Part shown: positions 1-64,000 of the stretch, one piece after another
Layout: each line of letters starts with the position of its first letter
How positions within the stretch are numbered: position 1 is the stretch's first letter
Source: Elainella saxicola E1
Lineage (GTDB): Bacteria; Cyanobacteriota; Cyanobacteriia; Elainellales; Elainellaceae
Direction: 5' to 3'
Length of the DNA stretch: 64,000 nucleotides
Assembly (NCBI GenBank): GCA_002796835.1
Contig: LUGL01000030.1
Location: 1-64,000 of the forward strand
Made by a program: the position numbers and the translations under genes
The notes under the pieces: model-generated
What the model was told of the DNA's origin: nothing
Database searches by the model: none
Seen by the model: only the letters and a program-made list of their open reading frames with translations

Positions 1-468
1 ATTGAGCAACAGTGGCAGACCAGATTGCCGGAGAGTGTTTATCAGGTGCAGGAACGCAGTCATGGCCGCAACATGCGATGGCGAGTATCAGTGTTTGAGG
101 AGTTAGGAGAGTTTGCAACGGAGTGGGCAGGACTACAGAGGTGTATTTGTGTAGAACGTTGTGGGACAAGAGGAGGGCAAGAATTCAGTGAGCGACAGTA
201 CTATATCAGCAGCGTTATCACGAGTGCAGAAGAGTTTCATCGTATCATCCGAGGTCATTGGGGGATTGAGAATCGCTTACATTGGGTCAAGGATGTGACC
301 TTTAACGAAGATAGTGCTCCCCAGCATGGACGATTTGCTGCAGCGAACTGGTCAGTGGTCCGGAACTTCTTCATTACCATTGCTCGTTCGTTAGGGTTTA
401 CCTCAATTGCTTCTGCTAAGCGAAAGCTAGCAAATCAGTTGGAGATCATTTTTCCTCTCATACAATGA
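1..468 (+). CDS. ISAs1-family transposase, C-terminal fragment
   Basis: This is the carboxy-terminal part (about 155 residues visible) of a DDE transposase of the ISAs1 / H-repeat-associated family. The reading frame is open to base 1, so the start is off the window. Recognisable family segments are CVERCGTRGG, the YYISS motif, RGHWGIENRLHWVKDVTFNED with the conserved HWGIEN...LHW...D...ED pattern that contributes the last acidic catalytic residue, and a C-terminal NFFITIARSLGF segment. The stop codon TGA lies ten bases before the inferred end of the element, which is normal for compact IS elements. Nothing in the visible part is frameshifted, so the copy could still be active. Confidence 0.85.
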   Translation: MEQQWQTRLPESVYQVQERSHGRNMRWRVSVFEELGEFATEWAGLQRCICVERCGTRGGQEFSERQYYISSVITSAEEFHRIIRGHWGIENRLHWVKDVTFNEDSAPQHGRFAAANWSVVRNFFITIARSLGFTSIASAKRKLANQLEIIFPLIQ

Positions 469-478
469 AACAACCCTG
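1..478 (+). mobile_element. ISAs1-family insertion sequence, right-hand part
   Basis: The element enters from beyond the left edge. It carries the C-terminal part of a transposase and ends about 10 bases after the stop codon. The last bases read CAATGAAACAACCCTG, so the outward terminal repeat would begin CAGGGTTGTTTC, which fits the CAGGG-type ends of ISAs1-family elements. Immediately beyond, the sequence changes to group II intron reverse-transcriptase code, so the IS sits inside that gene. The left terminal repeat and the target duplication are outside the window, so the exact boundary is inferred. Confidence 0.75.
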
Positions 479-1529
479 CCATGGCAAGGGAGAGCGAAAA
501 CTGGGTGTCCCTTGTGTCATTGACCGGGTCATCCAGCAAGCCATCTTGCAAGTGCTCACGCCCATCTTTGACCCAGAGTTTTCTGAGTCAAGTTTTGGCA
601 GCCGACCGAAACGTTCTGCGCAGGGTGCAATCCGACAGGTGAAAGCCTATGTCAAATCCGGCTATCGCAGGGTGGTGGACTTAGATCTAGAGCAATTCTT
701 TGATACGGTCAACCAGGATGTGTTGATGAGTCGGGTCGCCCGCAAAGTCACCGACAAGGTGCTATTGGGCCTCATAGGCCGTTACCTGCGAGCAGGCGTG
801 TTGGTTGGGAGCAACATCGAAGCAACGACATGGGGAACACCGCAAGGCTCCCCTCTATCTCCGTTGCTTGCCAACATCTTGTTGGACGACCTCGATAAGG
901 AGCTAGAAGCTAGAGGACATTGCTTTGTGCGGTATGTGGATGACCTGGTTATCCTGGTCAAAAGCAGACGTTCAGGGCAACGGGTCATGGCGAATATTAG
1001 CCGTTACCTGAGTCAAACGCTGAGGCTCAAAGTCAATCGCGAGAAAAGCAAAGTGGTCAAGATCGAGGAGTTGGAATACCTAGGCTTTACGTTTCGGGGC
1101 ATCCGAATCTTCGTGAGTGACCGTGCTATGAAAGACTTCAAACATCGACTGCGAGGGTTGACTTCCCGCAGTTGGGGAGTGTCAATGGCAGAGCGAATTG
1201 AGCGGTTGAATCGATACTTGCGAGGGTGGATGAACTACTTTGGGATTTCCCAACATTACAGCCCAATGGAGGAGTTAGACGGGTGGTTGAGGCGACGGAT
1301 TCGCATGTGTTACTGGAAGCAGTGGCGCAGACCGAGAACTCGCATCAGCAATCTGCTCAAACTGGGGACTACAAAGCGTCAAGCGATTTTGACTGGCATT
1401 AGCCGAAAGGGTTATTGGCGATTGTCAAAGACGTTGGCGACGCATACGGGAATGACGAATGAGTGGTTAAAGCAGCAGGGATTGTTGTCGATTCGTGAGC
1501 TATGGATGAAGGCTCAAGGATACGTTTAA
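465..1529 (+). pseudogene. Group II intron reverse transcriptase/maturase, 5'-truncated by IS insertion
   Basis: The intron-encoded protein would reverse transcribe and help splice its host intron. The visible frame (354 residues) begins inside the end of the insertion sequence, so its first four or five residues are IS-derived. The true code resumes around GKGERKLGVP. Still present are the reverse-transcriptase blocks: DRVIQQAI, VVDLDLEQFFD with a catalytic Asp, GTPQGSPLSPLLANI, and the active-site YVDD in place of the commoner YADD. The maturase X domain (RYLRGWMNYFG, about residues 240-300) also remains. No HNH endonuclease domain is visible. About 90 N-terminal residues seen in complete relatives are missing and should lie left of the IS. 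I therefore call it broken, although a truncated product could be made from the ATG at 465. Confidence 0.85.
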
Positions 1530-1628
1530 ATCATCAGAGTTGTTTGCGCATCTTCATGAACCGCCTGTTGCGGACCCGCATGGCAGGTGGTGTGGGAGGG
1601 GAGGGCTAAATTCCCTCCTCGACCCGAT
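479..1628 (+). mobile_element. Group II intron, 3' remnant
   Basis: The reverse-transcriptase fragment is followed after 28 bases by sequence that folds like group II intron domains V and VI, ending near CCCGAT at about 1628. This is the 3' half of a bacterial group II intron whose 5' half must lie left of the insertion sequence. The 3' exon begins about 35 bases from the stop codon of the convergent dut gene. The position beyond the 3' end of a gene is typical of group IIC introns, which prefer terminator regions, but the subclass is an inference. Splicing is unlikely while the IS interrupts the element. Confidence 0.7.
1558..1628 (+). ncRNA. Group II intron domains V and VI
   Basis: Bases 1558-1593 form a 36-base hairpin. 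ACCGCCTG pairs with CAGGTGGT (one G-U pair), then a distal TGCG/CGCA helix is capped by GACC, which matches the shape of catalytic domain V. A purine-rich stem with GGGAGGGG on one side and TCCCTCC on the other follows (1594-1628), as expected for domain VI with its branch-point strand. The end at CCGAT is inferred from the usual AY 3' terminus. Structure was judged by eye only. Confidence 0.65.
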
Positions 1629-1663
1629 TATGCTGTGGTCATGGAGCAAGACTCAGGGTTTTC

Positions 1664-2101
1664 CTAAACTCCAGTCGAGCCAAACCCGCCTTCTCCTCTA
1701 CGAGTTTCTGACAAGCTATTGACTTCCTCAATCTCAGCTCGTATTACTGGCGCAATAACCATTTGAGCGATTTTCATGCCTTCAAGTACTTTGAAGGGTT
1801 GCTTTCCGTGATTAATGAGGATTACTCCAACCTCTCCTCTATAACCAGCGTCAATGGTTCCCGGAGTGTTGAGTACCGTAATGGAGTGTTTAAGAGCTAA
1901 ACCACTTCTAGGGCGGATTTGCGCTTCTGTCCCCTGCGGTAGTTCAACAGATATACCTGTTTTTATGAGGGCAGCTTCTCCAGAGGAGATTTCTCGCTCT
2001 TCAACTGCAAATAAATCTAAGCCTGAATCATCATCATGTTCATATTTGGGTAACTTAGCGGAGTCAACTAGCCTTAAGACCTTAATTTGTATTTTTTGCA
2101 T
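1664..2101 (-). CDS. dut: dUTP diphosphatase (dUTPase)
   Basis: It hydrolyses dUTP to dUMP and pyrophosphate in the cytoplasm, keeping uracil out of DNA. The 145-residue protein is the normal length for the homotrimeric family and shows all five motifs in order. These are DSGLDL (residues 25-30), RPRSG (63-67), [12 protein letters not shown] with catalytic Asp84 and base-contacting Tyr87, AQMVIAP, and the Phe-containing C-terminal [10 protein letters not shown]. It starts at an ATG and is complete. Its neighbour 64 bases upstream on the same strand is a membrane protein with a related fold, so the two may be co-transcribed. Base composition is visibly more AT-rich than the chromosomal genes further right, and the gene abuts a group II intron, suggesting an accessory or transferred origin. 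Confidence 0.93.
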
Positions 2102-2165
2102 ATGAAACTATACCTTCCTCTCTTTGGAGATCTAGTTTGTCCTACGTAAAGACTAAACTTTTTTG

Positions 2166-2975
2166 TCAGTTTTTCCCGATATCAGAAAGTAACTTCATTA
2201 AAAGCGCAGTAGGCAAAGCAAACATAGAGCCGAAAAGAGCATTCATGGCAGGATCATACCAAATCTGGTCTGCGATTTTATCTTTCTGCGCCGCCAAAGA
2301 TCCATAAGCAAAGAGACTTAAAACAAATAACGAAACTAAGACTATATAAACTGCTCCAGATTTCAACCTTGATTTAAAGGCATTGCGCTTCTCTAAAACT
2401 TCTTGAAAATCTTTACTCTCTTTCAACTTGTTTTTTAATCGATCAGGAATTTTCCTGAAATCTTTATCTAACCAAGCTTCCTCTTCTGGACTTAAATCAT
2501 AACCTCGTAATACATCTGGGCGACCTGGATCATTTCCAGGCTTAACGGATGCTTTAGTCCTCATATATTGAAATACTAAAGTTACAAAGGTATCCTCTTC
2601 AGGAGTAATTAATACATCTTGGTCACTATGATTATGAATGGCAATCAACGAAGAACCAACATATTCTGGATCTAGTGTTGTACCGATATGAGACAGCCCT
2701 TTTGAAACCAAAGCAACTTTGGAATGGTAAGTCCCAGCTATTTTAAGTGATACCCAAATAGCTTCATTAGTTTCTATAAGAACTGTTGACCTTTTAGGAA
2801 TTATTAATTTATTCGTTTGAGCGTCATATATGCTTCTCTTGGTTTGCAAGCTCCACGCTAACTTGCTGGCAGTAAGGTTGTAACTAGCTCCTCTAAGTTT
2901 ACTTTTCGAGAATGGATATATATAAATATTCTTGCCGATCTCTTTCTCAATATCTACATTACTTAGTGTTGACAT
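2166..2975 (-). CDS. Membrane-anchored dCTP-deaminase/dUTPase-like protein, probably not a deaminase
   Basis: Residues 1-140 resemble the dCTP deaminase (Dcd) side of the dUTPase superfamily: KLRGASYNLTAS, a PKRSTVLIET strand, SKVALVSKGL, then LDPEYVGSSLIAIHNHSD. The last segment aligns with the Dcd active-site strand (E. coli pattern DPGWSGCIVLEFYN). At the position of the catalytic Glu this protein has Ala112, so deamination is unlikely. A charged linker (about 141-205) leads to two hydrophobic segments (about 207-229 and 243-263) at the C-terminus, which Dcd enzymes lack. The likely topology is an N-terminal cytosolic nucleotide-binding domain on a two-helix membrane anchor. Its minus-strand partner downstream is dut. 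The gene is AT-rich with few HIP1 sites. A nucleotide-sensing or defence role is an inference only. Confidence 0.6.
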   Translation of the reverse strand: MSTLSNVDIEKEIGKNIYIYPFSKSKLRGASYNLTASKLAWSLQTKRSIYDAQTNKLIIPKRSTVLIETNEAIWVSLKIAGTYHSKVALVSKGLSHIGTTLDPEYVGSSLIAIHNHSDQDVLITPEEDTFVTLVFQYMRTKASVKPGNDPGRPDVLRGYDLSPEEEAWLDKDFRKIPDRLKNKLKESKDFQEVLEKRNAFKSRLKSGAVYIVLVSLFVLSLFAYGSLAAQKDKIADQIWYDPAMNALFGSMFALPTALLMKLLSDIGKN

Positions 2976-3681
2976 AAGCTGATCAAGTGCTACACGACAC
3001 TGTATCCATCAAAATAGCATTCACTAGTTTGGATTGGCACCCCTTCTATTCAGAGTCAACATCTTATCAGTAACCTCATATCTTTTTTGATACAACCAGA
3101 GGTAAGCTTCAGTCCGCTTTTCTACATGGGAGCAAGCAGCATAACTAGATATTCACTGGCAGATCTGCCGGATAACACCCTGCTTGCTCTAAGATTATCC
3201 GGCAGATCTGCCGGATAATACCCAAATTTTAACGAATTAAACAGAAACTTTGCAGGTTAAGTCTGGGAATTTGGGGTGTTATCCGTCACATTTGATAGTT
3301 AATCACGGTGATTGGGGTTCTTATCCATCATTTTCGCTGGATAACACCCTCTATCCCGGAGTTATTTCGCATTATCCCATGTCCCAATCTCAACCACCTC
3401 GCCTGCTCAATCGAGCCAGATAGTCAATTTGGCTCAAGCATTTCAGCCTTCAAACCAAAGAAAAGGCAAAATCCAATCGCCCCATTGGAAACCGTCACAA
3501 AATATTGACAAAGCCATTACTATGCTTGTGTTCGATCGAACTTTCCCCTATGCTAATAAATGCTGGTTTTCCAAACGAATGACCAGTAGACAAGCTGAAG
3601 GCTTGGTCGCTGATTAAGAGTGTTGGTCGCACTCCTAACCAGCTAGCCTACACCCCCTGATAGAGGCAGAGGGCATTGGTT
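2976..3681. other. Gene-poor accessory spacer with operator-like repeats
   Basis: About 700 bases between the Dcd-like membrane gene and the small-protein gene hold no convincing coding sequence. Short open frames here overlap the repeats and have no ribosome site or recognisable product. The right half carries the palindrome cluster listed separately. Promoters for the minus-strand pair should lie just above 2976, but I cannot point to a clear -35/-10. Confidence 0.5.
3158..3349. repeat. Cluster of TTATCCGG/GGATAACACCC palindromic repeats
   Basis: Positions 3195-3218 are a perfect 24-base palindrome with half-site TTATCCGGCAGA. The same GGCAGATCTGCCGGATAACACCC-type sequence without the left arm is at 3158-3180. 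The shorter core GGATAACACCC recurs at 3339-3349, appears inverted as GGGTGTTATCC at 3274-3284, and in variant form (GGGTTCTTATCC) at 3315-3326. The arrangement of direct and inverted cores within 190 bases resembles a multi-site operator or a site-specific recombination region. No protein binding it can be named from the window. Confidence 0.7.
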
Positions 3682-3780
3682 GTTGATCATGATAATCGAT
3701 CAACGCCTCGCTAATGCTGAAAAAGTGGTATAGGGAGCCAAGCCTTGAGCTTTTCTTCTCAGCTCAAATACTAGCGAGGC
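3682..3780 (+). promoter_or_regulatory. Structured leader that buries a ribosome site
   Basis: Two adjacent stem-loops precede the start codon at 3788. The first pairs GTTGATC (3682-3688) with GATCAAC (3698-3704). The second starts on the next base: GCCTCGCTA (3705-3713) pairs perfectly with TAGCGAGGC (3772-3780), and an inner hairpin pairs TTGAGCT (3745-3751) with AGCTCAA (3761-3767). The only Shine-Dalgarno-like GAGG (3776-3779) is inside the outer stem. This suggests translational control by RNA folding. It matches no riboswitch class I know. Confidence 0.5.
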
Positions 3781-3787
3781 AATCATT

Positions 3788-3985
3788 ATGACTACAGAGT
3801 TCAACGAACTGCTGCCCGTTTCGCCTACGGATAAATCCCAGATTTGGATTATTGGCACCAGAGAACAGGTACTCCACACGATCAACGAATTCTACGTCAA
3901 ACGAATCGCGACCGATCGCGTCAAATTTACGCCAATCATCCCTGCCCCTTTTGAAGGTAAATATATGTCAGTATTAATACGTTAG
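3788..3985 (+). CDS. Small conserved-looking hypothetical protein (65 aa)
   Basis: I do not recognise a named family. The 65-residue soluble product reads as a compact, well-formed protein: an N-terminal ELLPVSPTDKSQIWIIGTRE segment, an amphipathic helix QVLHTINEFYVKRIATDR, then FTPIIPAPFEGKYMSVLIR. There is no membrane segment or signal peptide. Codon choice with HIP1-like CGATCG matches chromosomal genes. It starts at an ATG eight bases after the GAGG within a stable stem-loop (3705-3780), and a hairpin follows the stop. These flanking structures make it more credible as a gene than most short frames nearby. Confidence 0.6.
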   Translation: MTTEFNELLPVSPTDKSQIWIIGTREQVLHTINEFYVKRIATDRVKFTPIIPAPFEGKYMSVLIR

Positions 3986-4005
3986 AAACGTGAGTTAGAT
4001 CATCA

Positions 4006-4049
4006 GTGAGATCGGCTTCTGCTCTATCTGAGGAAGAAACCGATCTCAC
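4006..4049. terminator. Hairpin between convergent genes
   Basis: GTGAGATCGG (4006-4015) pairs perfectly with CCGATCTCAC (4040-4049). It lies between the stop of the small plus-strand gene and the 3' end of the minus-strand methyltransferase, so it could end both transcripts. There is no clear T-run on either side, so factor-independent termination is only possible, not shown. Confidence 0.45.
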
Positions 4050-4082
4050 AAAATGATATGCCAAAGTTATGAGTACTGAATA

Positions 4083-4847
4083 TTATTGAAGTGCCGTCCT
4101 CTTATAGCACCACAAGGTATTGTGCCATACTGCGGTTGGATCGAGCACCTGTTCGCCTTGCAGCGTTTCAGCCACATAGCCACGCGCCAACAGTTCATCT
4201 CTCACCCCGATCTGCTCTTCCGGTCCGTGCAATTCAATATAAATCGCAGGCGATGCAGAATCGAGTAATTTGGCGGCTCCACGTAGGACTGCTGCTGCTG
4301 CTCCTTCCACATCAATTTTCATCACGTCAGGCACGGTATGAGCGCTGTCAATAAAAGTATCGAGGCGCAGCGTTCTCACTTCTATGTTCTCTGCCCCAGC
4401 AACCTGATAGGTTTTTTCTTGTTCAACCAGTTTTCCTTGGGTCGAATGCGCTGGAGAGAAGGCAAAAACTGCGGTGCCATCCCGGTCAGAGGCCGCAGCA
4501 GGCACAACTTTAACCTGGATAAGATTATTGAGCATCGCGTTACGCTCAGTACACCTTGCTAATTCCACCATGGGTTCAAACGAGATCACTTTTCCAGAAG
4601 CGCCGACACAGCGAGCAAAGAGAAGCATCATCTGGCCCCGGTTGGCACCAATATCAAACACCGTCATGCCCGATCGAATCTTCTTTTGTAAAAAGCGAAA
4701 GTTAGCTGCGTCATCGCCCATGGAATAAGTGAAACCCATACCAGGTTCGACCTGATATCGAAATCCCTGGAGAGGACCAAACAGAACAGGGCGGATGCTG
4801 CCAAAAGGATAGAGATTACGAACGATCGTCTGATGGAGTGTCGGCAT
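4083..4847 (-). CDS. FkbM-family SAM-dependent methyltransferase
   Basis: Predicted to O-methylate a sugar or other group during surface-glycan synthesis; the substrate is unknown. The Rossmann-type SAM site is clear: MTVFDIGANRGQMMLLFA (motif I), VISFEPM (motif II) and the FkbM hallmark DVMKIDVEGAAAAVLRG, followed by a YIELHG strand. I place the start at the ATG at 4847, giving 254 residues with an AGGA upstream. A longer frame from 4985 would run back into the neighbouring gene and adds an unrelated N-terminus. It is last in a long minus-strand polysaccharide cluster and lies 67 bases after a second FkbM gene with only distant similarity, so the two probably methylate different positions. 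Confidence 0.85.
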   Translation of the reverse strand: MPTLHQTIVRNLYPFGSIRPVLFGPLQGFRYQVEPGMGFTYSMGDDAANFRFLQKKIRSGMTVFDIGANRGQMMLLFARCVGASGKVISFEPMVELARCTERNAMLNNLIQVKVVPAAASDRDGTAVFAFSPAHSTQGKLVEQEKTYQVAGAENIEVRTLRLDTFIDSAHTVPDVMKIDVEGAAAAVLRGAAKLLDSASPAIYIELHGPEEQIGVRDELLARGYVAETLQGEQVLDPTAVWHNTLWCYKRTALQ

Positions 4848-4914
4848 GAGAATAAGTCCTGGTTGAATAAAATGCAAATGTTGATATGAAGATTGGGATA
4901 ATCCCGGTAGTGGT

Positions 4915-5715
4915 CTACAGACCCTCACTGACCATGTGCTGGGCAACCTGATTTTCTTGCGGGATAAAAAATGTGTTGTTGGCACAGCGATCGGTCAGCA
5001 GTTCCCCACTTTTGCCATCAAAGGCAACATACTTTGCCTGGGCAAAGATCTCGAAAATCTCTGCTGAGACACTGTCTCCTACTTCCATGTAAAAGACGGG
5101 CCGTACGGTAGAAATCAGCTTTTTCCCGCCTTGCAGCGCCATCAATTCAGCGCCTTCCACATCAATTTTGATGAAATCGGGTTGCGGAAAGGCATCTAAA
5201 AGAGCATCCAGGGTCATGGTTGGTACATACTGTTTTTCGCGGCTGCCACCCATTTGCGATCGTCCTCCAACAGATTCCAGAGCATTGCTGGCTCTGCCTC
5301 GCTGCGCCACGATAAAGGACGCAACAGAAGTTTCGTTAGAAACGGCAACGGGAAGAACGCGAATATCTTTATGCTTGTGGTCTTCTAGTTGGGCGGATTT
5401 GCGCAGAATTTCAGCCAACCAGATATCTGCTTCGATCGAGACGATCGTTCCTGCTGTGGCAACTGCGGATGCGGCAAACGTAAACACGCCCGTATTCGCC
5501 CCAATATCCCAGACATTACTGTTAGAGGTCAGCAGCTTTTCAGCAATTTGAATCAGGTCTGCATCAAACGCATTAAAGCCCGGTTTCAAATATTTCAATT
5601 GTGCATCCGGCGAAACCCAGAGCGGCACGTTGCTGCCATTGACGCGAACCTGACGTTTAAACACCTTGCCACGGCTCAGCCGCTCAAGCGTGGTGCGGAG
5701 GAGGGTAGTTTTCAT
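4915..5715 (-). CDS. FkbM-family SAM-dependent methyltransferase
   Basis: A 266-residue methyltransferase of the FkbM family, again probably decorating a surface polysaccharide. Motif I is SNVWDIGANTGVFTFAAS (about residues 66-83), motif II IVSIEADIWL, and the family signature DFIKIDVEGAELMALQGG lies at about 180-197. The C-terminal NNTFFIPQ strand is typical. No signal peptide is present, so it acts in the cytosol. It follows the GT4 glycosyltransferase by 60 bases on the same strand and precedes the other FkbM gene. Sequence identity between the two FkbM proteins is modest, so this is not a recent duplication. Confidence 0.87.
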   Translation of the reverse strand: MKTTLLRTTLERLSRGKVFKRQVRVNGSNVPLWVSPDAQLKYLKPGFNAFDADLIQIAEKLLTSNSNVWDIGANTGVFTFAASAVATAGTIVSIEADIWLAEILRKSAQLEDHKHKDIRVLPVAVSNETSVASFIVAQRGRASNALESVGGRSQMGGSREKQYVPTMTLDALLDAFPQPDFIKIDVEGAELMALQGGKKLISTVRPVFYMEVGDSVSAEIFEIFAQAKYVAFDGKSGELLTDRCANNTFFIPQENQVAQHMVSEGL

Positions 5716-5775
5716 GAATTGGTTGACGATTGAAGGATAGGGTGAGAAATTCAGGATGACTCCAGCTAATCTTGC

Positions 5776-7098
5776 TTAATTCAACTCTAAGGAGCGGTTG
5801 TATATCTTCTTGCTCAACTTTCCAAGTGTCAATGTGCGACTTGATGTAACCACTGCTTGACGCTCAACATTTAATGCTTGCTCGGCTTGCTGTTTCAGCT
5901 TTTCAGCCTCCTGTTCCCAGCATAATGCCTCGATCGCCTTCAGAGCAGCAGTTTTCGCTGCCTTTAATCGATCGGGATTTTGGCTGAATGCTTGGATCGC
6001 GTTAGCTAAATCGATCGGTGAATTGGGTGAAATTAACTGGCTTGTTGCGGCATACTGCGATAGAAGTTCTCGCTGTCCTGCGGTATCTGAAGCAATTAAA
6101 GCTAAACCGCCCTGCAAATACTGAAACAATTTATTGGTAACGGTCAGATCGCGGCTGAGAATTTCCGGTGACTCTAGCGCCAATCCAATATCATGTTCAG
6201 CGATCCGAGAAAGCAGTTCTGCATTGGGAACGGTTGGGTGAACGAAAATTCGATCGTGCCAGTTCTGCGGAATCAAAGCTTCGAGCCAGGATCGATAATG
6301 GGCAGGACAATTGCCGCGTAAATGGATTTCGACAGGAGTCGTGAGATAAGCGAGCGATTCAAACAGCGTCTCCAGGCCGCGTCCCGGACCGATCGTTTGA
6401 GAAAACCAGTGCAGCGAACAATGCTGCAAATTCTGCCGATCGCGATATTGGTGATCCAGTACCTGTCGATCGGCCAGCGGGAAAACATTGTAAATCACCG
6501 TAGGCTGAGACGCTTGATAGGTGGTAGCTATCGCCTTTGCCATCGCTTGGGATGTGGTCAAACAGTAGGTACAATTTTGGGCCAGCCGAGCTTCCAGAGA
6601 TTTAAGCAGGGCGATCGGTCGAGTGGCTTGAGCAGCAGGCAACAGGTCTTGAGAGAACCAATCCTCAAAATCGACGCCGACTCGAAAACCGCGATCGAGC
6701 AATTGGGACGCTACCCACAATCCAGCCTCGGAATGCACGATCGTTAAATCAGCCTGTTCGCGCAGGGCCGTCCGCAAGAGCGATTGGGTGCCATAGCCTA
6801 ATAGGGCCGGAGTAGCGATCTGAAAACGTTGGAACAACTGTTGCGCTAATTTGGTTTGCAGCCGCACGGCCATTTGCGTCAAGCGATTGCGTCCAGAATG
6901 AGGCCGAAAGTCTAGGACTGGTTGAAACCGCCATGATTTGTGCTGAAGCAGCTGGCGATCGCGTTCTGCAAATGCTGGATCAAACCAGATGCCAGCCACC
7001 GTTACTTCATGTCCTGCGGCGGCCAGCGCATCGGCTTCTTTGACAGGACGCGGACCATTGCAGAGATGGCCACCGATCAGAATTAGAATTTTTGCCAT
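5776..7098 (-). CDS. Glycosyltransferase family 4-type
   Basis: A 440-residue GT-B fold glycosyltransferase that likely adds a sugar from a nucleotide donor to a growing surface glycan at the cytosolic membrane face. The N-terminal donor-independent half starts MAKILILIGGHLCNGPRP and contains AAGHEVTVAG. The C-terminal half holds the conserved ESPEI...NKLFQYLQGGLALIAS segment (the E-x7-E/K-region of GT4 enzymes), followed by TAGQRELL. It overlaps the upstream GT2 gene by 16 bases, so the two are almost certainly co-translated. Acceptor and donor cannot be told from sequence. Confidence 0.85.
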   Translation of the reverse strand: MAKILILIGGHLCNGPRPVKEADALAAAGHEVTVAGIWFDPAFAERDRQLLQHKSWRFQPVLDFRPHSGRNRLTQMAVRLQTKLAQQLFQRFQIATPALLGYGTQSLLRTALREQADLTIVHSEAGLWVASQLLDRGFRVGVDFEDWFSQDLLPAAQATRPIALLKSLEARLAQNCTYCLTTSQAMAKAIATTYQASQPTVIYNVFPLADRQVLDHQYRDRQNLQHCSLHWFSQTIGPGRGLETLFESLAYLTTPVEIHLRGNCPAHYRSWLEALIPQNWHDRIFVHPTVPNAELLSRIAEHDIGLALESPEILSRDLTVTNKLFQYLQGGLALIASDTAGQRELLSQYAATSQLISPNSPIDLANAIQAFSQNPDRLKAAKTAALKAIEALCWEQEAEKLKQQAEQALNVERQAVVTSSRTLTLGKLSKKIYNRSLELN

Positions 7099-8105
7099 TT
7101 CAACAGCTCATGTTGACTAAAAAATTTCTGTAACTTCCATCCCAACGCCAATTTTTGATAGCCGCCTTGATAGAGCAACTGTTGGAGAAGTTTGGCTCTT
7201 TGCCATCCCAAAACTTTAGTTGCGCCCTGGAATAACGGGCCACCGATCGGCTGCTCTGTTGCCCCTCCCAGCTTTTGAACTCGTAAAGCTGCCTGTTCTT
7301 GCAGATCGGGCACATCGGGATAAACTTCATAAATAAATCGCTGGAATAAATTGGCGCAAACCTGGCGACTGCGAGGACTATCTTCATGTTGCAGCAAATT
7401 CTCGGTGCCTTTGCTGAGAGACAGAAAGGCAGATTGCCACGCCGCTGCTGTTTTGCGCTTGCTAAGGCTGTTCGTAATGCCCGATCGATAATAGGAACGA
7501 GCTCCCCAGCAGAAGTGAACTCCTTCACTTGCCAACAAAATACGGCTAAAGTAGTCAAAATCGTTAATTAAAGAGAGCCGCTCATCCCATTTTCCTGCTG
7601 CCTCAATCACGGGACGGGGAATGAGCCAAGCTGCCCCATGCATCATCAAATGATGGTGCCAAGCAGTCAACAACCAATCGATCGGCTGAAAGTCTGCCCA
7701 GAGCAACTGGGGCTTAAATTGCGCTTCTTCTGGCGATTTATAAAATCTTGCCCATTCTCCGGCAGCCACAATCCGTCCGGGCTGTTCTCCCATTTGTTGT
7801 AGCTGTCGTTCAATTTTATCAGGAGCTAATAAGTCATCGGCATCAAGGTATTGAATCCATTCCCCCTGGGCCTCTGCTAAAGCCCGATTTTCCGTTGCAC
7901 TTTGGCCTTGATTAGTTTGGTGAATGATTTTGACATTTGGAGCCGCAAATTGACGGGCAACGGCTAAAGTGTGATCGATCGATCCATCATCGACCACAAT
8001 CACTTCAATATTTTTCCAGGTTTGATTGAGCGCTGAAGCCAGACTGTCAGCCAGCCAAAGTTCAGCATTATAGGCAGGCATGAGAATAGAAACAAGGGGC
8101 GGCAT
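7083..8105 (-). CDS. Glycosyltransferase family 2
   Basis: A 340-residue inverting GT-A glycosyltransferase of surface-glycan synthesis. The N-terminal catalytic domain has PLVSILMPAYNAELWL, IEVIVVDDGSIDHT and the metal-binding IQYLDADDLLAPDKIE (DxD type) at about residues 88-103. A C-terminal helical tail of about 110 residues has no recognised domain. Its stop overlaps the start of the GT4 gene by 16 bases. Upstream, 383 bases including a MITE-like repeat separate it from the next gene of the cluster, so an internal promoter is possible there. Confidence 0.9.
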   Translation of the reverse strand: MPPLVSILMPAYNAELWLADSLASALNQTWKNIEVIVVDDGSIDHTLAVARQFAAPNVKIIHQTNQGQSATENRALAEAQGEWIQYLDADDLLAPDKIERQLQQMGEQPGRIVAAGEWARFYKSPEEAQFKPQLLWADFQPIDWLLTAWHHHLMMHGAAWLIPRPVIEAAGKWDERLSLINDFDYFSRILLASEGVHFCWGARSYYRSGITNSLSKRKTAAAWQSAFLSLSKGTENLLQHEDSPRSRQVCANLFQRFIYEVYPDVPDLQEQAALRVQKLGGATEQPIGGPLFQGATKVLGWQRAKLLQQLLYQGGYQKLALGWKLQKFFSQHELLKWQKF

Positions 8106-8178
8106 AGGGAATGTGAGATAGGTTTACAGAGTGAAAGAAACTGTTGGTAGATTATTAGGTAGTGTTCTAAAGCCTTTT

Positions 8179-8249
8179 GATCTCCCCCAACCCCCCTTAA
8201 AAAAGGGGGAGCCGAACCCAAGAGTGCCTTGAAGCCCCCCTTTTGTAGG
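8179..8249. repeat. C-rich hairpin repeat, partial relative of the neighbouring MITE core
   Basis: This stretch pairs runs of C with runs of G around CCCCCTTAAAAAAGGGGG and continues GCCGAACCCAAGAGTGCCTTGAAGC. The same layout (C-run, TTAAAAAA, G-run, CCGAGCC, then TTGAAGT) forms the core of the complete element that starts next to it at 8250, and of the copy at 27.1 kb. It looks like a truncated copy of the same family lying directly against a full one. Confidence 0.6.
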
Positions 8250-8407
8250 CTCAGTAGATCGCAAATCCTGTTGAGATCCCCCCTAGCCCCCCTTAAAAAA
8301 GGGGGAACCGAGCCGAAATAGTCTTGAAGTCCCCCTTTTTAAGGGGGATTTAGGGGGATCAAATACAAGCATTGTTATCAAAACAAATTCATTTTTGATC
8401 TACTGAG
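8250..8407. repeat. MITE-like element, copy 1 (158 bp)
   Basis: A 158-base non-coding element bounded by perfect 11-base inverted repeats CTCAGTAGATC (8250-8260) and GATCTACTGAG (8397-8407). The interior is a long imperfect palindrome of C- and G-runs. A second copy with the same ends, the same core and the same right-hand AAAACAAATTCATTTT segment is at 27078-27232. Size, ends and lack of coding fit a miniature inverted-repeat transposable element. No parent transposase with these ends is in the window. Confidence 0.75.
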
Positions 8408-8488
8408 GCTTTGCCTTCCCACAGGGTGGGGGGATTTAGGGAGAGTAAACTAGAGTTATTGTTATGACAAGAGGGTTTTAAAATACGC

Positions 8489-9481
8489 CTAAGCTTCTAC
8501 AACGAATGGTGAATCAGAGAATCGAGAATCTAGTTCTGCGTGGTTGATAATATGCTTCCAGGCATAGCGGAAATACCAGGGTTTTGATTTATCGACATAA
8601 TGGTGCAGGATAGCTTGCGGGGATAAAACTTCCTGACGATCGGGCATGACTACATAAGCCTCTGCCGGAACTGCCATGCGAGGTTGGCGCGCCATCAGCA
8701 TTGCTGTTATGGCCTGCTCCTGGTAATAACTTTTCCCTTCTCGATCGATCATGGTTTTGCACCAGAATTCCAGCTCTTCCCAATCCATCGCCTCACTTTG
8801 CAGACCGCAAACGCCGACGTTAATCCGTTCTGGAATTGGAACACCGGCTAATTCAGTCATCAGGTCACTGGAATAACCATAGACCGTTTTGATATCGACC
8901 ATGTGACAGGCGGATTGGGGCGATCGAAGCCAATCCATTAACAGCGTCGGTGAATGAAAGAACAACATGTCTGAATCTAGAACCAGTTTCCATCCCTGTG
9001 AACCCGCATGGATATCAGTCAGTTTCCGCAGATGGGGATAGGTCAAACGGTTCGATCGCAAAGCCGGAAATTTGTGTCGAGGTAAATTGGCGTCGAGGTG
9101 GGCTTCAATTTCCTGATAATCAATCATCCGCACATCTGGAAAAATGCGCTGAATCGCGGCTCGATGTTGAGCTTGCAGCGTACCATCGTCATAAATCACA
9201 GGACGTAAATACATCTTGGCCTGCTGTACCATCGAATAGGCACAAAAACAGGTTTGATACCAGAACATACGTCCGCTTAAGAAATGAATTTCAGCCGGAT
9301 TTTGCTGAACTGATAAAGGCTGGAGTTGGTAAGCCGCAGCTTCCATTTGGTGTTGTCCCCAGGCGTCAATGCTGCGCCGGAACGGATCGCGCTGAATCCA
9401 ACGCTGGACTAGACTTTTAGGTGCATAGTAGGACCAGTAAACCATGCGACCCAGACCGAGTTTTTTGACGATGGAGGACAT
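8489..9481 (-). CDS. Putative GT-A type glycosyltransferase (hypothetical)
   Basis: A 330-residue protein without a family I can name firmly. The middle carries WKLVLDSDMLFFHSPTLLMD (about residues 164-183), a DxD-like motif on a hydrophobic strand followed by FF, as in GT8-like and related GT-A enzymes that bind a metal-nucleotide sugar. An N-terminal IHFLSGRMFWYQTCFCAYSM segment and RPVIYDDGTL also resemble nucleotide-sugar transferases. There is no signal peptide or membrane span. It lies within the minus-strand polysaccharide cluster, 139 bases from the next gene upstream, which supports a glycan role. The substrate is unknown. Confidence 0.65.
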   Translation of the reverse strand: MSSIVKKLGLGRMVYWSYYAPKSLVQRWIQRDPFRRSIDAWGQHQMEAAAYQLQPLSVQQNPAEIHFLSGRMFWYQTCFCAYSMVQQAKMYLRPVIYDDGTLQAQHRAAIQRIFPDVRMIDYQEIEAHLDANLPRHKFPALRSNRLTYPHLRKLTDIHAGSQGWKLVLDSDMLFFHSPTLLMDWLRSPQSACHMVDIKTVYGYSSDLMTELAGVPIPERINVGVCGLQSEAMDWEELEFWCKTMIDREGKSYYQEQAITAMLMARQPRMAVPAEAYVVMPDRQEVLSPQAILHHYVDKSKPWYFRYAWKHIINHAELDSRFSDSPFVVEA

Positions 9482-9620
9482 AGGAGTGAGCCTTTGTGAG
9501 AATAGAAAGAATAGGGGCTGAAGACGATCGAATTAAAAAATAGCAATCAGATAAGGGTTCAATTAGGTATTCAATCCAGTATTTCGTGAAGCATTAGGCG
9601 ATATGTTAGGCTCAACCATT

Positions 9621-10637
9621 TCAATCCGATAGGCTGGCCAAACCCTCATACAGGCCACAAGCGCCCCACCAGCGCACATAGGAAGCGGCATTACGCCAGG
9701 GTTTATAGGTAATAAAGGCTTTTGCTTTGCGGGGGAAAACGGTCCAGGCTGGAATTTTTCGCCAGGTCCGAATGCGATGGGTATTGAGCACTTGCACTAA
9801 AGAAAGGGAAGCTGCATAGTTACGTTTGGCTAAATATTCGCGACTTAAACATTGTGCTGAAATGAGTTGAGTCAGCTGTAGTTCTGGGAAATAGCCAATT
9901 TGCCAACCTGCCGCCATCAATCTAAGCACGAGATCATTGTCCTGATTCAATGAAACGATCGGGTCAGGCTGTTTTTGAGAAGATTGATGATAAATGTTTG
10001 AAAGATGGTCTGCGTAAGCTGAAAAGGCCGATCGACGAACCGCTAAGCTGATGCCGTCTGGAGCAAAATCAGGATAGCTGGAGGCATGAGCTGTTGCTTC
10101 CTGATCGGAAAACTGAGGGCTGATCAAAGGCCGATCGCCAAAATCGCGTAACGCCAGTACCTTATAGAATTCTGCAATCCAGGGTTCAGGTTGGCTCTCA
10201 AATTCAGGCGCAGATTTTCCGGCAATTGCTCCCAACTGGGGATAGGACTGGAAGATTTGCCGCACCTGCAACAAATAATTGGGTTCCAGCACGTTATCGT
10301 CATTCACGAAAACCAACAGATCCCCCTGGGCTGCCTGAAAGCCTCTGAGACGAGCCGCTGCCAACCCTAATCTTTCTTCTCGAATTAACCGGACTTGCGT
10401 ATGCCAATCAATATCTACACCCGTGGAATAATTAGAGTAGGGGTAGGTGCAGTTGTGCTCATTCGCTTCATGCGGTCCCCTATCGTTGACTAACAGACGA
10501 TCGCTGGCACTATCAACAATAATCAGTTCCCATTGTTCTAGAAACAAATGTTGAAATTTAAGCGCGAGCAGAACTCTAGCAAGATGCCCAGCTTGAGGAT
10601 TGTGAGTGCAAAAGATGACACTGATTTCGGGCTTCAT
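9621..10637 (-). CDS. Glycosyltransferase family 2 (paralogue of the gene at 11435)
   Basis: A 338-residue GT2 enzyme. The start ISVIFCTHNPQAGHLARVLL and the metal-site LLVFVNDDNVLEPNYLLQV define the catalytic domain, and a C-terminal helical region ends YVRWWGACGLYEGLASL. The gene two positions upstream (11435-12364) has the same layout, the same RLRGFQ-A-G segment and the same YIRWRGACGLYEGLA ending, so the pair arose by duplication and now flanks an acyltransferase gene. It has a longer insert (about 45-85) than its paralogue. Its likely role is sugar addition in the same exported glycan. Donor and acceptor are unknown. Confidence 0.88.
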   Translation of the reverse strand: MKPEISVIFCTHNPQAGHLARVLLALKFQHLFLEQWELIIVDSASDRLLVNDRGPHEANEHNCTYPYSNYSTGVDIDWHTQVRLIREERLGLAAARLRGFQAAQGDLLVFVNDDNVLEPNYLLQVRQIFQSYPQLGAIAGKSAPEFESQPEPWIAEFYKVLALRDFGDRPLISPQFSDQEATAHASSYPDFAPDGISLAVRRSAFSAYADHLSNIYHQSSQKQPDPIVSLNQDNDLVLRLMAAGWQIGYFPELQLTQLISAQCLSREYLAKRNYAASLSLVQVLNTHRIRTWRKIPAWTVFPRKAKAFITYKPWRNAASYVRWWGACGLYEGLASLSD

Positions 10638-10712
10638 GAGAGGTGTTATGGAATAGATTCAGCAATTTCAGTAATTTCAGTATCTCGGTTGGATGTCTGC
10701 GATAACGTTCGC

Positions 10713-11435
10713 TTAGCAACGGAGTTGTTTGTTTTGAAGAGACAGTTGTGTTTGCGTTCTCAACTTTTCCCGTAACCAGGTAATTTCTTTCCGCTTCACA
10801 GTGGCAGGTACACCGGCAGCAATGCAGTGATCAGGAATATCTTTCGTTACAATTGAACCGGCTGCAATCACGCTATGTTCACCAATGCTGACATCCTTCA
10901 GAATTTGGCTATGCATACCAATCCAAACATGGTCTGCGATCGTAATGGCATGGGCAACATTAATGCGCTGCTGCGTTGCTAAATCAAGAATAGTGTGGGA
11001 ATCGCCACAGCGAATATCAATGCCATGAGACAACATGCAGTCTGCCCCAATTTGAATCACAGCATCTGGATCGGCAATCCCAATATTGGCTTCAACAATG
11101 GTGGTTGCAGCCCCAATTTCAATGCGACAGCGATCGTCCGCCAGCCACAAACAGCCCCCTTGAATTTGACAGCGATCGGCGATCAGCAGGTGATTGTCAG
11201 ACCCATGGATTTGAATTTTGAGATCATGCAGGTGCACCCCAGGTGCGATCCAAACGCAATTATTATTGCCACGCACCTCAATTTCCACATTTTTGAGATA
11301 GGGCAATGTGCTCGCGGTGTCAATTTGAATTACATTGTGTTGTCCCTGAATCTGTTGGCGAGTGCCTTGATACGCATAGAAACAGTGGGCTAAGAACGAT
11401 CGCACCTGCGAAGAAGATTTCAAAGCTCGCCACAT
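10713..11435 (-). CDS. Left-handed beta-helix acyltransferase (hexapeptide repeat)
   Basis: Predicted O- or N-acetyltransferase using acetyl-CoA to modify a sugar. The protein is built of hexapeptide-like coils (NNNCVWIAPGVHL, DNHLLIADRC, IQIGADCMLSHGIDI) ending in the classical ITIADHVWIGMHSQILK, SIGEHSVIAAGSIVTKDI and CIAAGVPAT segment of the maltose/galactoside acetyltransferase type, with His in DSHTI. I start it at the ATG at 11435 (240 residues). It shares one base with the stop of the upstream GT2 gene (TAATG) and has AGGAGA just before. The longer frame from 11726 has a nonsense-like N-terminus inside the GT2 gene. The arrangement implies translational coupling. Confidence 0.86.
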   Translation of the reverse strand: MWRALKSSSQVRSFLAHCFYAYQGTRQQIQGQHNVIQIDTASTLPYLKNVEIEVRGNNNCVWIAPGVHLHDLKIQIHGSDNHLLIADRCQIQGGCLWLADDRCRIEIGAATTIVEANIGIADPDAVIQIGADCMLSHGIDIRCGDSHTILDLATQQRINVAHAITIADHVWIGMHSQILKDVSIGEHSVIAAGSIVTKDIPDHCIAAGVPATVKRKEITWLREKLRTQTQLSLQNKQLRC

Positions 11436-12364
11436 TAGTTTGTCTCCTGAATATTCGCTAACCCTTCGTATAACCCACAGGCCCCACGCCAGCGAATATA
11501 GGCTGCTGTGTCTTTCCATGCCTGATATTGAAAGAATGCTTTCAGTTGGCGAAGCCCGACTGTCCATCCGGCAATTTTGGACCAGGGGCAAATGTGATAG
11601 ATATTTAACACCTGTACCCACGATCGCGAGGAATCGTGATTCAGTCTGGCCAGGTAGCTTGGATCCAACCGTCCGGGTGGAATGATGTGAGTTAGCATCA
11701 AAGCAGGGAAATATCCCACCTGCCAACCTCCCTGCAAGACACTTAACACCATGTCGTTATCACCGCCTGAGGTGAGCTGGTTGCCTTTGCGATCGGAAAC
11801 CACGTTTAAACCCAATTGAATCCGTTTCACATAGGACTCAAGTGCCTGCTTGCGAATGGCCATCCCTGCTCCGATCGGCGCATAGTCTGGATAGGTTTCC
11901 ACCTGATGAGACATCGGAGAAATGAGAATCTGCTCGCCCAGATCGCGTAATGCGAGTGAGGCATAAAAAGGCGCAAGCCATTCGGGCGGAGTACTTTCGA
12001 ATTCGGGCAGGGATTTGCCGCCAAAAGCCCCCAATGTTGGGTGCTGCTGAGCAATCTGGTGAACATGCAGCAGATAATTCGGGTCCAGCAAATTGTCATC
12101 ATCGACATAGAGCAGCCACGATCCCCTAGCCTCCTGGAAACCGCGCAACCGAGCGGGTGTCAGTCCTAGGGTTTCCTCACGCACAATTTTTCCCTGAGGA
12201 TGCCAGTCAAGCTGCCAATTGAGCGCGAGAGGAGTAGCGCTGGCATTGTCTACGAGAATGAGTTCCCACTCTGCACGGTCCAGAGTTTGAGACTGGAGGC
12301 ATTGCAGAACACGTTGTAAATAATGTGGTTTTGGATTGTAAGTACAGATGATGATGCTGAGCAT
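11435..12364 (-). CDS. Glycosyltransferase family 2 (paralogue of the gene at 9621)
   Basis: A 309-residue GT2 glycosyltransferase. It opens MLSIIICTYNPKPHYLQRVL, has WELILVDNASATPL, and a metal-binding WLLYVDDDNLLDPNYLL. The tail ends YIRWRGACGLYEGLANI, shared with the protein encoded at 9621-10637. The stop codon overlaps the start of the downstream acyltransferase by one base, so the two are translated together. It probably adds one sugar to the ABC-exported glycan. The nearest upstream gene (acyltransferase) ends 54 bases away on the same strand. Confidence 0.9.
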   Translation of the reverse strand: MLSIIICTYNPKPHYLQRVLQCLQSQTLDRAEWELILVDNASATPLALNWQLDWHPQGKIVREETLGLTPARLRGFQEARGSWLLYVDDDNLLDPNYLLHVHQIAQQHPTLGAFGGKSLPEFESTPPEWLAPFYASLALRDLGEQILISPMSHQVETYPDYAPIGAGMAIRKQALESYVKRIQLGLNVVSDRKGNQLTSGGDNDMVLSVLQGGWQVGYFPALMLTHIIPPGRLDPSYLARLNHDSSRSWVQVLNIYHICPWSKIAGWTVGLRQLKAFFQYQAWKDTAAYIRWRGACGLYEGLANIQETN

Positions 12365-12418
12365 AGGAAGTAATTAGGGATAATCGTTTGAAAAAGAACA
12401 GGATGATGAAGAGAATAA

Positions 12419-13072
12419 TTAGCGTGTGCGGATGACTTTTGCGGGAATACCGACGGCGATCGAATAAGGCGGCAAATCTTGACAAACCACAGCCCCGGCC
12501 CCCACCACGCAGCCATCCCCGATCGTTACACCACCCAACACAGTGACACCGCCACCCAGCCACACATCTTCGCCAATCACGGTTGGCAGCGGAATATCAG
12601 GCTGATCGCGGATACACCGATCGCGTTGGCAGATCGTATGATTTGAGGACAAAATCACGCAGTTCATCGCAATCAAACTATCCTTGCCAATCTTCACGCC
12701 GCCATGGCCGTAAATGATCGTATTTGGGCCTAGAAAAACATGATCTGCAATCGTAATCGAGCCGCCGTAGCTGTGCAAAATCACGCCTTTTGAGAGGGTG
12801 ACTTGATCGCCAATTTCTAAAATTCCCCATTTTCCCTGAGCCCGTCCCAGATCAAAGTCAGTAGAATTGCCAATCGTACAATTTCGGCCACACTGAATTC
12901 CCATTTGACGTAACAACCAGCGACGATAGATTTGTTTGGCGTGGAATAGCCGGTTTAGGGGGGCTGTGACCCAACGATTAGGGGAAGGAGCAACAGGTGT
13001 TGGGGAAGAGGGCTGGCTGTTGAATCTGCTGCTTAACTTGTGACTAAGCATAGACAGTGTATTGGGCATCAT
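12419..13072 (-). CDS. Left-handed beta-helix acyltransferase (WcaB/CysE-like hexapeptide family)
   Basis: A 217-residue sugar acetyltransferase candidate. Hexapeptide turns run through LEIGDQVTLSKGVILH, ITIADHVFLGPNTIIYGHGG and CVILSSNHTI, which holds the likely catalytic His, then IGEDVWLGGGVTVLGG, TIGDGCVVGAGAVVCQDL and the closing SIAVGIPAKVI. I choose the ATG at 13072 because GGAGG lies seven bases before it. A frame from 13162 is longer but lies inside the Wzt gene, and an ATG at 13051 has no ribosome site. The gene overlaps the 3' end of wzt by 29 bases, implying coupled expression with the exporter. Confidence 0.87.
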   Translation of the reverse strand: MMPNTLSMLSHKLSSRFNSQPSSPTPVAPSPNRWVTAPLNRLFHAKQIYRRWLLRQMGIQCGRNCTIGNSTDFDLGRAQGKWGILEIGDQVTLSKGVILHSYGGSITIADHVFLGPNTIIYGHGGVKIGKDSLIAMNCVILSSNHTICQRDRCIRDQPDIPLPTVIGEDVWLGGGVTVLGGVTIGDGCVVGAGAVVCQDLPPYSIAVGIPAKVIRTR

Positions 13073-14291
13073 TTTCCAGCCTCCACTGTGCAGGAATATT
13101 AAAGGGACCAATGATGTCAACCGAAGGCAGATTGGCCATAAACTGCGGCGAGATGAAATCAAACGTTAATGCATCTGTAATCGAGTCATAGTCTTGATGG
13201 TTATCGCCTAACCAGATCGAAATCTTATAGCTGCCTGAATGCAGCGGTAGGTGATCAATCTGCATCGTTGCAATGCCCGATCGCATACTGCGAGGCTGAA
13301 ATCCCTTGGTATGAATGCGAGGATTCGTGCCAAACAGGGGCATACCATATAAGCTAGAAACCACCATACCGACGATCGGCGGATTCAGATCCCAGGGGGA
13401 TTCAAAGTGAACATTTACCTTTAAAGTGCCTTGTTCCAATAAATCTTGATCGAGTTCTACTTTTTGAATATGTGGATTATTCAATTCCCGATCTCTGACA
13501 AAAGTATTTTGGTTGATCTCGTTGTTGTAAAGGCTTAATGCTTCCATGCTGCTGGTATAGGCTCGCACCTGTCCTTTGTCCAGCACTAATCCCCGATCGC
13601 ACAAGCTGGCAATGGCGCTGCTGTTGTGGCTAACGAACAAGATCGTCCGACCTTCGGTGCTGACTTCCTGCATCTTCCCCAGACATTTTTTCTGGAAGGT
13701 GGTATCACCAACGGCGAGCACTTCGTCCACCACCAAAATTTCAGGTTCTAGGTGCGCCGCAACCGCAAAGGCCAGCCGCACATACATACCGGAAGAATAG
13801 CGTTTAACAGGGGTATCCAGAAACTTCTCAACTTCAGCAAAGCTGACAATTTCATCAAACTTCCGCCGAATTTCGGTACGGCTCATGCCCAGAATCGCGC
13901 CGTTCAGATAAATATTTTCGCGTCCTGTCAGTTCCGGATGAAAGCCCGTTCCCACTTCTAGCAAACTGGCCACTCTGCCGCGAATGCCGATCCGCCCCTG
14001 GGTGGGTTCTGTAATGCGGCTCAGCACTTTCAGTAGGGTGGATTTGCCAGCACCGTTGCGCCCGATCACGCCCACCCGATCGCCCTGCCGGATGTCAAAT
14101 GAGACGTTTTTGAGCGCCCAAAATTCTTCTCCGATCGCCTGTTTCTTCGTGGATGATTTGCGGAAAGGCCGCATTAAAGCCTTGGTGCGGCGACCAATCA
14201 CATCTCGAAAGGACTGATAGCGTTCCTGGCGTTGCTGTCCCAGAATATATTTCTTGCTAAGATTTTCAACTTGTACAATCACATCTGACAT
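13044..14291 (-). CDS. wzt: Polysaccharide ABC exporter ATPase with C-terminal glycan-binding domain (Wzt-like)
   Basis: ATPase of a polysaccharide/O-antigen-type ABC exporter. The nucleotide-binding domain (about residues 1-240) has GRNGAGKST (Walker A), the family-specific YSSGMYVRLAFAV signature and EILVVDEVLAVGD (Walker B). Residues about 270-410 form a second domain with WDLNPPIVGMVVSSLYGMPL, as in the Wzt C-terminal beta-sandwich that recognises the capped glycan end in proteins exporting terminated chains. A GGGAG site precedes the ATG. The permease gene is 13 bases upstream and an acyltransferase overlaps the 3' end. The extra domain suggests export of a chain with a defined non-reducing cap, possibly set by the methyltransferases in this cluster (inference). 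Confidence 0.92.
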   Translation of the reverse strand: MSDVIVQVENLSKKYILGQQRQERYQSFRDVIGRRTKALMRPFRKSSTKKQAIGEEFWALKNVSFDIRQGDRVGVIGRNGAGKSTLLKVLSRITEPTQGRIGIRGRVASLLEVGTGFHPELTGRENIYLNGAILGMSRTEIRRKFDEIVSFAEVEKFLDTPVKRYSSGMYVRLAFAVAAHLEPEILVVDEVLAVGDTTFQKKCLGKMQEVSTEGRTILFVSHNSSAIASLCDRGLVLDKGQVRAYTSSMEALSLYNNEINQNTFVRDRELNNPHIQKVELDQDLLEQGTLKVNVHFESPWDLNPPIVGMVVSSLYGMPLFGTNPRIHTKGFQPRSMRSGIATMQIDHLPLHSGSYKISIWLGDNHQDYDSITDALTFDFISPQFMANLPSVDIIGPFNIPAQWRLENDAQYTVYA

Positions 14292-14304
14292 GGTTGGTCA
14301 CTCC

Positions 14305-15135
14305 CTAAATCACATCGGCAAAAGTGCGTTCATAGGCCCGAAAGTAATGGACACCACCCGCAAACAGCAGAACCACCAGGCCGGTCGATAGGAAAAATCC
14401 AGGTAAATACAGTTGGGTTTGGCCACCCAGAATCGCCCAGCGAAATCCGTCGATCACGCCTACCATCGGATTGAGGGAATAGAGCCAACGCCATGCTTCC
14501 GGGACAATACTGCTGCTAAATCCCACTGGCGAAACATAAAGACCAAACTGAATAATAAAAGGAACGATGTAGCGAAAGTCCCGATATTTCACATTCAAGG
14601 CGGCTAACCATAAACCTGCGCCCATAGCTGCAATAAATGCAATTAAGATAAAACCGGGCAGTGTCAGAATCCGCCAGCTCGGCACAAAGTCATACCAGGC
14701 CATGAGCGCCAGCAGAACTATCCCAGAGATCAAAAAATCGACAAAGCTGACAATTACGGCACTCGTGGGCACGACCAGGCGGGGAAAATAAACTTTGGAA
14801 ATTAAATTGGCGTTCGAAATCAGGCTGTTGCTGCATTCGGACAGGGCATTGGCGAAGAACTGCCAGGGCAACATCGCCGAAAACACCAGGATTGGATAGG
14901 GAACCCCATCGGAAGGAAGTTTTGCTAATCCACCAAATACCACCGTAAACACAATCATGGTGAGCACGGGCCGAATCAAAGCCCAGGCTACGCCGATCGC
15001 CGTTTGTTTATAGCGGACCAGGATGTCTCGCCAAGCCAGGAAGTAGAAGAGTTCTCGATAGCGCCAGAGATCCTGCCAATATTGACGTTCAGAGCGGCCT
15101 GCCTCGATCACCAGTGGTTTGGAATAGTTGCTCAT
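14305..15135 (-). CDS. wzm: Polysaccharide ABC exporter permease (Wzm-like, ABC-2 type)
   Basis: Inner-membrane subunit that forms the glycan channel with the adjacent ATPase. The 276-residue protein has a cytosolic N-terminus (SERQYWQDLWRYRELFYFLAWRDILVRYKQT, a typical gate/amphipathic segment), then about six hydrophobic spans, including MIVFTVVFGGLAKLPSDG, FLISGIVLLALMAWY and ILIAFIAAMGAGLWLAALNV. It contains the conserved KYRDFRY, a SPVGF segment and LNPMVGVIDGFRWA. It is first in the minus-strand cluster, and its upstream region (15136-15338) is shared with the divergent wza-like gene. Confidence 0.92.
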   Translation of the reverse strand: MSNYSKPLVIEAGRSERQYWQDLWRYRELFYFLAWRDILVRYKQTAIGVAWALIRPVLTMIVFTVVFGGLAKLPSDGVPYPILVFSAMLPWQFFANALSECSNSLISNANLISKVYFPRLVVPTSAVIVSFVDFLISGIVLLALMAWYDFVPSWRILTLPGFILIAFIAAMGAGLWLAALNVKYRDFRYIVPFIIQFGLYVSPVGFSSSIVPEAWRWLYSLNPMVGVIDGFRWAILGGQTQLYLPGFFLSTGLVVLLFAGGVHYFRAYERTFADVI

Positions 15136-15221
15136 TGCAGATTAGGTCACAGGTGGAGATTGAAAGATTACTTCCACCATGGCCGTTGCGACCTCGCGAT
15201 CATGTCTACGATCTGTTCAAC

Positions 15222-15250
15222 TTGGTGTTTGTCTTTGCCCCCTGTATAAC
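15222..15250 (+). promoter_or_regulatory. Candidate sigma-70-type promoter for the wza-wzc pair
   Basis: TTGGTG (15222-15227) and TATAAC (15245-15250) are separated by exactly 17 bases in the 203-base divergent region between wzm and the wza-like gene. It would drive plus-strand transcription starting near 15257, leaving a leader of about 80 bases. This is a by-eye match only. Confidence 0.4.
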
Positions 15251-15338
15251 TTTTGCAGCCTATACGGGTTTGCAAATCGTCACAAGGGAATACTGAAATT
15301 AATCGACCTTTGCACTCTCACGCACCAGATCAAGCACC

Positions 15339-16610
15339 ATGACTGCGTTCAAAGCCACCCTGACGATCGGCCTCATCCCACTCCTCTGCTATGCCAGTTT
15401 GGCACCCATTCCGGCGGCATTGGCTGAGAATAACGCTGTCGCTGGTTCGTCGATGGTGAGGTCCAGGTCAACGGCTCGATCGGCAGCATCACCGGAATCC
15501 CCAACCACCCCTCCAACCAACTTCACACCACAGACTTTCGCACCCTGGCCAAGCACACCAGGAACAAGCACACCAGGACCGATCGCCCCCAATACACCGA
15601 GCACTCCTTCAACGACGCCTTTCTCTGAAACGCCTAACCTCAACCCAACGCCTGATTCTGTAGGACCGATGCCGCCCCCGTTAGAAAGCTACAAAATTGC
15701 GGATGGCGATCAAATTCAGTTGATCATTGCCAGCGTGCCGGAATTCAGTGGCGTCTATCAGATCATGGAAGATGGCACAGCAACCTTACCAGAGATAGGC
15801 GTGATCTATTTACGGGGTCTGACGACTCCAGAAGCCTCCCAGAAGGTCGCCCAGGCTTACACTGACTCTCAGATTATCATTCAGCCACTGGTCAGCATCA
15901 TGCTATCGAAAATTAGCTTAGTGGATGTGGCGATTACAGGTGAAGTGAAGCGTCCGGGAGCCTACATCATCACGCCTCAGAATGGGGAACTGCCAACCCT
16001 GACCGAAATTATTGAACAGGCTGGTGGCATCACACAACAGGCCGATTTGAAAAAAATTCAGATTCGTCGCCGTTTAGGAACGGGCCAGGAAGAATTGATC
16101 GAGGCGAATTTATGGGATCTGCTGGCGAAGGGTGATATTCATCAGAATGTGTCTTTGCGAGATGGTGATTCGATCCTGCTGCCGACCGCAGTGAGTATTC
16201 CAACGGACATGGCTTATCAAACCGCCCAGGCCAATCTCTCTCCTGAAGATGTTCAAGTGAATTTAGTCGGAGAAGTGAATGCGCCTGGTGTCATTGCTGT
16301 GCCGCCAAATACGCCACTCAACGAAGCCTTACTAATTGCCGGAGGATTTACAGGACGGGCGCGAAAAGGATCCGTGGAATTACTCCGCCTCAATCCCAAT
16401 GGATCGGTGACTCATCGCCGCATCGAAATTGATCTGGATCAGGGAATCAACGAGGAAACGAATCCCATCCTGCACAATCGCGATGTGGTTCTGATTGGGC
16501 GATCGACCCTGGCTCGCATTTCCGACACCTTAAACAGCATTCTCAGTCCCCTGGGCAGTGCTTTCTCTTTGTTCAATTTGTTCAGTCCTTTCTTCGCTCC
16601 CGGTCCTTGA
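15339..16610 (+). CDS. Polysaccharide export outer-membrane protein (Wza-like, SLBB)
   Basis: Forms or feeds the outer-membrane channel for exopolysaccharide. A Sec signal peptide is visible (TLTIGLIPLLCYASLAPIPAALA, cleavage after about residue 30). A long Pro/Thr-rich low-complexity linker follows (about 45-105: TPGTSTPGPIAPNTPSTPST). The poly_export domain begins at YKIADGDQIQLIIASVPEFSG and has the DGTATLPEIGVIYLRGLT strand. Two SLBB domains follow, VAITGEVKRPGAYIITPQ (about 200) and VNLVGEVNAPGVIAVPP (about 305). The Pro/Thr linker may let the protein cross the peptidoglycan. No lipobox Cys is evident at the cleavage site, unlike E. coli Wza. The wzc-like gene starts one base after the stop. 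Confidence 0.9.
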   Translation: MTAFKATLTIGLIPLLCYASLAPIPAALAENNAVAGSSMVRSRSTARSAASPESPTTPPTNFTPQTFAPWPSTPGTSTPGPIAPNTPSTPSTTPFSETPNLNPTPDSVGPMPPPLESYKIADGDQIQLIIASVPEFSGVYQIMEDGTATLPEIGVIYLRGLTTPEASQKVAQAYTDSQIIIQPLVSIMLSKISLVDVAITGEVKRPGAYIITPQNGELPTLTEIIEQAGGITQQADLKKIQIRRRLGTGQEELIEANLWDLLAKGDIHQNVSLRDGDSILLPTAVSIPTDMAYQTAQANLSPEDVQVNLVGEVNAPGVIAVPPNTPLNEALLIAGGFTGRARKGSVELLRLNPNGSVTHRRIEIDLDQGINEETNPILHNRDVVLIGRSTLARISDTLNSILSPLGSAFSLFNLFSPFFAPGP

Positions 16611-16611
16611 T

Positions 16612-19038
16612 ATGACATCGCTCTCCTCGAAAGACTCGGCTTTAACCACCCTGCTGCAAAAAATCACGCCTGCTCAACCTGCAGGACAAGATACCTCAGA
16701 GGCGGGAGAATCCACTTGGAGCATTGCCTATTTTCGCGGCATGTTTCGCCGCAAGGCATTACTGATTGGCATCTTAGCGGTGTCGCTGGGTGCATACTCT
16801 GGGTTTCGTGCGGTGAGTAAGGTACCACTCTATCAAAGTGAGTTTCGGTTACTGGTGGAGCCGATCCATGAAAAACATGAGCTGGAGCAACTGACCGATT
16901 CTAAAAAAACGCAAACGACTCAGGATTTAGATTATTCCAGTTTAATTGAAGTGCTTTACAGCCCTAAGCTGCTTGAACCGATCTTTAAAAAGGTCAATCA
17001 GCAATATCCCGGTACGGATTTAGAGAGCACGGTGGGTCGCCTGTCCGTGACTCGGTTAGGCGAAACAAAAATTATTGAAGTTGGTTTTTATGATCCGAAT
17101 CCGGGCAAAGTGCAACTATTGCTGAAACAGGTTTCTCAGGGATATTTAACCTACAGCCGGGATGATCAGCTCGCTCAACTGCGGCAGGGCATCAAATTTG
17201 TGGAAGACAAGCTACCCGGAATTCAAAGGCGCGTAAATCGCCTCCAGCAGGAAATTCAGGACTTGCAGCAAAAGTTTGACTTTGTTCATCCAGACGATCG
17301 TGTTGATGCTCTCACTAAACAGCTCCAAAAAATCTCTGAGGACCGTCAATCCATTCGAACTGATCTGATCGCCTTACAAGCCCAATATGCCAACTTAAAG
17401 CAAAATGCAGGAGCCCTCGCAGCGCTGATCCAGGATTCCAACTACCAGGCTTCAAATCAGCAATATGAGGTGTTAGCGCGGCAATTGGCGATCGAATCTG
17501 CTCGATTTGGTCCCAATAGCTCCACGATTCAAGTGTTGAAACGACAGCAGGAAAACCTGGCAAAAGTGGTGCAAAGAGATGCCGAGAAGGCGATCGAAGC
17601 TCAAATCTCCGATGTGACCAACCAGATGACGATTTTGACTGCCAAGGATCGGGACATGGCCCAGACGGAAAAGTTGCTGAAGCAGCAATTTCAACAAATG
17701 CCGTTAGTATTCCGTCAATATACAGAATTGCAGCGGGAGTTGGAAATTGCCACCGACAGCCTTACCCGGTTTTTGCAGACCTATCAAAGCCTACAGATTC
17801 AAGCTTCCCAGAACGAAATTCCTTGGCAACTGATTGAAGAAGCCAAATCCCCTCGGCTTAAACCAACAGGAAGTGCATCAAAATCAATTATGTCTGGTTT
17901 TATCGGCGGGTTAATTTTAGGTGCCATTGCTGCATTTATTTTAGAGAAATTAGAGAATACGCTGTATACGATCGATGAAGTGAAAAGCAAAATCAAACTC
18001 CCATTATTAGGGGTCATTCCTTTGCATGGCGATCTGAATATCGTTCGTCCCGGCATGCATGTGGTCGATCTGGGAATTCACATCAAACAAAGCCCTGGTT
18101 CGTTGAAGCAGGTCATGGGTTTAAGTGAGCCAGTCTTACTGGCATCTGCTCAGACGGCTGAGGTGCAGATTCCTGAGGCGCAGATTCCTGAGATTCAAGC
18201 TGCTGAGGTGGCAAGACCTGAGGCGGCAAGTTCTGAGACAGCAAGTCCTGAGGCATTCGGAGAAGCATCCAGCATCGAAGTTGGCCAAACCGGTCGAACA
18301 CAACCAGCTCCTGATCCAGGCAATCTGCTAGCTACAGAAGAGCTTGAGATGATTGAGTCAGCCTTAGCCCATAGCGAAACCAGTCGAGATTACTGGCTAC
18401 AGGAATATGGAGCCTATGGTTTCTTGGAAGCCTTCCGTACGCTCTATGCCAATATTGCGCGACTTGATAAACAGCCAATTCGATCGATCGTGATCAATTC
18501 GGCCCTCCCTGGTGAAGGTCGAACCACGGTAGCAATTCATTTGGCCCAAGCTGCTGCGGCCATGGGCAAACGGGTTTTACTGGTGGATGCTCATCTCCGC
18601 AAAGGTGGCACGCAAATCCATACGCTATTGGGTGTGCCAGAACATGTTGGTTTAGGGGACTACCTCATGGGAAATGCCTCGCTGCAACAAGTGGTACAGT
18701 CGCTCTCCTGGGAATCGGGTCTATTTTTGATTGGTGCAGGTGAAATTCCGCTTGATCCCACCCGTCTGCTGGCGTCTCAAAAAATGCAAGATCTGATGAG
18801 CGAGCTGGCTCAGTCGTTTGATTTAGTAATTTACGATGTGTTGCCTTTAATGGGCTTAGCTGATGTGAAGCTGCTGGCCGCTCAGTCTGATGGAATTATG
18901 CTGGTAACTAGCTTAGGAAAACGCAAGAGTGTTCATGCACTCGGACAGACGATCGAACGCTTAAATGCCGCTCGGTTACCAATCCTGGGAATTGTGGTGA
19001 ACAAGGCGAAGAAATACAACGTTGATTTATATGCTTAG
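16612..19038 (+). CDS. Wzc-like polysaccharide copolymerase / BY-kinase-like protein with altered Walker A
   Basis: An 808-residue inner-membrane protein controlling polysaccharide chain length or export. In order it has a cytosolic N-terminus, a first membrane span (about 44-66), a Wzz-type periplasmic region (about 70-170), a long coiled coil (about 190-400) and a second span (IMSGFIGGLILGAIAAFILE, about 425-447). A repetitive Glu/Pro linker of QIPEAQIPEI type (about 515-560) leads to a ParA/BY-kinase-like domain. Its Walker A reads PGEGRTT (residues 633-639): the invariant Lys is Arg637. Walker A' is VLLVDAH and the later motif is LVIYDVLPLMGLADV, so it too departs from the usual D-TPP form. 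The C-terminus has only two tyrosines (KKYNVDLYA) instead of a Tyr cluster. Kinase activity is therefore doubtful. Start at 16612; earlier in-frame codons overlap the upstream gene. Confidence 0.88.
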   Translation: MTSLSSKDSALTTLLQKITPAQPAGQDTSEAGESTWSIAYFRGMFRRKALLIGILAVSLGAYSGFRAVSKVPLYQSEFRLLVEPIHEKHELEQLTDSKKTQTTQDLDYSSLIEVLYSPKLLEPIFKKVNQQYPGTDLESTVGRLSVTRLGETKIIEVGFYDPNPGKVQLLLKQVSQGYLTYSRDDQLAQLRQGIKFVEDKLPGIQRRVNRLQQEIQDLQQKFDFVHPDDRVDALTKQLQKISEDRQSIRTDLIALQAQYANLKQNAGALAALIQDSNYQASNQQYEVLARQLAIESARFGPNSSTIQVLKRQQENLAKVVQRDAEKAIEAQISDVTNQMTILTAKDRDMAQTEKLLKQQFQQMPLVFRQYTELQRELEIATDSLTRFLQTYQSLQIQASQNEIPWQLIEEAKSPRLKPTGSASKSIMSGFIGGLILGAIAAFILEKLENTLYTIDEVKSKIKLPLLGVIPLHGDLNIVRPGMHVVDLGIHIKQSPGSLKQVMGLSEPVLLASAQTAEVQIPEAQIPEIQAAEVARPEAASSETASPEAFGEASSIEVGQTGRTQPAPDPGNLLATEELEMIESALAHSETSRDYWLQEYGAYGFLEAFRTLYANIARLDKQPIRSIVINSALPGEGRTTVAIHLAQAAAAMGKRVLLVDAHLRKGGTQIHTLLGVPEHVGLGDYLMGNASLQQVVQSLSWESGLFLIGAGEIPLDPTRLLASQKMQDLMSELAQSFDLVIYDVLPLMGLADVKLLAAQSDGIMLVTSLGKRKSVHALGQTIERLNAARLPILGIVVNKAKKYNVDLYA

Positions 19039-19251
19039 TGAAAATGCCTAGCTGAGATCGCCAATACGGGCGTAAATCTACGATCCTTAACCATTGCCTG
19101 GAGGACTGAAAAATTAGGCATATTCTCCATTCAGGTATTTCTCGGCTTCTTCTAATATCAAAGTAGTTGTCTCCCTAATTCATTCAGTTCCCTGTTTGAT
19201 GGATCGGCATCTAGAAAGCTTACTGTTTCGTCACACTTGTTTTGCTTTACA

Positions 19252-20688
19252 ATGCCGAAATCGTTATCAACTCATTCCATTGGCAATATTGAATCGCTGG
19301 CTGACGCTCCGATCGGGGTAGGCGGTGACTCACTGTTGGGCAACACATTCGGTGTTCTAACAGATCACCGATCTGTTGAAGGAGATCAACGTAGACAGCT
19401 ATCTATACAGGAATATCAAGTTTCCAGTCGGTCTTTGCCTTCGTCTGATTCTCATGCAGATTCTGATACGGATTTACTGACAGGATATGGCGTCAAATCG
19501 ATCCATTCCTCAGATCGGGGTACTGAATCGCAGGCAACTTTCTCCTCAAAGACAGCGTTAGCCTCGGCTTCCAGTACAGCATCTCGTTCTTCTCGCGCAC
19601 CTTCTGGCCTTGTCAACTTAATGGAGGTTCCCTTACCGCCGAATCAAGCCCAGGGAACCAAACAGTATATTATTCAATTCAAAAATTCAGTCACCAATAT
19701 TTCCGATCAAGCGAATCGTTTGGTTAATCGGTATCAGGGACAGCTCTCCCAGGTCTATGACAGCTCCCTCAAAGGTTTTGCTGCTAAGCTCTCGACCAGT
19801 GCGCTGCAAGCGCTCAAACAGCAAAGCTCGATCGCTGCAATCTATGAAGATGTGCCTGTGAAGTTGGGGCCATCAACAGCGCAACCACAACAATCGCAAA
19901 GTAATCTCAAGAATCGGGCGATCGTCCAATCGACCCAATCGACGCCTTGGGGAATTAATCGAGTGGGTGGCACGAAAGATGGTACCGGCAAAACGGTTTG
20001 GATTATTGATACGGGTGTGGACTATAAACATCCTGATCTGAGAGTCGATACTCGCCGCGCCAAAACTTTTATCGGTCGATCCGCTACAGATGATAATGGT
20101 CATGGTACCCATGTCGCTGGGACGATCGCCGCACTCAATAACACGATCGGCGTTGTGGGTGTTGCAGCGGGAGCAACGGTTGTGCCTGTAAAAGTGCTCG
20201 ATAAAAATGGGTCTGGCTATTTATCTGATGTGATCGCGGGAGTAGATTACGTCGCAAAATATGCCAAAGCAGGAGAGGTCGTCAACATGAGCTTGGGGGG
20301 TGGTTATTACCAACCCTTGAATGATGCAGTGCTCAGAGCGGCTGCAAAAGGGATCAAGTTTGCGATCGCTGCTGGAAATTCAGCACAAGATGTAGCGACC
20401 GCCTCCCCTGCTAGCACCAATGGCGTTAACGTTTTTACGGTTTCTGCGATCGATTCCACAGATACATTGGCCAGCTTCTCTAACTTCGGGGCTGGAATTG
20501 ACTATGCAGCTCCCGGTGTCGGCATTCTATCAACCTGGCCGGGTGGAACCTACACAACCCTCAGCGGAACTTCCATGGCAACTCCCCACGTTGCAGGTTT
20601 ACTTCTACTAGGAACTCCCGGTGTGAATGGCGTTGTGAAGGGCGATCGAGATACGTTTAACGAAGGAATTGCATTCGGCGTAGTCTAA
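19252..20688 (+). CDS. Subtilisin-like serine protease (S8) with I9 propeptide
   Basis: A 478-residue subtilase. An N-terminal low-complexity region (1-130) leads to an inhibitor-I9-like prodomain (about 135-210: KQYIIQFKNSV, GQLSQVYDSSLKGFAAKLS). The catalytic domain has Asp253 in WIIDTGVDYKHPDL, His284 in NGHGTHVAGTIAA and Ser441 in SGTSMATPHVAG, with the oxyanion AAGNS near residue 374. There is no signal peptide at the ATG (19252) or with the TTG start 15 bases earlier. It is therefore either cytosolic or exported by another route. It follows the wzc-like gene by about 210 bases and is convergent with the cyanoexosortase operon. It may process surface proteins or the PFE-CTERM proteins, but nothing proves this. 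Confidence 0.9.
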   Translation: MPKSLSTHSIGNIESLADAPIGVGGDSLLGNTFGVLTDHRSVEGDQRRQLSIQEYQVSSRSLPSSDSHADSDTDLLTGYGVKSIHSSDRGTESQATFSSKTALASASSTASRSSRAPSGLVNLMEVPLPPNQAQGTKQYIIQFKNSVTNISDQANRLVNRYQGQLSQVYDSSLKGFAAKLSTSALQALKQQSSIAAIYEDVPVKLGPSTAQPQQSQSNLKNRAIVQSTQSTPWGINRVGGTKDGTGKTVWIIDTGVDYKHPDLRVDTRRAKTFIGRSATDDNGHGTHVAGTIAALNNTIGVVGVAAGATVVPVKVLDKNGSGYLSDVIAGVDYVAKYAKAGEVVNMSLGGGYYQPLNDAVLRAAAKGIKFAIAAGNSAQDVATASPASTNGVNVFTVSAIDSTDTLASFSNFGAGIDYAAPGVGILSTWPGGTYTTLSGTSMATPHVAGLLLLGTPGVNGVVKGDRDTFNEGIAFGVV

Positions 20689-20741
20689 ATCCCTGTTTCA
20701 AAAAGGCTTGAGTCAGGTGCTTTGATTAATCGAGTAGGTTG

Positions 20742-20789
20742 GCCCAATCAGTCAGGTTGTTATCATCTAACACCACTGGTTGGGCTTTT
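20742..20789 (+). terminator. Rho-independent terminator of the subtilase gene
   Basis: GCCCAATCAGT (20742-20752) pairs with ACTGGTTGGGC (20775-20785), with a G-T pair opposite the T, and TTTT follows. The hairpin overlaps the last codons of the convergent gene that ends at 20763. Confidence 0.7.
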
Positions 20790-21485
20790 AGACATCCACC
20801 AAGATGCGATCGATCGCCATTGTTCTTCTAGGAGTTGCTCTGCAAGGGCATCATCATTTGCAATGAATTTCTGATTATTACTGGTAGTACTTCCTGAATT
20901 GATTTTCTCAGTAGGAATGGAGAGCTGTACCCATAAGCAGCGTTTGTCTAGTAGGCTATTCTGACCGATCGCCCAACCCAGGAGTCGATCAGGTTGCCAA
21001 ATGTGCTGATAAAGTTGGCTACGAAACTGAGCAGGCGTCACGAAGCTATGACCCGCTGGGCTCAAGCAGCTCTCTAGATAGACATTCCCTTGCTGGGTAA
21101 ACCGACGGTAGAAACCGATCGGAGTTTGAACATCCTGAAATTTGGGTGGGTTTGCTTTCCAGCTCAGTTGTTCTTGAATCAGTTTATGAATGTTGCCGCC
21201 TGTGTTGACTACGTCCCGTAACTCTAATTGAATTGGGATTCCACTACGAATATAGCGGTATTTTTGACCTGAAAGAATTTGATCATATTTGGGAGACTCA
21301 GCTTGCGGCAATTGGATCGGCTGAGATTCGAGCAACTGAGATTCTGGTAGCGGTAAAGCTTGCGGCAAAGGAATCGCTGTATATTGACGTTGACTCGTCG
21401 TTGGATCAAGCAGCAATTTGCCGATCGTCAGTGCAATCCCTACACAAATTCCACTCAATAGCAAGTGACGGCTTGGCGGTTTCAT
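20763..21485 (-). CDS. Cyanoexosortase A system-associated protein
   Basis: A 240-residue partner of the cyanoexosortase next to it; its molecular role is unknown. An N-terminal hydrophobic segment (HLLLSGICVGIALTIGKLLL, about 7-26) anchors it in the inner membrane with the rest outside. The soluble part has YRYIRSGIPIQLELRDVVNTGG, then TPIGFYRRFTQQGNVYLESCLSP and KRCLWVQLSI, a layout seen in the proteins that always accompany cyanoexosortases. Its ATG overlaps the stop of crtA by four bases (ATGA), so the pair is translationally coupled. Assignment rests mainly on this context and the size and anchor. Confidence 0.8.
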   Translation of the reverse strand: MKPPSRHLLLSGICVGIALTIGKLLLDPTTSQRQYTAIPLPQALPLPESQLLESQPIQLPQAESPKYDQILSGQKYRYIRSGIPIQLELRDVVNTGGNIHKLIQEQLSWKANPPKFQDVQTPIGFYRRFTQQGNVYLESCLSPAGHSFVTPAQFRSQLYQHIWQPDRLLGWAIGQNSLLDKRCLWVQLSIPTEKINSGSTTSNNQKFIANDDALAEQLLEEQWRSIASWWMSKSPTSGVR

Positions 21486-22309
21486 GAAACTTCCTCGGCA
21501 GGTGCGATCAACATCTGGCTACAAAGAGCAAAAAGGATAATGCCCAGCGTCGAAAAAATTTGGGCACCTTGTGGACCATGCCAGAATTCGAATCGATCGG
21601 GCTGGCTAACGACCAAAAGCATGATGGAGATGCGAACGCTACTTAACAAAAAGGTGATACCTCCCGCAAGCAGAAAAATATATCCCTGCTGATAAATGCT
21701 GGTAGGAAATAAGAGAATCAACAAAACAGAAAGTTGAATTAATAAGATGAAAATTGGAACTCCAGTGCAGCCATACTCTACAGTGACTGCCCGATCGTCC
21801 ATCAAAACTGCTGTCCCTTGCCGAATCACATCAACTCCAACATAATGCAGGAAAAAAGTGGTGCTCTGGGCCAGTATTGTTTGAATTGACGATCCTAACC
21901 AGGGCTCGATGATTTGAGCGGCTGTTCCACTCGGAACCATCAACGTTAAGACGATCAATCCCTCACGCCAATATTGTTTGAGACGAGGCCCAGAGGCTAA
22001 TAATCCTAGACTAAGTGCTGCGACCCCAGGAAAAAGACGCACATAGGTAGACTCAAACCAGAAGAGAGATACGCTTTTGGTCAGGACTAACCCCATTAAG
22101 ACAGTTGCAACAAGACTGGAAATCCAATCGCTGGTCAAATTTAAATCTTTCCGTCGTTGCCAGAGCAAGAAGACGATCGCACCCCAAAACAACACGTTCA
22201 GCATCATCTGATCGGTTTGTTGAGTCAATCTCCAAGTCAGAGTGAGGTGTAAAGCAATGAGACCTAAACCGATGAGACCGAGCCAGAACTGCGTTTTTTG
22301 AGTATTCAT
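21482..22309 (-). CDS. crtA: Cyanoexosortase A (PEP/PFE-CTERM processing transpeptidase)
   Basis: An inner-membrane cysteine protease/transpeptidase that cleaves C-terminal PEP-CTERM-type tails of exported proteins. The 275-residue protein has about eight hydrophobic spans and the exosortase triad: Cys181 in VEYGCTGVP, Arg226 in SSVRISIML and His244 in FEFWHGPQG. I place the start at the ATG at 22309. A longer frame from 22495 would overlap the HpsJ-like gene and begins with a non-hydrophobic stretch in the wrong place. It is the middle gene of a three-gene minus-strand operon: HpsJ-like (ends 4 bases upstream), crtA, associated protein (4-base overlap). Two candidate substrates with PFE-CTERM tails are encoded a few kb away. 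Confidence 0.92.
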   Translation of the reverse strand: MNTQKTQFWLGLIGLGLIALHLTLTWRLTQQTDQMMLNVLFWGAIVFLLWQRRKDLNLTSDWISSLVATVLMGLVLTKSVSLFWFESTYVRLFPGVAALSLGLLASGPRLKQYWREGLIVLTLMVPSGTAAQIIEPWLGSSIQTILAQSTTFFLHYVGVDVIRQGTAVLMDDRAVTVEYGCTGVPIFILLIQLSVLLILLFPTSIYQQGYIFLLAGGITFLLSSVRISIMLLVVSQPDRFEFWHGPQGAQIFSTLGIILFALCSQMLIAPAEEVS

Positions 22310-22313
22310 GATC

Positions 22314-23285
22314 TCAAATATTGCGACGGTGACTGCGATGCACAGGACGCTGCATTTTTTTGATCGCTTGATTGACGCTGCTGATGGGCGATCCGTTTGC
22401 TGCAATGGGTGGAGTTGAAGCAGATCGACGGCTGGCCGCAGCGCTGTATTTCCAAGATCTAGCATCCCTTGCCCAGCGAGTGCAGACCCAAACATAGGCG
22501 AAGATCATGCCAGCAATAAGCACTTGCAGCACCAGTTTGGCGGTGTTTTTGACCAAATTAAACCGCAAATTCGATCGCGCCTGGTTCGCCTTTTCATCCG
22601 TTTGCTGTTTTGCTTTCTGCAAGTTTTCTAAAGCTTGTTGCTTAGCTTGTTCTGTATTCTTGGGGGCATTGGGCAATTTGCCTTTGTCATCTGGAGCGGG
22701 AATCAAGCTTTGCAATTCTGCAGAAGAGGCTTTGTCGATCTGCTTTTTGGTGGTGTCAATCTGCATTTTCTGCTGGTCCACCTGAACCGTAATTTGTTCG
22801 TTGTTGAAACGGCTAATCCGAACGGAATCAAACAAGGTTAGGGGTAAGAGGAGGAAAAAGACGATCGCGATGATCAGCGTCAACCAGGACAAAAATTTGA
22901 GGATGGGTTGCTCAATTCGTTTACGAGCCTCGGTTTCACCAAAGAAAACCAGCATAAATGCCAGCAGTGGCACGGGCGCTAATTTCGCTAAATCCCCAAT
23001 CGTTTGATATTCCCAAACTGGGTTAGAAAGTTCGGGAGGTACCAGCACATAGAGTAAGTCAATGCAGGCCAACAGGATTAATCCGTACCCGATCGCTCGC
23101 ATGACTTGTAGCGTAGTCGATGAGGTGAAGCTGGCAAGCAAACTGGGTTCGGGCTTGGAATGCCTCATGTCTGGTTTTGTGGGAGATTCCGCTTCAGGAG
23201 GCGTGGATTCAGGCACCGGTGAGGTCATTTCGGCTTCTGAGTTGCCCTCTAGCGGAAAGGAGGAGTCAGGTTGAAAAGTTGTCAT
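22314..23285 (-). CDS. HpsJ-like protein of the cyanoexosortase A operon
   Basis: A 323-residue membrane protein resembling HpsJ, a protein of hormogonium polysaccharide loci. The N-terminus (1-55) is Pro/Glu/Ser-rich. Three hydrophobic spans follow (AIGYGLILLACIDLLYVLVP, LAPVPLLAFMLVFFGE, FLSWLTLIIAIVFFLLLPLT), then a long charged helix (about 165-250, rich in Lys, Gln and Ala) outside or between membranes. A last span (LVLQVLIAGMIFAYVWVCT) and a basic Ser-rich tail end it. It is the first gene of the operon with crtA, separated by four bases, which fits the cyanoexosortase A-associated type. Function is unknown; a link between exosortase and polysaccharide export is inferred from its homologues. 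Confidence 0.78.
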   Translation of the reverse strand: MTTFQPDSSFPLEGNSEAEMTSPVPESTPPEAESPTKPDMRHSKPEPSLLASFTSSTTLQVMRAIGYGLILLACIDLLYVLVPPELSNPVWEYQTIGDLAKLAPVPLLAFMLVFFGETEARKRIEQPILKFLSWLTLIIAIVFFLLLPLTLFDSVRISRFNNEQITVQVDQQKMQIDTTKKQIDKASSAELQSLIPAPDDKGKLPNAPKNTEQAKQQALENLQKAKQQTDEKANQARSNLRFNLVKNTAKLVLQVLIAGMIFAYVWVCTRWARDARSWKYSAAASRRSASTPPIAANGSPISSVNQAIKKMQRPVHRSHRRNI

Positions 23286-23639
23286 GGCGGAAATTCTTTA
23301 AGACTTTATCCAGCCTAAAAAGCAGATGTTTTCGTTCAGGCTTGTTTTACGACAGGTTTGATCAATGAGAAGTCAGACGTTACACAAACACGATCGCAAG
23401 CATTTCTTTTAAATACTAGATATATCCCGTCTCAGGAGCATTCGCAGGAGTGCTCCTCTCTCTCCATTGCATTGCTAGCGATTGGATTCTCTATCTCCTA
23501 AAACCCCCTGTGTTCCTGGTTGATAATTGCTAGCTCGATCGTTGTCTGGAAAATGGCGATCGGCAGAGCTGGAATGGGTCAAGATGCTTGGCTAGATAAA
23601 GCGACCATTGCTCAATCGCGTATAGGAAATCGATTTGTC

Positions 23640-24575
23640 ATGTCCTCTCTCCTTGACACTCAAACTAATAGTCTTTCCTCCACTGAAGTCTCTGTTGGCT
23701 ATATTGACAACTATGCTCAGAATTCTGGAACGACTTCAACCCAACTTAAAGATTTAGGCACCCAAGAAAGTGCCGATCTGCAACTTAGCCCCAGTGATAT
23801 TTGGTTAACTGCTCCTACTCAATTGGACCTGGCACCCGACTATAATCTGCTGTCAGCCACAACCACGAATAATGATGTGCTTTATCAGCCTTCAGCAGAA
23901 TTAGCGGCCCAAGGCGTGACCTATGATTCGTCGCCGACCCTTAGCGTGCTTGCTGCTTCAGGAGCTCAGGCAGATCTCAGTTTGAAGACATGGGATCAGA
24001 ACTCGGCTCCGATCCAAGGAACGTCAGTCAATTATTCAATTGCTTCAGATGGAACCTTGCAAACCACTGGACAATCGCTCAGCTCCTCAAGTTCTGGCAT
24101 TTTTGTTTCTCGCACTGGAACAGATAGTTCGCTGTATTTGGCCAACACGGGCAGTGGGACGATCAGTACACCCTTTTCGCTGACCGGTTCTGGAAGCACC
24201 TCTGATACCAGCACACAGGATAATGGCTCCTCACCTGGAACCACAACCAGTACGAATTCAGGTAACACACCAACGACAAGTACTGATACAGGGAGTACAC
24301 CAACGACAAGTACTGATACAGGGAGTACACCAACGACGAGTACTGATACTCAGCTAACTTCAAACTCAACAGCAAGTTCAACTTCGATCGATTTTGGAAG
24401 AACGACCTCTAGCAGCCTGACGACCCTATCCACTTCCAGTTCCGATCCGGTGCCTGTCCCGTTCGAAATGCATTCGACGATCGGGTTATTGATTGTCAGT
24501 TTTATCCTGGCTAAGCGGTTTTTCCATCAGCAGAAAGAAAAAAAACTGACCAGCATTTGCTACGCGAATCAATAG
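23640..24575 (+). CDS. PFE-CTERM protein 1 with Thr/Ser-rich repeats
   Basis: A predicted cyanoexosortase substrate. The C-terminus has the tripartite sorting tail: PVPVPFEMHSTIGLL (the PFE signature), a hydrophobic span IVSFILAKRFF, then basic HQQKEKK. Before it lies a Ser/Thr-rich stalk with TPTTSTDTGS repeats from a 30-base tandem repeat. The N-terminal region (TEVSVGYIDNYAQNSG) resembles the start of the second PFE-CTERM protein in the window (about SVGPIQSYIQGS), so the ATG at 23640 (311 residues) is my preferred start. In-frame codons back to TTG 23520 would add 40 residues with only a weak hydrophobic stretch. No convincing N-terminal signal peptide exists with either start, which is unusual for an exosortase target. 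Confidence 0.75.
   Translation: MSSLLDTQTNSLSSTEVSVGYIDNYAQNSGTTSTQLKDLGTQESADLQLSPSDIWLTAPTQLDLAPDYNLLSATTTNNDVLYQPSAELAAQGVTYDSSPTLSVLAASGAQADLSLKTWDQNSAPIQGTSVNYSIASDGTLQTTGQSLSSSSSGIFVSRTGTDSSLYLANTGSGTISTPFSLTGSGSTSDTSTQDNGSSPGTTTSTNSGNTPTTSTDTGSTPTTSTDTGSTPTTSTDTQLTSNSTASSTSIDFGRTTSSSLTTLSTSSSDPVPVPFEMHSTIGLLIVSFILAKRFFHQQKEKKLTSICYANQ
24267..24350 (+). repeat. 30-base coding tandem repeat
   Basis: Two perfect copies (24267-24296, 24297-24326) and a third that diverges after about 20 bases encode TPTTSTDTGS units in the stalk of the PFE-CTERM protein. There are no spacers, so this is a slippage-prone coding repeat, not CRISPR. Confidence 0.9.
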
Positions 24576-24614
24576 CTCAAAGTCATACATTTCACAAACG
24601 CGATCGCAAGCATG

Positions 24615-24653
24615 GCCCCTTGATACTGAAAATGTAGACTTCAAGGGGCTTTT
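24615..24653 (+). terminator. Rho-independent terminator after PFE-CTERM gene 1
   Basis: GCCCCTTGA (24615-24623) pairs perfectly with TCAAGGGGC (24641-24649), followed by TTTT. It separates the PFE-CTERM gene from the YdcF-family gene. Confidence 0.8.
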
Positions 24654-24759
24654 GATTGGCCTTTCAATGAATCAGTTTCTGACAATCACATCTCTGTTCC
24701 AAGCAAGTCATCAGTGTTCCAAACAAGTCACCAGTCTTTTTAGCTCCTCACCCTTAAAC

Positions 24760-25395
24760 ATGTCATTTGTCACTTCTAAACCGCTGGTTCCAAGTTCATC
24801 GGTGTATCGCAAGCAGCGCCGTTTTTTAAAGACCTTTCTAATCACTTTATTGATTATTGGCATTAGCTACATTCCTGTTCGCTTGTCTCTCGCAACTATC
24901 TTTTATCCCACCCCTCAAGGCATCCTTACGTTGGGAGGTCGAGAATCACGAGAAGAGTTTACAGCAGAATTTGCCCGATCGCATCCTAACCTCAAGGTTT
25001 GGATCTCATCCGGAGCGAAACCTGAAAAATCCCAATTATTTTTTAATGCAGCTGGTGTGGAATCTTCTAGAGTTCAGTTCGATCAGCGTGCAACTGATAC
25101 CGTCACCAATTTCACCACCCTCGTTGATGATTTTGAACGTGAAGACATTCACCATTTGTACGTCATTACATCAGACTATCATATGCCCCGTGCTCAAGCG
25201 ATCGCCACAGTTGTTTTAGGTAGCCGTGGAATTCGATTCACCCCGATTACAATTGCTTCCGGAGGGCCACCAGAATCGTCATTACGTGTTGTACGAGATA
25301 TTCTGCGGTCTTTTATGTGGCTGCTGACTAATCACACCGGAGCTGGTCTGCGTTATCACCCGTTTGTTGAGGCTTTGAACCACCATGTATCTTAA
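24760..25395 (+). CDS. YdcF/DUF218-family membrane protein
   Basis: A protein of the ElyC/SanA/YdcF superfamily, some members of which affect envelope or polysaccharide metabolism; the reaction is unknown. One N-terminal membrane span (FLKTFLITLLIIGISYIPV) precedes the DUF218 fold. There, GILTLGGRESREEF gives the nucleotide-like binding loop, WISSGAKPEKSQL and the conserved RATDTVTNFTTLVDDF follow, and HHLYVITSDYHMPRAQAIA carries the TSDYHMPRA signature. I start at the ATG at 24760. ATG 24667 and TTG 24652 are upstream, but that stretch reads like non-coding repeat and overlaps the preceding terminator. Its 3' end overlaps the acetyltransferase gene by 11 bases. Confidence 0.8.
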   Translation: MSFVTSKPLVPSSSVYRKQRRFLKTFLITLLIIGISYIPVRLSLATIFYPTPQGILTLGGRESREEFTAEFARSHPNLKVWISSGAKPEKSQLFFNAAGVESSRVQFDQRATDTVTNFTTLVDDFEREDIHHLYVITSDYHMPRAQAIATVVLGSRGIRFTPITIASGGPPESSLRVVRDILRSFMWLLTNHTGAGLRYHPFVEALNHHVS

Positions 25396-25993
25396 TCACT
25401 ATACAATTGGCACCTACAGTCCAGGCGCACCTTACTGGCAGCAGCTCCTCTGGTATTTCTTGGGTTCCCCCCTGGTTCAGTCCTATTGGTTGCCCTGGTC
25501 CGCTCTGAAAGTTTGGATTTTGCGCAGATTTGGAGCAACGATCGGTCAACAAGTGCGGATTAAGCCCGGTGTTCGCGTTAAATTTCCCTGGCGACTGACT
25601 GTAGGTGATTTTGTTTGGATTGGCGAAAATGCTTGGCTCGATAATCTAGTCCCAATCCACTTAGATAGTCATGTGTGTGTTTCCCAAGATGTCTATCTCT
25701 GTACTGGCAACCATGACTGGCAAGATTCTAACTTTCAACTCTGTCCAGCGCCGATTCATGTTCAGGAGGGCAGTTGGATCGCAGCTCGGAGTACGATCGG
25801 TCCTGGTGTCACAGTTGGTCGGGGTGCAGTCCTGGGGTTGGGGAGTGTGACTGGGCGATCGCTCTCGCCGATGACTATCTATGTCGGCAATCCGGCCCAA
25901 CCTGTGAGGGCTAGAGTAATGCACTACGAAGAAAAGCAAGCTGCAACGGACAACCAGCAATTCTCTGATGCAACGTTGTCTACAGCCCGCTAA
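25385..25993 (+). CDS. WcaF-like polysaccharide acetyltransferase
   Basis: A 202-residue hexapeptide acetyltransferase of the WcaF (colanic-acid acetyltransferase) type that likely acetylates a sugar of an exopolysaccharide. The family N-terminus is clear: SPGAPYWQQLLWYFLGSPLV, then LKVWILRRFGATIGQQVRIKP, a feature of WcaF enzymes. Beta-helix coils follow, with CVSQDVYLCTGNHDWQD (catalytic His in GNHDW), GSWIAARSTIGPGVTVG, AVLGLGSVTGRSL and the closing IYVGNPAQPVRAR. It overlaps the YdcF gene by 11 bases and lies between two PFE-CTERM genes, linking sorting and polysaccharide functions. It is the third acyltransferase of this fold in the window. Confidence 0.9.
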   Translation: MYLNHYTIGTYSPGAPYWQQLLWYFLGSPLVQSYWLPWSALKVWILRRFGATIGQQVRIKPGVRVKFPWRLTVGDFVWIGENAWLDNLVPIHLDSHVCVSQDVYLCTGNHDWQDSNFQLCPAPIHVQEGSWIAARSTIGPGVTVGRGAVLGLGSVTGRSLSPMTIYVGNPAQPVRARVMHYEEKQAATDNQQFSDATLSTAR

Positions 25994-26028
25994 AGAACGA
26001 TTTCCTCAAGTAATATTAAGGATGTGTT

Positions 26029-26895
26029 ATGGCAGCTTCAACTGATCTCAGCAACATTTCATCTGCGACTTCTATTTCCGTAGGGCCAATCCAGAGCTAT
26101 ATTCAAGGCTCAACCTGGTTTGATCTAACGAAATATAAAAATCTGGGTTCTCAAGAGCGGGTTTCGATCGACTTAAAATCCAGCAACCTCTGGATGATTG
26201 ACAGTAGCCAACTCTATTTGCCTTACTCTTATGCCCCCCGTGTGGCCTTTATCAATGAAGGTGCAGGCTACCAATCTCCGATCAAAATCTCGGCAACTGG
26301 AGGAACTACTGCTCAGGCGACTGTCTTTAAGAACCTCTCTGGTTCTAACAGCATTCTGCCCAGTGCTGATGGACCGCTGAAATTGGGAGATTGGGTGCAG
26401 CTCTCCATGATTCAAGCCAACACCCAGCTCAATTTTTCCGTGACGCCAAACGGAGTTTTTCAGCCCAACAATCGCCCTCTCAGCACAGATCCCAGTCTGA
26501 ATCCGGTCAGTTCTTATAATCCGAATAGCCCTGTCTTCTGGGCTGCCTATGCTGACCCGAAAGCGACTCGTCCGATCATTCTCCTCGGCTATGAAGATAT
26601 TGCTGGGAAAGGTAGTGATAATGATTTCAATGATGGCATTTTGGCCGTTGATCTAGGTACCGAGAATTTTACGTCAATTTTTACATCAGCAAATCTGGGC
26701 CAAAATGCCAAAATCAATTTAAAGACTGCCCAAACCGTTCCGGTTCCCTTTGAGTTGCATTCATCTCTAGGGTTATTGTTAGCAATCTTTATTGTTGGGC
26801 GTCGTTTTTTGCAGCGTCGTTTTCTGCAGCCTGTTCAAGCTGTTGCTGAAATGCCTTCATCTACTTATCCATCACCAAAGTTGATCGCTGATTAG
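26029..26895 (+). CDS. PFE-CTERM protein 2 with DUF4114-like region
   Basis: A 288-residue predicted cyanoexosortase substrate. The C-terminus carries TVPVPFELHSSLGLL, the hydrophobic span LAIFIVGRRF and a basic tail (LQRRFLQ). Upstream, IILLGYEDIAGKGSDNDFNDGILAVDL has the G-ED...G-DND-ND pattern of DUF4114-type calcium-binding-like domains found in cyanobacterial surface proteins. The start at ATG 26029 is firm: an in-frame TAA lies just upstream and AAGGA precedes it. It begins MAASTDLSNISSATSISVG with no signal peptide, as in the other PFE-CTERM protein. The two differ in the middle, so they are related only at their ends. Confidence 0.82.
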   Translation: MAASTDLSNISSATSISVGPIQSYIQGSTWFDLTKYKNLGSQERVSIDLKSSNLWMIDSSQLYLPYSYAPRVAFINEGAGYQSPIKISATGGTTAQATVFKNLSGSNSILPSADGPLKLGDWVQLSMIQANTQLNFSVTPNGVFQPNNRPLSTDPSLNPVSSYNPNSPVFWAAYADPKATRPIILLGYEDIAGKGSDNDFNDGILAVDLGTENFTSIFTSANLGQNAKINLKTAQTVPVPFELHSSLGLLLAIFIVGRRFLQRRFLQPVQAVAEMPSSTYPSPKLIAD

Positions 26896-26973
26896 TCACT
26901 GCTCTAGTCTTATTGCTTCGGCAGTTTGAGGGAATGTAGGAAGAAAGTTTAGCCATTGACACCATAGATCTAC

Positions 26974-27047
26974 GGCCCCCAAACCCCCAATGCTGGGGGC
27001 TTTGAGAACTCTTTCCGGTTCCCCCCAGTATTGGGGGGGTAGGGGGG
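26974..27047. repeat. C/G-run inverted repeat
   Basis: GGCCCCCAAACCCCCAATGC is mirrored on the right by CCCCCCAGTATTGGGGGGGTAGGGGGG, with two smaller internal C-run/G-run hairpins around ATGCTGGGGG and AGTATTGGGGG. It is a non-coding palindromic repeat of a type scattered in cyanobacterial genomes, distinct from the neighbouring MITE-like element at 27078. It may also stop transcription from the PFE-CTERM gene. Confidence 0.6.
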
Positions 27048-27077
27048 CATTCCTTTCAATTACCAAGGCAATATATC

Positions 27078-27232
27078 CTCAGCAGATCGAAAATCCTGTT
27101 GAGATCCCCCCTAGCCCCCTTAAAAAAGGGGAACCGAGCCAAGAAGTGCTTTAAGTCTCCCTTGAAAAGGGGAATTTAGGGGGATCGATCGCAGGAAGTA
27201 ACATCAAAACAAATTCATTTTCGATCGACTGA
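27078..27232. repeat. MITE-like element, copy 2 (about 155 bp)
   Basis: Second copy of the element at 8250-8407. The ends are CTCAGCAGATCGAAAAT on the left and ATTTTCGATCGACTGA on the right, close to inverted repeats. The interior shares the ATCCTGTTGAGATCCCCCCTAG, TTAAAAAA, AACCGAGCC, GGGGGATC and AAAACAAATTCATTTT blocks with copy 1. Several small deletions and changes in the G-runs show the copies have diverged. It lies in the gap between the second PFE-CTERM gene and the GT4-EAL-REC gene. Confidence 0.75.
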
Positions 27233-27350
27233 TCCTGCCCGAACGATGAAATCTATATCTAGTAGGCAAACATTTAAGTCTATTTAACCGCGAATCAAGT
27301 ATTCGTAGCTCCACCCAATCCCCTTATTGTTCATATTCCCTCAGGTAATC

Positions 27351-29921
27351 ATGCTGAGATTCCTACAACGTCTTTTCTTTGCCTCTGCATCTGACAATTC
27401 TCGGACTATCGATCGCCATCAGCCCCAGGCGAGATTGGCAGAAGTCCAGCTTTCGATCGTCACACAATTCTATCCACCTGACTTTGCTGCAACGGGTCAA
27501 TTTGTCGATGAACTGGCCCAACAGCTTTCTCAACAAGGCATGGATGTCCAGGTCTTTACAGGACAGCCCAGCTATGCCTTCGAAACGGAAACGGCTCCTG
27601 AAGTGGAAAAAATGGGCAATGTTTGGGTGCGGCGATCGAACTTTCTCCGTTCTGGATCCCGCAAATGGGCAGGTCGTACGGTCAGCAGTTTAGCATTCTG
27701 CGGTCATGCGCTGCTGCATCTCCTCCAGCGTCAACATCGGGGCGATATTCTACTGTTTACCAGTGAGCCGCCTTTTCTTCAGGTGATTGGATTAGTTCTC
27801 CATTTTCTATTCAAAATTCCCTATGCAACCTTGGTTTACGATCTATATCCTGAAGTGGCCGTTGAACTTAACGTTGTTTCTCACAATCATTGGTTAGTGA
27901 AGTTTTGGGATGCGGTGAATCGACGGGTATGGCAGCAGGCCGTTTCGATTATTGTCCCCTGCGAAACCATGAAGGATCGGATTGTGCTGAAAGTTCCAGA
28001 AGTGGCGGACAAAATTACGGTAATTCATAACTGGGCCGATCCCACCTGGATTAAACCCCTAGTGAAACATCAAAATGAATTTGCCCAGACGTATGATTTA
28101 ACAGATAAGTTTACGGTACTTTACTCTGGAAATATGGGCCGCTGTCATGACATGAATACGGTTCTGGGAGCAGCGGTAGAATTGCAAGATGAACCCGTGC
28201 AGTTCTTATTTATTGGGGGCGGTCCCAAGCGCGCCGAATGCCAACAAAAAATTCAAGAACTGGGTTTGCAGAACTGTCTGTTTCTACCTTATCAAGACAA
28301 AAAACTGTTACCTCAGTCTCTCACGGCTTGCGATCTGTCATTGGTGAGCGTGGATGTTGGCATGGAGGGATTGGTGGCTCCCAGTAAATTTTACTCTGCC
28401 CTCTCGGCGGGTCGTCCGGTTGCGGTAATTTGCGAAAAGCATTCCTATCTGAGGGGCCTGGTGGCTGAAGCAAACTGTGGTGCGGCCATCAGCAATGGGG
28501 ATAGCAAAGGCTTAGCTGGATTCATTCGCTATTTGGCCAAGGATCAAGATATGGCCAATCGCCTCGGCCAGTCCGGTTACCGCTACATTCAGGAATATTA
28601 CACGCCTCAATTGATCGGTCAGCAATATTTTCGAATTCTGCGCCGAGCGGTGATCCAAAATGCGGATCTCTACAATGCTATGGAGCAGGAAGAGTTTCAA
28701 ATTTATTATCAACCGATCGCATCTTTAGGAAATTCCAAAATCCTGGGCTTTGAAGCATTAGTTCACTGGCAACATCCGGTGCGAGGTTTGCTGGCTCCCG
28801 CCGAGTTTTTGTCAGCCGCCGCCGAAATTGGCATTATTATTCCGTTGGGCTGGTGGATGTTGCAACAATCCTGCCGTCAGTTGCGCATCTGGCAGGATAA
28901 GACTGGATCTAACCATTTGAGAATGTATCTGTATCTGACCAGTCAGCAGTTCTTCCATCCAGATTTGATTCCCCAAATCGATCAGGCTCTGACCGATCAT
29001 CAGCTCGATAGCAGCAATCTGGTGATTGAAATTGAGGATCAGGTGATCATGGCTGATGCGGCAGCAACAACTGCCATTCTGTTGCAACTTCAAAGCCGTA
29101 ACATTCGTGTCTGCATTAACAACTTTGGGGCCAGCTATCTAACACTAGATTATCTGCATCGATTTCCCGTAGGTGCGCTCAAAGTCGATCAGTCTCTAGT
29201 CAGCCGGATTGATATTGACCCTGAAATCGTCAAATTTATTGAGACGATCGTGATTTTGGCGCGAGATTTAGGGATGGAGGCGATCGCTCAGGGGGTGGAT
29301 TCTCCGGATCAGCTACGTCGGATGCGGGAGATTGGTTTAGGCTATGGGCAAGGATTGGTATTCACAGGACCTGCTTCCGTTGAAACTGCTAATACCCTGT
29401 TAGATCAACAACAACATTCTAAATTTACCAACGTCATGGAAACCGCTACTGTTCTTGCTCAATCCCCGCTGCCGCTAGAAACGTCTGAATCTGCAGCTCC
29501 GTTAGTGCTGGTAGTCGATGACGATCGCTCCATGCGAGCCCTCTTAAAAGGCGTGATTACCAAGGAAGGCTACCGTGTTGTAGAGGCTAGCAATGGACAA
29601 CAGGCAATTAAGATGTTTCAACAATTCCAGCCAGACCTGGTGTTGCTAGATGCTTTGATGCCAGAAATGGATGGATTTACCTGCTGCCGTGCGTTACGCG
29701 ATCTCAGGGTAAGCTTACCTTCTGAAGTCACTTCCAGTGATATCTCTGTAACAGCTACCGCACAGCACAGTCTGCCCATTCTAATGATCACGGCCCTGGA
29801 AGATCCAGAATCGGTCGATAAGGCGTTTGCTGCAGGGGCAACAGATTATGTAACCAAACCCATTAACTGGGCTGTTCTCCGTCAGCGTCTCCATCAATTT
29901 CTGAAATCCAACAGGGCTTGA
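27351..29921 (+). CDS. Fusion protein: GT4 glycosyltransferase + degenerate EAL domain + response-regulator receiver
   Basis: An 856-residue three-part protein. Residues about 32-432 form a WcaI/WbuB-like GT4 glycosyltransferase (SIVTQFYPPDFAATGQF, VLYSGNMGRCHDMNTVLGAA, LVAPSKFYSALSAGRPVAVI). About 440-685 form an EAL domain with the FEAL motif (468-470) but changed catalytic positions: the DDFG metal-binding pair is NNFG (590-591), VNLS is LYLT, and AEGVE is AQGVD (Gln647). Lys611 and the QG near 668 remain. It probably binds or senses c-di-GMP, or only scaffolds, rather than hydrolysing it. About 718-852 is a receiver with acidic pair DDD, phospho-acceptor Asp767 (LLDALMP) and Lys836 (TKP), so it looks functional. 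I start at the ATG at 27351 (AGG upstream); a TTG at 27327 is in frame. The PAS gene follows after one base. Confidence 0.9.
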   Translation: MLRFLQRLFFASASDNSRTIDRHQPQARLAEVQLSIVTQFYPPDFAATGQFVDELAQQLSQQGMDVQVFTGQPSYAFETETAPEVEKMGNVWVRRSNFLRSGSRKWAGRTVSSLAFCGHALLHLLQRQHRGDILLFTSEPPFLQVIGLVLHFLFKIPYATLVYDLYPEVAVELNVVSHNHWLVKFWDAVNRRVWQQAVSIIVPCETMKDRIVLKVPEVADKITVIHNWADPTWIKPLVKHQNEFAQTYDLTDKFTVLYSGNMGRCHDMNTVLGAAVELQDEPVQFLFIGGGPKRAECQQKIQELGLQNCLFLPYQDKKLLPQSLTACDLSLVSVDVGMEGLVAPSKFYSALSAGRPVAVICEKHSYLRGLVAEANCGAAISNGDSKGLAGFIRYLAKDQDMANRLGQSGYRYIQEYYTPQLIGQQYFRILRRAVIQNADLYNAMEQEEFQIYYQPIASLGNSKILGFEALVHWQHPVRGLLAPAEFLSAAAEIGIIIPLGWWMLQQSCRQLRIWQDKTGSNHLRMYLYLTSQQFFHPDLIPQIDQALTDHQLDSSNLVIEIEDQVIMADAAATTAILLQLQSRNIRVCINNFGASYLTLDYLHRFPVGALKVDQSLVSRIDIDPEIVKFIETIVILARDLGMEAIAQGVDSPDQLRRMREIGLGYGQGLVFTGPASVETANTLLDQQQHSKFTNVMETATVLAQSPLPLETSESAAPLVLVVDDDRSMRALLKGVITKEGYRVVEASNGQQAIKMFQQFQPDLVLLDALMPEMDGFTCCRALRDLRVSLPSEVTSSDISVTATAQHSLPILMITALEDPESVDKAFAAGATDYVTKPINWAVLRQRLHQFLKSNRA

Positions 29922-29922
29922 A

Positions 29923-30342
29923 ATGAAAACACTTGCAGCCTTAAAGCAACAAATGGATGTGCCTGTCGTAATTGCCAACCAACAGGGGTTCATTATCTAT
30001 ATCAATGACTGTTTTACGGCAACGTTAGGCTGGACAGCAGATGAGATATTAGGAAAACTACTCACCACAATTCTGCCCTATAGCTTTCATGACTGCCATA
30101 ACTTAGCGTTTGCACGCTTTCAAGCGACTGAGCAATCAAATGTACTCAACCACCCCATTCGGTTATCAACCATTACAAAGAACCAAAAGGCGATCGAAAC
30201 TGAGCATTTTATCGTGGCCGAAAAGCTCGAAGATCAATGGTTTTTTGGGGCGACGCTCCGTCCGCTCAATCAAGATCAAATGAGCCAAGATCAAGTTAGT
30301 CAAGATCAAGTTAGCCAAGATCAAACTATTTCTAGTGAATGA
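29923..30342 (+). CDS. Stand-alone PAS-domain protein
   Basis: A 139-residue protein consisting of one PAS domain (about 5-110: [45 protein letters not shown]), then a repetitive hydrophilic tail with four DQ(M/V)SQDQ-type units. No output domain is present. It starts one base after the fusion gene stop and overlaps the hybrid kinase gene by eight bases, so all three are translated together. It may supply an extra sensory input to the kinase or the fusion protein. A ligand cannot be predicted. Confidence 0.83.
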
Positions 30343-33300
30343 TCTCCGTCCTATGTCACCCGATTTAAATGCTTTAGTGAGTCAACTCCGCATGACGCTA
30401 GGCAAGATGGAAGTTGCGCTGGATGCGGTTGAAAATGCGATCGTCTGGACCGATCAGGCAGGTAATATCCAGTGGTGTAATGCTCTGTTTCAGTCTTTAG
30501 TCGAACGTTCCAGGCTGCTGCTAGTCGGTCACTTTTTGCCAAAATGCTTGCCGCTAGAGCGATCGGGAAAACCTGTTTCAGTTGAAAGACATCCTGTAAT
30601 GCTTGCTCTGACACAAGCTGATAAAGGGAGTGGTTTTTATGAATTTCAACAAGGGGAAAGTCAGTGTATTCTAGAAATTTCCTGGGCCTCGACCCAGTTT
30701 GAACAAGGTAACAGAAGTGCAGTTCTTGCCATTCGAAATGTCACATCTCGTAGACGAGCAGAAGTAGAGCTCCAGAAATATCGCCATCAGCTAGAACTTT
30801 TAGTGGATGAACGGACGGCTGAGTTGATGGCAACCAATCATCAACTGCAGCTGGAGATGTCGGAACGTCAACTCGTTGATCAAGCCCTGCGTCATAGCGA
30901 AGAACGTTTTCGATTGCTGATTGAGAACGTCAAAGATTATGGTATTTATTTGCTCGATCCTGAGGGTTACATTGCCAGCTGGAATGTTGGAGCCCAGCGC
31001 ATTACTTCGTTCTCAGCAGATGAGATTATTGGCCGGCACTTTTCTTGCTTCTTTCTGCCTGAGGATGTCGATCAGCAAATTCCTGAACGAGTTCTTGAAG
31101 TTGCCAAAATGACCGGACGCTATGAAGGCGAAGGATGGCGGCTGGGTAAAGATGGTACGCGCATGTGGATGAATGTGGTGATTACCACTCTAAGAAATGA
31201 CCAGGGGGAAATTCAGGGATTTTCCAACATTATTCGTGATATTACGCAGCAAAAAGAGGCTGAAGCTGCCCTCCATCAGCAGATTGAGAAAGAGCAGTTA
31301 ATGCGAACTATTATCGATCGCATGCGGCAATCACTCGATCTAAGTGAAATTCTGCAAACAACGGTTGATGAGGTGAGAGGGTTCCTGAAGACCGATCGCG
31401 TTTTGATCTATCGCCTGAATCCAGAAGACTGGAGTGGGGTGATTTCAGTTGAATCGGTCGGTCAAGAATGGCTATCAACGCTCAATCAAGTCATTCATGA
31501 TAACTGCTTTGGAAAAATCTATGCACCGCTCTATCAACAGGGTTGGGTGAACTTTACCCCCAATATTGCCAATTCTAAGTTGAGTCCTTGTTATGTTGAT
31601 TTTTTATCTAAGCTACAGGTTGTAAGCTGCTTAACCGTCCCCATTTTGCAAGGAGAAAATCTCTGGGGGCTGTTAATTGCGCATCACTGTAGCCAACCCC
31701 GCATTTGGACGACGTCTGAGATCAACTTTTTGCAACAGTTGGCAGCCCAAATGGCGATCGCTGTGCAGCAGTCAGAACTCTATCGGCAAGTGCAGCAAGA
31801 ATTAGCCGAACGAGAACGGATTGCCCAGGAGCTTTGGGAAAGCGAAACTGCAATTCGCATGTTGTATAACATCACTTCGTCACGCCAACACAATTTCGAG
31901 GCAGCAATCCAGGAATTACTCGCGTTTGGCCGACACCAGTTTCAGACTGAGATGGGTTGCTTGACGCATGTGGACGGAGAGGATGCTCATATTCTTGCCT
32001 CTCAAGGGATAGCTGATGAACGCTTGATCGATCGGTCTTTTCCCTTAGATCAAAGCTTTTGCGGCGTGACGGTACAGCAGCAGCAACCCGTTTGCATTTT
32101 ATCCGCCCACCAATCGGAATGGTGCGATCATCCTGGGCATACCCAATTCAAAATCGAGTCTTATTTGGGAACTCCGATCTGGGTGGGTGGACGAATTTAT
32201 GGAACGCTGAGTTTTGCGAGCGGCGTGGCGCGCCAGAATGCGTTCAAAGCCCTCGACCAAGAACTTCTCAGGCTGATGGCCCGTTGGATTGGCAATGAGA
32301 TTGAGCGACAGCAAGCCTCTGAGGAACTGGCAACGGCTCGTGATGAAGCACTGGCTGCCACCCGCGCTAAAAGCGAATTTTTAGCCACGATGAGCCACGA
32401 GATTCGCACACCCATGAATGCGATCATTGGCATGACGGGGCTCTTGCTGAATACACAACTCACGCCAGAACAGCAGGATTTTGTGAAGACGATCCGCTAC
32501 GGAGGCGATTCACTACTATCTATTATTAACGATATTTTAGATTTCTCGAAGATTGAATCGGGTAAGTTAGAACTAGAGATACAAGCTTTTGTCTTGCGGA
32601 ACTGCACTGAGCAAGTTCTAGATTTAATTGCGAATCAAGTTGCTGAAAAGCATCTCAAGCTAATCTATCAAGTCGATGATCGGGTGCCTCAAGCGATCTT
32701 GGGCGACATGGCTCGCTTACGCCAGGTGTTGGTGAATTTGCTCAGCAATGCCGTTAAATTTACAGCCCAGGGAGAGATCGAAGTCAAGGTGTCTAATCGA
32801 GTTTTATCTGAAAAGAGGTTAGGTGAGGCTGGAACAGATGCATATCACGAGATCCGGTTTGTGGTACGAGATACAGGCATTGGAATCTCTGCTGAGCAGA
32901 TAGAGCGATTGTTCCAGCCCTTTAGCCAAATCGATTCTTCGATTACTCGTAAATATGGCGGCACTGGTTTGGGCTTAGTGATTTGCAAACAACTCGTAGA
33001 AATGATGGGAGGTCAAATTGGGGTGGACAGCGAAATTGGTAAAGGCACAACATTTTGGTTTACGATCGTTGCTCCCACCGCTCCAGAGGGGATGCCGATC
33101 GAAGAAAACGCTCATTTTCATCAGTCTTCTCATCAGAAACTGTCAACCCTAGATGTCCCAGCATCACCTGTCGCAGCGCCCGTTCTGGATCGGACATTGG
33201 CAGAAAAACATCCACTGCAAATTTTGATTGCCGAAGATAATCGGATTAACCAGAAATTGACGCTCCAGCTCTTACAGCGTTTGGGATATCGGGCAGATGT

Positions 33301-34087
33301 TGTAGCCAATGGCCTCGAGGCTTTAGCGGCTTTGCATCAGCAATCCTATGACGTGATTTTAATGGACATCCATATGCCGGAAATGGATGGATTGACGGCA
33401 ACTCAGGAAATTTGTCGAATTTGGCCTCTTGATCAGCGCCCTCAGATCATTGCACTTACAGCAAGTGCCGTTCTGGGCGATCGAGAAAACTGTCTTGCTG
33501 CTGGAATGGATGCTTATATCAGTAAACCGTTCAAGATTGAGGAACTGGTGAAGACCTTGCAACAATGCAAGTCTTGGCATCGCCGAGAGGACGAGCATCT
33601 ATCTGAGCCGCATCAACCGGATCAGGGAATTCATGCTGTAGGGGATGATGGATCCGGTAGCGCCACAAAAGCTTCGCCAAACGCCTGTACGCCCCAGCCC
33701 GCTCTGATCGAACCAGCGATCGATCTTGCTGTCCTAGAAGAACTGATCACGGTTCTCGGTGAAAATGGCTGGGAAATTCTCGCAGAGAGCATCAATTCTT
33801 ATCTGGAAGATGCACCCCTGTCGATTCAAGCGATCGTCCATGCCGTAGAAACGGCCAATGCAGGTAGTTTGAAGCAGGCAGCTCATATGCTCAAGGGGAT
33901 TAGTGCGTCACTAGGAGCCAAACCGTTCGCAGACCTTTGCCAAAAGCTCGAAAGTATGGGTGCTGCGCAGCAGATTGAAGCGGCTTCCCAGTTCTTACCG
34001 CAGCTTACTGCAGAATATCAGCGAGTACAGGCTGCTTTAACAGAACAACGACAGCAATTCAGGGTTGCCGTCCTGCATGGAGGCTGA
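30335..34087 (+). CDS. Hybrid histidine kinase: PAS-PAS-GAF(cyanobacteriochrome-like)-GAF-HisKA-HATPase-REC-HPt
   Basis: A 1250-residue cytosolic phosphorelay kinase with no membrane span and a GTG start. Order: PAS (about 26-135), PAS/PAC (187-303), GAF1 (337-480), GAF2 (505-655), HisKA with His688 ([12 protein letters not shown]), HATPase (N-box [27 protein letters not shown]), REC with Asp1011 (VILMDIHMP), HPt with His1184 (AAHMLKGIS). GAF1 carries HDNCF (Cys391) and SPCYVDFL (Cys419), 28 residues apart. This matches the DXCF motif and canonical bilin Cys of DXCF cyanobacteriochromes, together with [16 protein letters not shown], so it could attach a bilin and sense light. The canonical Cys is followed by Tyr rather than the commoner His. 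All four phosphorelay residues are present. Likely targets are the receiver on the glycosyltransferase fusion and the lone receiver next door. Confidence 0.9.
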
Positions 34088-34568
34088 GTTTTTCTAGATC
34101 TTGTTGAACGATCGCCAACTGTTGGGTTAAGGTAGCCACCTGCTGTTTGGCATAGGAGAGTTCAGCCATTACCCAACGGTTCTGCAAAATGCGTTGGACT
34201 CGCTGACGCAACACAGCCCAATGGATAGGTTTTGTCACAAAATCGATCGCACCCACGGCAAACGCTCGATCGACCGATTTGGAATCTGACAGCGCAGTGG
34301 TGATCAGGATGGGGGGACAGCGATCGCCAAACTGTTGATGGAGCGCTTCACAACAGGTAAACCCGTCCATCGTGGGCATGATGGCATCCAACAGGATCAA
34401 ATCGGGCAGTTCTTGCTGACAAACCGCTAAACAAGCCTCACCGTTGGCAGCCTCCAGCACCCGATGCCCTTCGTTCGCCATGGCATGGGAGAGTAGCAAT
34501 CTCAAATTCGGCTCATCTTCAACGATTAAAATAGTCGCTGGAGCGGTTTGTTCATCCAACTGACTCAT
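34059..34568 (-). CDS. Single-domain response regulator with C-terminal helix
   Basis: A 169-residue receiver protein: [15 protein letters not shown] (acidic pair), phospho-acceptor Asp in [14 protein letters not shown] (about residue 61), Thr in LITTALS and Lys in [15 protein letters not shown], then a C-terminal amphipathic helix ([21 protein letters not shown]) without a DNA-binding or enzymatic output. It is clearly paralogous to the receiver on the GT4-EAL fusion (both have MDGFTCC-AL, a SVD-AFA-GA-D-VTKPI-WAVLRQR block). It runs opposite to the hybrid kinase, and their 3' ends overlap by 29 bases, which is unusual and could allow antisense control. It probably takes part in the same phosphorelay. 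Confidence 0.9.
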
Positions 34569-35292
34569 GGGGCTGTTCCTTCACTCGTCATAACATTTCT
34601 CTCGAATGGCTTGATCGATCGGAAATGCGTTGCGAAACTTAACGATTTAGAAATCCATTATTGCGAATTAATACACTAAAGTTGATATCCGCTTGAGATC
34701 TCGCTTCGTTTCTGGGGTACATTATAATCGAATCCAGCAGATTCAGTTCTTTGAGGCACTGACTCCATGGAACCTCAATTGCATGAAGCTGCTGAGGATC
34801 CTAATTCATCGTGTTGTCGAGAACTGGGATTGTTCAGACGATTTGGCTCCAACCTCTTATCTTGGTTTAATCATGAGGTGAGCTGAGCGAAATCCTTTGG
34901 TCGTCTACCGATATTTCCAAGCTTCAACATCTACCGTTTCTTTCAATATCTACCAGATTGAGTTCGTCACGCCTGTTGCGTAATTGGGGTGTGAGATCGG
35001 GCTGATTGCCGATTTTCAAGGCGAATCACCTTATCAGCAACTAACGAATCAGCCAAATCTGTCATCAGGGTTTTTACGAAATTTGCTGGGCTGTCAGTCA
35101 AATGACTGCTCCAGCTAATGCATGCAATTGCTAGTTCATAGGCCAATCAGCAATGTTGGTCAGAACGTTGTCGTGATTTACGTAGGATTACGCAATTGAA
35201 AAAGTGATTCATTCATCTGTGAAAAAATTCCGGATTTCTTACAGAACTTGACGATAACAGTTATAGAACCATAGGTTGGGGTGACGTGAATT
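34569..35292. other. Large intergenic region with a possible small ORF
   Basis: These 724 bases have no convincing conserved gene. TATAAT at 34723-34728 is a good -10 box but lacks a well-spaced -35. About 40 bases after it, a 39-codon frame (34767-34886, ATG to TGA) encodes a short protein with CCRELGLFRRFGSNLLSWF, preceded by GAGG 11 bases upstream. It could be a small gene or an untranslated RNA. The rest, including the AT-rich upstream region of the NACHT gene, shows nothing I can name. Confidence 0.3.
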
Positions 35293-37818
35293 ATGGCTAA
35301 ACGATCGCTGAAAGCATCTACGGCGGGTATTCAAAGGGCAAAACAAGCTTTTGAACGACGGGCTTGGACCCAAGAATACCTGGCCAGTGCGGTGGGTTTG
35401 CAGACTCGCCAATCGATCTGGAAGTTTTTTTCAGGCCGACCGATCGAGCGCCATTTGTTCATTGATATTTGTTTTCAGCTGGATCTGGACTGGGAAGAAA
35501 TTGCAGACCTGCCTCGATTTGAACCGATCGTCTCTGAGTCAACCCCTCAACCAGATGCGGCAACTGCTTCCCCGGACAATTCGACAATTCTGGCGGAGCA
35601 GCAAACTTGGCTAGAGCAGGTGCGATCGCAGGTTGCTAGCCTGATTCAGAACCAGTGTGGTGTCGTTCCAGCCGCTTTGGATTTAGAACAACCCCTGCCG
35701 CTTTCCCAAATCTACACAGATGTCAATTTGTTGGAACATCTATCGAGCCACCGCTGGTTAGAATTGGCCGATTTGCAAAATGCGACGAATGATAGCCCGA
35801 CGCATTCCAGCTTGTTAGATGGGGCTCCTTCCAGAGATCATTTTCAGTCAGGCCAACAGCAAAGAACGGTCATTCCAGCCCTGGAAGCGATCCAGCACTA
35901 CAACAAGTTAGCGATTTTTGGCAAACCAGGGGCAGGCAAGACCACCTTTCTACAGCATTTAGCTTTACTTTGTAGTCAGTCCCAACTTCATCACGCTTAT
36001 ATTCCCATTTTCATTCCCTTACGCAATATCGAATTTCAGCCCCTGCAAGATGCGTCCCATTTAATGGATGCGATCGCTAAACAATGGCAGAGTTTGGGGG
36101 TTTCGTTGGATCGGTTAGAAACCTTGCTGCAACAGGGCAATCTGTTGATTCTCCTAGATGGCTTCGACGAAGTCGCCCAAAGTCACCGAGGAGAACTTCA
36201 CCTTCAGATCCAGCAGTTGGCAGCCGCCTATCCGCACACACCAATGGTGATGACCTGCCGCCTTGGCATTGAGGATTATCATTTCCGAGGTTTTACCTTG
36301 ATGGAAATGGCAGACTTTGGCTGGCCGCAAATTGAAATGTTTGTCCAGAAATGGTTTGCTTCCCAATATTCAACGGCTGCGGACTTAGCCCAAGAAAAAG
36401 CCAAACAGTTTTTAGAGCAGCTCCAGCTCCATCATCATCAGCCGATTCGAGAGCTGGCTGGTACGCCGATATTGCTGCACTTGCTTTGCCTTGTCTTCAC
36501 TGAGCGTGGTACTTTCCCGAAAAAACGATCGCGCCTTTATCAAAACGGACTGGATATTTTGCTGTCTCGTTGGGATAATGCCAGAGGAATTCAGCGAGAT
36601 TTAGTCTACAGTAACTTATCTTTATCCGATCGTATTAACATTCTTAGCCAAATTGCGACAACATTCTTTGAACAAGGCAAGCAATTTTTTGAGAAGAATG
36701 AAGCAATTCCCATCATCATGGATTATCTGGCGGCGTTGCCCAATAGCAGTGTTGATCCCGAAACCCTCTGGCTGCAAAGTGAAGAAGTGCTGCGAGCGAT
36801 CGTGCTGCACCATGGTTTGTTTGTGGAACAGGCCCGCGACATCTATTCTTTTTCCCACCTAACGTTCCAAGAATACTTAACAGCCCGCAAAATTTTTACC
36901 AGTGCGATTACGCGTAATGCGGCCCTGAAGACGGTAACTTCGATCGCTACCAATTTGTTTGTGCCGCCGATTCATCCTCTGCAACACTTGGCGGCGCGGG
37001 TGCTGGATATTCGCTGGCGTGAGGTGATCGCGCTGACGGTTGAGCTGTTGCCCAATGCAGATAGCTTGTTACAGCTGATGCAGCAGCGGATTGATGGCTG
37101 GATCTCAGACTATAGCTCGCTGCAAGATTTCTTCTGTTGGTTAGAGGGTCAAGCTGAAACGATCGCTCACCTCTATAAACCCGCTGCGGCCCGCGCCTTT
37201 TACTTCTCGCTGGTGCAAAATTACGGTTTCGATCTGGCCTTTGCCTGCGATTCTGAACTGGCACTGGATGTCACGCCAGAATTGGCTTTGGATCTGGAAC
37301 TGATGCGCATTCTGCACCAGGCAAAAAATTTCTTGGCAACCCCCACCTTGCAACAAGGGTTCAACCTCTGCTTTGCCCTGGACCTGAATCCGCGATTTGA
37401 ATTAGAGCCTTGCTTCGGCCAATGTCTGCATGAACTGAGCAAACAGTTAATCTCGGTTGTTCATAGCCAGGAGGCGTTAGAAAACTGGTGTGGTCACCAG
37501 GGGGAACATTGGGTGGAACAGTTGCGTTCTGTGTTGGTCGAATACCGCAATATTGGCCATGATTGGCAGTTCAACGCGGCTCAACAAGCTACGCTGAGTC
37601 AGTTCTATCAAGCCACATTATTTTTGGTGAGATGCTATCAGGGGGCCTCCCAAGTCTCTGTGCCGACTCGCCTAAGTTTGGAAGAGCGGCTGTTGCGCAT
37701 CTCGGCCCCTGTAGCGGCTCATGGTGGAGAAGTCAGCCATCCTGCTTTTCTACCAGGACGCGATCGTCCAGCAGTTGCCAAGAAATCCGTCTCTAACATG
37801 ACTTCTGGTTGTGCCTGA
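35293..37818 (+). CDS. NACHT-domain NTPase with N-terminal HTH-like region (NLR-like)
   Basis: An 841-residue STAND-type ATPase. The N-terminus (about 8-75: ASTAGIQRAKQAFERRAWTQ, YLASAVGLQTRQSIWKFFSG) looks like a small helix-turn-helix or effector-like module found on many cyanobacterial NACHT proteins. The NACHT core has Walker A FGKPGAGKTTFL (Lys216), Walker B NLLILLDGFDEVA (about 280-292), a sensor-like MVMTCRLG, GTPILLHLLC and FSHLTFQEYLTA, then a helical C-terminal half (about 560-841) without recognisable repeats. Bacterial NACHT proteins are often phage-defence sensors or signalling ATPases; which applies here is not known. It has its own upstream region and no obvious operon partner. 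Confidence 0.88.
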   Translation: MAKRSLKASTAGIQRAKQAFERRAWTQEYLASAVGLQTRQSIWKFFSGRPIERHLFIDICFQLDLDWEEIADLPRFEPIVSESTPQPDAATASPDNSTILAEQQTWLEQVRSQVASLIQNQCGVVPAALDLEQPLPLSQIYTDVNLLEHLSSHRWLELADLQNATNDSPTHSSLLDGAPSRDHFQSGQQQRTVIPALEAIQHYNKLAIFGKPGAGKTTFLQHLALLCSQSQLHHAYIPIFIPLRNIEFQPLQDASHLMDAIAKQWQSLGVSLDRLETLLQQGNLLILLDGFDEVAQSHRGELHLQIQQLAAAYPHTPMVMTCRLGIEDYHFRGFTLMEMADFGWPQIEMFVQKWFASQYSTAADLAQEKAKQFLEQLQLHHHQPIRELAGTPILLHLLCLVFTERGTFPKKRSRLYQNGLDILLSRWDNARGIQRDLVYSNLSLSDRINILSQIATTFFEQGKQFFEKNEAIPIIMDYLAALPNSSVDPETLWLQSEEVLRAIVLHHGLFVEQARDIYSFSHLTFQEYLTARKIFTSAITRNAALKTVTSIATNLFVPPIHPLQHLAARVLDIRWREVIALTVELLPNADSLLQLMQQRIDGWISDYSSLQDFFCWLEGQAETIAHLYKPAAARAFYFSLVQNYGFDLAFACDSELALDVTPELALDLELMRILHQAKNFLATPTLQQGFNLCFALDLNPRFELEPCFGQCLHELSKQLISVVHSQEALENWCGHQGEHWVEQLRSVLVEYRNIGHDWQFNAAQQATLSQFYQATLFLVRCYQGASQVSVPTRLSLEERLLRISAPVAAHGGEVSHPAFLPGRDRPAVAKKSVSNMTSGCA

Positions 37819-37960
37819 GTCCCCGTTCACTGCTGCCGCCAGTCTGCTTATATGGAGTGACGCTTTTTGGGTCAACCGCAAATCGCTGAGGTTTTGCATC
37901 CTGTTGGGCAAACGAATGCGTTGGGCAAACTAGCAAAGTGAAACAGATTAGGTTAGGCGG

Positions 37961-38179
37961 ATGAATAGCCGATTTATCAATGCTCTGGGGATCGTTGCCC
38001 TTTGCTACATCACACTCCAGGCGTTTTCATGGATCACCGTTTCTGTCCTTCGTATTACTCAGGGGTTTGGATCCTGGATCCGTTACACGGTGCTGCCCCA
38101 CACTTGGCAAATTGCGATCGCAGTCGGCCTTGTCTATGTGCTGTACACAGCGGCAACTTCGGGCAGAACAAGATTCTAA
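37961..38179 (+). CDS. Small membrane protein (72 aa), hypothetical
   Basis: A 72-residue protein with two hydrophobic segments (ALGIVALCYITLQAFSWITV, about 8-27, and TWQIAIAVGLVYVLYTAATS, about 48-67) joined by a basic-aromatic loop, ending GRTRF. I do not recognise the family. AGGCGG just before the ATG could serve as a ribosome site. It follows the NACHT gene by 142 bases on the same strand, so a shared transcript is possible. Two alternative overlapping frames in this area are less protein-like. Confidence 0.5.
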   Translation: MNSRFINALGIVALCYITLQAFSWITVSVLRITQGFGSWIRYTVLPHTWQIAIAVGLVYVLYTAATSGRTRF

Positions 38180-38321
38180 CCCGCCAATTCAATCAGTCTT
38201 CGATCGATATTTACGTTGCTATATCAAATCCATTAAACATCAACAAAATCTGCCGATCGTTCCAAGTTGAGAGCATGTCAAAAGCCTGAAGCGATCGGCA
38301 ATCATGTATCAAGCAGCTACA

Positions 38322-38723
38322 CTACCCTACTTCGATGCCTAAATAGGTTTTGCTAAGATAGCGGGTCAGCCGCTTCAGTGGATTGGTGACTTCTGAGACT
38401 TCGTTGATCGTTTCTGTATCAGAAGTGGAAATGCCGATCAGCTTGGCGAAGTCAGAATCCGATAGCTCCCCTGCTTGATGCTTCTCGAAGGCATCCACCA
38501 CTGTAATCAAATCGCTCACCGAGAATGTATATCCATTTTTGGCCGCAAAGTCGGCTACTACGGGCGCTCGTTCCCCTTTAAGGGCTGCCGTTTCCTCTGG
38601 ATCAAGGTCGGCTTCACTGCTAATATTTCCATCACCAACCCCCAGCAATTCCTCAAGCTGGTGGCGTAGCGCTTCATCATCCGCGGTCTTTTGCATGAAA
38701 TGCAGTACTGATGCAGTTGCCAT
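38322..38723 (-). CDS. Nif11-domain protein
   Basis: A 133-residue protein with an N-terminal Nif11 domain: ATASVLHFMQKTADDEALRHQ, then FAAKNGYTFSVSDLITVVDAF, the standard Nif11 pattern, here stretched by an acidic insert (SSEADLDPEETAALKGERAP). The C-terminal part (about 85-133) is a short helical region ending YLSKTYLGIEVG. There is no double-Gly cleavage site and no Cys-rich core, so it is not an obvious peptide-natural-product precursor. The ATG at 38723 is preferred over a start 27 bases earlier because Nif11 proteins begin M-x(2-4)-SV-F. No maturation genes are nearby. Confidence 0.8.
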   Translation of the reverse strand: MATASVLHFMQKTADDEALRHQLEELLGVGDGNISSEADLDPEETAALKGERAPVVADFAAKNGYTFSVSDLITVVDAFEKHQAGELSDSDFAKLIGISTSDTETINEVSEVTNPLKRLTRYLSKTYLGIEVG

Positions 38724-38800
38724 AGAAGATTGCTTCGATCGCTGGAACACCCAAATTATATCGAGGCCAGATTGGGGATCGGCTTAACAAAAGCTGAAGC

Positions 38801-39550
38801 TTAGAGCTTGCTAAATAATTGCTGCACTTTCACCCAGGCATCGGCAGCCGCCTCCGAATTGTAGCTGGCTCGCTGATCACAAAAGAAACCGTGATCGGCT
38901 CCACCATAGCGAAAAATTTGATGGGGAATCTGATGTTCGGCTAGCGCTGCCTCAATTTGCTCGATATGTTCGACAGGAATGCTGGCATCTTTTAAGCCAA
39001 AAAAGGCATAGAGTTCGGCTTTGATCTCTGGGGTGTAAGCGATCGTGGGTTTTCCTCCACCCGGACTCCAAACGGGAATGCCTGCGCCATAAAAAGAGGC
39101 TGCGGCTTTGATCCCTGGTAAGGTAGCGGCTAGATAGGTGACAAGTCCCCCAAAACAGAAGCCAATGCAGCCGATCGCACTCGGTTTAACCTGAGGCAGT
39201 GTGTTTAAGTAGGCAATCGTGGCTTGAATGTCGCTCAGCAACTCGTCGGCTTGAGTTTGCTCTTTGTATTGCCGCCCGACCTGAATATCTTCTGGCGTGT
39301 AGCCTGCTTCAAAGCCAGGGGCCTGACGTTGATAAATTGCTGGAGCGATTGCCACATATCCTAAGCGAGCAAAGCGTTCTGTCACATCTCGAATATGGCC
39401 GTTCACGCCAAAAATTTCTTGAATCACAATAATGGCCGGAACTGGATCGGTCGTCGTTGGAGTTGCCAAGTACGCATCAATTTGTAGGGATCCATTGGCG
39501 ATCTGCACATGATCAGTGCGAATCTCAGCCGTTAACTCAGAAGTAGTCAT
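38801..39550 (-). CDS. Dienelactone hydrolase family protein
   Basis: A 249-residue cytosolic alpha/beta hydrolase of the dienelactone hydrolase family. The nucleophile elbow is IGCIGFCFGG with Cys in place of Ser, as in true dienelactone hydrolases. The acid is in FFGLKDASIPV and the His in YGGADHGFFCDQ. The early PAIIVIQEIFGVNGHIRDVTERFA with the conserved Glu is also typical. Substrate is unknown; in cyanobacteria these are general esterase/lactonase-like enzymes. It is a single gene with a short tandem repeat upstream. Confidence 0.9.
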   Translation of the reverse strand: MTTSELTAEIRTDHVQIANGSLQIDAYLATPTTTDPVPAIIVIQEIFGVNGHIRDVTERFARLGYVAIAPAIYQRQAPGFEAGYTPEDIQVGRQYKEQTQADELLSDIQATIAYLNTLPQVKPSAIGCIGFCFGGLVTYLAATLPGIKAAASFYGAGIPVWSPGGGKPTIAYTPEIKAELYAFFGLKDASIPVEHIEQIEAALAEHQIPHQIFRYGGADHGFFCDQRASYNSEAAADAWVKVQQLFSKL

Positions 39551-39580
39551 GACACACCTTTTCTAGTGGCAATTCTCAGA

Positions 39581-39642
39581 TTCTAGTATTGAAGCTCCGT
39601 TAGCAATCAGGTTCTAGTATCGAAGCTCAGTTAGCAATCAGA
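39581..39642. repeat. 31-base tandem duplication upstream of dienelactone hydrolase
   Basis: The segment TTCTAGTATTGAAGCTCCGT... (39581-39611) is repeated immediately at 39612-39642 with three or so changes, each ending TTAGCAATCAG. A third CCAATCAGAAAATT echo follows near 39667. It sits in the 457-base divergent region between the hydrolase and the GntR-family gene, where operators may lie. Confidence 0.7.
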
Positions 39643-40007
39643 AAATTCTTTGGTAATTTTGCTTGACCAATCAGAAAATTAGACCGATCGGGCAATTCTG
39701 GCTGAATAGCTGATTGAAGAGTGGTCTGCAAGATTTTCTCTACTGAGGGGAAAGCTAATTCGGCACCGTTTATAGAGTCCATTGTAGAGTCCGCCCGATG
39801 AGGTGATTTTCCTAGACTCAGGGGCTTGATATAGTCAATTTATGCTCAGTTTGATTGAGATTCCTCTATCGATGGCGTGATCTCGGTTGAGTTGGCATAC
39901 CAGATTTCTCTCTGGAAAGGATAGGTTTCATCTTGTATTTCATCCTATAGCAATTAGCGATCTGAATTTCGCAGTTAAACGCTCAGCATGAGCATCTCGG
40001 AGGCTCT

Positions 40008-40997
40008 ATGGTTCGATTCCATATTCAACCAGATAGTGATATTCCCGCATCAACACAGCTATATAACCAAATTCGATTTGCCATTGCCTCTCGCCAATTT
40101 CCACCCGGACACCGATTACCCAGTACACGCCAACTTGCGATGGAAACGGGGTTGCACCGTAACACAATCAGCAAGGTCTACCGCCAACTCGAAGAAGACG
40201 GAATTGTGGATGCTCAGGCAGGTTCGGGCATTTATGTGCGGGCGCAAGGGGATGAAGGCGGAAATGCCAAGCTGCGATCGCCTATGGTGGAGAAGTATCC
40301 GCAGGCCCATCGCCTCGTGCAGAAAAGTTTGGATGATTTGCTGAGTCAGGGATGTTCACTCACCCAAGCGCGGGAATTGTTCTTAGCAGAAATTGATTGG
40401 CGGTTGCGCTGTAGTGCCAGAGTGTTAGTGACGGCTCCCAGTCAAGATATTGGTGCGGGCGAACTGATGGTGCAGGAATTGGAGCAGGCGTTGCAAATTC
40501 CGGTGCAGCTGGTGCCGATGGAAGAGTTAAGCGGAGTGCTACAACAAACCCGATCAGGCACGGTGGTCACTAGTCGCTATTTTATTGGAGATGCAGAGGC
40601 GATCGCTGCTCCTCAGTCGGTGCGTGTGATTCCAGTTGATATCTATGATTACGCCCAGGAAATTCAGAAACTATTTGCGCTGTCGAAAGAGAGCTGTTTG
40701 GGCTTGGTCAGTTTAAGTTCTGGTATCTTGCGGGCAGCAGAGGTGATTGTCCATAGCCTGCGGGGTGAGGATTTGCTGGTGATGACGGCCCAGTTGAAAG
40801 ACACCTACCGTTTAAAGGCGATCGTGCACAGTGCCCAAACAATCTTTAGTTTTGATCAGGCAAGCTGTGCTGCTGTAAAGGCAGCGGTTGCTGAAGCGCG
40901 TGAAGATTTGATTCGTCCACCTCAGTTGGTCTGCTGCCAGAACTATATTGGGGCAAAATCGATCAACTTGCTAAAGCGAGAACTGGGATTGGAGTAG
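40008..40997 (+). CDS. GntR-family transcriptional regulator (cyanobacterial type)
   Basis: A 329-residue DNA-binding regulator. The winged-helix domain (about 10-80) has STQLYNQIRFAIASRQFPPG, RLPSTRQLAMETGLHRNTIS and LEEDGIVDAQAGSGIYV, a textbook GntR head. The C-terminal domain (about 95-329) is not an FCD or UTRA domain I recognise, but it looks like a two-lobed sensor region (RVLVTAPSQDIGAGELMVQE, GTVVTSRYFIGDAEAI). It resembles the cyanobacterial GntR regulators of the Sll1961 kind in layout, though identity to them is not claimed. GGAGG lies four bases before the ATG. It is divergent from the dienelactone hydrolase, its possible target. Confidence 0.87.
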   Translation: MVRFHIQPDSDIPASTQLYNQIRFAIASRQFPPGHRLPSTRQLAMETGLHRNTISKVYRQLEEDGIVDAQAGSGIYVRAQGDEGGNAKLRSPMVEKYPQAHRLVQKSLDDLLSQGCSLTQARELFLAEIDWRLRCSARVLVTAPSQDIGAGELMVQELEQALQIPVQLVPMEELSGVLQQTRSGTVVTSRYFIGDAEAIAAPQSVRVIPVDIYDYAQEIQKLFALSKESCLGLVSLSSGILRAAEVIVHSLRGEDLLVMTAQLKDTYRLKAIVHSAQTIFSFDQASCAAVKAAVAEAREDLIRPPQLVCCQNYIGAKSINLLKRELGLE

Positions 40998-41012
40998 CGA
41001 TCGGTCCAGGTA

Positions 41013-41900
41013 TTAGCCTTGTCTCTCAACAGAACCAACCGGAAGCTGAAGAAATTGCTGAACGATCCGCAAATAGGTGACCGGATCTTCCAGCATCGGA
41101 AAATGGGCTGTGTTAGGAATCACGACATGCTCCACTCGATCACTCAATGCGGCAGCCTTCTCACCCAGCTCTACCGGAATGATCTTGTCATACTCACCGG
41201 AGATTAGCAGTGTAGGAACAGTTAGCTTTGCATACTCTTGCGGCATTTCGATTGAAGCTTGCTCACTCACTGCCGTATAAATCGTGCCCATCGCTGCTTC
41301 AAAATCTGCTGTTAAAAAATCTTGTAGGAAAGCACGTCTGGCAGACCCTGGAATCGGCTGACGTAGAAACCGAGCCATAAACATGCGATCGACCCCAGGC
41401 AGTTTTGCCAGCCAGTCAGGCCGGAAGGAAACGACATAGCGACCAAATTGATGAAAAGTCTTGAAGGCTGTTTCGTCATAGTCAAAAATGCCATGACAGG
41501 TCAGAATCGTACGTTCGACTCGCTCAGGATAGCGGGTTGTAAATAGAGTGGCGATCGAAGAGCCGGTGGAGTGGGCGTTAAGATAGATACGTTTCAGGTT
41601 CAGACGATCGAGCAATTGAGCTAAATCATCTGCATAGCTATCCAACTCATAACCCAATGTTGCGACTTCTCCAGGAATGGGACGTGGTAATTTCGACTGA
41701 CCAAATCCGCGCAAATCGTAAAGTAAGCAATCAAATTGCGGCGACAGTGCCTGGGCTGTGCTTTGCCAATAGCGTGTTGATCCAGCCCAGCCATGCAAAA
41801 ATACTAGAACTGGCTTACCAGAAGGCTGAGAAAGATCAGAGCCTGCATCTGTAACCCAGTAGTAGTAATGATCAACGCCGCGAATCGCAATAAAGGGCAT
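41013..41900 (-). CDS. Alpha/beta-fold hydrolase
   Basis: A 295-residue serine hydrolase. VLVFLHGWAGSTRYWQS gives the oxyanion region, YLNAHSTGSS the nucleophile Ser111, GEYDKIIPVE the acid and IPNTAHFPML the His. There is no signal peptide or membrane segment, so it is probably cytosolic. Substrate is unknown; related cyanobacterial proteins are annotated only as esterase or lipase-like. It lies 21 bases after clpX on the same strand, so it may be the tail of the clpP-clpX transcript, although its function appears unrelated. Confidence 0.88.
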   Translation of the reverse strand: MPFIAIRGVDHYYYWVTDAGSDLSQPSGKPVLVFLHGWAGSTRYWQSTAQALSPQFDCLLYDLRGFGQSKLPRPIPGEVATLGYELDSYADDLAQLLDRLNLKRIYLNAHSTGSSIATLFTTRYPERVERTILTCHGIFDYDETAFKTFHQFGRYVVSFRPDWLAKLPGVDRMFMARFLRQPIPGSARRAFLQDFLTADFEAAMGTIYTAVSEQASIEMPQEYAKLTVPTLLISGEYDKIIPVELGEKAAALSDRVEHVVIPNTAHFPMLEDPVTYLRIVQQFLQLPVGSVERQG

Positions 41901-41921
41901 GATTGTGGGGGCAACAAAAAT

Positions 41922-43259
41922 CTAAGCGGATTCAGGCTTAGGCAGAGAAGAAGGGTGAACGAGTAACTCAGCCGTCGATCGCTTCTCAACCATCTCGCGG
42001 GTAATTGCGCAACGAGTCACATCCTTACGGGATGGCAGTTCGTACATGACTTCCAGCATCAGCTCTTCCACAATGCTGCGGAGTGCTCTTGCCCCAGTCT
42101 TGCGACGATAGGCTTCTTTGGCGATCGCTCGGACTGCATCCTGCTTAAACTCAAGCTGAACGTTATCCATGCGCATCAGCTTCTGATATTGCTTCACTAG
42201 CGCATTCTTGGGTTCCGTGAGAATTTCGGCCAGTGCATCTTCATCCAGCGGATCCACAACGGCAATCACGGGAACGCGACCAATGAACTCCGGAATCATG
42301 CCGAATTTCACTAAATCATCGGGTTCCAGGTGCTTGAGGATGTCGGCAGCTCGCTTCTCTTTGGACTGGTTTTCGCCAGGCTGGATGAAGCCCATGGTTT
42401 TTTTGCCGATCCGCTGTTCCACTGCCTTATCTAAACCGACAAAGGCACCACCGCAGATGAACAAAATATTACTGGTGTCAATCTGGATGCAGTCTTGATA
42501 GGGATGCTTGCGCCCTCCTTGTGGAGGAACATTGGCGATCGTCCCTTCCAGCATCTTTAGCAAAGCTTGCTGTACCCCTTCTCCAGAAACATCGCGTGTG
42601 ATTGAGGGATTCTCACTCTTGCGAGCAATCTTGTCGATCTCATCAATGTAAATGATGCCACGCTGGGCTGCTTCCACATCTAAATCAGCGACTTGCAGCA
42701 GCCTCAGCAGGATGTTTTCCACATCTTCCCCAACGTAACCCGCTTCAGTCAGCGTTGTCGCGTCAGCAACCGCAAAGGGCACATCCAACATTTCAGCCAG
42801 AGTTTGGGCCAGAAGCGTCTTACCACAGCCTGTTGGGCCGATCAGTAGAATGTTAGACTTCTGCAGTTCCACAGTATCTTCAAGCTTGCCAGCACCTTTG
42901 GATTGAACATAGCTCAGCCGCTTGTAGTGGTTGTAAACCGCAACAGAGAGAATCTTCTTCGCCTCATCCTGCCCGATCACATGCTCATCCAGATGCTTCT
43001 TGATTTCGCGCGGCTTGGGAATTTGGTTCATCGAAAAGTTAGAAGAACGAACAGGCCGCTTGTCGGTCGGATGTTCACGACGGGCAGAAGGTTGAGGAAC
43101 TGAAGCGCCAGAGTCAAACAACTCCTCATCTAAGATCTCATTGCACAGGTCAACACATTCGTCGCAGATGTAGACTCCGGGGCCAGCAATGAGTTTGCGT
43201 ACCTGTTCTTGGGATTTACCACAGAACGAACATTTGAGATGGGAGTCGTATTTGGACAT
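41922..43259 (-). CDS. clpX: ATP-dependent Clp protease ATP-binding subunit ClpX
   Basis: Hexameric AAA+ unfoldase that feeds substrates into ClpP. The 445-residue protein has the N-terminal zinc-binding C4 domain (Cys10, Cys13, Cys32, Cys35). The AAA+ core has GPTGCGKT, the pore GYVGEDVE, Walker [10 protein letters not shown], the RKH loop ([10 protein letters not shown]) and a ClpP-docking region near [11 protein letters not shown]. The C-terminal [19 protein letters not shown] follows. An AAGGGG ribosome site lies in the nine-base gap after clpP, so clpP and clpX are one transcript. A stretch of about 20 extra residues after the zinc domain ([13 protein letters not shown]) is common in cyanobacteria. 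Confidence 0.97.
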
Positions 43260-43268
43260 AGTTTCCCC

Positions 43269-43970
43269 TTACTTGACTGCGGTAATGGTTTCACCGGGCA
43301 TCGGCAGATTCTGCCGTGAAACTACTTCATCAATCAGACCGTAGTTCTTTGCGTCCTCTGCCGACATAAAGAAATCGCGCTCTGTGTCCGTTTCAATCTT
43401 TTCGATCGGCTGTCCTGTATGATACGCCAACAATTCGTTGAGCGTGCGCTTATGATACAGAATTTCTTTTGCCTGAATTTCAATATCCACCGCTTGCCCT
43501 TGAGCGCCCCCTAAAGGCTGGTGAATCATAATTCTAGAACTGGGAAGGGATAAGCGTTTGCCCTTAGCTCCCCCGGCTAATAAGAAGGCACCCATGCTGG
43601 CCGCCAAACCGTAACAAATAGTAACAACATCCGGACGAACCTGCTGCATAGTGTCGTAGATTGCCATGCCAGCCGTTACCGATCCGCCGGGGGAGTTGAT
43701 GTAGAGCTGAATGTCACGCTCTGGATCTTCTGCATCCAAAAACAAGAGCTGTGCCACAATCAGGTCAGCTAGGGCATCGGTGACTTGATCCCCTAAGAAA
43801 ATAATCCGTTCTCGCAGTAGACGAGAGTAGATATCGAATGCTCGCTCACCGCGACCAGATTGTTCCACCACCATGGGAATCATTGCATTTGCCCCCATAA
43901 GCGAACGAGCAGATGCACTGAGGGAGTGAATCTCAAACGGGTTTGAACCAGAGATGGATTGAGAAGTCAT
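43269..43970 (-). CDS. clpP: ATP-dependent Clp protease proteolytic subunit
   Basis: Serine protease core of the Clp complex. Counting from the ATG at 43970 (233 residues), the triad is Ser125 in [11 protein letters not shown], His150 in [11 protein letters not shown] and Asp199 in [10 protein letters not shown]. The [17 protein letters not shown] oxyanion loop is intact, so this is an active ClpP and not a ClpR-type subunit. The cyanobacterial paralogue that sits upstream of clpX is usually called ClpP2; that label is from context. An ATG at 43997 is also possible. Neither start has a strong ribosome site. The first 30 residues are longer than in E. coli and probably form a propeptide. Confidence 0.94.
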
Positions 43971-44131
43971 TATTAAACCAAAGCTGCAATCAACCATGTG
44001 CTAGTGCAATCAACTCGGAAAAATCGAGGTTGGGAATATGCACCTATCCGACATTATGCCTTAACTGCTCTGGGACTGGTGGGAATGCAACAAAATCCAA
44101 TCTTATTGTCCATTCCCACTTCAACCTCTGC

Positions 44132-45721
44132 TTAAGAAGATTGCTTGGTTGTTTTCTTCTTAGAAGATTTTGCCTTAGCGGGTTTTGCTTCTGGCTCTTG
44201 AGCTGCTTCTGTGGTTTCAGTTGCTACAGTTTCAGCTGCTTCTGTCACTTCTGGCTCTGGCTCTACTGCAACAGTTTCTACGGCTGCTGGCTCCTCAACC
44301 ACTTCTGCTTTTACCTCGATCGGCTCAGCCGAAACATCAACGGTGGCTGGTTCAACTTCAGCTGCTTCTGAGCTGGTTTCAGCTTCTTCAGCCGGTTCCA
44401 ATGAACCTTCTGGCACTAGCTCGATCGAATTATTTGCCTCCAACCATTCCAGAATTTTTTCGCGCAGCAGGTCTTCTTCAACCACTTCGCGAAGACGATT
44501 CGCATCAACATCCTGACCTGCGTACTCTGCCATCAGTTCAGTCACCTTGGCTTGCACTGCATCCGGTTCAACCGCAAGCGATTCTCGTTTGGCCACTTCA
44601 CCCAGCACAAGTGTTCGCCGCAAGCGAGTTAAGGCTTCAGGACGGGCCTGCTCTCGCAGCATCGCCACAATTTCTTGGGTGAAGGTTTTTTTGATATCCA
44701 TGCCTTGTTGACCAAGCTGCATCGCCGTCTGGGTAATCGAGTAATCGACTTCTCGGCGAATCATCGTTTCAGGCAGGTCAACTTCAAGGTGCTGCACCAA
44801 TTCCTTCAGCAATGCTTCTTGCTTACTGTTTTGGGTCTTTTGCTCTACTTCTTTCTGGAAGCGTGTTTCTAAAGATTCCCGCAGCTCTGCTAGCGTTTCA
44901 AACTCGCTGACCTCTTGGGCAAATTCATCATCCAGATCAGGCAATTCCCGCTCTTTCAGCTCCTTGACCGTGATGGTAAACACAGCGGGCTTACCGGCCA
45001 AATCGGCTTGCGGATAGCTCTCTGGGAAGCTAACGGCCACTTCTTTGGTTTCACCGATTGCCATGCCGATAATGCCATCGACAAAGCCTTCGATAAACCG
45101 ACCTTCAGCCAGCTCGATCTCAAAATCCTCAGCGCTACCGCCTGGAATCTCATCTGATTCTCCTTCAGCGAGTTCACCCGTCAACTTGCCTTTGAAGTCA
45201 ACCGTGGCAACGTCTCCTTGCTGAGCGGGACGATTTTCGATCGGGACTAATGTGGCAGATCGCTTCCGGTAGTCTTCCAGCACCTGGTCAACACGATCGG
45301 GATCGTATTTGAATTCTTCGGCTTGAACCGTCAGTCCGGTATATTGCTGCAATGTGACATCGGGGGCGACATCGACCGCTACTGAGAACGTCAGGGTTGA
45401 TCCGGGCTGAAATTGGGAAACTAAATCTTCAAAAGAGCTACGCAATTCTGGACTGCCGATCGCCTCAATTTTTTCCTGCTCGATCGCCTTTTGCAGACTA
45501 TTTTGAATTAATTCTTCTAAAACGCTGGCTTTGATACGGGCTGAGCCATATCGCTGGATCAGCACCTGACGAGGAACTTTGCCCTTCCGGAACCCAGGGA
45601 TATTTGCATAGCGCGTGAACTCTTGCAGGGTTTTCTCATAGGCCTGCTGAGACATTTCTGGCGTGATTTCGATCTCTAAACCAACCTGGCTTGCGGGTAA
45701 TTTTTCCTGGGTAACTTTCAT
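44132..45721 (-). CDS. tig: Trigger factor with acidic C-terminal extension
   Basis: Ribosome-associated chaperone and prolyl isomerase. The ATG at 45721 gives the standard N-terminus MKVTQEKLPASQVGLEIEIT. The ribosome-binding GFRKGKVPRQV signature follows at about 45-56, then the FKBP-type domain (DVATVDFKGKLTGE, about 160-250) and the helical C-terminal arms (to about 440). Beyond the usual end the protein carries about 80 residues of Glu/Ala/Val/Thr low complexity (EPEPEVTEAAETVATETTEA) finishing in a Lys/Ser-rich tail (KAKSSKKKTTKQSS). Such tails occur in some cyanobacteria but this one is long. The earlier in-frame start at 45769 adds an unlikely N-terminus. The order tig, clpP, clpX is conserved in bacteria. 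Confidence 0.95.
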   Translation of the reverse strand: MKVTQEKLPASQVGLEIEITPEMSQQAYEKTLQEFTRYANIPGFRKGKVPRQVLIQRYGSARIKASVLEELIQNSLQKAIEQEKIEAIGSPELRSSFEDLVSQFQPGSTLTFSVAVDVAPDVTLQQYTGLTVQAEEFKYDPDRVDQVLEDYRKRSATLVPIENRPAQQGDVATVDFKGKLTGELAEGESDEIPGGSAEDFEIELAEGRFIEGFVDGIIGMAIGETKEVAVSFPESYPQADLAGKPAVFTITVKELKERELPDLDDEFAQEVSEFETLAELRESLETRFQKEVEQKTQNSKQEALLKELVQHLEVDLPETMIRREVDYSITQTAMQLGQQGMDIKKTFTQEIVAMLREQARPEALTRLRRTLVLGEVAKRESLAVEPDAVQAKVTELMAEYAGQDVDANRLREVVEEDLLREKILEWLEANNSIELVPEGSLEPAEEAETSSEAAEVEPATVDVSAEPIEVKAEVVEEPAAVETVAVEPEPEVTEAAETVATETTEAAQEPEAKPAKAKSSKKKTTKQSS

Positions 45722-46369
45722 CGCATTTCTCGTAACGTCGTTGCTAGATTGCTGACTTGTTGAATTCAACTCGACCAGCTTTGCCGCAATAAGCTATAGT
45801 AACTGATCCTGACTCCGATCGTTTGGAAATGGCTAATATAAATCTCATCAACTGCTGACCGATATGGAGCAAACTACTGCTACGGTTGTTGATAGGAGAT
45901 TGTAAAAACCTGTAAATTGAGCGGCTGTGATTAAGTACTTGTCAGATTGGGGTGTTTTCTGTAATTCAGTATGATCGACCTAAAATTCTTTAACGATCTA
46001 GAGTGATCAAGCTGCGAAATTCCGATCTATGTCGATCTAACCGATAGAACTAATTCGTCACTGACAATGTTTGAACTTTTTATCAAGTTTGAACTTTTTA
46101 TCAAATTCTTAAGTCTCTCTAGATGATTTGGCCTATCTGTATTTAGATAAGCATTAGCGATATAAGAAAGTGGTGCTCAGCACCATCCCCTGCACCGAAA
46201 TATAGGTTCCTGATGGACAGCTCATTGTTTTCAAGTAGATTCAATTTAAATCCTAATAAAAAGAAAATTTAGTGTTTTTGTTGTAGATTGCATAGACCAG
46301 ACTAACTGAATCTTCTTCAATCTATTGATCTTTGTCTAGTCTTATTTGTCTGATTTGGAGGAATTGAAC
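45722..46369. promoter_or_regulatory. Divergent promoter region between tig and asd
   Basis: About 650 bases with no credible gene, AT-rich towards asd. It holds an 18-base direct repeat (GTTTGAACTTTTTATCAA at 46069-46086 and 46087-46104, head to tail). A short palindrome GGTGCTCAGCACC lies near 46175. Promoters for both neighbours must lie here, but no -35/-10 pair is clear enough to name. Confidence 0.5.
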
Positions 46370-47416
46370 TTGCCCCGTTCGTATCGAGTCGCTATTCTTG
46401 GCGCAACAGGCGCAGTTGGTACTGAACTTATTCAGCTCTTAGAGGAACGTCAATTTCCGATCGCGGAACTGAAGTTGTTAGCCTCTCCCCGATCTGCGGG
46501 GCAGGAACTTACATTTAGAGAAGAAAAACTCAAGGTAGAGCCTGTTGGGGACCATTCATTTGCAGAGGTGGATCTGGTCTTAGCCTCAGCTGGAGGCTCC
46601 ATTTCAAAAGCTTGGGCTAGCAAAATTGTGGCCGCAGGCGCAGTCATGGTCGATAATTCCAGTGCCTTTCGCATGGATCCGCAAGTACCGTTGATTGTGC
46701 CCGAAATTAATCCGGAAGCGGCGATCGATCACCAGGGCATCATTGCCAACCCGAATTGCAGCACGATTTTGATGGCAGTAGCGGTCTATCCTTTGCATCA
46801 AGTTCAGGCTATTAAGCGCATGGTTGTCGCAACCTATCAAGCGGTGAGTGGAGCAGGTGCCAGAGCAATGGAAGAATTAAAAGCCCACACTTTGGCTTCG
46901 CTGCAAGGAGAGGAAGTTCAGTCTGAAATTTTCCCTTATCCTTTAGTCTTCAACCTCTTTCCTCATAACACGCCAATCAACGATTCGGGCTACTGTGAAG
47001 AGGAAATGAAAATGGTGAATGAGACCCGCAAGATTTTTGGCGAGCCTGATCTGCGAGTCACGGCAACCTGTGTGCGAGTTCCCGTACTTCGGGCGCATTC
47101 AGAAGCGATTAATCTAGAGTTTGATGCTCCTTTCCCAGTCGCTAAAGCACGAGAATTGCTGGGGCAAGCTCCTGGTATCAAGCTGGTGGAAGATTGGCAG
47201 AAGAACTATTTCCCCATGCCGATCGAAGCAAGTGGCGAGGATGACGTATTGGTGGGCCGCATTCGACAGGATATTTCCAATCCTAATGGGTTAGAGCTCT
47301 GGCTGAGCGGTGACCAAATTCGCAAAGGAGCCGCTTTAAATGCAGTGCAAATTGCTGAATTGCTGGACGAGAAGGGGCTGATTCGTCCTACTGTGCTGGC
47401 TGCTACGACCGCCTAA
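46370..47416 (+). CDS. asd: Aspartate-semialdehyde dehydrogenase
   Basis: NADPH-dependent reduction of aspartyl phosphate to aspartate semialdehyde, on the way to lysine, diaminopimelate, methionine and threonine. The N-terminal VAILGATGAVGTELIQLL binds NADP. The active-site Cys130 is in NPNCSTILM, with the His in VPVLRAHSEAINLEF. I place the start at TTG 46370 because GGAGG ends eight bases before it and no suitable ATG exists. It gives 348 residues starting with the encoded LPRSYRVAI (fMet). In-frame TTG codons at 46364 and 46346 are less well spaced. dapA follows about 140 bases downstream beyond a hairpin, so the two lysine-pathway genes are neighbours but may be separate transcripts. Confidence 0.96.
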   Translation: MPRSYRVAILGATGAVGTELIQLLEERQFPIAELKLLASPRSAGQELTFREEKLKVEPVGDHSFAEVDLVLASAGGSISKAWASKIVAAGAVMVDNSSAFRMDPQVPLIVPEINPEAAIDHQGIIANPNCSTILMAVAVYPLHQVQAIKRMVVATYQAVSGAGARAMEELKAHTLASLQGEEVQSEIFPYPLVFNLFPHNTPINDSGYCEEEMKMVNETRKIFGEPDLRVTATCVRVPVLRAHSEAINLEFDAPFPVAKARELLGQAPGIKLVEDWQKNYFPMPIEASGEDDVLVGRIRQDISNPNGLELWLSGDQIRKGAALNAVQIAELLDEKGLIRPTVLAATTA

Positions 47417-47475
47417 CCCCTTATTCCCGATTGCAGACCCTAAATTGCTAGAAAGTTAAAGCAGGTGGTTTGAAG

Positions 47476-47509
47476 TTTTAGGTTAAGCACTTATACTTAA
47501 CCTAAAAAA
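47476..47509. terminator. Perfect hairpin between asd and dapA
   Basis: TTTTAGGTTAAG (47476-47487) is exactly complementary to CTTAACCTAAAA (47496-47507) with an eight-base loop, followed by AA and flanked by T- and A-runs. It is AU-rich for a terminator but fits one ending asd, or a leader structure upstream of dapA. Confidence 0.6.
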
Positions 47510-47557
47510 CGTAGCTCTAAGTCAACTGCGAATTCCCAGTAGAGGAGTCAACAGAGT

Positions 47558-48451
47558 GTGACAATTTTTGGACGTGTCATGACTGCAATGATTACCCCCT
47601 TCGATACAGAAGGGCATGTTAATTACGCAGTCGCTGAAGCCCTAGCCGCTCATTTAGTTGCCCATGGTACTGATACACTCGTTGTGTGCGGCACCACTGG
47701 CGAGTCGCCAACGTTAACCTGGGATGAAGAGTATCAGCTCTTTCAAGTGGTCAAGCAAGCAGTTGTAGGCAAAGCTAAAGTTGTAGCTGGAACTGGCTCT
47801 AACTCAACGACTGAAGCAATCGCTGCCACTCAAAAGGCAGATAAGCTAGAATTGGATGGAAGTCTCCAGGTCGTTCCTTACTATAACAAGCCACCGCAAG
47901 AAGGACTTTACCAGCACTTTCGGGCGATCGCTGAAGCGAGTCCCGATCTGCCGCTGATTCTATACAATGTGCCGGGACGGACAGGCCAAAATCTCTCTGC
48001 TGAAACCGTGAGCCGACTGGCTGAAATTCCGAATATTGTGGCGGTTAAGGAGGCAAGTGGGAATCTTGATCAAGTGAGTCAAATTCGGCGATCGACGCCG
48101 AGCGGTTTTAGCATTTACTCTGGCGATGACTCTCTGACCTTACCGATGTTGGCGGTTGGCGCTGAAGGGGTGATCAGTGTCGCGAGTCATTTAGTGGGGG
48201 ATGCTTTGCAGCAGATGATTCAAGCGTTTGAGCAAGGTCAGGTTCAAATCGCAGCTCAAATTCACTTACAGCTCTTTCCACTGTTTAAAGCATTGTTTTA
48301 CTCAACAAATCCGATCCCAGTTAAAGCGGCACTGAGAATACAAGGTTGGGAAGTTGGTTTAACCCGATTGCCCTTAGCAGAGAGCTCAAGCACTCTAGAG
48401 CAAGTTCTGCAAACTGTCATGGCAGATCTGGATTTGCTGAAGCCGGAATGA
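47558..48451 (+). CDS. dapA: 4-hydroxy-tetrahydrodipicolinate synthase
   Basis: Condenses aspartate semialdehyde with pyruvate in lysine/diaminopimelate synthesis. The 297-residue TIM-barrel protein has [15 protein letters not shown] (the GTTGE signature with Thr and Thr-Tyr relay), [11 protein letters not shown] with the active Tyr, and the Schiff-base Lys in [30 protein letters not shown] is also typical. It starts at GTG 47558, with GAGGAG about ten bases before. The next gene is RNase J, an order that is common in bacteria (dapA-rnj). Confidence 0.96.
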
Positions 48452-48561
48452 CTGTCAACTGGTGATGCCTGCTGAATTTGGGCAGCACCCCAAAGTTTTT
48501 GACAACTGAATAGACCGACCTTGAATCACTCAAGCCTTCGAAATAGATGGGTCTGATGTCA

Positions 48562-48591
48562 GAAGCATGATGCTTCAACGGTTGAAAACCG
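48562..48591 (+). promoter_or_regulatory. Tandem hairpins in the RNase J leader
   Basis: GAAGCAT-G-ATGCTTC (48562-48576) is a palindrome and is followed after two bases by CGGTT-GAA-AACCG (48579-48591). They lie about 100 bases before the rnj start, in a 238-base gap with no coding frame. RNases of this type often control their own leader, so these hairpins could be a self-regulation site; that is inference. Confidence 0.4.
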
Positions 48592-48689
48592 CCTGCTCCT
48601 GCCCTCGTTTCGTCTATTGAGTGTTGTCTTCAACCAATTGTTCAAAAAACTTCAAGCTTTCTCAAAACCCAAGTTAGATAAGGATAAAC

Positions 48690-50447
48690 ATGAATCAAGC
48701 CAATTCTTCAAACGCCTTCAAGATTATTCCGCTCGGCGGCTTACACGAGATTGGTAAAAACACCTGCGTTTTCGAATACAACGATGAAATCGTACTGTTG
48801 GATGCAGGATTAGCATTTCCTACGGATGGGATGCATGGGGTGAATGTAGTTTTGCCTGATATGACCTATCTGCGCGAGAACCGGCATAAGATTCGCGGCA
48901 TGATTGTCACCCATGGCCATGAGGATCATATCGGGGGCATTCCGTTTCACCTAAAACAGTTTGATATTCCAGCAATCTATGGTCCGAGGCTGGCAATGGC
49001 GTTGTTGCAAGACAAATTGGAAGAGGCCGGAGTAGCCGATCGCACGAAACTCTATCCTGTGCGACCTCGGGAAATGGTGCGGATCAGTCCATCGATTCTA
49101 GTTGAGTACATTCGTAATACTCATTCGATCGCAGATAGTTTTTCGGTGGCGCTCCATACCCCGATCGGAGTGGTGATCCATACGGGTGACTTTAAAATCG
49201 ACCATACGCCTGTGGATGGTGAACGGTTTGACCTGCAGCGATTAGCAGAGCATGGTGAAAAAGGGGTACTCTGCCTGATTAGCGACTCCACCAATTCAGA
49301 AGTGCCTGGATTTACGCCTTCTGAAAAGTCGGTTTACCCGAACCTCGATCGCGTTTTTGCTCAGGCAAAAGGACGGTTAATCGTCACCACCTTTGCTTCT
49401 TCAGTTCACCGGGTCAACATGATTTTGGACCTAGCCAGGAAGAACGGACGAGTTGTTTCTGTATTGGGTCGATCGATGCTGAATGTGATCGCCCATGCCC
49501 GCACTCTGGGGTATATCAAATGCGAGGACGACCTGTTTGTACCGCTCAACCTGCTGAACAAAATCCCCGACGAAAATGTGCTGATTCTAACCACCGGATC
49601 GCAAGGGGAACCGATGGCAGCCATGACTCGAATCGCCAATCAAGAACACCGTCAGGTGAAAATTCGTCAGGGTGACACAGTCGTTTTCTCTGCCAACCCC
49701 ATTCCAGGCAATACGATCGCCGTTGTGAATACGATCGACAAACTGATGATGCAAGGGGCCAATGTTGTTTATGGGCGTGAAAAGGGCATCCATGTTTCTG
49801 GCCATGGCGCGCAAGAAGATCAAAAATTGATGCTGGCTCTCACCAAACCCAAATTCTTCCTGCCTGTTCACGGCGAACACCGGATGTTAGTCAAGCATGC
49901 AGAAACGGCTCAAAGCATGGGCGTTCCTGCTGAGAATATGGTGATCATCAACAACGGAGATACGGTAGAGCTAACTCCCGATAGTATTCGGATTGGTCCT
50001 AAAGTACCTTCTGGGATTGAGTTAGTTGATTCCTCTCATTCCGGAATGGTGCATGAGCGTGTGTTGAAAGAGCGGCAGCAGTTAGCTGAAGATGGCATTG
50101 TGACAGTGGCCGCAGCACTCGGTTGGCGGGGTGAGTGGGCCGCTAAACCGGAATTGCATCTGCGTGGGGTTGCGACAGCGATCGAGAAAGCCAAGTTGGA
50201 AAAATTGGTGGTGCAGTCGATCGAAGCAATGGTGAGCGATCGATGGACCAATTACACCCAACCCGTAGGCAACGTAATTGAAGTCGATTGGACGCGGCTT
50301 CAAACTGATATTGAAGTGGAATTACGTCGGTTAATGCGGCGTGAGCTCCAGATGAATCCTACGGTTGTGTTCTTGCTGCAAACTCCACTAGAACCACCTG
50401 CCACGACAGCTCGACGGCAACGATCGACTGCAAAAGTCGCTTCTTAA
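48690..50447 (+). CDS. rnj: Ribonuclease J
   Basis: Metallo-beta-lactamase/beta-CASP RNase that processes and degrades RNA (endonuclease and 5'-3' exonuclease activities in the family). The 585 residues start IIPLGGLHEIGKN, with metal-binding THGHEDHIGGIPF (His75, His77, Asp79, His80), a later VIHTGDFKID, and the beta-CASP region STNSEVPGFT. LTTGSQGEPMAAM, SANPIPGN and HVSGHGAQEDQKLM follow, then FFLPVHGEHRML. The C-terminal RNase J domain has ILVEYIRNTHSIADS-type spacing and the usual DWTRLQTDIEVELRR region. AGATAAGGATAAAC with AAGGA precedes the ATG. The gene ends with a terminator at 50577. Confidence 0.96.
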   Translation: MNQANSSNAFKIIPLGGLHEIGKNTCVFEYNDEIVLLDAGLAFPTDGMHGVNVVLPDMTYLRENRHKIRGMIVTHGHEDHIGGIPFHLKQFDIPAIYGPRLAMALLQDKLEEAGVADRTKLYPVRPREMVRISPSILVEYIRNTHSIADSFSVALHTPIGVVIHTGDFKIDHTPVDGERFDLQRLAEHGEKGVLCLISDSTNSEVPGFTPSEKSVYPNLDRVFAQAKGRLIVTTFASSVHRVNMILDLARKNGRVVSVLGRSMLNVIAHARTLGYIKCEDDLFVPLNLLNKIPDENVLILTTGSQGEPMAAMTRIANQEHRQVKIRQGDTVVFSANPIPGNTIAVVNTIDKLMMQGANVVYGREKGIHVSGHGAQEDQKLMLALTKPKFFLPVHGEHRMLVKHAETAQSMGVPAENMVIINNGDTVELTPDSIRIGPKVPSGIELVDSSHSGMVHERVLKERQQLAEDGIVTVAAALGWRGEWAAKPELHLRGVATAIEKAKLEKLVVQSIEAMVSDRWTNYTQPVGNVIEVDWTRLQTDIEVELRRLMRRELQMNPTVVFLLQTPLEPPATTARRQRSTAKVAS

Positions 50448-50576
50448 AGTTTTTCAATGCGCCTCAACTGAAACTGAAAAACCTCTCTTGATTTTCTTTG
50501 GGTAGAGCGATCGGCTAGGTTTCTTGAAGCGCAATAGCTGGTTAAAAAATTGACAGTCTTGTGAGTTTAGAATGTT

Positions 50577-50606
50577 GGGTCAGGGTTTTCCTTGACCCGC
50601 TTTTTT
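50577..50606 (+). terminator. Rho-independent terminator of RNase J
   Basis: GGGTCAGG and CCTTGACCC pair (one G-T pair, TTT-type loop) and are followed by GC and six Ts. Strong by eye. Confidence 0.88.
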
Positions 50607-50850
50607 ATGGGCATTTCCGTTGGCGATTTCCCGGAGAGAAATTTGCTGGTTGCTCAAAATTTGTGTAATTTTACTCACTTTACTATTGCTGGGTTAGGGC
50701 AAGATACCAATGTCAGTCAACTAGAAAGCGATGGCTGTCTCAGCCCTTTTCAAAGTAATTGTGAACTTCCGAATTGGGCTATGGGGTGTTTGTATTCCCT
50801 AATTGAAGGGAAACAACTCTACCGCTCCACCCATTCTCCGAGGAGGTATT

Positions 50851-51240
50851 ATGAGCACAACGAACCAAAATACTGACAATCTGGCCCTTGTTAGCTGGAT
50901 TTGGCTGGATCATACAGAACTTCCAGTTAACTCATCTCCAGTAGCTTCGCAATCTTTAGTCTCTCCCGCAGCAAGCTCTTCATTTGACCCGTTTCTACCG
51001 ATTCGTCACTGGTTAGATGGAATTGAGATCAATAATTCAACCCTGGCCCATCGCATCTGTCGTCTCATTCCAGCCCAATGTCCCTTCGAGCGAGAATTGA
51101 AGCTGTTTGGCCGTACAGTGTTGCGCATTCCGCCGATGTGCAAGTTGAACCCTGTTTATGAACAAGTTGTTGCACTGCGATTTCGGGCAATGTGCTACTT
51201 GGCAGATGATTGCGGCGAAGACATTAGCCAGTATTGCTAA
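50851..51240 (+). CDS. Mo-dependent nitrogenase C-terminal-domain protein
   Basis: A 129-residue protein with the cyanobacterial Mo-nitro_C domain over about residues 55-129: IRHWLDGIEINNSTLAHRIC, RLIPAQCPFERELKLFGRTV, RIPPMCKLNPVYEQVVALRF and CYLADDCGEDISQYC. Four conserved Cys could bind metal or form a redox site. The first 50 residues are Ser/Pro-rich and unconserved. The ATG at 50851 has a perfect AGGAGG four bases before; a longer frame from 50803 lacks one. Despite the family name, no nif genes are in the window, and members occur in non-fixing cyanobacteria. Function is unknown. Confidence 0.85.
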   Translation: MSTTNQNTDNLALVSWIWLDHTELPVNSSPVASQSLVSPAASSSFDPFLPIRHWLDGIEINNSTLAHRICRLIPAQCPFERELKLFGRTVLRIPPMCKLNPVYEQVVALRFRAMCYLADDCGEDISQYC

Positions 51241-51271
51241 TCTCCAATCGATGAAAGCGAGGAGTTGCTCA

Positions 51272-51574
51272 TTAGAATAGTAGACTCGCTAAGGCCAGGA
51301 TTCCAGCAATCACCATCATTCCAGCAGGCATCAACTTGCGTGTTTTAGCAAACCGAATTGCAAAAACAACAATCAAGATGCTGGTTACACCGATCGCCAA
51401 CGGTGATCCCCAGGTTGCTCCTTGTTGTTGAGCAATGCCGCTGATGACCAGCAGAATGCCACTGAGCGATCCTGAGATTAAGGAAGTTTGGCTGCTGGCT
51501 TTGACATAGCCCAAAACGCCACCCAGTCCTGCCATAATGCCATAAGCGATCGATACAATGACTGCGAGTTCCAT
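51272..51574 (-). CDS. TMEM14/UPF0136-family small membrane protein (FAX-like)
   Basis: A 100-residue protein with four hydrophobic segments and Gly-rich helices: VIVSIAYGIMAGLGGVLGYV, SLISGSLSGILLVISGIAQQ, AIGVTSILIVVFAIRFAKTR and MVIAGILALASLLF. The layout is that of the TMEM14 family, which in plants includes the fatty-acid exporters FAX of the chloroplast envelope. A role in lipid or fatty-acid transfer is possible. It is transcribed with the Fe(II) dioxygenase gene upstream, 54 bases away. Confidence 0.83.
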   Translation of the reverse strand: MELAVIVSIAYGIMAGLGGVLGYVKASSQTSLISGSLSGILLVISGIAQQQGATWGSPLAIGVTSILIVVFAIRFAKTRKLMPAGMMVIAGILALASLLF

Positions 51575-51628
51575 GTTCTGCTCCTCTCAAAAATATTTTT
51601 TGAAATTGGTTTTCTTCAATTAACTGCT

Positions 51629-52297
51629 TTAAAGTTCTGCCCATTTACGCAACAAATTGGCATGAGCTTTTGAAATGAGATCAAATTCCGGCGTTTTGCC
51701 TTGCTGATTAAAAATCGCCTGTCGAGCTGTATCCAGATCAAATAAAATCTCTCGATCGTAGGCATCTCGCACCAAACTTTGGATCCAGGTCACTGCAACC
51801 AGCCGCACTCCCTTGATGACCGGGTCAACGCGGTGCAGGGTTGAAGAGGGATAGACCACCATAGAGCCAGCTTCTAGCTTGATTGCTTCTTCTCCTTGCG
51901 GCGTTTCCAGGATTAGTTCTCCACCTGCATAATCATCGACTCGACTCAGAAACAGCGTCATTGAGATATCCGATCGCATCAATGGGGTTCCCATCAAAGC
52001 ATTGTCTACATGGTTCCCATAGGACATGCCGGGTTCATAGCGGCTGAACAGAGGGGGGCGGATCTGTTTCGGTCGTACCGCCATTTGAAATAGCTGATTG
52101 CGTTGCAACGCTGCCATGACGATTTCTTTGGTCTCTGAGGCGATCGGATCAGCACTATCAAGTTGCTGATTGTGTTTGACCAGACGCGCATGCCATCCTG
52201 CGGTTGCTTTGCCATCTTGAAATGCAGCAGATGCCAATTGGCTGGTGAGGCGATCGAGTTCTTCAGTGGTCAAAACATTGGCAATGCAAAGCAACAT
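51629..52297 (-). CDS. PKHD-type Fe(II)/2-oxoglutarate dioxygenase (PiuC/YbiX-like)
   Basis: A 222-residue cupin-type dioxygenase. The iron triad is His96 and Asp98 (YGNHVDNALM) with His155 (STLHRVDPV), and Arg165 (VKGVRLVAVTWIQS) would bind 2-oxoglutarate. The N-terminal MLLCIANVLTTEELDRLTSQL and AGWHARLVKHN match PiuC/YbiX proteins linked to iron uptake. A PPLFSRYEPGMSYG strand is also conserved. It acts in the cytosol; the substrate of this family is unknown. A second, different oxygenase is encoded at 59051. Confidence 0.9.
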   Translation of the reverse strand: MLLCIANVLTTEELDRLTSQLASAAFQDGKATAGWHARLVKHNQQLDSADPIASETKEIVMAALQRNQLFQMAVRPKQIRPPLFSRYEPGMSYGNHVDNALMGTPLMRSDISMTLFLSRVDDYAGGELILETPQGEEAIKLEAGSMVVYPSSTLHRVDPVIKGVRLVAVTWIQSLVRDAYDREILFDLDTARQAIFNQQGKTPEFDLISKAHANLLRKWAEL

Positions 52298-52460
52298 AGC
52301 AATCCAGTTACAACTCTAATGCGGCGATCAACTTTGGCAACAGAGGGAAACTGGGCCATCCTAGGCTCTAAGTATGGGATGCACAGCAGTCTCCTCTGTC
52401 TCGGTTGCTTCAGATAGCTAAATCACCGTGAAATACTCAAGCCTTCAGGCGTCTTTCGCA

Positions 52461-52883
52461 TCATCCTTCGCCACCTTCACCGCCTTCACCGCCTTCACCC
52501 CCATCATCAGGCAGAGTTGGCAGCGTAGGAGGATTGGTCTCATCTTCAGTGGTCGTGTCCATTTCTTCAGTGGACTCTTCAATCTCAGTCCCATCTTCAG
52601 TAGTTGTGGTTTCGTCAATCGTTTCGTCAACAGTTGTAGTTCCGTCAGTCGTTTCTTCAGTTGTAGTTTCGTCAACAATCTCTTCAACACCAGTCTCTTC
52701 AGAGATTAATGGAGTTTCGGACAGCACAGGGGTAACTGACAAGGTTGGTGTTTGAGCTACTTCCAGTCTCTCTTCAGCAAGATGGCTGTCAGCCGATACC
52801 TCATTTGCAGCGATCGCCGCATAACCTGTGTTGGTTAAAACATAGGCTCCGATGCCGATCCAAATTTTCGTCTTTGCTTTCAT
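52461..52883 (-). CDS. Acidic Thr/Glu-rich protein with GGE-repeat tail, hypothetical
   Basis: A 140-residue protein of unknown function. The N-terminus (MKAKTKIWIGIGAYVLTNTGYAAIA) looks like a signal peptide or membrane anchor. The rest is strongly acidic, with repeated TT(T/V)DET/TTED blocks, a short LPTLPDDG and a C-terminus of four GGE units (GEGGEGGEGGEG). There are no Cys or His, so metal binding would be through carboxylates. The ATG at 52883 has GGAGGG eight bases before and is preferred to an earlier frame at 52970. Cyanobacterial proteins with this anchor and a GGE tail exist but I cannot name their role. Codon repeats make it prone to slippage. Confidence 0.7.
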   Translation of the reverse strand: MKAKTKIWIGIGAYVLTNTGYAAIAANEVSADSHLAEERLEVAQTPTLSVTPVLSETPLISEETGVEEIVDETTTEETTDGTTTVDETIDETTTTEDGTEIEESTEEMDTTTEDETNPPTLPTLPDDGGEGGEGGEGGEG

Positions 52884-53084
52884 CTCACACCCTCCACATA
52901 GATCTAATTGAGAAAAATTTACAGTAAAGTGGTCCCCGAAGGGAGAATTTGGCCAAAATGTAGGGATCAAGTTCAGAGGTGGTGATAAGGTGGGATGGTT
53001 TTGATCAGACGGCTTGAAACAGATTCAGGCTCATAGTTTGTCTGATCCACTGCTCCATCTCTCACTCAAGCCAGACCTTCTACG

Positions 53085-54392
53085 ATGACCTCAGTTCAAT
53101 CATTGCAACGGCAAACGGCTTCTTTATTGCTTTATCAATCCACGCTTCAGGGATCGATCGCCCAAGCATTTTTGGCGTTGTTGCAGACTTGCCAAGAGAA
53201 TCAGCAGGGTTTAGCTGGGTTAAAAGCTTATGGAGTGTGGTTTCAGGAATTAGTTGCAGCAGAAATGACCTGGCAGGACTATTTGTTATTGCAGGTGCTC
53301 CGTGCTGATAATCCATTCACGCAACAAATCCAACGTCGATCGATCGATCAGTTGCCTCAAGCGCTGGTTGCTGCAGTTCAGCATGATCTGCGAGTTTTGC
53401 AACAGATATATCAATGTGATGTTCAGCAAGTTGCAGCCTGGGTCCAAAGCACCGCTGAGTTAGAGACTTTACCGATCGTCTGGAAGCTGGAACATTCTAA
53501 CCAGCCAACTGTACAGGAATTGGCGAAGGTACCCTTGTGGCAGCAGTTCAAGCGCGCATCAGACTGGGGATCGCTATTGCCTGAGCTAGCTGATTTCTAC
53601 CGAAAGTTTGGCAGTGGACCGTTTGCCATCTATCAGGCATTTCGGTGGCAGGCCGGTGAATTGCAGGGAGTGGCCTATCCAGACCCAATCCAACTCGATG
53701 CGCTGGTTGGCTACGAATCCCAGAAGGCGACCTTGCAGCAAAATACAGCCGCGCTCTTGGCAGGCTATCCGGCGCTGCATGTGCTGCTTTATGGTAGTCG
53801 GGGAACGGGAAAATCCTCTTTAGTCAAAGCGCTGTTGTCAGCCTATGGGGATCAGGGATTGCGGCTGGTGGAGGTGAATAAGGCCGATCTGCGCGATCTT
53901 CCTACGATTGTCGATCGTCTGCGCGATGTCCCCCAGAAATTCATCGTTTTTGTGGATGATCTCTCGTTTGAAGAAGATGACGATGCCTATAAAGCCCTGA
54001 AGGTAGTGCTCGAAGGAAACATCACAGCCCGCCCGCAAAATGTTGTGGTTTATGCCACTTCTAACCGCCGTCACCTGATTCGTGAATTTTTTGATGATCG
54101 ACCTCGCCCACGCGATGCCGATGAAATTCATCACTGGGATACGGTACAGGAAAAATTGTCCTTTAGCGATCGGTTCGGTTTAACAGTGACATTTGAACCC
54201 GCCAATCAAGAGACGTACTTAGAAATTGTGCACCATTTGGCCGAGCAGAGCACAATTGCCCTTGATCCCCAGACTTTAGAATTTCGGGCACTGCAATGGG
54301 CCACCCGACATAATGGGCGATCAGGACGAACTGCTCGTCAATTTATTGATTTTTTGATGGCTGAAAGTCTTCAATCCCCTCGGAAAGCTTAG
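53085..54392 (+). CDS. DUF815-family AAA ATPase
   Basis: A 435-residue protein. The first 200 residues are helical and unassigned. The C-terminal ATPase (about 205-435) starts DPIQLDALVGYESQKATLQQ and has Walker A LLYGSRGTGKSSLV, Walker B KFIVFVDDLSFEEDD, a VVVYATSNRRHLIREFF sensor and DRFGLTVTFEP, all typical of DUF815. These AAA ATPases are widespread in bacteria with no settled function. No operon partner is evident: the next gene runs the opposite way. Confidence 0.9.
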   Translation: MTSVQSLQRQTASLLLYQSTLQGSIAQAFLALLQTCQENQQGLAGLKAYGVWFQELVAAEMTWQDYLLLQVLRADNPFTQQIQRRSIDQLPQALVAAVQHDLRVLQQIYQCDVQQVAAWVQSTAELETLPIVWKLEHSNQPTVQELAKVPLWQQFKRASDWGSLLPELADFYRKFGSGPFAIYQAFRWQAGELQGVAYPDPIQLDALVGYESQKATLQQNTAALLAGYPALHVLLYGSRGTGKSSLVKALLSAYGDQGLRLVEVNKADLRDLPTIVDRLRDVPQKFIVFVDDLSFEEDDDAYKALKVVLEGNITARPQNVVVYATSNRRHLIREFFDDRPRPRDADEIHHWDTVQEKLSFSDRFGLTVTFEPANQETYLEIVHHLAEQSTIALDPQTLEFRALQWATRHNGRSGRTARQFIDFLMAESLQSPRKA

Positions 54393-54445
54393 TTACGAAC
54401 ACCAAGCTACAGGAGATAGGAGTGAAGTTCAGTGGATGCTTTGCC

Positions 54446-55528
54446 TCACACTGCGATCGCAGACGTATCTGGATGAATGACGCTGAGATCGGCTGAATGC
54501 CATGCTTTGCCATCGAGCGCCATTTGCTCAATCAAACTTGCTAATCTCAAGGCTTTGAGAGCCTGTTCTCCACCCACCGAAGGCTGATTGCCACCACGAA
54601 TGCAGGCCACAAAGTGTTCGAGTTCAGCATGCAATGGTTCAATGTTGCTGGTGTAAACCTTTTCGATCAGCCCATCTTGACGATAGAGCACCTGACCATG
54701 ATCGGTAAGGTAGTTGGCAACCGTTTGCCGATGGATAAGGATCTCGTTATTCAGGAAATCAGCTTCAGTCAGCGAATCCTTACAATGGGCTGCAATACGG
54801 CGGATTTTGCGATGGGTGACTTTGCTTGCAGTCAAGGTTGCAACGATGCCGTTGGCGAATCCTAACACTGCAGTCACGTAGTCCAGGTAGCCTGATCCTT
54901 TCGAGGCTCGGCTGCCGCTAGCGGTTAGCTTCACGACTTGCGAACCGGCTAATTCAAGCAGCAGATCGATATCATGAATCATCAGATCCAGGACTACTGA
55001 GACATCATTAGCCCGATCGGAATAGGGACTCATGCGATGCGCTTCAAAGGCGAGTAACTCCTCCGTTTTCAAAACCTTATTCAATTCTTGAAAAGCTGGA
55101 TTAAACCGTTCAATGTGCCCAACCTGCAAGATGCAGTGCGACTCTGCCGCCGCATTCACAAGCAATTCTGCTTCTGCAATACTGGCAGCGATCGGCTTCT
55201 CGATCAGGACATGTTTACCTGCTCTTAAACAGGCCATACCCACGTTGTAATGCAACCGGGTTGGGACTGCGATGCAAACTCCATCTACATGGGGCAGAAG
55301 ATCGTGATAGTCCTCAAAAAACTTGACTCGATACTTACTTGCGGTGTCTAATCCCCGCTCAATGTTGACATCCGATACACCCACCAGCTCAACATCTTTT
55401 AGCAAACTAAGGACGCGAGTATGGTGCTGTCCCATATTCCCTACACCGATGATGCCAATGCGGATCGGCTTCAACTGGTGACGTTGCCCTAGCCCATTGG
55501 TTGGTCTGATCGACGAGTTGTCTTGCAC
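54446..55528 (-). CDS. Gfo/Idh/MocA-family NAD(P)-dependent oxidoreductase
   Basis: A 360-residue enzyme. The N-terminal Rossmann domain has IRIGIIGVGNMGQHHTRVL and VELVGVSDVN, then the family signature GKHVLIEKPIAASIAEAE with the catalytic-region Lys of EKP. The C-terminal half has VLDLMIHDIDLLLELAGSQV, with the His/Asp pair typical of sugar oxidoreductases. Related cyanobacterial proteins are similar in layout to UDP-GlcNAc 3-dehydrogenases, but the substrate here is undetermined. It has no link to the neighbouring ATPase, which is convergent. Confidence 0.9.
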   Translation of the reverse strand: MQDNSSIRPTNGLGQRHQLKPIRIGIIGVGNMGQHHTRVLSLLKDVELVGVSDVNIERGLDTASKYRVKFFEDYHDLLPHVDGVCIAVPTRLHYNVGMACLRAGKHVLIEKPIAASIAEAELLVNAAAESHCILQVGHIERFNPAFQELNKVLKTEELLAFEAHRMSPYSDRANDVSVVLDLMIHDIDLLLELAGSQVVKLTASGSRASKGSGYLDYVTAVLGFANGIVATLTASKVTHRKIRRIAAHCKDSLTEADFLNNEILIHRQTVANYLTDHGQVLYRQDGLIEKVYTSNIEPLHAELEHFVACIRGGNQPSVGGEQALKALRLASLIEQMALDGKAWHSADLSVIHPDTSAIAV

Positions 55529-56205
55529 GCCTGTTGTCTCCTACACACCACCACAATAAAAATCATTCAAGACATCTGGACAAGGAACGAACCAACTAGA
55601 TACTACCATTAGTGATTTTGTATAAAGAATTCTAACGTTTTGTTTTTATATCTCAGTAGGCGACCTTATTGTGCTGGTTGGCGCAAGCGACCTCTAAAAC
55701 CAATGTGGCAGTTTTTGGCCTGTCCTAATCGTTTTACTGCTTAGAAGGAACTCTGGATTACCTGACCAGGTTGCATAATCAGTGCTCTTGCAGTTTAGAC
55801 GCTCGTGGCGCAGTCGTGTAAAAATAGCTATTGCCATTGTCGATAAGGCAGACTATCTTCTAAAGGCAACATTCTTCACCGCTTCTAGAAAAATAGCTGT
55901 GTTTTGCTTCAAGACTGCATTTATCTCCAGTGCTTGATCCACCCCGATCGTCTAAATTTCGAATTTTATACAGTTGTATGAAAAGATGCCCCCTAGTCTA
56001 CAACGCCCTCTCCCCAAGGGCAAACAGCAACGGTGGGTCAAATTAGCAATCTTTTAATTAGCGGATAATTAGCGGAATCTTGGTTTAGACAGTTCTTTTA
56101 AGCCCCAACTCATATATCAGCGAAAGGAGATAATAGTGCGGTGAATCTTCCTTTCAATCAAAACAAGTTAAGCCAGAATAGAAATATCTGGATTGTTCGA
56201 TTTCC
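55529..56205. other. 677-base divergent intergenic region
   Basis: No coding frame, tRNA or strong hairpin is visible. The area has AT-rich stretches (near 55620-55660 and 56050-56110) that could hold promoters for the divergent oxidoreductase and response-regulator genes, but I cannot place them. Confidence 0.4.
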
Positions 56206-56877
56206 ATGCCTCTAACTATTCTTGTGGCTGATGATGATCTAGGGACAAGGTTAGCTGTCAGTGATTACCTTGCAATCTTGGGTTATGAAACGATCCCTGT
56301 TGAAGATGGGCAAAAAGCGCTGGCCCTTGTGAACCAGTATCAGCCGCATTTGATTGTGACTGATATTACGATGCCCTATTTAGACGGGTATGAGTTTGTT
56401 CGACAAGTGCGTCGTCAGCCTGCTTTCCGTTTGCTGCCCGTGATTTTTTTAACTGAACGGACGAACACTGAAGATCGCATCCGGGGTTATCAGCTAGGTT
56501 GTGATGCCTATTTGCCCAAGCCGTTTGAGTTGGCAGAACTGGGAGCGGTTGTGCGAAATTTGCTCGATCGGGCTCAAATGATTGAATCTGAGTGGCGAGT
56601 CCGGTTGCGATCGGGTGAGGCTCCATCGGGTAGTGCAGTTGGAACTGCTGAGAAACCTCCCCAGGTTGTTTCGCCGCTATTGATAGAGCTGACCTGTCGG
56701 GAACGGGATGTGCTGGCCGTGTTGGTCGAAGGACTTTCCAATGGGCAAATTGGGGATCGGTTGCATCTCAGCCCCAGAACGATCGAGAAATATGTCAGCA
56801 GTCTGCTCCGTAAAACAGAGACCAACAACCGAGCTGACCTGGTTCGCTTTGCGATTGAACACCAGCTTGTTAAATAA
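56206..56877 (+). CDS. NarL/LuxR-type response regulator
   Basis: A 223-residue transcription regulator. The receiver (about 3-120) has the acidic patch VADDDLG, phospho-acceptor Asp in LIVTDITMPYLDGYEF (about residue 53), Thr in IFLTERT and Lys in YLPKPFEL. A linker leads to the LuxR-type HTH (about 158-220): LTCRERDVLAVLVEGLSNGQ, IGDRLHLSPRTIEKYVSSLL, RKTETNNRADLV. It has no partner kinase beside it. Target genes cannot be predicted. Confidence 0.93.
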   Translation: MPLTILVADDDLGTRLAVSDYLAILGYETIPVEDGQKALALVNQYQPHLIVTDITMPYLDGYEFVRQVRRQPAFRLLPVIFLTERTNTEDRIRGYQLGCDAYLPKPFELAELGAVVRNLLDRAQMIESEWRVRLRSGEAPSGSAVGTAEKPPQVVSPLLIELTCRERDVLAVLVEGLSNGQIGDRLHLSPRTIEKYVSSLLRKTETNNRADLVRFAIEHQLVK

Positions 56878-57022
56878 GATCTGTCTCTGGTAGACGGCTG
56901 AACGCGAGTTGAATTCTGAAGAATGTTAGTATGTGACCGAGTTTCAGCAATTTTTAGGCCACAATCGAAACGGATTGCTGCTTAGTTCATTACCCATTCC
57001 ATCAGCGAAAGAATTAAAACCT

Positions 57023-57145
57023 ATGGATGTTAAAACAATTTTGTTGGCGCTAACCCCCATTTTTATTCTGGCCTGCCTCTTCTTCGGGACGCGCAACGGG
57101 TTCTATGACACTGACAATTACCATGGCAACGGTTCGGCCCATTAA
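57023..57145 (+). CDS. Single-span small membrane protein (40 aa), possibly a thylakoid complex subunit
   Basis: A 40-residue protein starting MDVKTILLALTPIFILACLF, with one hydrophobic span (about 4-22), then a polar tail FGTRNGFYDTDNYHGNGSAH. The size, single span at the N-terminus and conserved-looking tail resemble small accessory subunits of photosynthetic or NDH-1 complexes (I considered NdhP) but I cannot confirm an identity. A longer frame from 56933 adds an unconserved N-terminus. It follows the LuxR-type regulator by 145 bases. Confidence 0.55.
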   Translation: MDVKTILLALTPIFILACLFFGTRNGFYDTDNYHGNGSAH

Positions 57146-57344
57146 TTAGCATCGGCCCTTTCATTGGCAGTGGCCCGTTTCGTGTAACTGGGGTATTCGA
57201 TCCGTTAGCTCAGGCCATTAGTTTTGGTGAGTTACGATCGCTTGCGAGAAACAGGGCTGGTATGTGATGATTTGGCGACAAAGGCACTGGTTTGGTTCAT
57301 CGATTGAATGCCTGACTGGTGCATTCTGATAAACATCCATCGCC

Positions 57345-59027
57345 GTGGTTGAACTCGAATGTTTGCCCTATAGTGTCGGTCACGCTGATGAGGGCGTCAG
57401 TCTACTGTTGCGCATGGGTCCGCATCGAATTCTGCTGGACTGTGGTCTAAGCAGCATTTCGCCCCTTCTGCCGGACCGCAAAGGGGGTACCCCTGCTGAT
57501 TTAGTGCTTTGCAGCCATGCCCATCCTGACCATGCTAAAGGGTTGCTAGCCCTGCATCAGGCTTTTCCAAAACTGCCGATCTACGCAAGCGAAGTCACAA
57601 CAGAACTGCTGCCGCTGAATTGGCTGGACGAACCGAAAGTTCCTCGATTTTGTCAAGCTTTGCCTTGGCGATCGCCGCTCGAGTTTCGAGAAGGACTCAG
57701 CGCCGAACTGATCCCGGCTGGACATTTGCCGGGAGCGGCGGCAATGCTGCTCACCTATGCCGCAGAGAGTCGGCTCTATACCGTGTTCTACACAGGCGAC
57801 TGCTTGCTGTCTAATTCTCGTCTGGTGGATGGCTTGCCGCTAGAAGAATTGCGGGGCTTAAAACCAGATGTGCTGATTGTGGAAGGCAGCTATGGCACCG
57901 CTCGGTTTCCCCATCGACGACAGCAAGAAAATCAGCTTGCCGAGCATATTTATCGAGCGATCGCTGAAGGTCACTCTGTGCTGCTGCCGACACCGACTTT
58001 AGGTTTGGGGCAGGAATTGCTGATGCTGCTGCGAAGCCATCACCACTTCACTGGACGCGATTTGAATATTTGGGTGGACGGGAGTGTCGCTTCCGGATGC
58101 GATGTCTATCTAGAAATGTTGTCGCATTTCCCCAGCACCGTGCAGAATTTTGCCCGTCATCAACCCCTATTTTGGGACGATCGAATTCGACCTCGAGTCC
58201 GTCGTCTTGCCGAGATTGCACCGCAGGCCTTGCCGCGCATCCTGGAACAAACGCCCAGCATTGTTCTGACGAGTTACGATACAGACCTCAGCCGCTATTG
58301 CCAGTCCGAAACGGGAACGTGGCTGTTGCTGCTACCTCAGCAACCCGGTCGCTTGGGAACGGTAGAAATGGCGGTGATGCGATCGCTCGAAACCTCACCG
58401 ATCTTGCAGCAGCGGGTGCAATCAGGACAGTTGGCGATCGAGAATTATTTGTTGAGCGATCATTGTGACGGAGCAGGTACGACGCAACTCATTCACAACC
58501 TGCGCCCCCAGCATGTTGTCTTTTTGCATGGATCCCAAACCTATCTCACCGATCTGACGAGCTTAGAAGAACTGCAAAATCGGTACCACCTGCATACGCC
58601 AGCAGCCGGAACTAAGGTAGAGCTGCCCGTTGGGGAAACTTTCCTGCAGCCTGCTGCTCCCGAAGCGCGCTATGAAGGCGAAATTACCGAAATTGAATCA
58701 GCTGTGATTCTGAGCCTGCCGGATGCAATCGCGACCGATCCCCGTTGGCATGAGTTTGCAGACACCGGTTTAATTGAGGCGCGTTGGCAAGGAGAAGAAC
58801 TCGTTCTACGGGGCATCACTCAACGCGAGCTGATCAACCAAAGCTCGGATACGCTGCCGACCCTAGATTTAGAATGTTGCCACAACTGTGTTCATTGCCG
58901 AGGACAACGCTGTTGGAATCAATCATCGCCCCTATTTGGCTTCCGCGTTACCCCTGAAGGCTACTGTCCTGCCTTCGAACCGATCCCCCGATCGCAAGAT
59001 ACAAACGGTTCGAGAGAGAATTTTTAG
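57345..59027 (+). CDS. MBL-fold (beta-CASP-like) metallohydrolase with Cys-rich tail
   Basis: A 560-residue metallo-beta-lactamase-fold protein. Metal-binding SHAHPDHAKG (His58, His60, Asp62, His63) follows an N-terminal HRILLDCGLSS strand. AGHLPGAAAMLLTY, VFYTGDCLLSNSRLV and DVLIVEGSYGT match the RNA-processing (CPSF/RNase J-like) branch, and a beta-CASP-type insert and LLSDHCDGAGTTQLI, HVVFLHGS follow. The C-terminus, about 510-550, carries a Cys cluster (CCHNCVHCRGQRC, then EGYCPAF) that could bind zinc or iron-sulphur. It starts at GTG 57345. Role: nuclease or other phosphodiesterase, unproven. It is distinct from the true RNase J gene at 48690. Confidence 0.85.
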   Translation: MVELECLPYSVGHADEGVSLLLRMGPHRILLDCGLSSISPLLPDRKGGTPADLVLCSHAHPDHAKGLLALHQAFPKLPIYASEVTTELLPLNWLDEPKVPRFCQALPWRSPLEFREGLSAELIPAGHLPGAAAMLLTYAAESRLYTVFYTGDCLLSNSRLVDGLPLEELRGLKPDVLIVEGSYGTARFPHRRQQENQLAEHIYRAIAEGHSVLLPTPTLGLGQELLMLLRSHHHFTGRDLNIWVDGSVASGCDVYLEMLSHFPSTVQNFARHQPLFWDDRIRPRVRRLAEIAPQALPRILEQTPSIVLTSYDTDLSRYCQSETGTWLLLLPQQPGRLGTVEMAVMRSLETSPILQQRVQSGQLAIENYLLSDHCDGAGTTQLIHNLRPQHVVFLHGSQTYLTDLTSLEELQNRYHLHTPAAGTKVELPVGETFLQPAAPEARYEGEITEIESAVILSLPDAIATDPRWHEFADTGLIEARWQGEELVLRGITQRELINQSSDTLPTLDLECCHNCVHCRGQRCWNQSSPLFGFRVTPEGYCPAFEPIPRSQDTNGSRENF

Positions 59028-59050
59028 GAGCAAATCGCCAATTACGGCAA

Positions 59051-59638
59051 TTAATGGAATAACCAGCTTGTGAAGGCATACTTATTTCCCCGCAAAATTG
59101 GCAGGGACTGATGGGGATGGGTGAAATAGGCGGGAAACACCAGCACTGCGCCTGCTGATGGCCTCACTTTTACATCCTGGCGATCGAAATAGGTTTCGCC
59201 TCCTGTAAAGTCATCGTTCAAATAACCCACGACGCTGATATCACGGGTTGGCATTCCCTGTTCTAGCTCTTCAAATCGGCTGGCGAGCAGTAAATTATCC
59301 ACATGTCGTTTGTAAAACTGTCCCGGTGAGTAGCGCAGAATGGTGCAGGGCTCCGCGTAAGGAAACTGAATGCCGTACACTTGCTTCAACAATTGCTTTA
59401 CCACCGAGAGTTTGTCTAAAATCAGCTGATTCGCGGCCTGGAGCTGAGCCTCCTCACCGCCTAAATACAGCAAATCATTGTGGCGAATCTGGTTATCGAT
59501 CGTTTCAATCAAAATTTCCGCTGCCTGTAGCCGACTTTGCTCAGTCAACTGGATCAGGTGCTGGCAAACTTCCGGTTCCAACAACTGCTGCACTAAAAAG
59601 ATCTCGCTCCCTAATTGGGTCACAGGATAGGCAGTCAT
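59051..59638 (-). CDS. 2OG-Fe(II) oxygenase (prolyl 4-hydroxylase-like)
   Basis: A 195-residue Fe(II)/2-oxoglutarate dioxygenase of the P4H type. Metal ligands are His112 and Asp114 in YKRHVDNLLL and a His of THPHQSLPI (about 174 or 176). A Lys (about 186, GNKYAFTSWL) replaces the Arg often used to bind 2-oxoglutarate, as in P4H enzymes. The GGETYFDRQDVKVRPSAGAV strand is characteristic. I prefer the ATG at 59638 (GAGGG eight bases before) over the GTG six bases earlier. It has no similarity beyond the fold to the PKHD protein at 51629. The substrate is unknown. Confidence 0.87.
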   Translation of the reverse strand: MTAYPVTQLGSEIFLVQQLLEPEVCQHLIQLTEQSRLQAAEILIETIDNQIRHNDLLYLGGEEAQLQAANQLILDKLSVVKQLLKQVYGIQFPYAEPCTILRYSPGQFYKRHVDNLLLASRFEELEQGMPTRDISVVGYLNDDFTGGETYFDRQDVKVRPSAGAVLVFPAYFTHPHQSLPILRGNKYAFTSWLFH

Positions 59639-59738
59639 AAGCACACCCTCAAAACACGATCAAAACTTAGCTCACCAGTCAGTTTGCCCCCAGAATCGCT
59701 AAACTAGTTCCATTTCAGCCCAAACCTAACGATCGTCT

Positions 59739-61274
59739 ATGACCAATCCTGTTGCGAACCCCCGCAAGTTCTTGCAACCGCTCGATCGCACAGCCATTCT
59801 TCTGATGCTCGTGCTGAGTTTGATCATCGGCGCATTCCTATTAAAAGGGGATCGCACCGCTGCAAAAGTGCGGGATTTTAGCTGGCAGGATCGGCAAATT
59901 GGGGCAGAAGACAATGCGTTTATCCTGGCCTTCAGTCGTCCCATGGATCATGCCAGCGTAGAGCAGAATTTGAAAATTGCACCGCCGCTGCCCGGAAAGT
60001 TTAGTTGGGCAGGCAGACGAATGGCCTATACCCTGGATAGCCCAGCCCCTTATGGCGAGAAGTTTGAACTGACGCTGGAAAAAGCTCGCGATCGCTTTAG
60101 CTCATCTGACGATGCTCGTACTCAATTGCGGCCCTTTAATGCCCAATTCCAGACGCGCGATCGGGCCTTTATTTATCTCGGCGTAGAAGGTGAGGAAGCG
60201 GGTCGGCTAATCATGGCAAACCTGACTCAACAGCAGCAGAAAGTGCTGACGCCACCCAATTTAGTGGTAATGGACTTTAAACCCTATCCGGAAGGCGATC
60301 GCATTTTATTTTCAGCGACAGAGCGATCCACCCAGTCGAAAGGCGTTTTGGATCAGCAGCTCTATACGGTGACCACGGGCATTCAAACCCAGGCGCGAGT
60401 CACATCTCTGCTAGGCAGTCAGTTTGATCCATTCACTAAACCGTCGCCAAACCAGACGCCTGGTACAGTGGAACTGGTTCTGGATAGCAAAGAATATCAA
60501 AATCTGAAGTTTGATTTGTCGCCAGATGGTCAGACGATCGCCATACAGCGGGTGAAACGCAACGATCCGGGCGATTATGGCCTGTGGATTATGAAAGGCA
60601 AGCAAGCGCCGCAAAAGGTGAATGCCGATCCTGGGGGCAATTTTTTGATCGCGCCGGACAGTCAATCGCTGGCGATGTCTCAGGGGCAGGGAATGGCGAT
60701 CCTCCCCTTGGCCACTGAAGCTGAAACCCTCGACTTTTTGCCGAAATTTGGCATGGTGCTCAGCTTTGCCAAAGATGGTTCCGCTGCGGCAATGGTCAAG
60801 TTTAATGTCAGTCCGGATAATCCAACCCGATCGCTCTTTCTTGTGACGAATCAAGGGGTCGAAAAAGAACTGCTGAAAACGGATGGTTCCATTCTGGATG
60901 CCGCCTTTGATCCAACACAACAAACGCTCTACTGTTTATACACAAAGCGTTTGCCAGGAGAAGTTTACGCTGAAGAGCCTTATGTGGCTGCCATTCAGCT
61001 TAAAAAGGCAACTTTAACCGATTTAATGCGGTTGCCCGTTCAGCGAGATATTCAGATCAGTCTCGCTCCAGATGGGTTGGGAATTCTGTTTGATCAAGTT
61101 GTTTCAGACGATCAGGCCAACTCGAACGGAGCCATTCGGAGTAAGTCTGGAAAGGCGATTACCAGTAGCCAACTCTGGTTTCTGCCGTTACTTCAAGATG
61201 CTCAGGGTAATGCACTGGCGTCTGATCCCCAACCGCTTGAATTAGCCGGCCTGCGTCCCCGCTGGCTGCCTTAA
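59739..61274 (+). CDS. Membrane-anchored Ig-like/beta-propeller protein, hypothetical
   Basis: A 511-residue protein. One N-terminal hydrophobic span (AILLMLVLSLIIGAFLL, about 19-36) anchors it with the rest outside. Residues about 45-135 resemble a SbsA-type Ig-like domain (NAFILAFSRPMDHASVEQNL, TYTLDSP-type strands). The remainder (about 140-500) has repeats with SPDGQTIAIQR, APDSQSLAMSQ and APDGLGILFDQ, as in WD40-like/TolB beta-propellers. It is probably a periplasmic or cell-surface protein of unknown function. A hairpin follows the stop and the ABC-transport genes come next. Confidence 0.75.
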   Translation: MTNPVANPRKFLQPLDRTAILLMLVLSLIIGAFLLKGDRTAAKVRDFSWQDRQIGAEDNAFILAFSRPMDHASVEQNLKIAPPLPGKFSWAGRRMAYTLDSPAPYGEKFELTLEKARDRFSSSDDARTQLRPFNAQFQTRDRAFIYLGVEGEEAGRLIMANLTQQQQKVLTPPNLVVMDFKPYPEGDRILFSATERSTQSKGVLDQQLYTVTTGIQTQARVTSLLGSQFDPFTKPSPNQTPGTVELVLDSKEYQNLKFDLSPDGQTIAIQRVKRNDPGDYGLWIMKGKQAPQKVNADPGGNFLIAPDSQSLAMSQGQGMAILPLATEAETLDFLPKFGMVLSFAKDGSAAAMVKFNVSPDNPTRSLFLVTNQGVEKELLKTDGSILDAAFDPTQQTLYCLYTKRLPGEVYAEEPYVAAIQLKKATLTDLMRLPVQRDIQISLAPDGLGILFDQVVSDDQANSNGAIRSKSGKAITSSQLWFLPLLQDAQGNALASDPQPLELAGLRPRWLP

Positions 61275-61277
61275 TGT

Positions 61278-61319
61278 GACTCTGTTAAGGGTTGTCTCTG
61301 CTTGGGATTCAACAGAGTC
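61278..61319 (+). terminator. Hairpin after the Ig-like/propeller gene
   Basis: GACTCTGTT (61278-61286) pairs with AACAGAGTC (61311-61319). There is no T-run after it, so intrinsic termination is uncertain. It precedes the binding-protein gene by about 50 bases. Confidence 0.5.
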
Positions 61320-61367
61320 CGCTATGATTTTCAAAATAAGCTTCATCCCTACCCCCAGGATTAAGAC

Positions 61368-62273
61368 ATGAGAAGATTACGTCGCTTTTTCCTTTTGCCC
61401 CTGCTGGCCCTATTTACAGCCGCTATCTTGATTGCTTGCGCTCTAGGGGGCGGGAACGAAACAGCGAATGCGCCGATTAAAGTTGGCTCAAAGGATTTTA
61501 CAGAAGCGCTGATCATTGGCGAAGTCTATTCCCTCGCCCTAGAGAAAGCTGGTTTTCAAGTAGAGCGGAAACTCAATTTGGGAGGGACGCCAGTCGCCCA
61601 AGCAGCCCTGGAAAGTGGGACGATCGATCTCTACCCTGAATACACAGGGACTGGCTTGCTCACTATTTTGAAAGAACCCGCGCTGAGTGATCCAAAGCAG
61701 GTTTATGACAAAGTCTCGGCAGGCTATAAGGAAAAAGGATTGATTTGGCTGGAGCCTTCGCCGATGAACAATACACAGGCGCTGGCCATGACCAAAGAAA
61801 GTTCAGACAAACTGGGCATCAAAACAATTTCTGACTTCGTGGCAAAAGCGGGTCAATTGACCATGGTGGGACCACCGGAGTTTGAAGTGCGAGAAGATGG
61901 ACTGCCCGGAATCAAAGCAAAATATGGCAATTTTGATTTGAAGGAATATAAGGCGGTAGATGCCGGATTGCGTTATAAGGCGCTGACTGACGGCGAGGCG
62001 GATGTGACAGTTGCTTTCAGCACCGATGGAGAAATCTCGGCCTTTAACTTGGTCGTGTTGCAAGATGACAAGCAGCTCTTTCCGCCTTATCAAGTCGCGC
62101 CGGTCGTGCGGGAAGAGACTCTAAAAGCGAATCCTAAAATTGCTGATGCTTTAAATGCGGTTGCTCCTAAGCTCACCGATGCCACAATGCAAAAACTCAA
62201 CTATGAAGTGAGCGGCAAAAAGCGGGAGCCTGCTGAGGTTGCCAAAGAGTTCATGGACCAGTCAGGGTTATAG
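61368..62273 (+). CDS. Osmoprotectant (glycine betaine/choline-type) ABC transporter substrate-binding lipoprotein
   Basis: A 301-residue periplasmic binding protein. A lipoprotein signal peptide ends in the lipobox LIAC (Cys24, after FLLPLLALFTAAI). The OpuAC-type domain begins IKVGSKDFTEALIIGEVYSL and has GTPVAQAALESGTIDLYPEYTGTGLL, the ESGxIDLYPEYTG signature, and KALTDGEADVTVAFSTDGEI. It should deliver quaternary amines such as glycine betaine or choline; the exact ligand is unknown. The ATPase gene follows after 96 bases. No permease gene is visible in the window. Confidence 0.9.
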   Translation: MRRLRRFFLLPLLALFTAAILIACALGGGNETANAPIKVGSKDFTEALIIGEVYSLALEKAGFQVERKLNLGGTPVAQAALESGTIDLYPEYTGTGLLTILKEPALSDPKQVYDKVSAGYKEKGLIWLEPSPMNNTQALAMTKESSDKLGIKTISDFVAKAGQLTMVGPPEFEVREDGLPGIKAKYGNFDLKEYKAVDAGLRYKALTDGEADVTVAFSTDGEISAFNLVVLQDDKQLFPPYQVAPVVREETLKANPKIADALNAVAPKLTDATMQKLNYEVSGKKREPAEVAKEFMDQSGL

Positions 62274-62369
62274 GCCGCCATTGCGTAGCTAATATTAGGC
62301 GGCTTTGATTCGGCCACCTTATTTTTGGAATGGCATCAGGTTAAGCATGCAGCGATCGAGGAAAACATT

Positions 62370-63335
62370 GTGAGCACGATTCGATTTGAGCAAGTTTCAC
62401 TTCAATTTCCTGGAGCTGCGCGTCCGGCAGTCGATCGCTGTAGCTGTCAGATTGAATCTGGAAAACTGGTCGTCATTCTTGGCCCCTCCGGCTGCGGCAA
62501 AACGACGCTGCTGAAGATGGTGAATCGTCTGTATGAGCCAACCGCTGGGCAGATTTATTTGGGCGATCAAAATATTCGCCAAATCCAGAAAACGGCCCTG
62601 CGGCAGCGCATTGGCTATGTAATTCAGCAGTCGGGTTTGTTCCCTCATATGACGGTGGCTCAGAACATTGCTGTGGTGCCTAAACTATTGGGCTGGCCTC
62701 GTACCCGCATCCAAACCCGGGTTGATGAATTGCTGACGCTGGTAGAATTACCTCCCCATGAGTACCGCAACCGTTATCCGACCCAGCTTTCGGGTGGACA
62801 GCAGCAGCGCATTGGTCTGGCCAGGGCCTTGGCCGGAGATCCGCAAGTGATGTTAATGGATGAACCGTTTGGGGCGATTGACGCCATTACCCGTGCCAGT
62901 CTGCAAGATGAGATTTTGCGATTGCAGCGCCAGTTTCGCAAAACCATCCTGTTTGTCTCGCATGATGTGGAAGAAGCCCTGCGGTTAGCGGACTATTTGT
63001 TGATTATGCAACAGGGCCAGATTGTTCAATACGACACACCCTTCAACGTTCTGACGAATCCAGCCAATGAATTTGTGCATAACCTGATCGGTGCCGATGA
63101 CATGGTACGCCAACTCAGTTTATTGCGCGTTGAAACCGCGATGGCTGACCTGCCAATCAACTACTCCCAAAACGGCACTCCCCGCATCGATCGCTCTGAA
63201 AGTCTGCGTCATGCCTTATCGCTTATCCTCAAAACAGGGGCACCCAAACTAACGGTGATGGATGAAGAGACCCCGATCGGCGAAATTACCCTGGAGCATA
63301 TTCGGGATTCTGCTAGTTTGGCAGCAACTCGATAA
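62370..63335 (+). CDS. Osmoprotectant ABC transporter ATPase (OpuCA/ProV-like)
   Basis: ATPase subunit that should power uptake with the adjacent binding protein. The 321-residue protein has Walker A LGPSGCGKTTLLK, Q-loop YVIQQSGLFPHMT, signature LSGGQQQRIGLARALAG, Walker B VMLMDEPFGAID and a VSHDVEEAL switch. The C-terminal part (about 260-320) holds only one weak CBS-like segment, shorter than the paired CBS domains of typical OpuCA. I place the start at GTG 62370 (GAGG eight bases before); the TTG at 62325 is an alternative that adds a low-quality N-terminus. Confidence 0.9.
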   Translation: MSTIRFEQVSLQFPGAARPAVDRCSCQIESGKLVVILGPSGCGKTTLLKMVNRLYEPTAGQIYLGDQNIRQIQKTALRQRIGYVIQQSGLFPHMTVAQNIAVVPKLLGWPRTRIQTRVDELLTLVELPPHEYRNRYPTQLSGGQQQRIGLARALAGDPQVMLMDEPFGAIDAITRASLQDEILRLQRQFRKTILFVSHDVEEALRLADYLLIMQQGQIVQYDTPFNVLTNPANEFVHNLIGADDMVRQLSLLRVETAMADLPINYSQNGTPRIDRSESLRHALSLILKTGAPKLTVMDEETPIGEITLEHIRDSASLAATR

Positions 63336-63429
63336 GAGATTGGCTTTGCCGCTGCACCTGCCGATTTTCCTCTCCTGCCCTCTCATGTCACAATAGTGCA
63401 ATTGAATTGTTAACTTCCACAGGAATACC

Positions 63430-64000
63430 ATGACAATGCATCCCTCTCTACAACGGGCTTTTGCACAGAAGCAAGCGCTAAAGGTGATCAGCGGTTTGAC
63501 CAATTTTGATGCTGATCGAGTGGCGGCGGTGGTGAAGGCTGCCGATCGCGGTGGCGCAACCTTTGTGGACATCGCAGCAGATGTGGAATTGGTTCAGTTA
63601 AGCAAACAGTTGACCCAGTTGCCGATCTGCGTGTCAGCCGTTGACCCAGCCCTGTTTGTAGAAGCAGTGGCGGCTGGTGCAGATTTGATCGAAATCGGCA
63701 ATTTTGATGCTTTCTATGCCCAAGGTCGTCGATTTGAAGCCGCAGAAGTGATAGAGCTGACGCGCCAAACCCGTGCCTTGCTGCCAAATATTACCTTATC
63801 CGTCACCGTCCCCCATATTTTGGAATTGGATCAGCAAGTTCAGTTAGCTGAGGAGCTGGTGAAATTGGGCGCAGATCTGATCCAGACCGAAGGTGGCACC
63901 AGCAGCCAACCCACCCATGCCGGAACCTTGGGCCTGATTGAAAAAGCTGCCCCAACCCTGGCTGCGACCCATGCGATTTCTCGTGCCGTGTCTGTGCCGG
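63430..64000 (+). CDS. ycf23: Ycf23/DUF561-family protein, 5' part
   Basis: The first 190 codons of a gene that runs off the window. It starts at ATG 63430, with AGGA nine bases before. The reading frame shows ALKVISGLTNFDADRVAAVV, ADRGGATFVDIAADVELVQL, LPICVSAVDPALFVEAVAAG, ADLIEIGNFDAFYAQGR and ADLIQTEGGTSSQPTHAGTL. These are the conserved blocks of the cyanobacterial and red-algal plastid Ycf23 (DUF561) family, a TIM-barrel-like protein of unknown function. The gene lies 94 bases after the ATPase on the same strand but is not an obvious partner. Confidence 0.9.
   Translation, partial: MTMHPSLQRAFAQKQALKVISGLTNFDADRVAAVVKAADRGGATFVDIAADVELVQLSKQLTQLPICVSAVDPALFVEAVAAGADLIEIGNFDAFYAQGRRFEAAEVIELTRQTRALLPNITLSVTVPHILELDQQVQLAEELVKLGADLIQTEGGTSSQPTHAGTLGLIEKAAPTLAATHAISRAVSVP

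What the first reader, a model, noticed from the sequence alone, without database searches (positions are those of the whole stretch)
3682..3985. Two consecutive stem-loops bury the ribosome site of a 65-residue protein
GTTGATC/GATCAAC (3682-3704) is followed on the next base by a 9-bp stem GCCTCGCTA/TAGCGAGGC (3705-3780) with a nested 7-bp hairpin. The only GAGG for the ATG at 3788 lies inside the stem. Three perfect, contiguous pairings are unlikely by chance. It could be a protein- or ligand-controlled leader, or an RNA thermometer.
Basis: partly seen in the sequence, partly recalled or inferred. Interest (0 to 1): 0.5.

Follow-up and report, generated by a model that had tools for sequence, protein, structure and literature searches.

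The report
Hypervariable antisense-controlled cyanobacterial small-gene family
The buried ribosome site is real, but it belongs to a small gene present in about 60 copies in this cyanobacterium, and the opposite DNA strand appears to encode a control RNA whose two recognition loops differ from copy to copy, as if each copy carried its own address.

Summary
The 9-bp stem that buries the Shine-Dalgarno (SD) has compensatory changes across relatives, so it is a real mRNA structure; the nested 7-bp hairpin is not conserved in the alignment. The 65-aa ORF belongs to an unannotated family with 63 matches, some partial, in this genome and hits in 25 of 36 genomes of its order. In 14 within-genome pairs (13 of one genome) with at most 2% divergence elsewhere in the leader, the loops differ at 44-50% of positions, against 12% at fourfold-degenerate sites. 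Hairpin A folds better on the minus strand in all 122 copies where it was found (114, 8), whereas the SD helix and a long-range helix P1 favour the plus strand. TA..AT is invariant on the minus strand just upstream of B. Best explanation: a cis-encoded antisense RNA with address-like loops controls a conserved small protein (dN/dS 0.07). No transcript was observed. An integron-type integrase gene lies beside some copies. The protein's function is unknown.

The parts
3525..3554 (+). Conserved promoter-like elements of the mRNA: CTTGTG (3525-3530), 18 nt, TATGCT (3549-3554)
   Evidence: Among the least variable columns in an alignment of 52 upstream regions of this genome; coordinates; start site inferred, not measured
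3562..3589 (.). Hairpin 1 (CTGGT...ACCAG), near the 5' end of the predicted mRNA; possible 3' end of the minus-strand RNA
   Evidence: Seen in most own copies; terminator role is inference
3594..3601 (+). P1 5' strand (GCTGAAGG here, consensus GCTTAAGG), pairs with 3743-3750
   Evidence: 99.3% of cells paired in 35 rows, two-sided change at 1 of 8 pairs; G.U 7, A.C 0 on plus; one G.G mismatch in the window copy
3609..3643 (-). Hairpin A: arms 3609-3622 / 3630-3643; folds best as minus-strand RNA
   Evidence: Minus strand more stable in 114 of 114 copies and 8 of 8 further ones; 35-row alignment A.C 57 vs G.U 6 on plus
3623..3629 (.). Hypervariable loop A (TTGGTCG on plus)
   Evidence: 83 distinct loops in 117 copies extracted
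3653..3673 (.). Hairpin B: arms 3653-3659 / 3667-3673
   Evidence: 86.1% paired; no strand preference
3660..3666 (.). Hypervariable loop B (ATAGAGG on plus)
   Evidence: 78 distinct loops in 99 copies extracted
3689..3694 (-).
   Evidence: AT..TA on plus (TA..AT on minus) in 35 of 35 aligned rows while the flanking stem varies; TANNAT found in 93 of 117 copies by a pattern scan
3555..3682 (-). Predicted antisense RNA covering B, A, the P1 5' strand and perhaps hairpin 1
   Evidence: Inference from the strand preference of hairpin A and the minus -10; not observed as a transcript; both ends are guesses
3682..3704 (+).
   Evidence: Present in the window; poorly conserved; its pairs lean to the plus strand (G.U 34, A.C 9)
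3705..3713 (+). 5' strand of the SD-sequestering helix; crosses P1, so the two form a pseudoknot or alternate
   Evidence: 95.6% paired, two-sided changes at 4 of 9 pairs; G.U 14 vs A.C 1 on plus
3743..3750 (+). P1 3' strand (CCTTGAGC)
3745..3767 (+).
   Evidence: Complement absent from most aligned leaders (by eye)
3772..3780 (+). 3' strand of the SD helix, contains GAGG
3788..3985 (+). 65-aa protein of an unannotated multicopy family
   Evidence: 63 matches in own genome; dN/dS 0.066; no Pfam or NCBIfam match

Best explanation
The locus is one copy of a dispersed cyanobacterial gene family controlled by a cis-encoded antisense RNA. The plus strand gives an mRNA with a ~230-nt leader, closed by helix P1, whose Shine-Dalgarno can be hidden by the 3705-3713/3772-3780 helix. 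The minus strand gives a short RNA, starting near 3682, that contains hairpins B and A. Loops A and B of the two RNAs are complementary and make first contact (kissing); pairing then spreads, breaks P1 and favours the SD-hidden state, so the small protein is not made. Because recognition rests on two short loops, each copy can have its own address, and the loops have diversified while the scaffold stayed fixed. Shown here by comparison: the gene family, P1 and the SD helix on the plus strand, hairpin A on the minus strand, hypervariable loops, purifying selection on the protein. Inferred: existence and ends of the antisense RNA, loop-loop contact, the P1/SD switch, and any toxin-like or selfish-element-like purpose.
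For: Hairpin A is more stable on minus in 114 of 114 copies matched among 132 leaders, mean -19.5 vs -12.5 kcal/mol, and in 8 of 8 of the 18 unmatched leaders in which I could find a hairpin A by other patterns. In a stricter cut with 31 distinct arm pairs, A.C counts 53 and G.U 1 on plus. In one 35-row alignment hairpin A has 57 A.C and 6 G.U cells on plus, while P1 has 0 and 7 and the SD helix 1 and 14, so a regional mutational bias does not explain it. A second subfamily in G030, with another leader sequence, prefers minus in 9 of 9 loci matched, of 10 G030 loci scanned. TA..AT on minus just upstream of B in 35 of 35 rows. Loops differ by 44% (A) and 50% (B) in 14 pairs with at most 2% leader divergence, fourfold sites by 12% (13 of the pairs are from G029). 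Loop A is enriched in the U-turn motif YUNR (51% of distinct loops vs 17% shuffled), which a review describes in contact loops of sense/antisense RNAs (PMC6562991, passages). dN/dS 0.066 over 272 pairs of 25 copies. A pattern for hairpin A gives 25 hits in the own genome, each upstream of an ORF copy by my comparison, and 0 for the reversed control (the pattern was made from these subgroups).
Against: No transcript was observed. Hairpin B shows no strand preference (minus lower in 41, plus lower in 55 of 97; A.C 16, G.U 19). I saw no convincing minus -35 by eye. YUNR in minus-strand A loops (34% vs 21% shuffled, shuffle maximum 35%) and in B loops (31% vs 17%) is weak. The SD helix is missing by my threshold in 42 of 107 copies. 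Copies are related, so counts overstate independent events. Loops are not all different: seven of twelve G029 copies share loop A TTTGGCCG, three of these also share loop B, and two others share both; 7 of the 14 closest pairs share at least one loop. In cousins L188 and L176 minus-preferring hairpins exist, but plus-preferring ones do too, and they were picked as the most stable windows.
Confidence: 0.62

Rival explanations
1. A cis-acting leader only (riboswitch, protein-binding leader or thermometer); minus-strand folding and loop variation are incidental.
For: The SD helix covaries and a crossing helix P1 is conserved, as in cis-regulators.
Against: Does not explain hairpin A folding better on the opposite strand in all copies where it was found, nor loops changing faster than fourfold sites; ligand pockets are normally conserved (general knowledge). 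SD helix absent by threshold in 42 of 107 copies. No Rfam match at gathering scores.
Confidence: 0.15
2. The minus-strand RNA is a trans-acting guide for DNA or RNA recognition, used with the small protein or the neighbouring integron-type integrase; the two loops are guide segments (works like, not member of, bridge RNAs).
For: Two hypervariable loops on a fixed scaffold, dispersed copies, integrase next to copies in several genomes, similarity among most G029 copies ending within a few bases of the stop codon.
Against: Own-genome loops share no excess of 5- or 6-mers with flanks (no test below p 0.1). Positional dependence between loops and flanks: in 8 of 10 tests the top column pair stayed within the maximum of 20 permutations; in 2, both on the left flank, it exceeded it slightly (0.83 vs 0.78; 0.42 vs 0.38), which relatedness of copies could cause. 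The own genome has 6 integrase matches, several of them fragments, for 63 ORF matches.
Confidence: 0.08
3. The loops are unconstrained or hypermutable terminal loops with no recognition role; the rest is homogenised by gene conversion or recent spread.
For: Terminal loops often drift (general knowledge); copies are near-identical elsewhere.
Against: Loops exceed fourfold-site divergence in the closest pairs yet keep a positional pattern (second base T in 81% of distinct A loops), and loops of that pattern, such as CGTCCAA and CTACCAA, recur in the distant G030 subfamily.
Confidence: 0.12

Closest known systems
Type I toxin-antitoxin families with paralogue-specific antisense RNAs (Ibs/Sib, ZorO/OrzO)
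   Same: Small ORF, antisense RNA, specificity set by a few variable bases among near-identical paralogues (3-nt V1 region of OrzO; two recognition sites in Ibs/Sib: passages of PMC3919570)
   Different: The protein here is not hydrophobic (maximum 19-residue Kyte-Doolittle 0.61), toxicity is untested, the antisense RNA is only predicted, and copy number reaches about 60 per genome
MsoT1/MsoA1 of Microcystis
   Same: Cyanobacterial small ORF (63 aa) with an antisense RNA (abstract and passages of PMC12390103)
   Different: MsoT1 is predicted to have two membrane helices and its antisense RNA overlaps the 3' end of the gene; here the predicted RNA overlaps the 5' leader
Antisense control of plasmid copy number and of IS10 (recalled)
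   Same: Kissing loops as specificity (incompatibility) determinants; multicopy inhibition
   Different: The ORF here has no match to a replication protein or transposase family
Integrons
   Same: Integron-type integrase beside some copies (200-aa piece: TIGR02249 E 5.7e-69, 232.9 bits, below the cut-off of 265 for whole proteins)
   Different: attC sites and cassette arrays were not searched for systematically; none was noticed in the stretches read; most own copies have no integrase match nearby

Membership tests
Type I toxin-antitoxin system | Antisense RNA overlapping the gene | tested here: inconclusive
   Predicted from strand asymmetry and a minus -10; no transcript data
Type I toxin-antitoxin system | Small hydrophobic (membrane) toxin, usual but not universal | tested here: not met
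   GRAVY -0.06, maximum 19-residue KD 0.61; beta-alpha-beta model, pLDDT 80
Type I toxin-antitoxin system | Toxicity relieved by the RNA | not testable with these tools
   needs expression experiments
Riboswitch / known structured RNA | Match to a curated RNA family | tested here: not met
   No Rfam 15 match at gathering score in the window; in 3300-4100 only a miRNA hit at E 4.1
RNA thermometer | SD pairing that melts with temperature | not testable with these tools
   SD pairing supported; melting not tested
Integron gene cassette | attC site next to the gene | not tested
   No systematic attC search was made
Integron | intI gene adjacent | tested here: inconclusive
   65-aa ORF in 9 of the 18 intI loci I chose to fetch, cousin ORFs in 3 more, 4 of the other 6 end at contig edges; most own copies lack intI

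The most novel reading that the evidence does not exclude
The minus-strand RNA with two freely varying loops is a programmable guide that directs an integron-type integrase, with the 65-aa protein as partner, to DNA or RNA targets: an RNA-guided mobile element built on a tyrosine recombinase. The loop-against-flank tests argue against guidance to the present flanks (with two marginal exceptions), not against other targets.
Probability: 0.06. Interest if true: 0.95.

Novelty: new variant of a known kind. Interest (0 to 1): 0.66.

Why it matters
Antisense systems with orthogonal recognition loops are known in handfuls of paralogues or across plasmids (general knowledge). Here one genome would hold dozens on a fixed scaffold, a natural library of RNA address pairs. 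That makes the evolution of antisense specificity directly testable and may supply orthogonal translation switches for cyanobacteria. It would also be an antisense-controlled protein family without a recognised domain, with distant relatives in other cyanobacteria and an unexplained link to integron-type integrases.

Tried and rejected
Loop A pairing with loop B of the same copy: no (permutation p 0.68 for own copies, 0.78 for all). A cis partner covarying with the loops: none among the listed top pairs. Excess of reverse-complementary loops (inversion, or kissing between copies): explained by positional composition, although CTGGTAA and TTACCAG occur in closely similar G014 copies. Loops matching flanks: no, apart from two marginal tests. 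Anticodon-arm mimicry: the geometry fits, but several loops would give anticodons not normal in bacteria (recalled). Conventional transposon: no constant left end among G029 copies, and the right end, near the stop codon in most pairs, runs up to about 50 nt further in a few; terminal inverted repeats and target duplications were not tested with a tool. Fold search in PDB: 0 hits at E 0.001 or better, best E 0.34. Sequence searches: PHROGs E 0.017, PDB best E 0.0045 without a passing stretch, profile of cousins none, PADLOC none. Paper searches for a description of the family (listings only, one of them empty) showed none that I recognised as describing it; only open PMC papers were searched.

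Rows dropped or chosen: one search leaves out four own copies with broken leaders. Of 132 distinct leaders, 117 gave loop A and 99 loop B, 114 the hairpin A energy test (its 50 'distinct arm pairs' include loop bases in part, so I quote the 31), 107 the SD test. Of the 18 leaders missed, 8 were scored and 10 had no hairpin A by my patterns (several are truncated). The counts use 35 chosen leaders, without the own-genome subgroup that lacks the SD helix, so they describe leaders that have it. The minus-strand alignment dropped 4 of these 35 (L014, L016, L020, L087); one search repeats the comparison with 35 and with 31 rows in one alignment and agrees.

Full report
Observation. The 9-bp helix 3705-3713/3772-3780, which contains the GAGG, is the important one: in 35 chosen leaders 95.6% of cells pair and 4 of 9 pairs show changes on both sides, with CCTCGCTAATG/CATTAGCGAGG, CCTTGCTAATG/CATTAGCAAGG, CCTCGCTGATG/CATCAGCGAGG and CCTTACTGAAG/CTTCAGTGAGG as examples. 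The first hairpin is weakly conserved as a stem. The nested 7-bp hairpin is not conserved and overlaps the 3' strand of a better-supported long-range helix, P1 (3594-3601/3743-3750; 99.3% paired).

A gene family. The 65-aa ORF has no Pfam or NCBIfam match and only a weak PHROG hit (E 0.017). A collection scan found 26 loci, several in the same genomes. The window's own genome gives 63 matches, some partial; 25 of 36 genomes of the order, own included, have at least one; in a sample of 145 genomes of the class 9 do, all of the same family. Among 25 equal-length own copies mean dN is 0.064 and mean dS 0.964 over 272 pairs, so the protein is under strong purifying selection. AlphaFold2 gives a beta-alpha-beta arrangement with mean pLDDT 80 and no significant PDB match. 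Small proteins of similar pattern accompany integrase genes in G013 and G019 and are repeated in G030; a profile comparison gives probability 76% and E 2e-5, so the relation is likely, not certain (one of its nine cousin rows lacks a residue).

The leader. Across 52 own copies the region from a promoter-like TACGCTTGTG...TATGCTA to the ATG is conserved, except for two short hypervariable stretches. 83 distinct loops were seen for A in 117 copies and 78 for B in 99. In the closed genome G029 some copies almost identical over the leader differ in one or both loops, while others share them: seven of twelve share loop A, and two sets share both loops. Over 14 within-genome pairs with at most 2% divergence outside the loops (13 from G029, 1 from G014), loop A differs at 44% and loop B at 50% of positions, fourfold-degenerate sites at 12%. 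The pairs are not independent. Loops can change as blocks, for example loop B between L137 and L157 of G014, whose upstream flanks are 98.9% identical over 274 nt.

Which strand folds. Hairpin A has A.C oppositions on the plus strand at several positions, which become G.U pairs on the minus strand. The minus strand is more stable in 114 of 114 copies matched and in 8 of 8 found with other patterns. In a single alignment of 35 rows, hairpin A shows 57 A.C and 6 G.U cells; P1 shows 0 and 7; the SD helix 1 and 14; the weak 3682-3704 hairpin 9 and 34; hairpin B 16 and 19. Helices of the same leader therefore point to different strands: P1 and the SD helix to the mRNA, hairpin A to a minus-strand RNA, hairpin B to neither. 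In the G030 subfamily, whose leader has a different sequence, 9 of 10 loci matched my pattern and all 9 prefer the minus strand. In single cousins of G019 and G013 the most stable minus-strand hairpins also prefer minus, but plus-preferring hairpins occur there too, so these two add little. On the minus strand just upstream of hairpin B, TA..AT is present in 35 of 35 rows although the flanking stem varies, as expected of a -10 element; a wider pattern scan found TANNAT in 93 of 117 copies.

Mechanism. I read this as antisense control. Loop A is enriched in YUNR on the plus strand (51% of distinct loops, 17% in shuffles), less clearly on the minus strand (34% vs 21%) and in loop B (31% vs 17%). 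A review states that such motifs can form U-turns that speed sense/antisense RNA contact, and that two loop pairs are used in Ibs/Sib and pIP501 (PMC6562991, passages). In ZorO/OrzO a 3-nt variable region decides which antisense RNA represses which paralogue (PMC3919570, passages). By analogy, loops A and B would be the addresses. P1 and the SD helix cross, so they form a pseudoknot or alternate; the minus RNA would cover the 5' strand of P1 and thereby favour hiding of the ribosome site. These last steps are inference. In copies that lack the SD helix (42 of 107 by my threshold) the antisense RNA would have to act in another way.

Integrase link. An integron-type integrase gene ends 323-369 nt before the ORF on the same strand in L171 (G000), L172 and L173 (G014), and intI or remnants lie near copies in G029, G004, G001 and G011 as well. 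Of the 18 intI loci that I chose to fetch from the matches, 9 contain the 65-aa ORF and 3 a cousin; 4 of the other 6 end at a contig edge. In G013 and in one G030 locus (L198) the cousin is convergent with intI. Among G029 copies similarity ends near the stop codon in most pairs, with a few running up to about 50 nt further; the left limit varies. Whether the integrase moves the element, or the element stabilises the integrase, is open.

Verdict. The more remarkable feature lies upstream: a multicopy scaffold with two hypervariable loops that is best explained as sense/antisense recognition. The kind of control is known; the scale, the diversification, the host group and the protein make it a new variant. 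Direct evidence of the minus-strand RNA is missing.

Noticed in passing
L171 (G000:C8), L172, L173, L175-L177: Full-length integron-type integrase ORFs (321-325 aa) in several cyanobacteria of this order, some beside members of this small-protein family; no cassette array was noticed beside them, but none was searched for.
   Followed up: partly
L194, L198, L201-L208 (G030): Another small-protein subfamily repeated in a closed genome, with a different leader but again two hypervariable loops; hairpin A pattern matched in 9 of these 10 loci, all preferring the minus strand.
   Followed up: partly
L023, L065, L084, within the ORF after IATD / LTDD: Three copies of the ORF carry an in-frame insert reading SET(L/F)RE, perhaps a small palindromic repeat.
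   Followed up: no
window 4006-4049: Inverted repeat GTGAGATCGG...CCGATCTCAC just after the ORF; no T run follows, so not a typical terminator.
   Followed up: no
window 25-1529: Transposase-like ORF followed by a group II intron-type reverse transcriptase ORF at the left edge of the window (named by eye from the translation, no family search).
   Followed up: no
window 1664-2975: Neighbouring dUTPase (PF00692) and dCTP deaminase-like (PF22769) genes on the minus strand.
   Followed up: no
L097, L158 versus L137, L157 (G014): Related copies carry exactly reverse-complementary A loops (TTACCAG / CTGGTAA), as if the loop had been inverted; no overall excess of such pairs.
   Followed up: partly

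Follow-up and report, generated by a model that had tools for sequence, protein, structure and literature searches.

A conserved GT4 glycosyltransferase, degenerate EAL and receiver fusion in cyanobacterial exosortase and polysaccharide loci

Known systems and the fusion family

Control of exopolysaccharide by two-component systems and c-di-GMP has mostly been described as acting via transcription factors or via PilZ/synthase complexes. In the PilZ-controlled cellulose synthase BcsA a signalling domain and a glycosyltransferase (GT) share one chain, as in the protein described here, but there PilZ and c-di-GMP are combined with a GT2 enzyme and not a GT4 domain with a degenerate EAL domain and a receiver (REC). 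The fusion of a receiver directly to a glycosyltransferase has an archaeal precedent in REC-GT2 proteins such as MTH_548, which differ in being of the GT2 cellulose-synthase type with no EAL domain mentioned, and which have been reported from no more than three genera, all in a single methanogen family (PMC5847659). FimX and LapD have an EAL fold with a broken catalytic site, FimX together with a receiver, but no glycosyltransferase in the same chain (PMC3527489, PMC3032553). It is also known that the Xss system controls polysaccharide (synechan) production in Synechocystis sp. PCC 6803, where deletion of xssS leads to more polysaccharide and production depends on both xssR and xssQ (PMC8205485).

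The stretch of DNA analyzed here, hereafter the window, comprises 64,000 nucleotides of an Elainella saxicola E1 contig. Its forward strand carries at 27351-29921 a gene of 856 codons in one frame with no internal stops, while the antisense strand is rich in stops and has no comparable frame. An alternative start, TTG, lies upstream at 27327, and no obvious ribosome-binding site precedes either candidate start. Pfam models place the N-terminal half of a GT4 enzyme at residues 49-228 and the C-terminal half at 251-411 (about 1e-13 each), an EAL domain at 439-672 (4e-57) and a receiver (Response_reg) at 719-847 (1.7e-27), which confirms the initial annotation of three domains joined in one frame without interruption. 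The GT4 domain as a whole spans 27441-28640 (residues ~31-430). Its class assignment follows from Pfam scores that exceed the gathering cut-off for each of the two Rossmann-like halves and from a profile match to solved GT4-type enzymes. The proposed likeness to WcaI/WbuB stands only in a loose sense: WcaI models score far under their curated cut-offs, and a WcaI (colanic acid) equivalog or orthologue is ruled out by TIGR04007 (71 bits against a cut-off of 800) and likewise fails NF007640 (130 bits against a curated cut-off of 276). The motifs PPDxAATGQ, SGNxGRCHD and ExLxAPSKxY are invariant or nearly so across fused and stand-alone relatives, and the signature residues of the fused enzymes are the same as in the stand-alone ones. 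Stand-alone cyanobacterial GT4 relatives (e.g. C100 of the window genome, 53-54%) share with the fusion the GT subfamily and these motifs, but they are mostly ~435-475 aa long, carry neither EAL nor REC and form a separate clade.

The GT4-EAL-REC architecture was found in 16 of the 390 sampled genomes of the class, the window genome (G000) included, and these belong to five cyanobacterial families; G015, G026, G110, G187, G200, G284 and G333, mentioned below, are among the relatives with the fusion. Family-level searches gave no fusions beyond the 16, two further matches in the homologue search being stand-alone GTs, and the wider distribution of the family is patchy. Since the same fusion is present at full length in 15 other genomes, a joint produced by assembly error or frameshift, which would have undone the original interpretation, is excluded. 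Against 31 stand-alone GT4 relatives the fused GT domains form one clade (100/99, and in 100% of bootstrap trees), and so do the fused EAL domains (support 100/100); with each domain forming a single clade, this is most simply explained by one ancient fusion. The protein thus belongs to a conserved family of single origin, found in cyanobacterial exosortase/polysaccharide loci and more general than first thought. Among the best 5000 matches in plasmid records none covered at least 80% of the fusion protein. What looked like a GT-EAL fusion on a plasmid of Ochrobactrum (tblastn match H3) proved to be a 474-codon stand-alone GT frame whose alignment overruns by chance, and a scan of named genomes returned stand-alone GTs and one receiver only. 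No description of the architecture was found in the open-licence full-text literature. One locus (L093, G333) shows at 10118-13708 an exosortase-like domain, recognized by eye, in frame before GT-EAL-REC in a frame of 1196 codons, which is either a four-part protein or the result of a lost stop codon.

Gene neighbours

The fusion gene is followed after 1 bp (29921|29923) by a gene for a PAS protein (29923-30342, forward strand), which shares 45% identity with the PAS protein encoded next to the XssS-type kinase gene of the Synechocystis plasmid pSYSM. The kinase gene of the window (30335-34087, forward) starts 8 bp before the end of the PAS gene and encodes an XssS-like hybrid histidine kinase of the order PAS-GAF-GAF-HisKA-HATPase-REC-Hpt. 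Next to it lie genes for an XssR-like stand-alone response regulator (34059-34568, reverse), whose receiver is 50% identical to the fused receiver, and for an XssQ-like STAND (NACHT) protein (35293-37818, forward), so that homologues of XssS, XssR and XssQ adjoin one another within genes 29923-37818. The pSYSM genes were equated with XssS, XssR and XssQ by position and domain content, and identity to these counterparts is 45% for the PAS protein, ~43% for the kinase core, 45% for the receiver and 39% for the STAND protein, the last being Synechocystis XssQ. The same four homologues stand beside polysaccharide genes in Synechocystis (PMC8205485), but the XssR-type receiver of the pSYSM region is, unlike that in the window, not fused to a GT, and no annotated GT in that region is described with EAL or REC.

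In the receiver tree the fused receivers group with XssR receivers with moderate support (93/93), one other genome receiver falling inside the group, and within the tested set Synechocystis XssR is matched best by fusion receivers (up to 58%). The suggestion that the kinase encoded at 30335 is the partner of the fusion is plausible, because this kinase is an XssS homologue encoded by the third gene of a tight run and the receiver type cognate to it, XssR, is probably the one that was fused. An XssS-type kinase adjoins the fusion in four of the 16 genomes (G000, G015, G026 and G284, from both main groups), and G200 has XssQ/XssR-like genes beside it. In half of the fusion genomes (8/16) no close XssS homologue was found at the threshold used, and XssQ-like proteins, a widespread family, occur in all 16. 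The pairing of fusion and kinase thus appears good for the window and is unproven in the other genomes. The initial annotation also held that signals could act on the enzyme by bypassing a transcription factor. This is weakened by the XssR- and XssQ-like genes next door (34059 and 35293), as a result of which control of the fusion would be a parallel branch and not a bypass.

On its other side the fusion gene is directly preceded by a gene for a secreted PFE-CTERM (DUF4114) protein (26029-26895, forward), and 14 of the 16 genomes have a relative of this protein next to the fusion, one of these relatives being frame-shifted. Further upstream are a WcaF-family polysaccharide acetyltransferase (25385-25993, forward; 7/16 loci), a DUF218 protein (24652-25395, forward; 11/16) and, on the reverse strand, an HpsJ-like protein associated with cyanoexosortase A (22314-23285; 9/16), cyanoexosortase A itself (21482-22495; 9/16) and a cyanoexosortase A system-associated protein (20763-21485; 5/16). 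Wzc-type proteins are present in six of the 16 fusion loci. These counts come from 10-20 kb read per locus, and a missing neighbour is consequently not proof of absence. All four parts of the cyanoexosortase A system score over their cut-offs: CrtA with 161 against 150 bits, the associated protein with 136 against 100, HpsJ-like A with 252 against 140 and PFE-CTERM with 24.9 against 24. Four cyanoexosortase A-type matches occur in the genome (C184, C120, C52 and C159), and the one in the window is a divergent low scorer, with its 161 bits close to the 150-bit cut-off. The DUF218 and acetyltransferase genes are flanked by two PFE-CTERM-type proteins, the first of which (23520-24575) is rich in Thr and Ser with imperfect repeats and scores slightly below the family cut-off. 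At the beginning of the window, 25-1529 resembles by eye the end of a transposase and, after it, a fragment of a group II intron reverse transcriptase.

The EAL domain, the receiver and their joints

The residues originally named in the fusion protein were all correctly read, that is FEAL (E468), NNFG for DDFG (590-593), Tyr528, Gln647 and the phospho-acceptor Asp767. Alignment to the solved EAL domain of TBD1265 (2r6o) adds R472H just behind the EAL motif, E563D in loop 6 and E650D at the second Glu of EGVE to N528Y, D590N, D591N and E647Q in the degenerate EAL domain (28665-29366). From the catalytic residues (E, N, E, D-D, K and E of GxE) the window protein departs at Y528, N590, N591 and Q647, and a missing EGVE catalytic base has served as the criterion for an inactive EAL (PMC12900916). 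Of the other EAL domains of this genome that were checked, 14 of 14 have all of E, R, N, E, D, D, K, E, E and Q, and none of the 16 fused ones does, which strengthens the view that the window EAL is unlikely to hydrolyse c-di-GMP and leaves no close homologue with an intact site. Judged by these residues, the EAL domain is non-catalytic across the whole family. Five fusions (G110, G187, G015, G284 and G026) have lost Lys611 and Asp591 and kept the EGVE Glu, and the other 11, window included, have lost the Glu and kept the Lys; as different residues are lost in these two sister clades, at least two separate losses of catalysis took place. Among the 16, decay has gone furthest in the window copy. 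The loop-6 consensus is also lost in the fused EALs (positions 594, 595 and 597), a feature shared with LapD, for which a non-consensus loop 6 was noted (PMC3032553). In its EAL fold and dead site the window protein resembles, by sequence, the degenerate EALs of FimX and LapD.

The receiver (29505-29891) has an acidic pair (D723/D724), Asp767, Thr814 and Lys836 in place, and these positions are intact in 15 of the 16 fused receivers. The window receiver has a lengthened loop before residue 810, and across the fusions the receiver carries a loop of variable length. The remaining receiver, in the fusion at 1550-4060 of L095 (G110), carries Glu at the phospho-acceptor position and an Asn within the acidic pair, and is possibly a locked-on form.

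The two joints of the protein differ. The GT-EAL junction (28611-28713, residues 421-454), where the last GT helix runs into the first EAL helix, is exactly 34 residues long in all 16 fusions, and the linker between EAL and receiver (29367-29504, residues 673-718 in the window) varies from 47 to 83 residues. The C-terminal helix of GT-B enzymes returns to the N-terminal half, which puts a domain fixed rigidly to this helix in a good position to affect opening and closing, and the EAL domain could act on the GT in this way. Structure prediction of the fusion from four sequences gave a poor model (mean pLDDT 44.5, pTM 0.30), and the geometry of the junction is for this reason read from sequence alone.

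A phosphorylation switch and its alternatives

Our best explanation, favored tentatively, is that the fusion may be an exopolysaccharide glycosyltransferase with its own phosphorylation switch, controlled by an XssS-type kinase through the receiver and the pseudo-EAL. The protein would act as part of a Wza/Wzc exopolysaccharide locus, where its GT4 domain, to judge from family and locus, would add one sugar in the assembly of the polysaccharide repeat unit. The C-terminal GT helix would continue without slack into the dead EAL, a rigid regulatory and probably dimerising module, and the receiver would hang on a loose linker, its Asp767 being phosphorylated or dephosphorylated by the XssS-type kinase of the same gene run. 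The phosphorylation state of the receiver would change the packing of the EAL and thereby the activity of the GT, with the XssR/XssQ transcriptional branch of the kinase running in parallel. This explanation is supported by the shared architecture, unchanged GT signature, dead EAL, intact receiver, constant junction and Xss neighbours; against it count the local XssS-type kinase in only four of 16 genomes and the eight without a close homologue, as well as the acceptor Glu of G110 and the moderate support of the receiver tree. We infer the kinase pairing, the direction of control, the allosteric step and the sugar. The most far-reaching form of this idea would be an undescribed class of directly signal-gated cyanobacterial glycosyltransferases, in which one XssS-type kinase drives both XssR-XssQ transcription and the catalytic rate of a GT that captured an XssR-derived receiver, with the pseudo-EAL, still binding c-di-GMP in some lineages, as allosteric joint; taken as a whole it is rather doubtful.

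Alternatively, the dead EAL could still bind c-di-GMP as in FimX and LapD, so that c-di-GMP and phosphorylation together gate the GT. FimX itself combines a receiver with a degenerate EAL, and contacts c-di-GMP via Arg479, Glu654 and other residues (PMC3527489). The equivalent Arg is kept in 13 of the 16 fusions, G015, G284 and G026 keep both this Arg and the EGVE Glu, and the EAL fold is strongly conserved, with eight residues invariant (Q454, E468, W473, P476, F486, G593, G648 and G668). However, the EAL is the least conserved domain (mean pairwise identity across the 16 fusions 50%, against 66% for the GT and 58% for the REC), and the window copy has, in a further difference from FimX and LapD, replaced both ligand contacts (R472H and E647Q) in addition to N528Y and D590N/D591N. 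Binding by the window copy, first proposed as plausible, is with these contacts lost doubtful, and c-di-GMP control appears unlikely for this copy and possible in some relatives; as an account of the fusion, dual input seems to us unlikely.

It is still less probable that REC and EAL serve as a scaffold or address tag that brings the GT to the kinase or to an exosortase/polysaccharide complex with catalysis unchanged. The conserved neighbours (exosortase, HpsJ and PFE-CTERM) are in accordance with such a role, as is the receiver of FimX, thought to serve polar localisation (PMC3527489), but the invariant length of the GT-EAL junction suggests more than a tether and the phosphorylation residues are conserved. 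Residues D544, D569, R583 and C588 are invariant in all 16 fused EALs, though not in the other EALs of the genome; they are candidate sites of a fusion-specific contact and could form a partner surface. It is very improbable that the fusion is a relic, with an EAL in decay since an early joining event, a receiver that is vestigial or serves as a phosphate sink, and a constitutive GT. The lost catalytic residues do differ by lineage and the window copy has the most losses, but a full-length EAL of near-constant length (body of 214-216 aa) in 16/16 fusions and an intact receiver in 15/16, across five families, argue for selection.

If the favored phosphorylation switch holds, the receiver carried by the GT4 enzyme would place slime or biofilm polysaccharide under kinase control after translation, and the neighbouring sensor kinase could tune the enzyme itself and not the gene alone. 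The family would then also be a clear example of an EAL fold that lost catalysis, at least twice, and took on a mechanical role. New here are the constant length of the GT-EAL junction, the grouping of the receiver with XssR and the PAS-XssS-XssR-XssQ homologues downstream in a cyanoexosortase A/PFE-CTERM locus, which ties the Xss regulators to this little-studied system.

As to the transcriptional branch, no XssQ-type AAGTTNNAC box precedes the fusion gene, and the window holds nine sites of this box against 6.5 expected. The consensus (PMC8205485) occurs twice on the reverse strand, at 15215-15223 and 15244-15252, 29 bp apart, and such a close same-strand pair should be rare (estimated at ~0.01 per window). 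The pair sits in the gap between two divergent genes, an ABC-transporter gene (5' end at 15135, reverse) and a wza-like gene (15339, forward), and is a possible target of XssQ.
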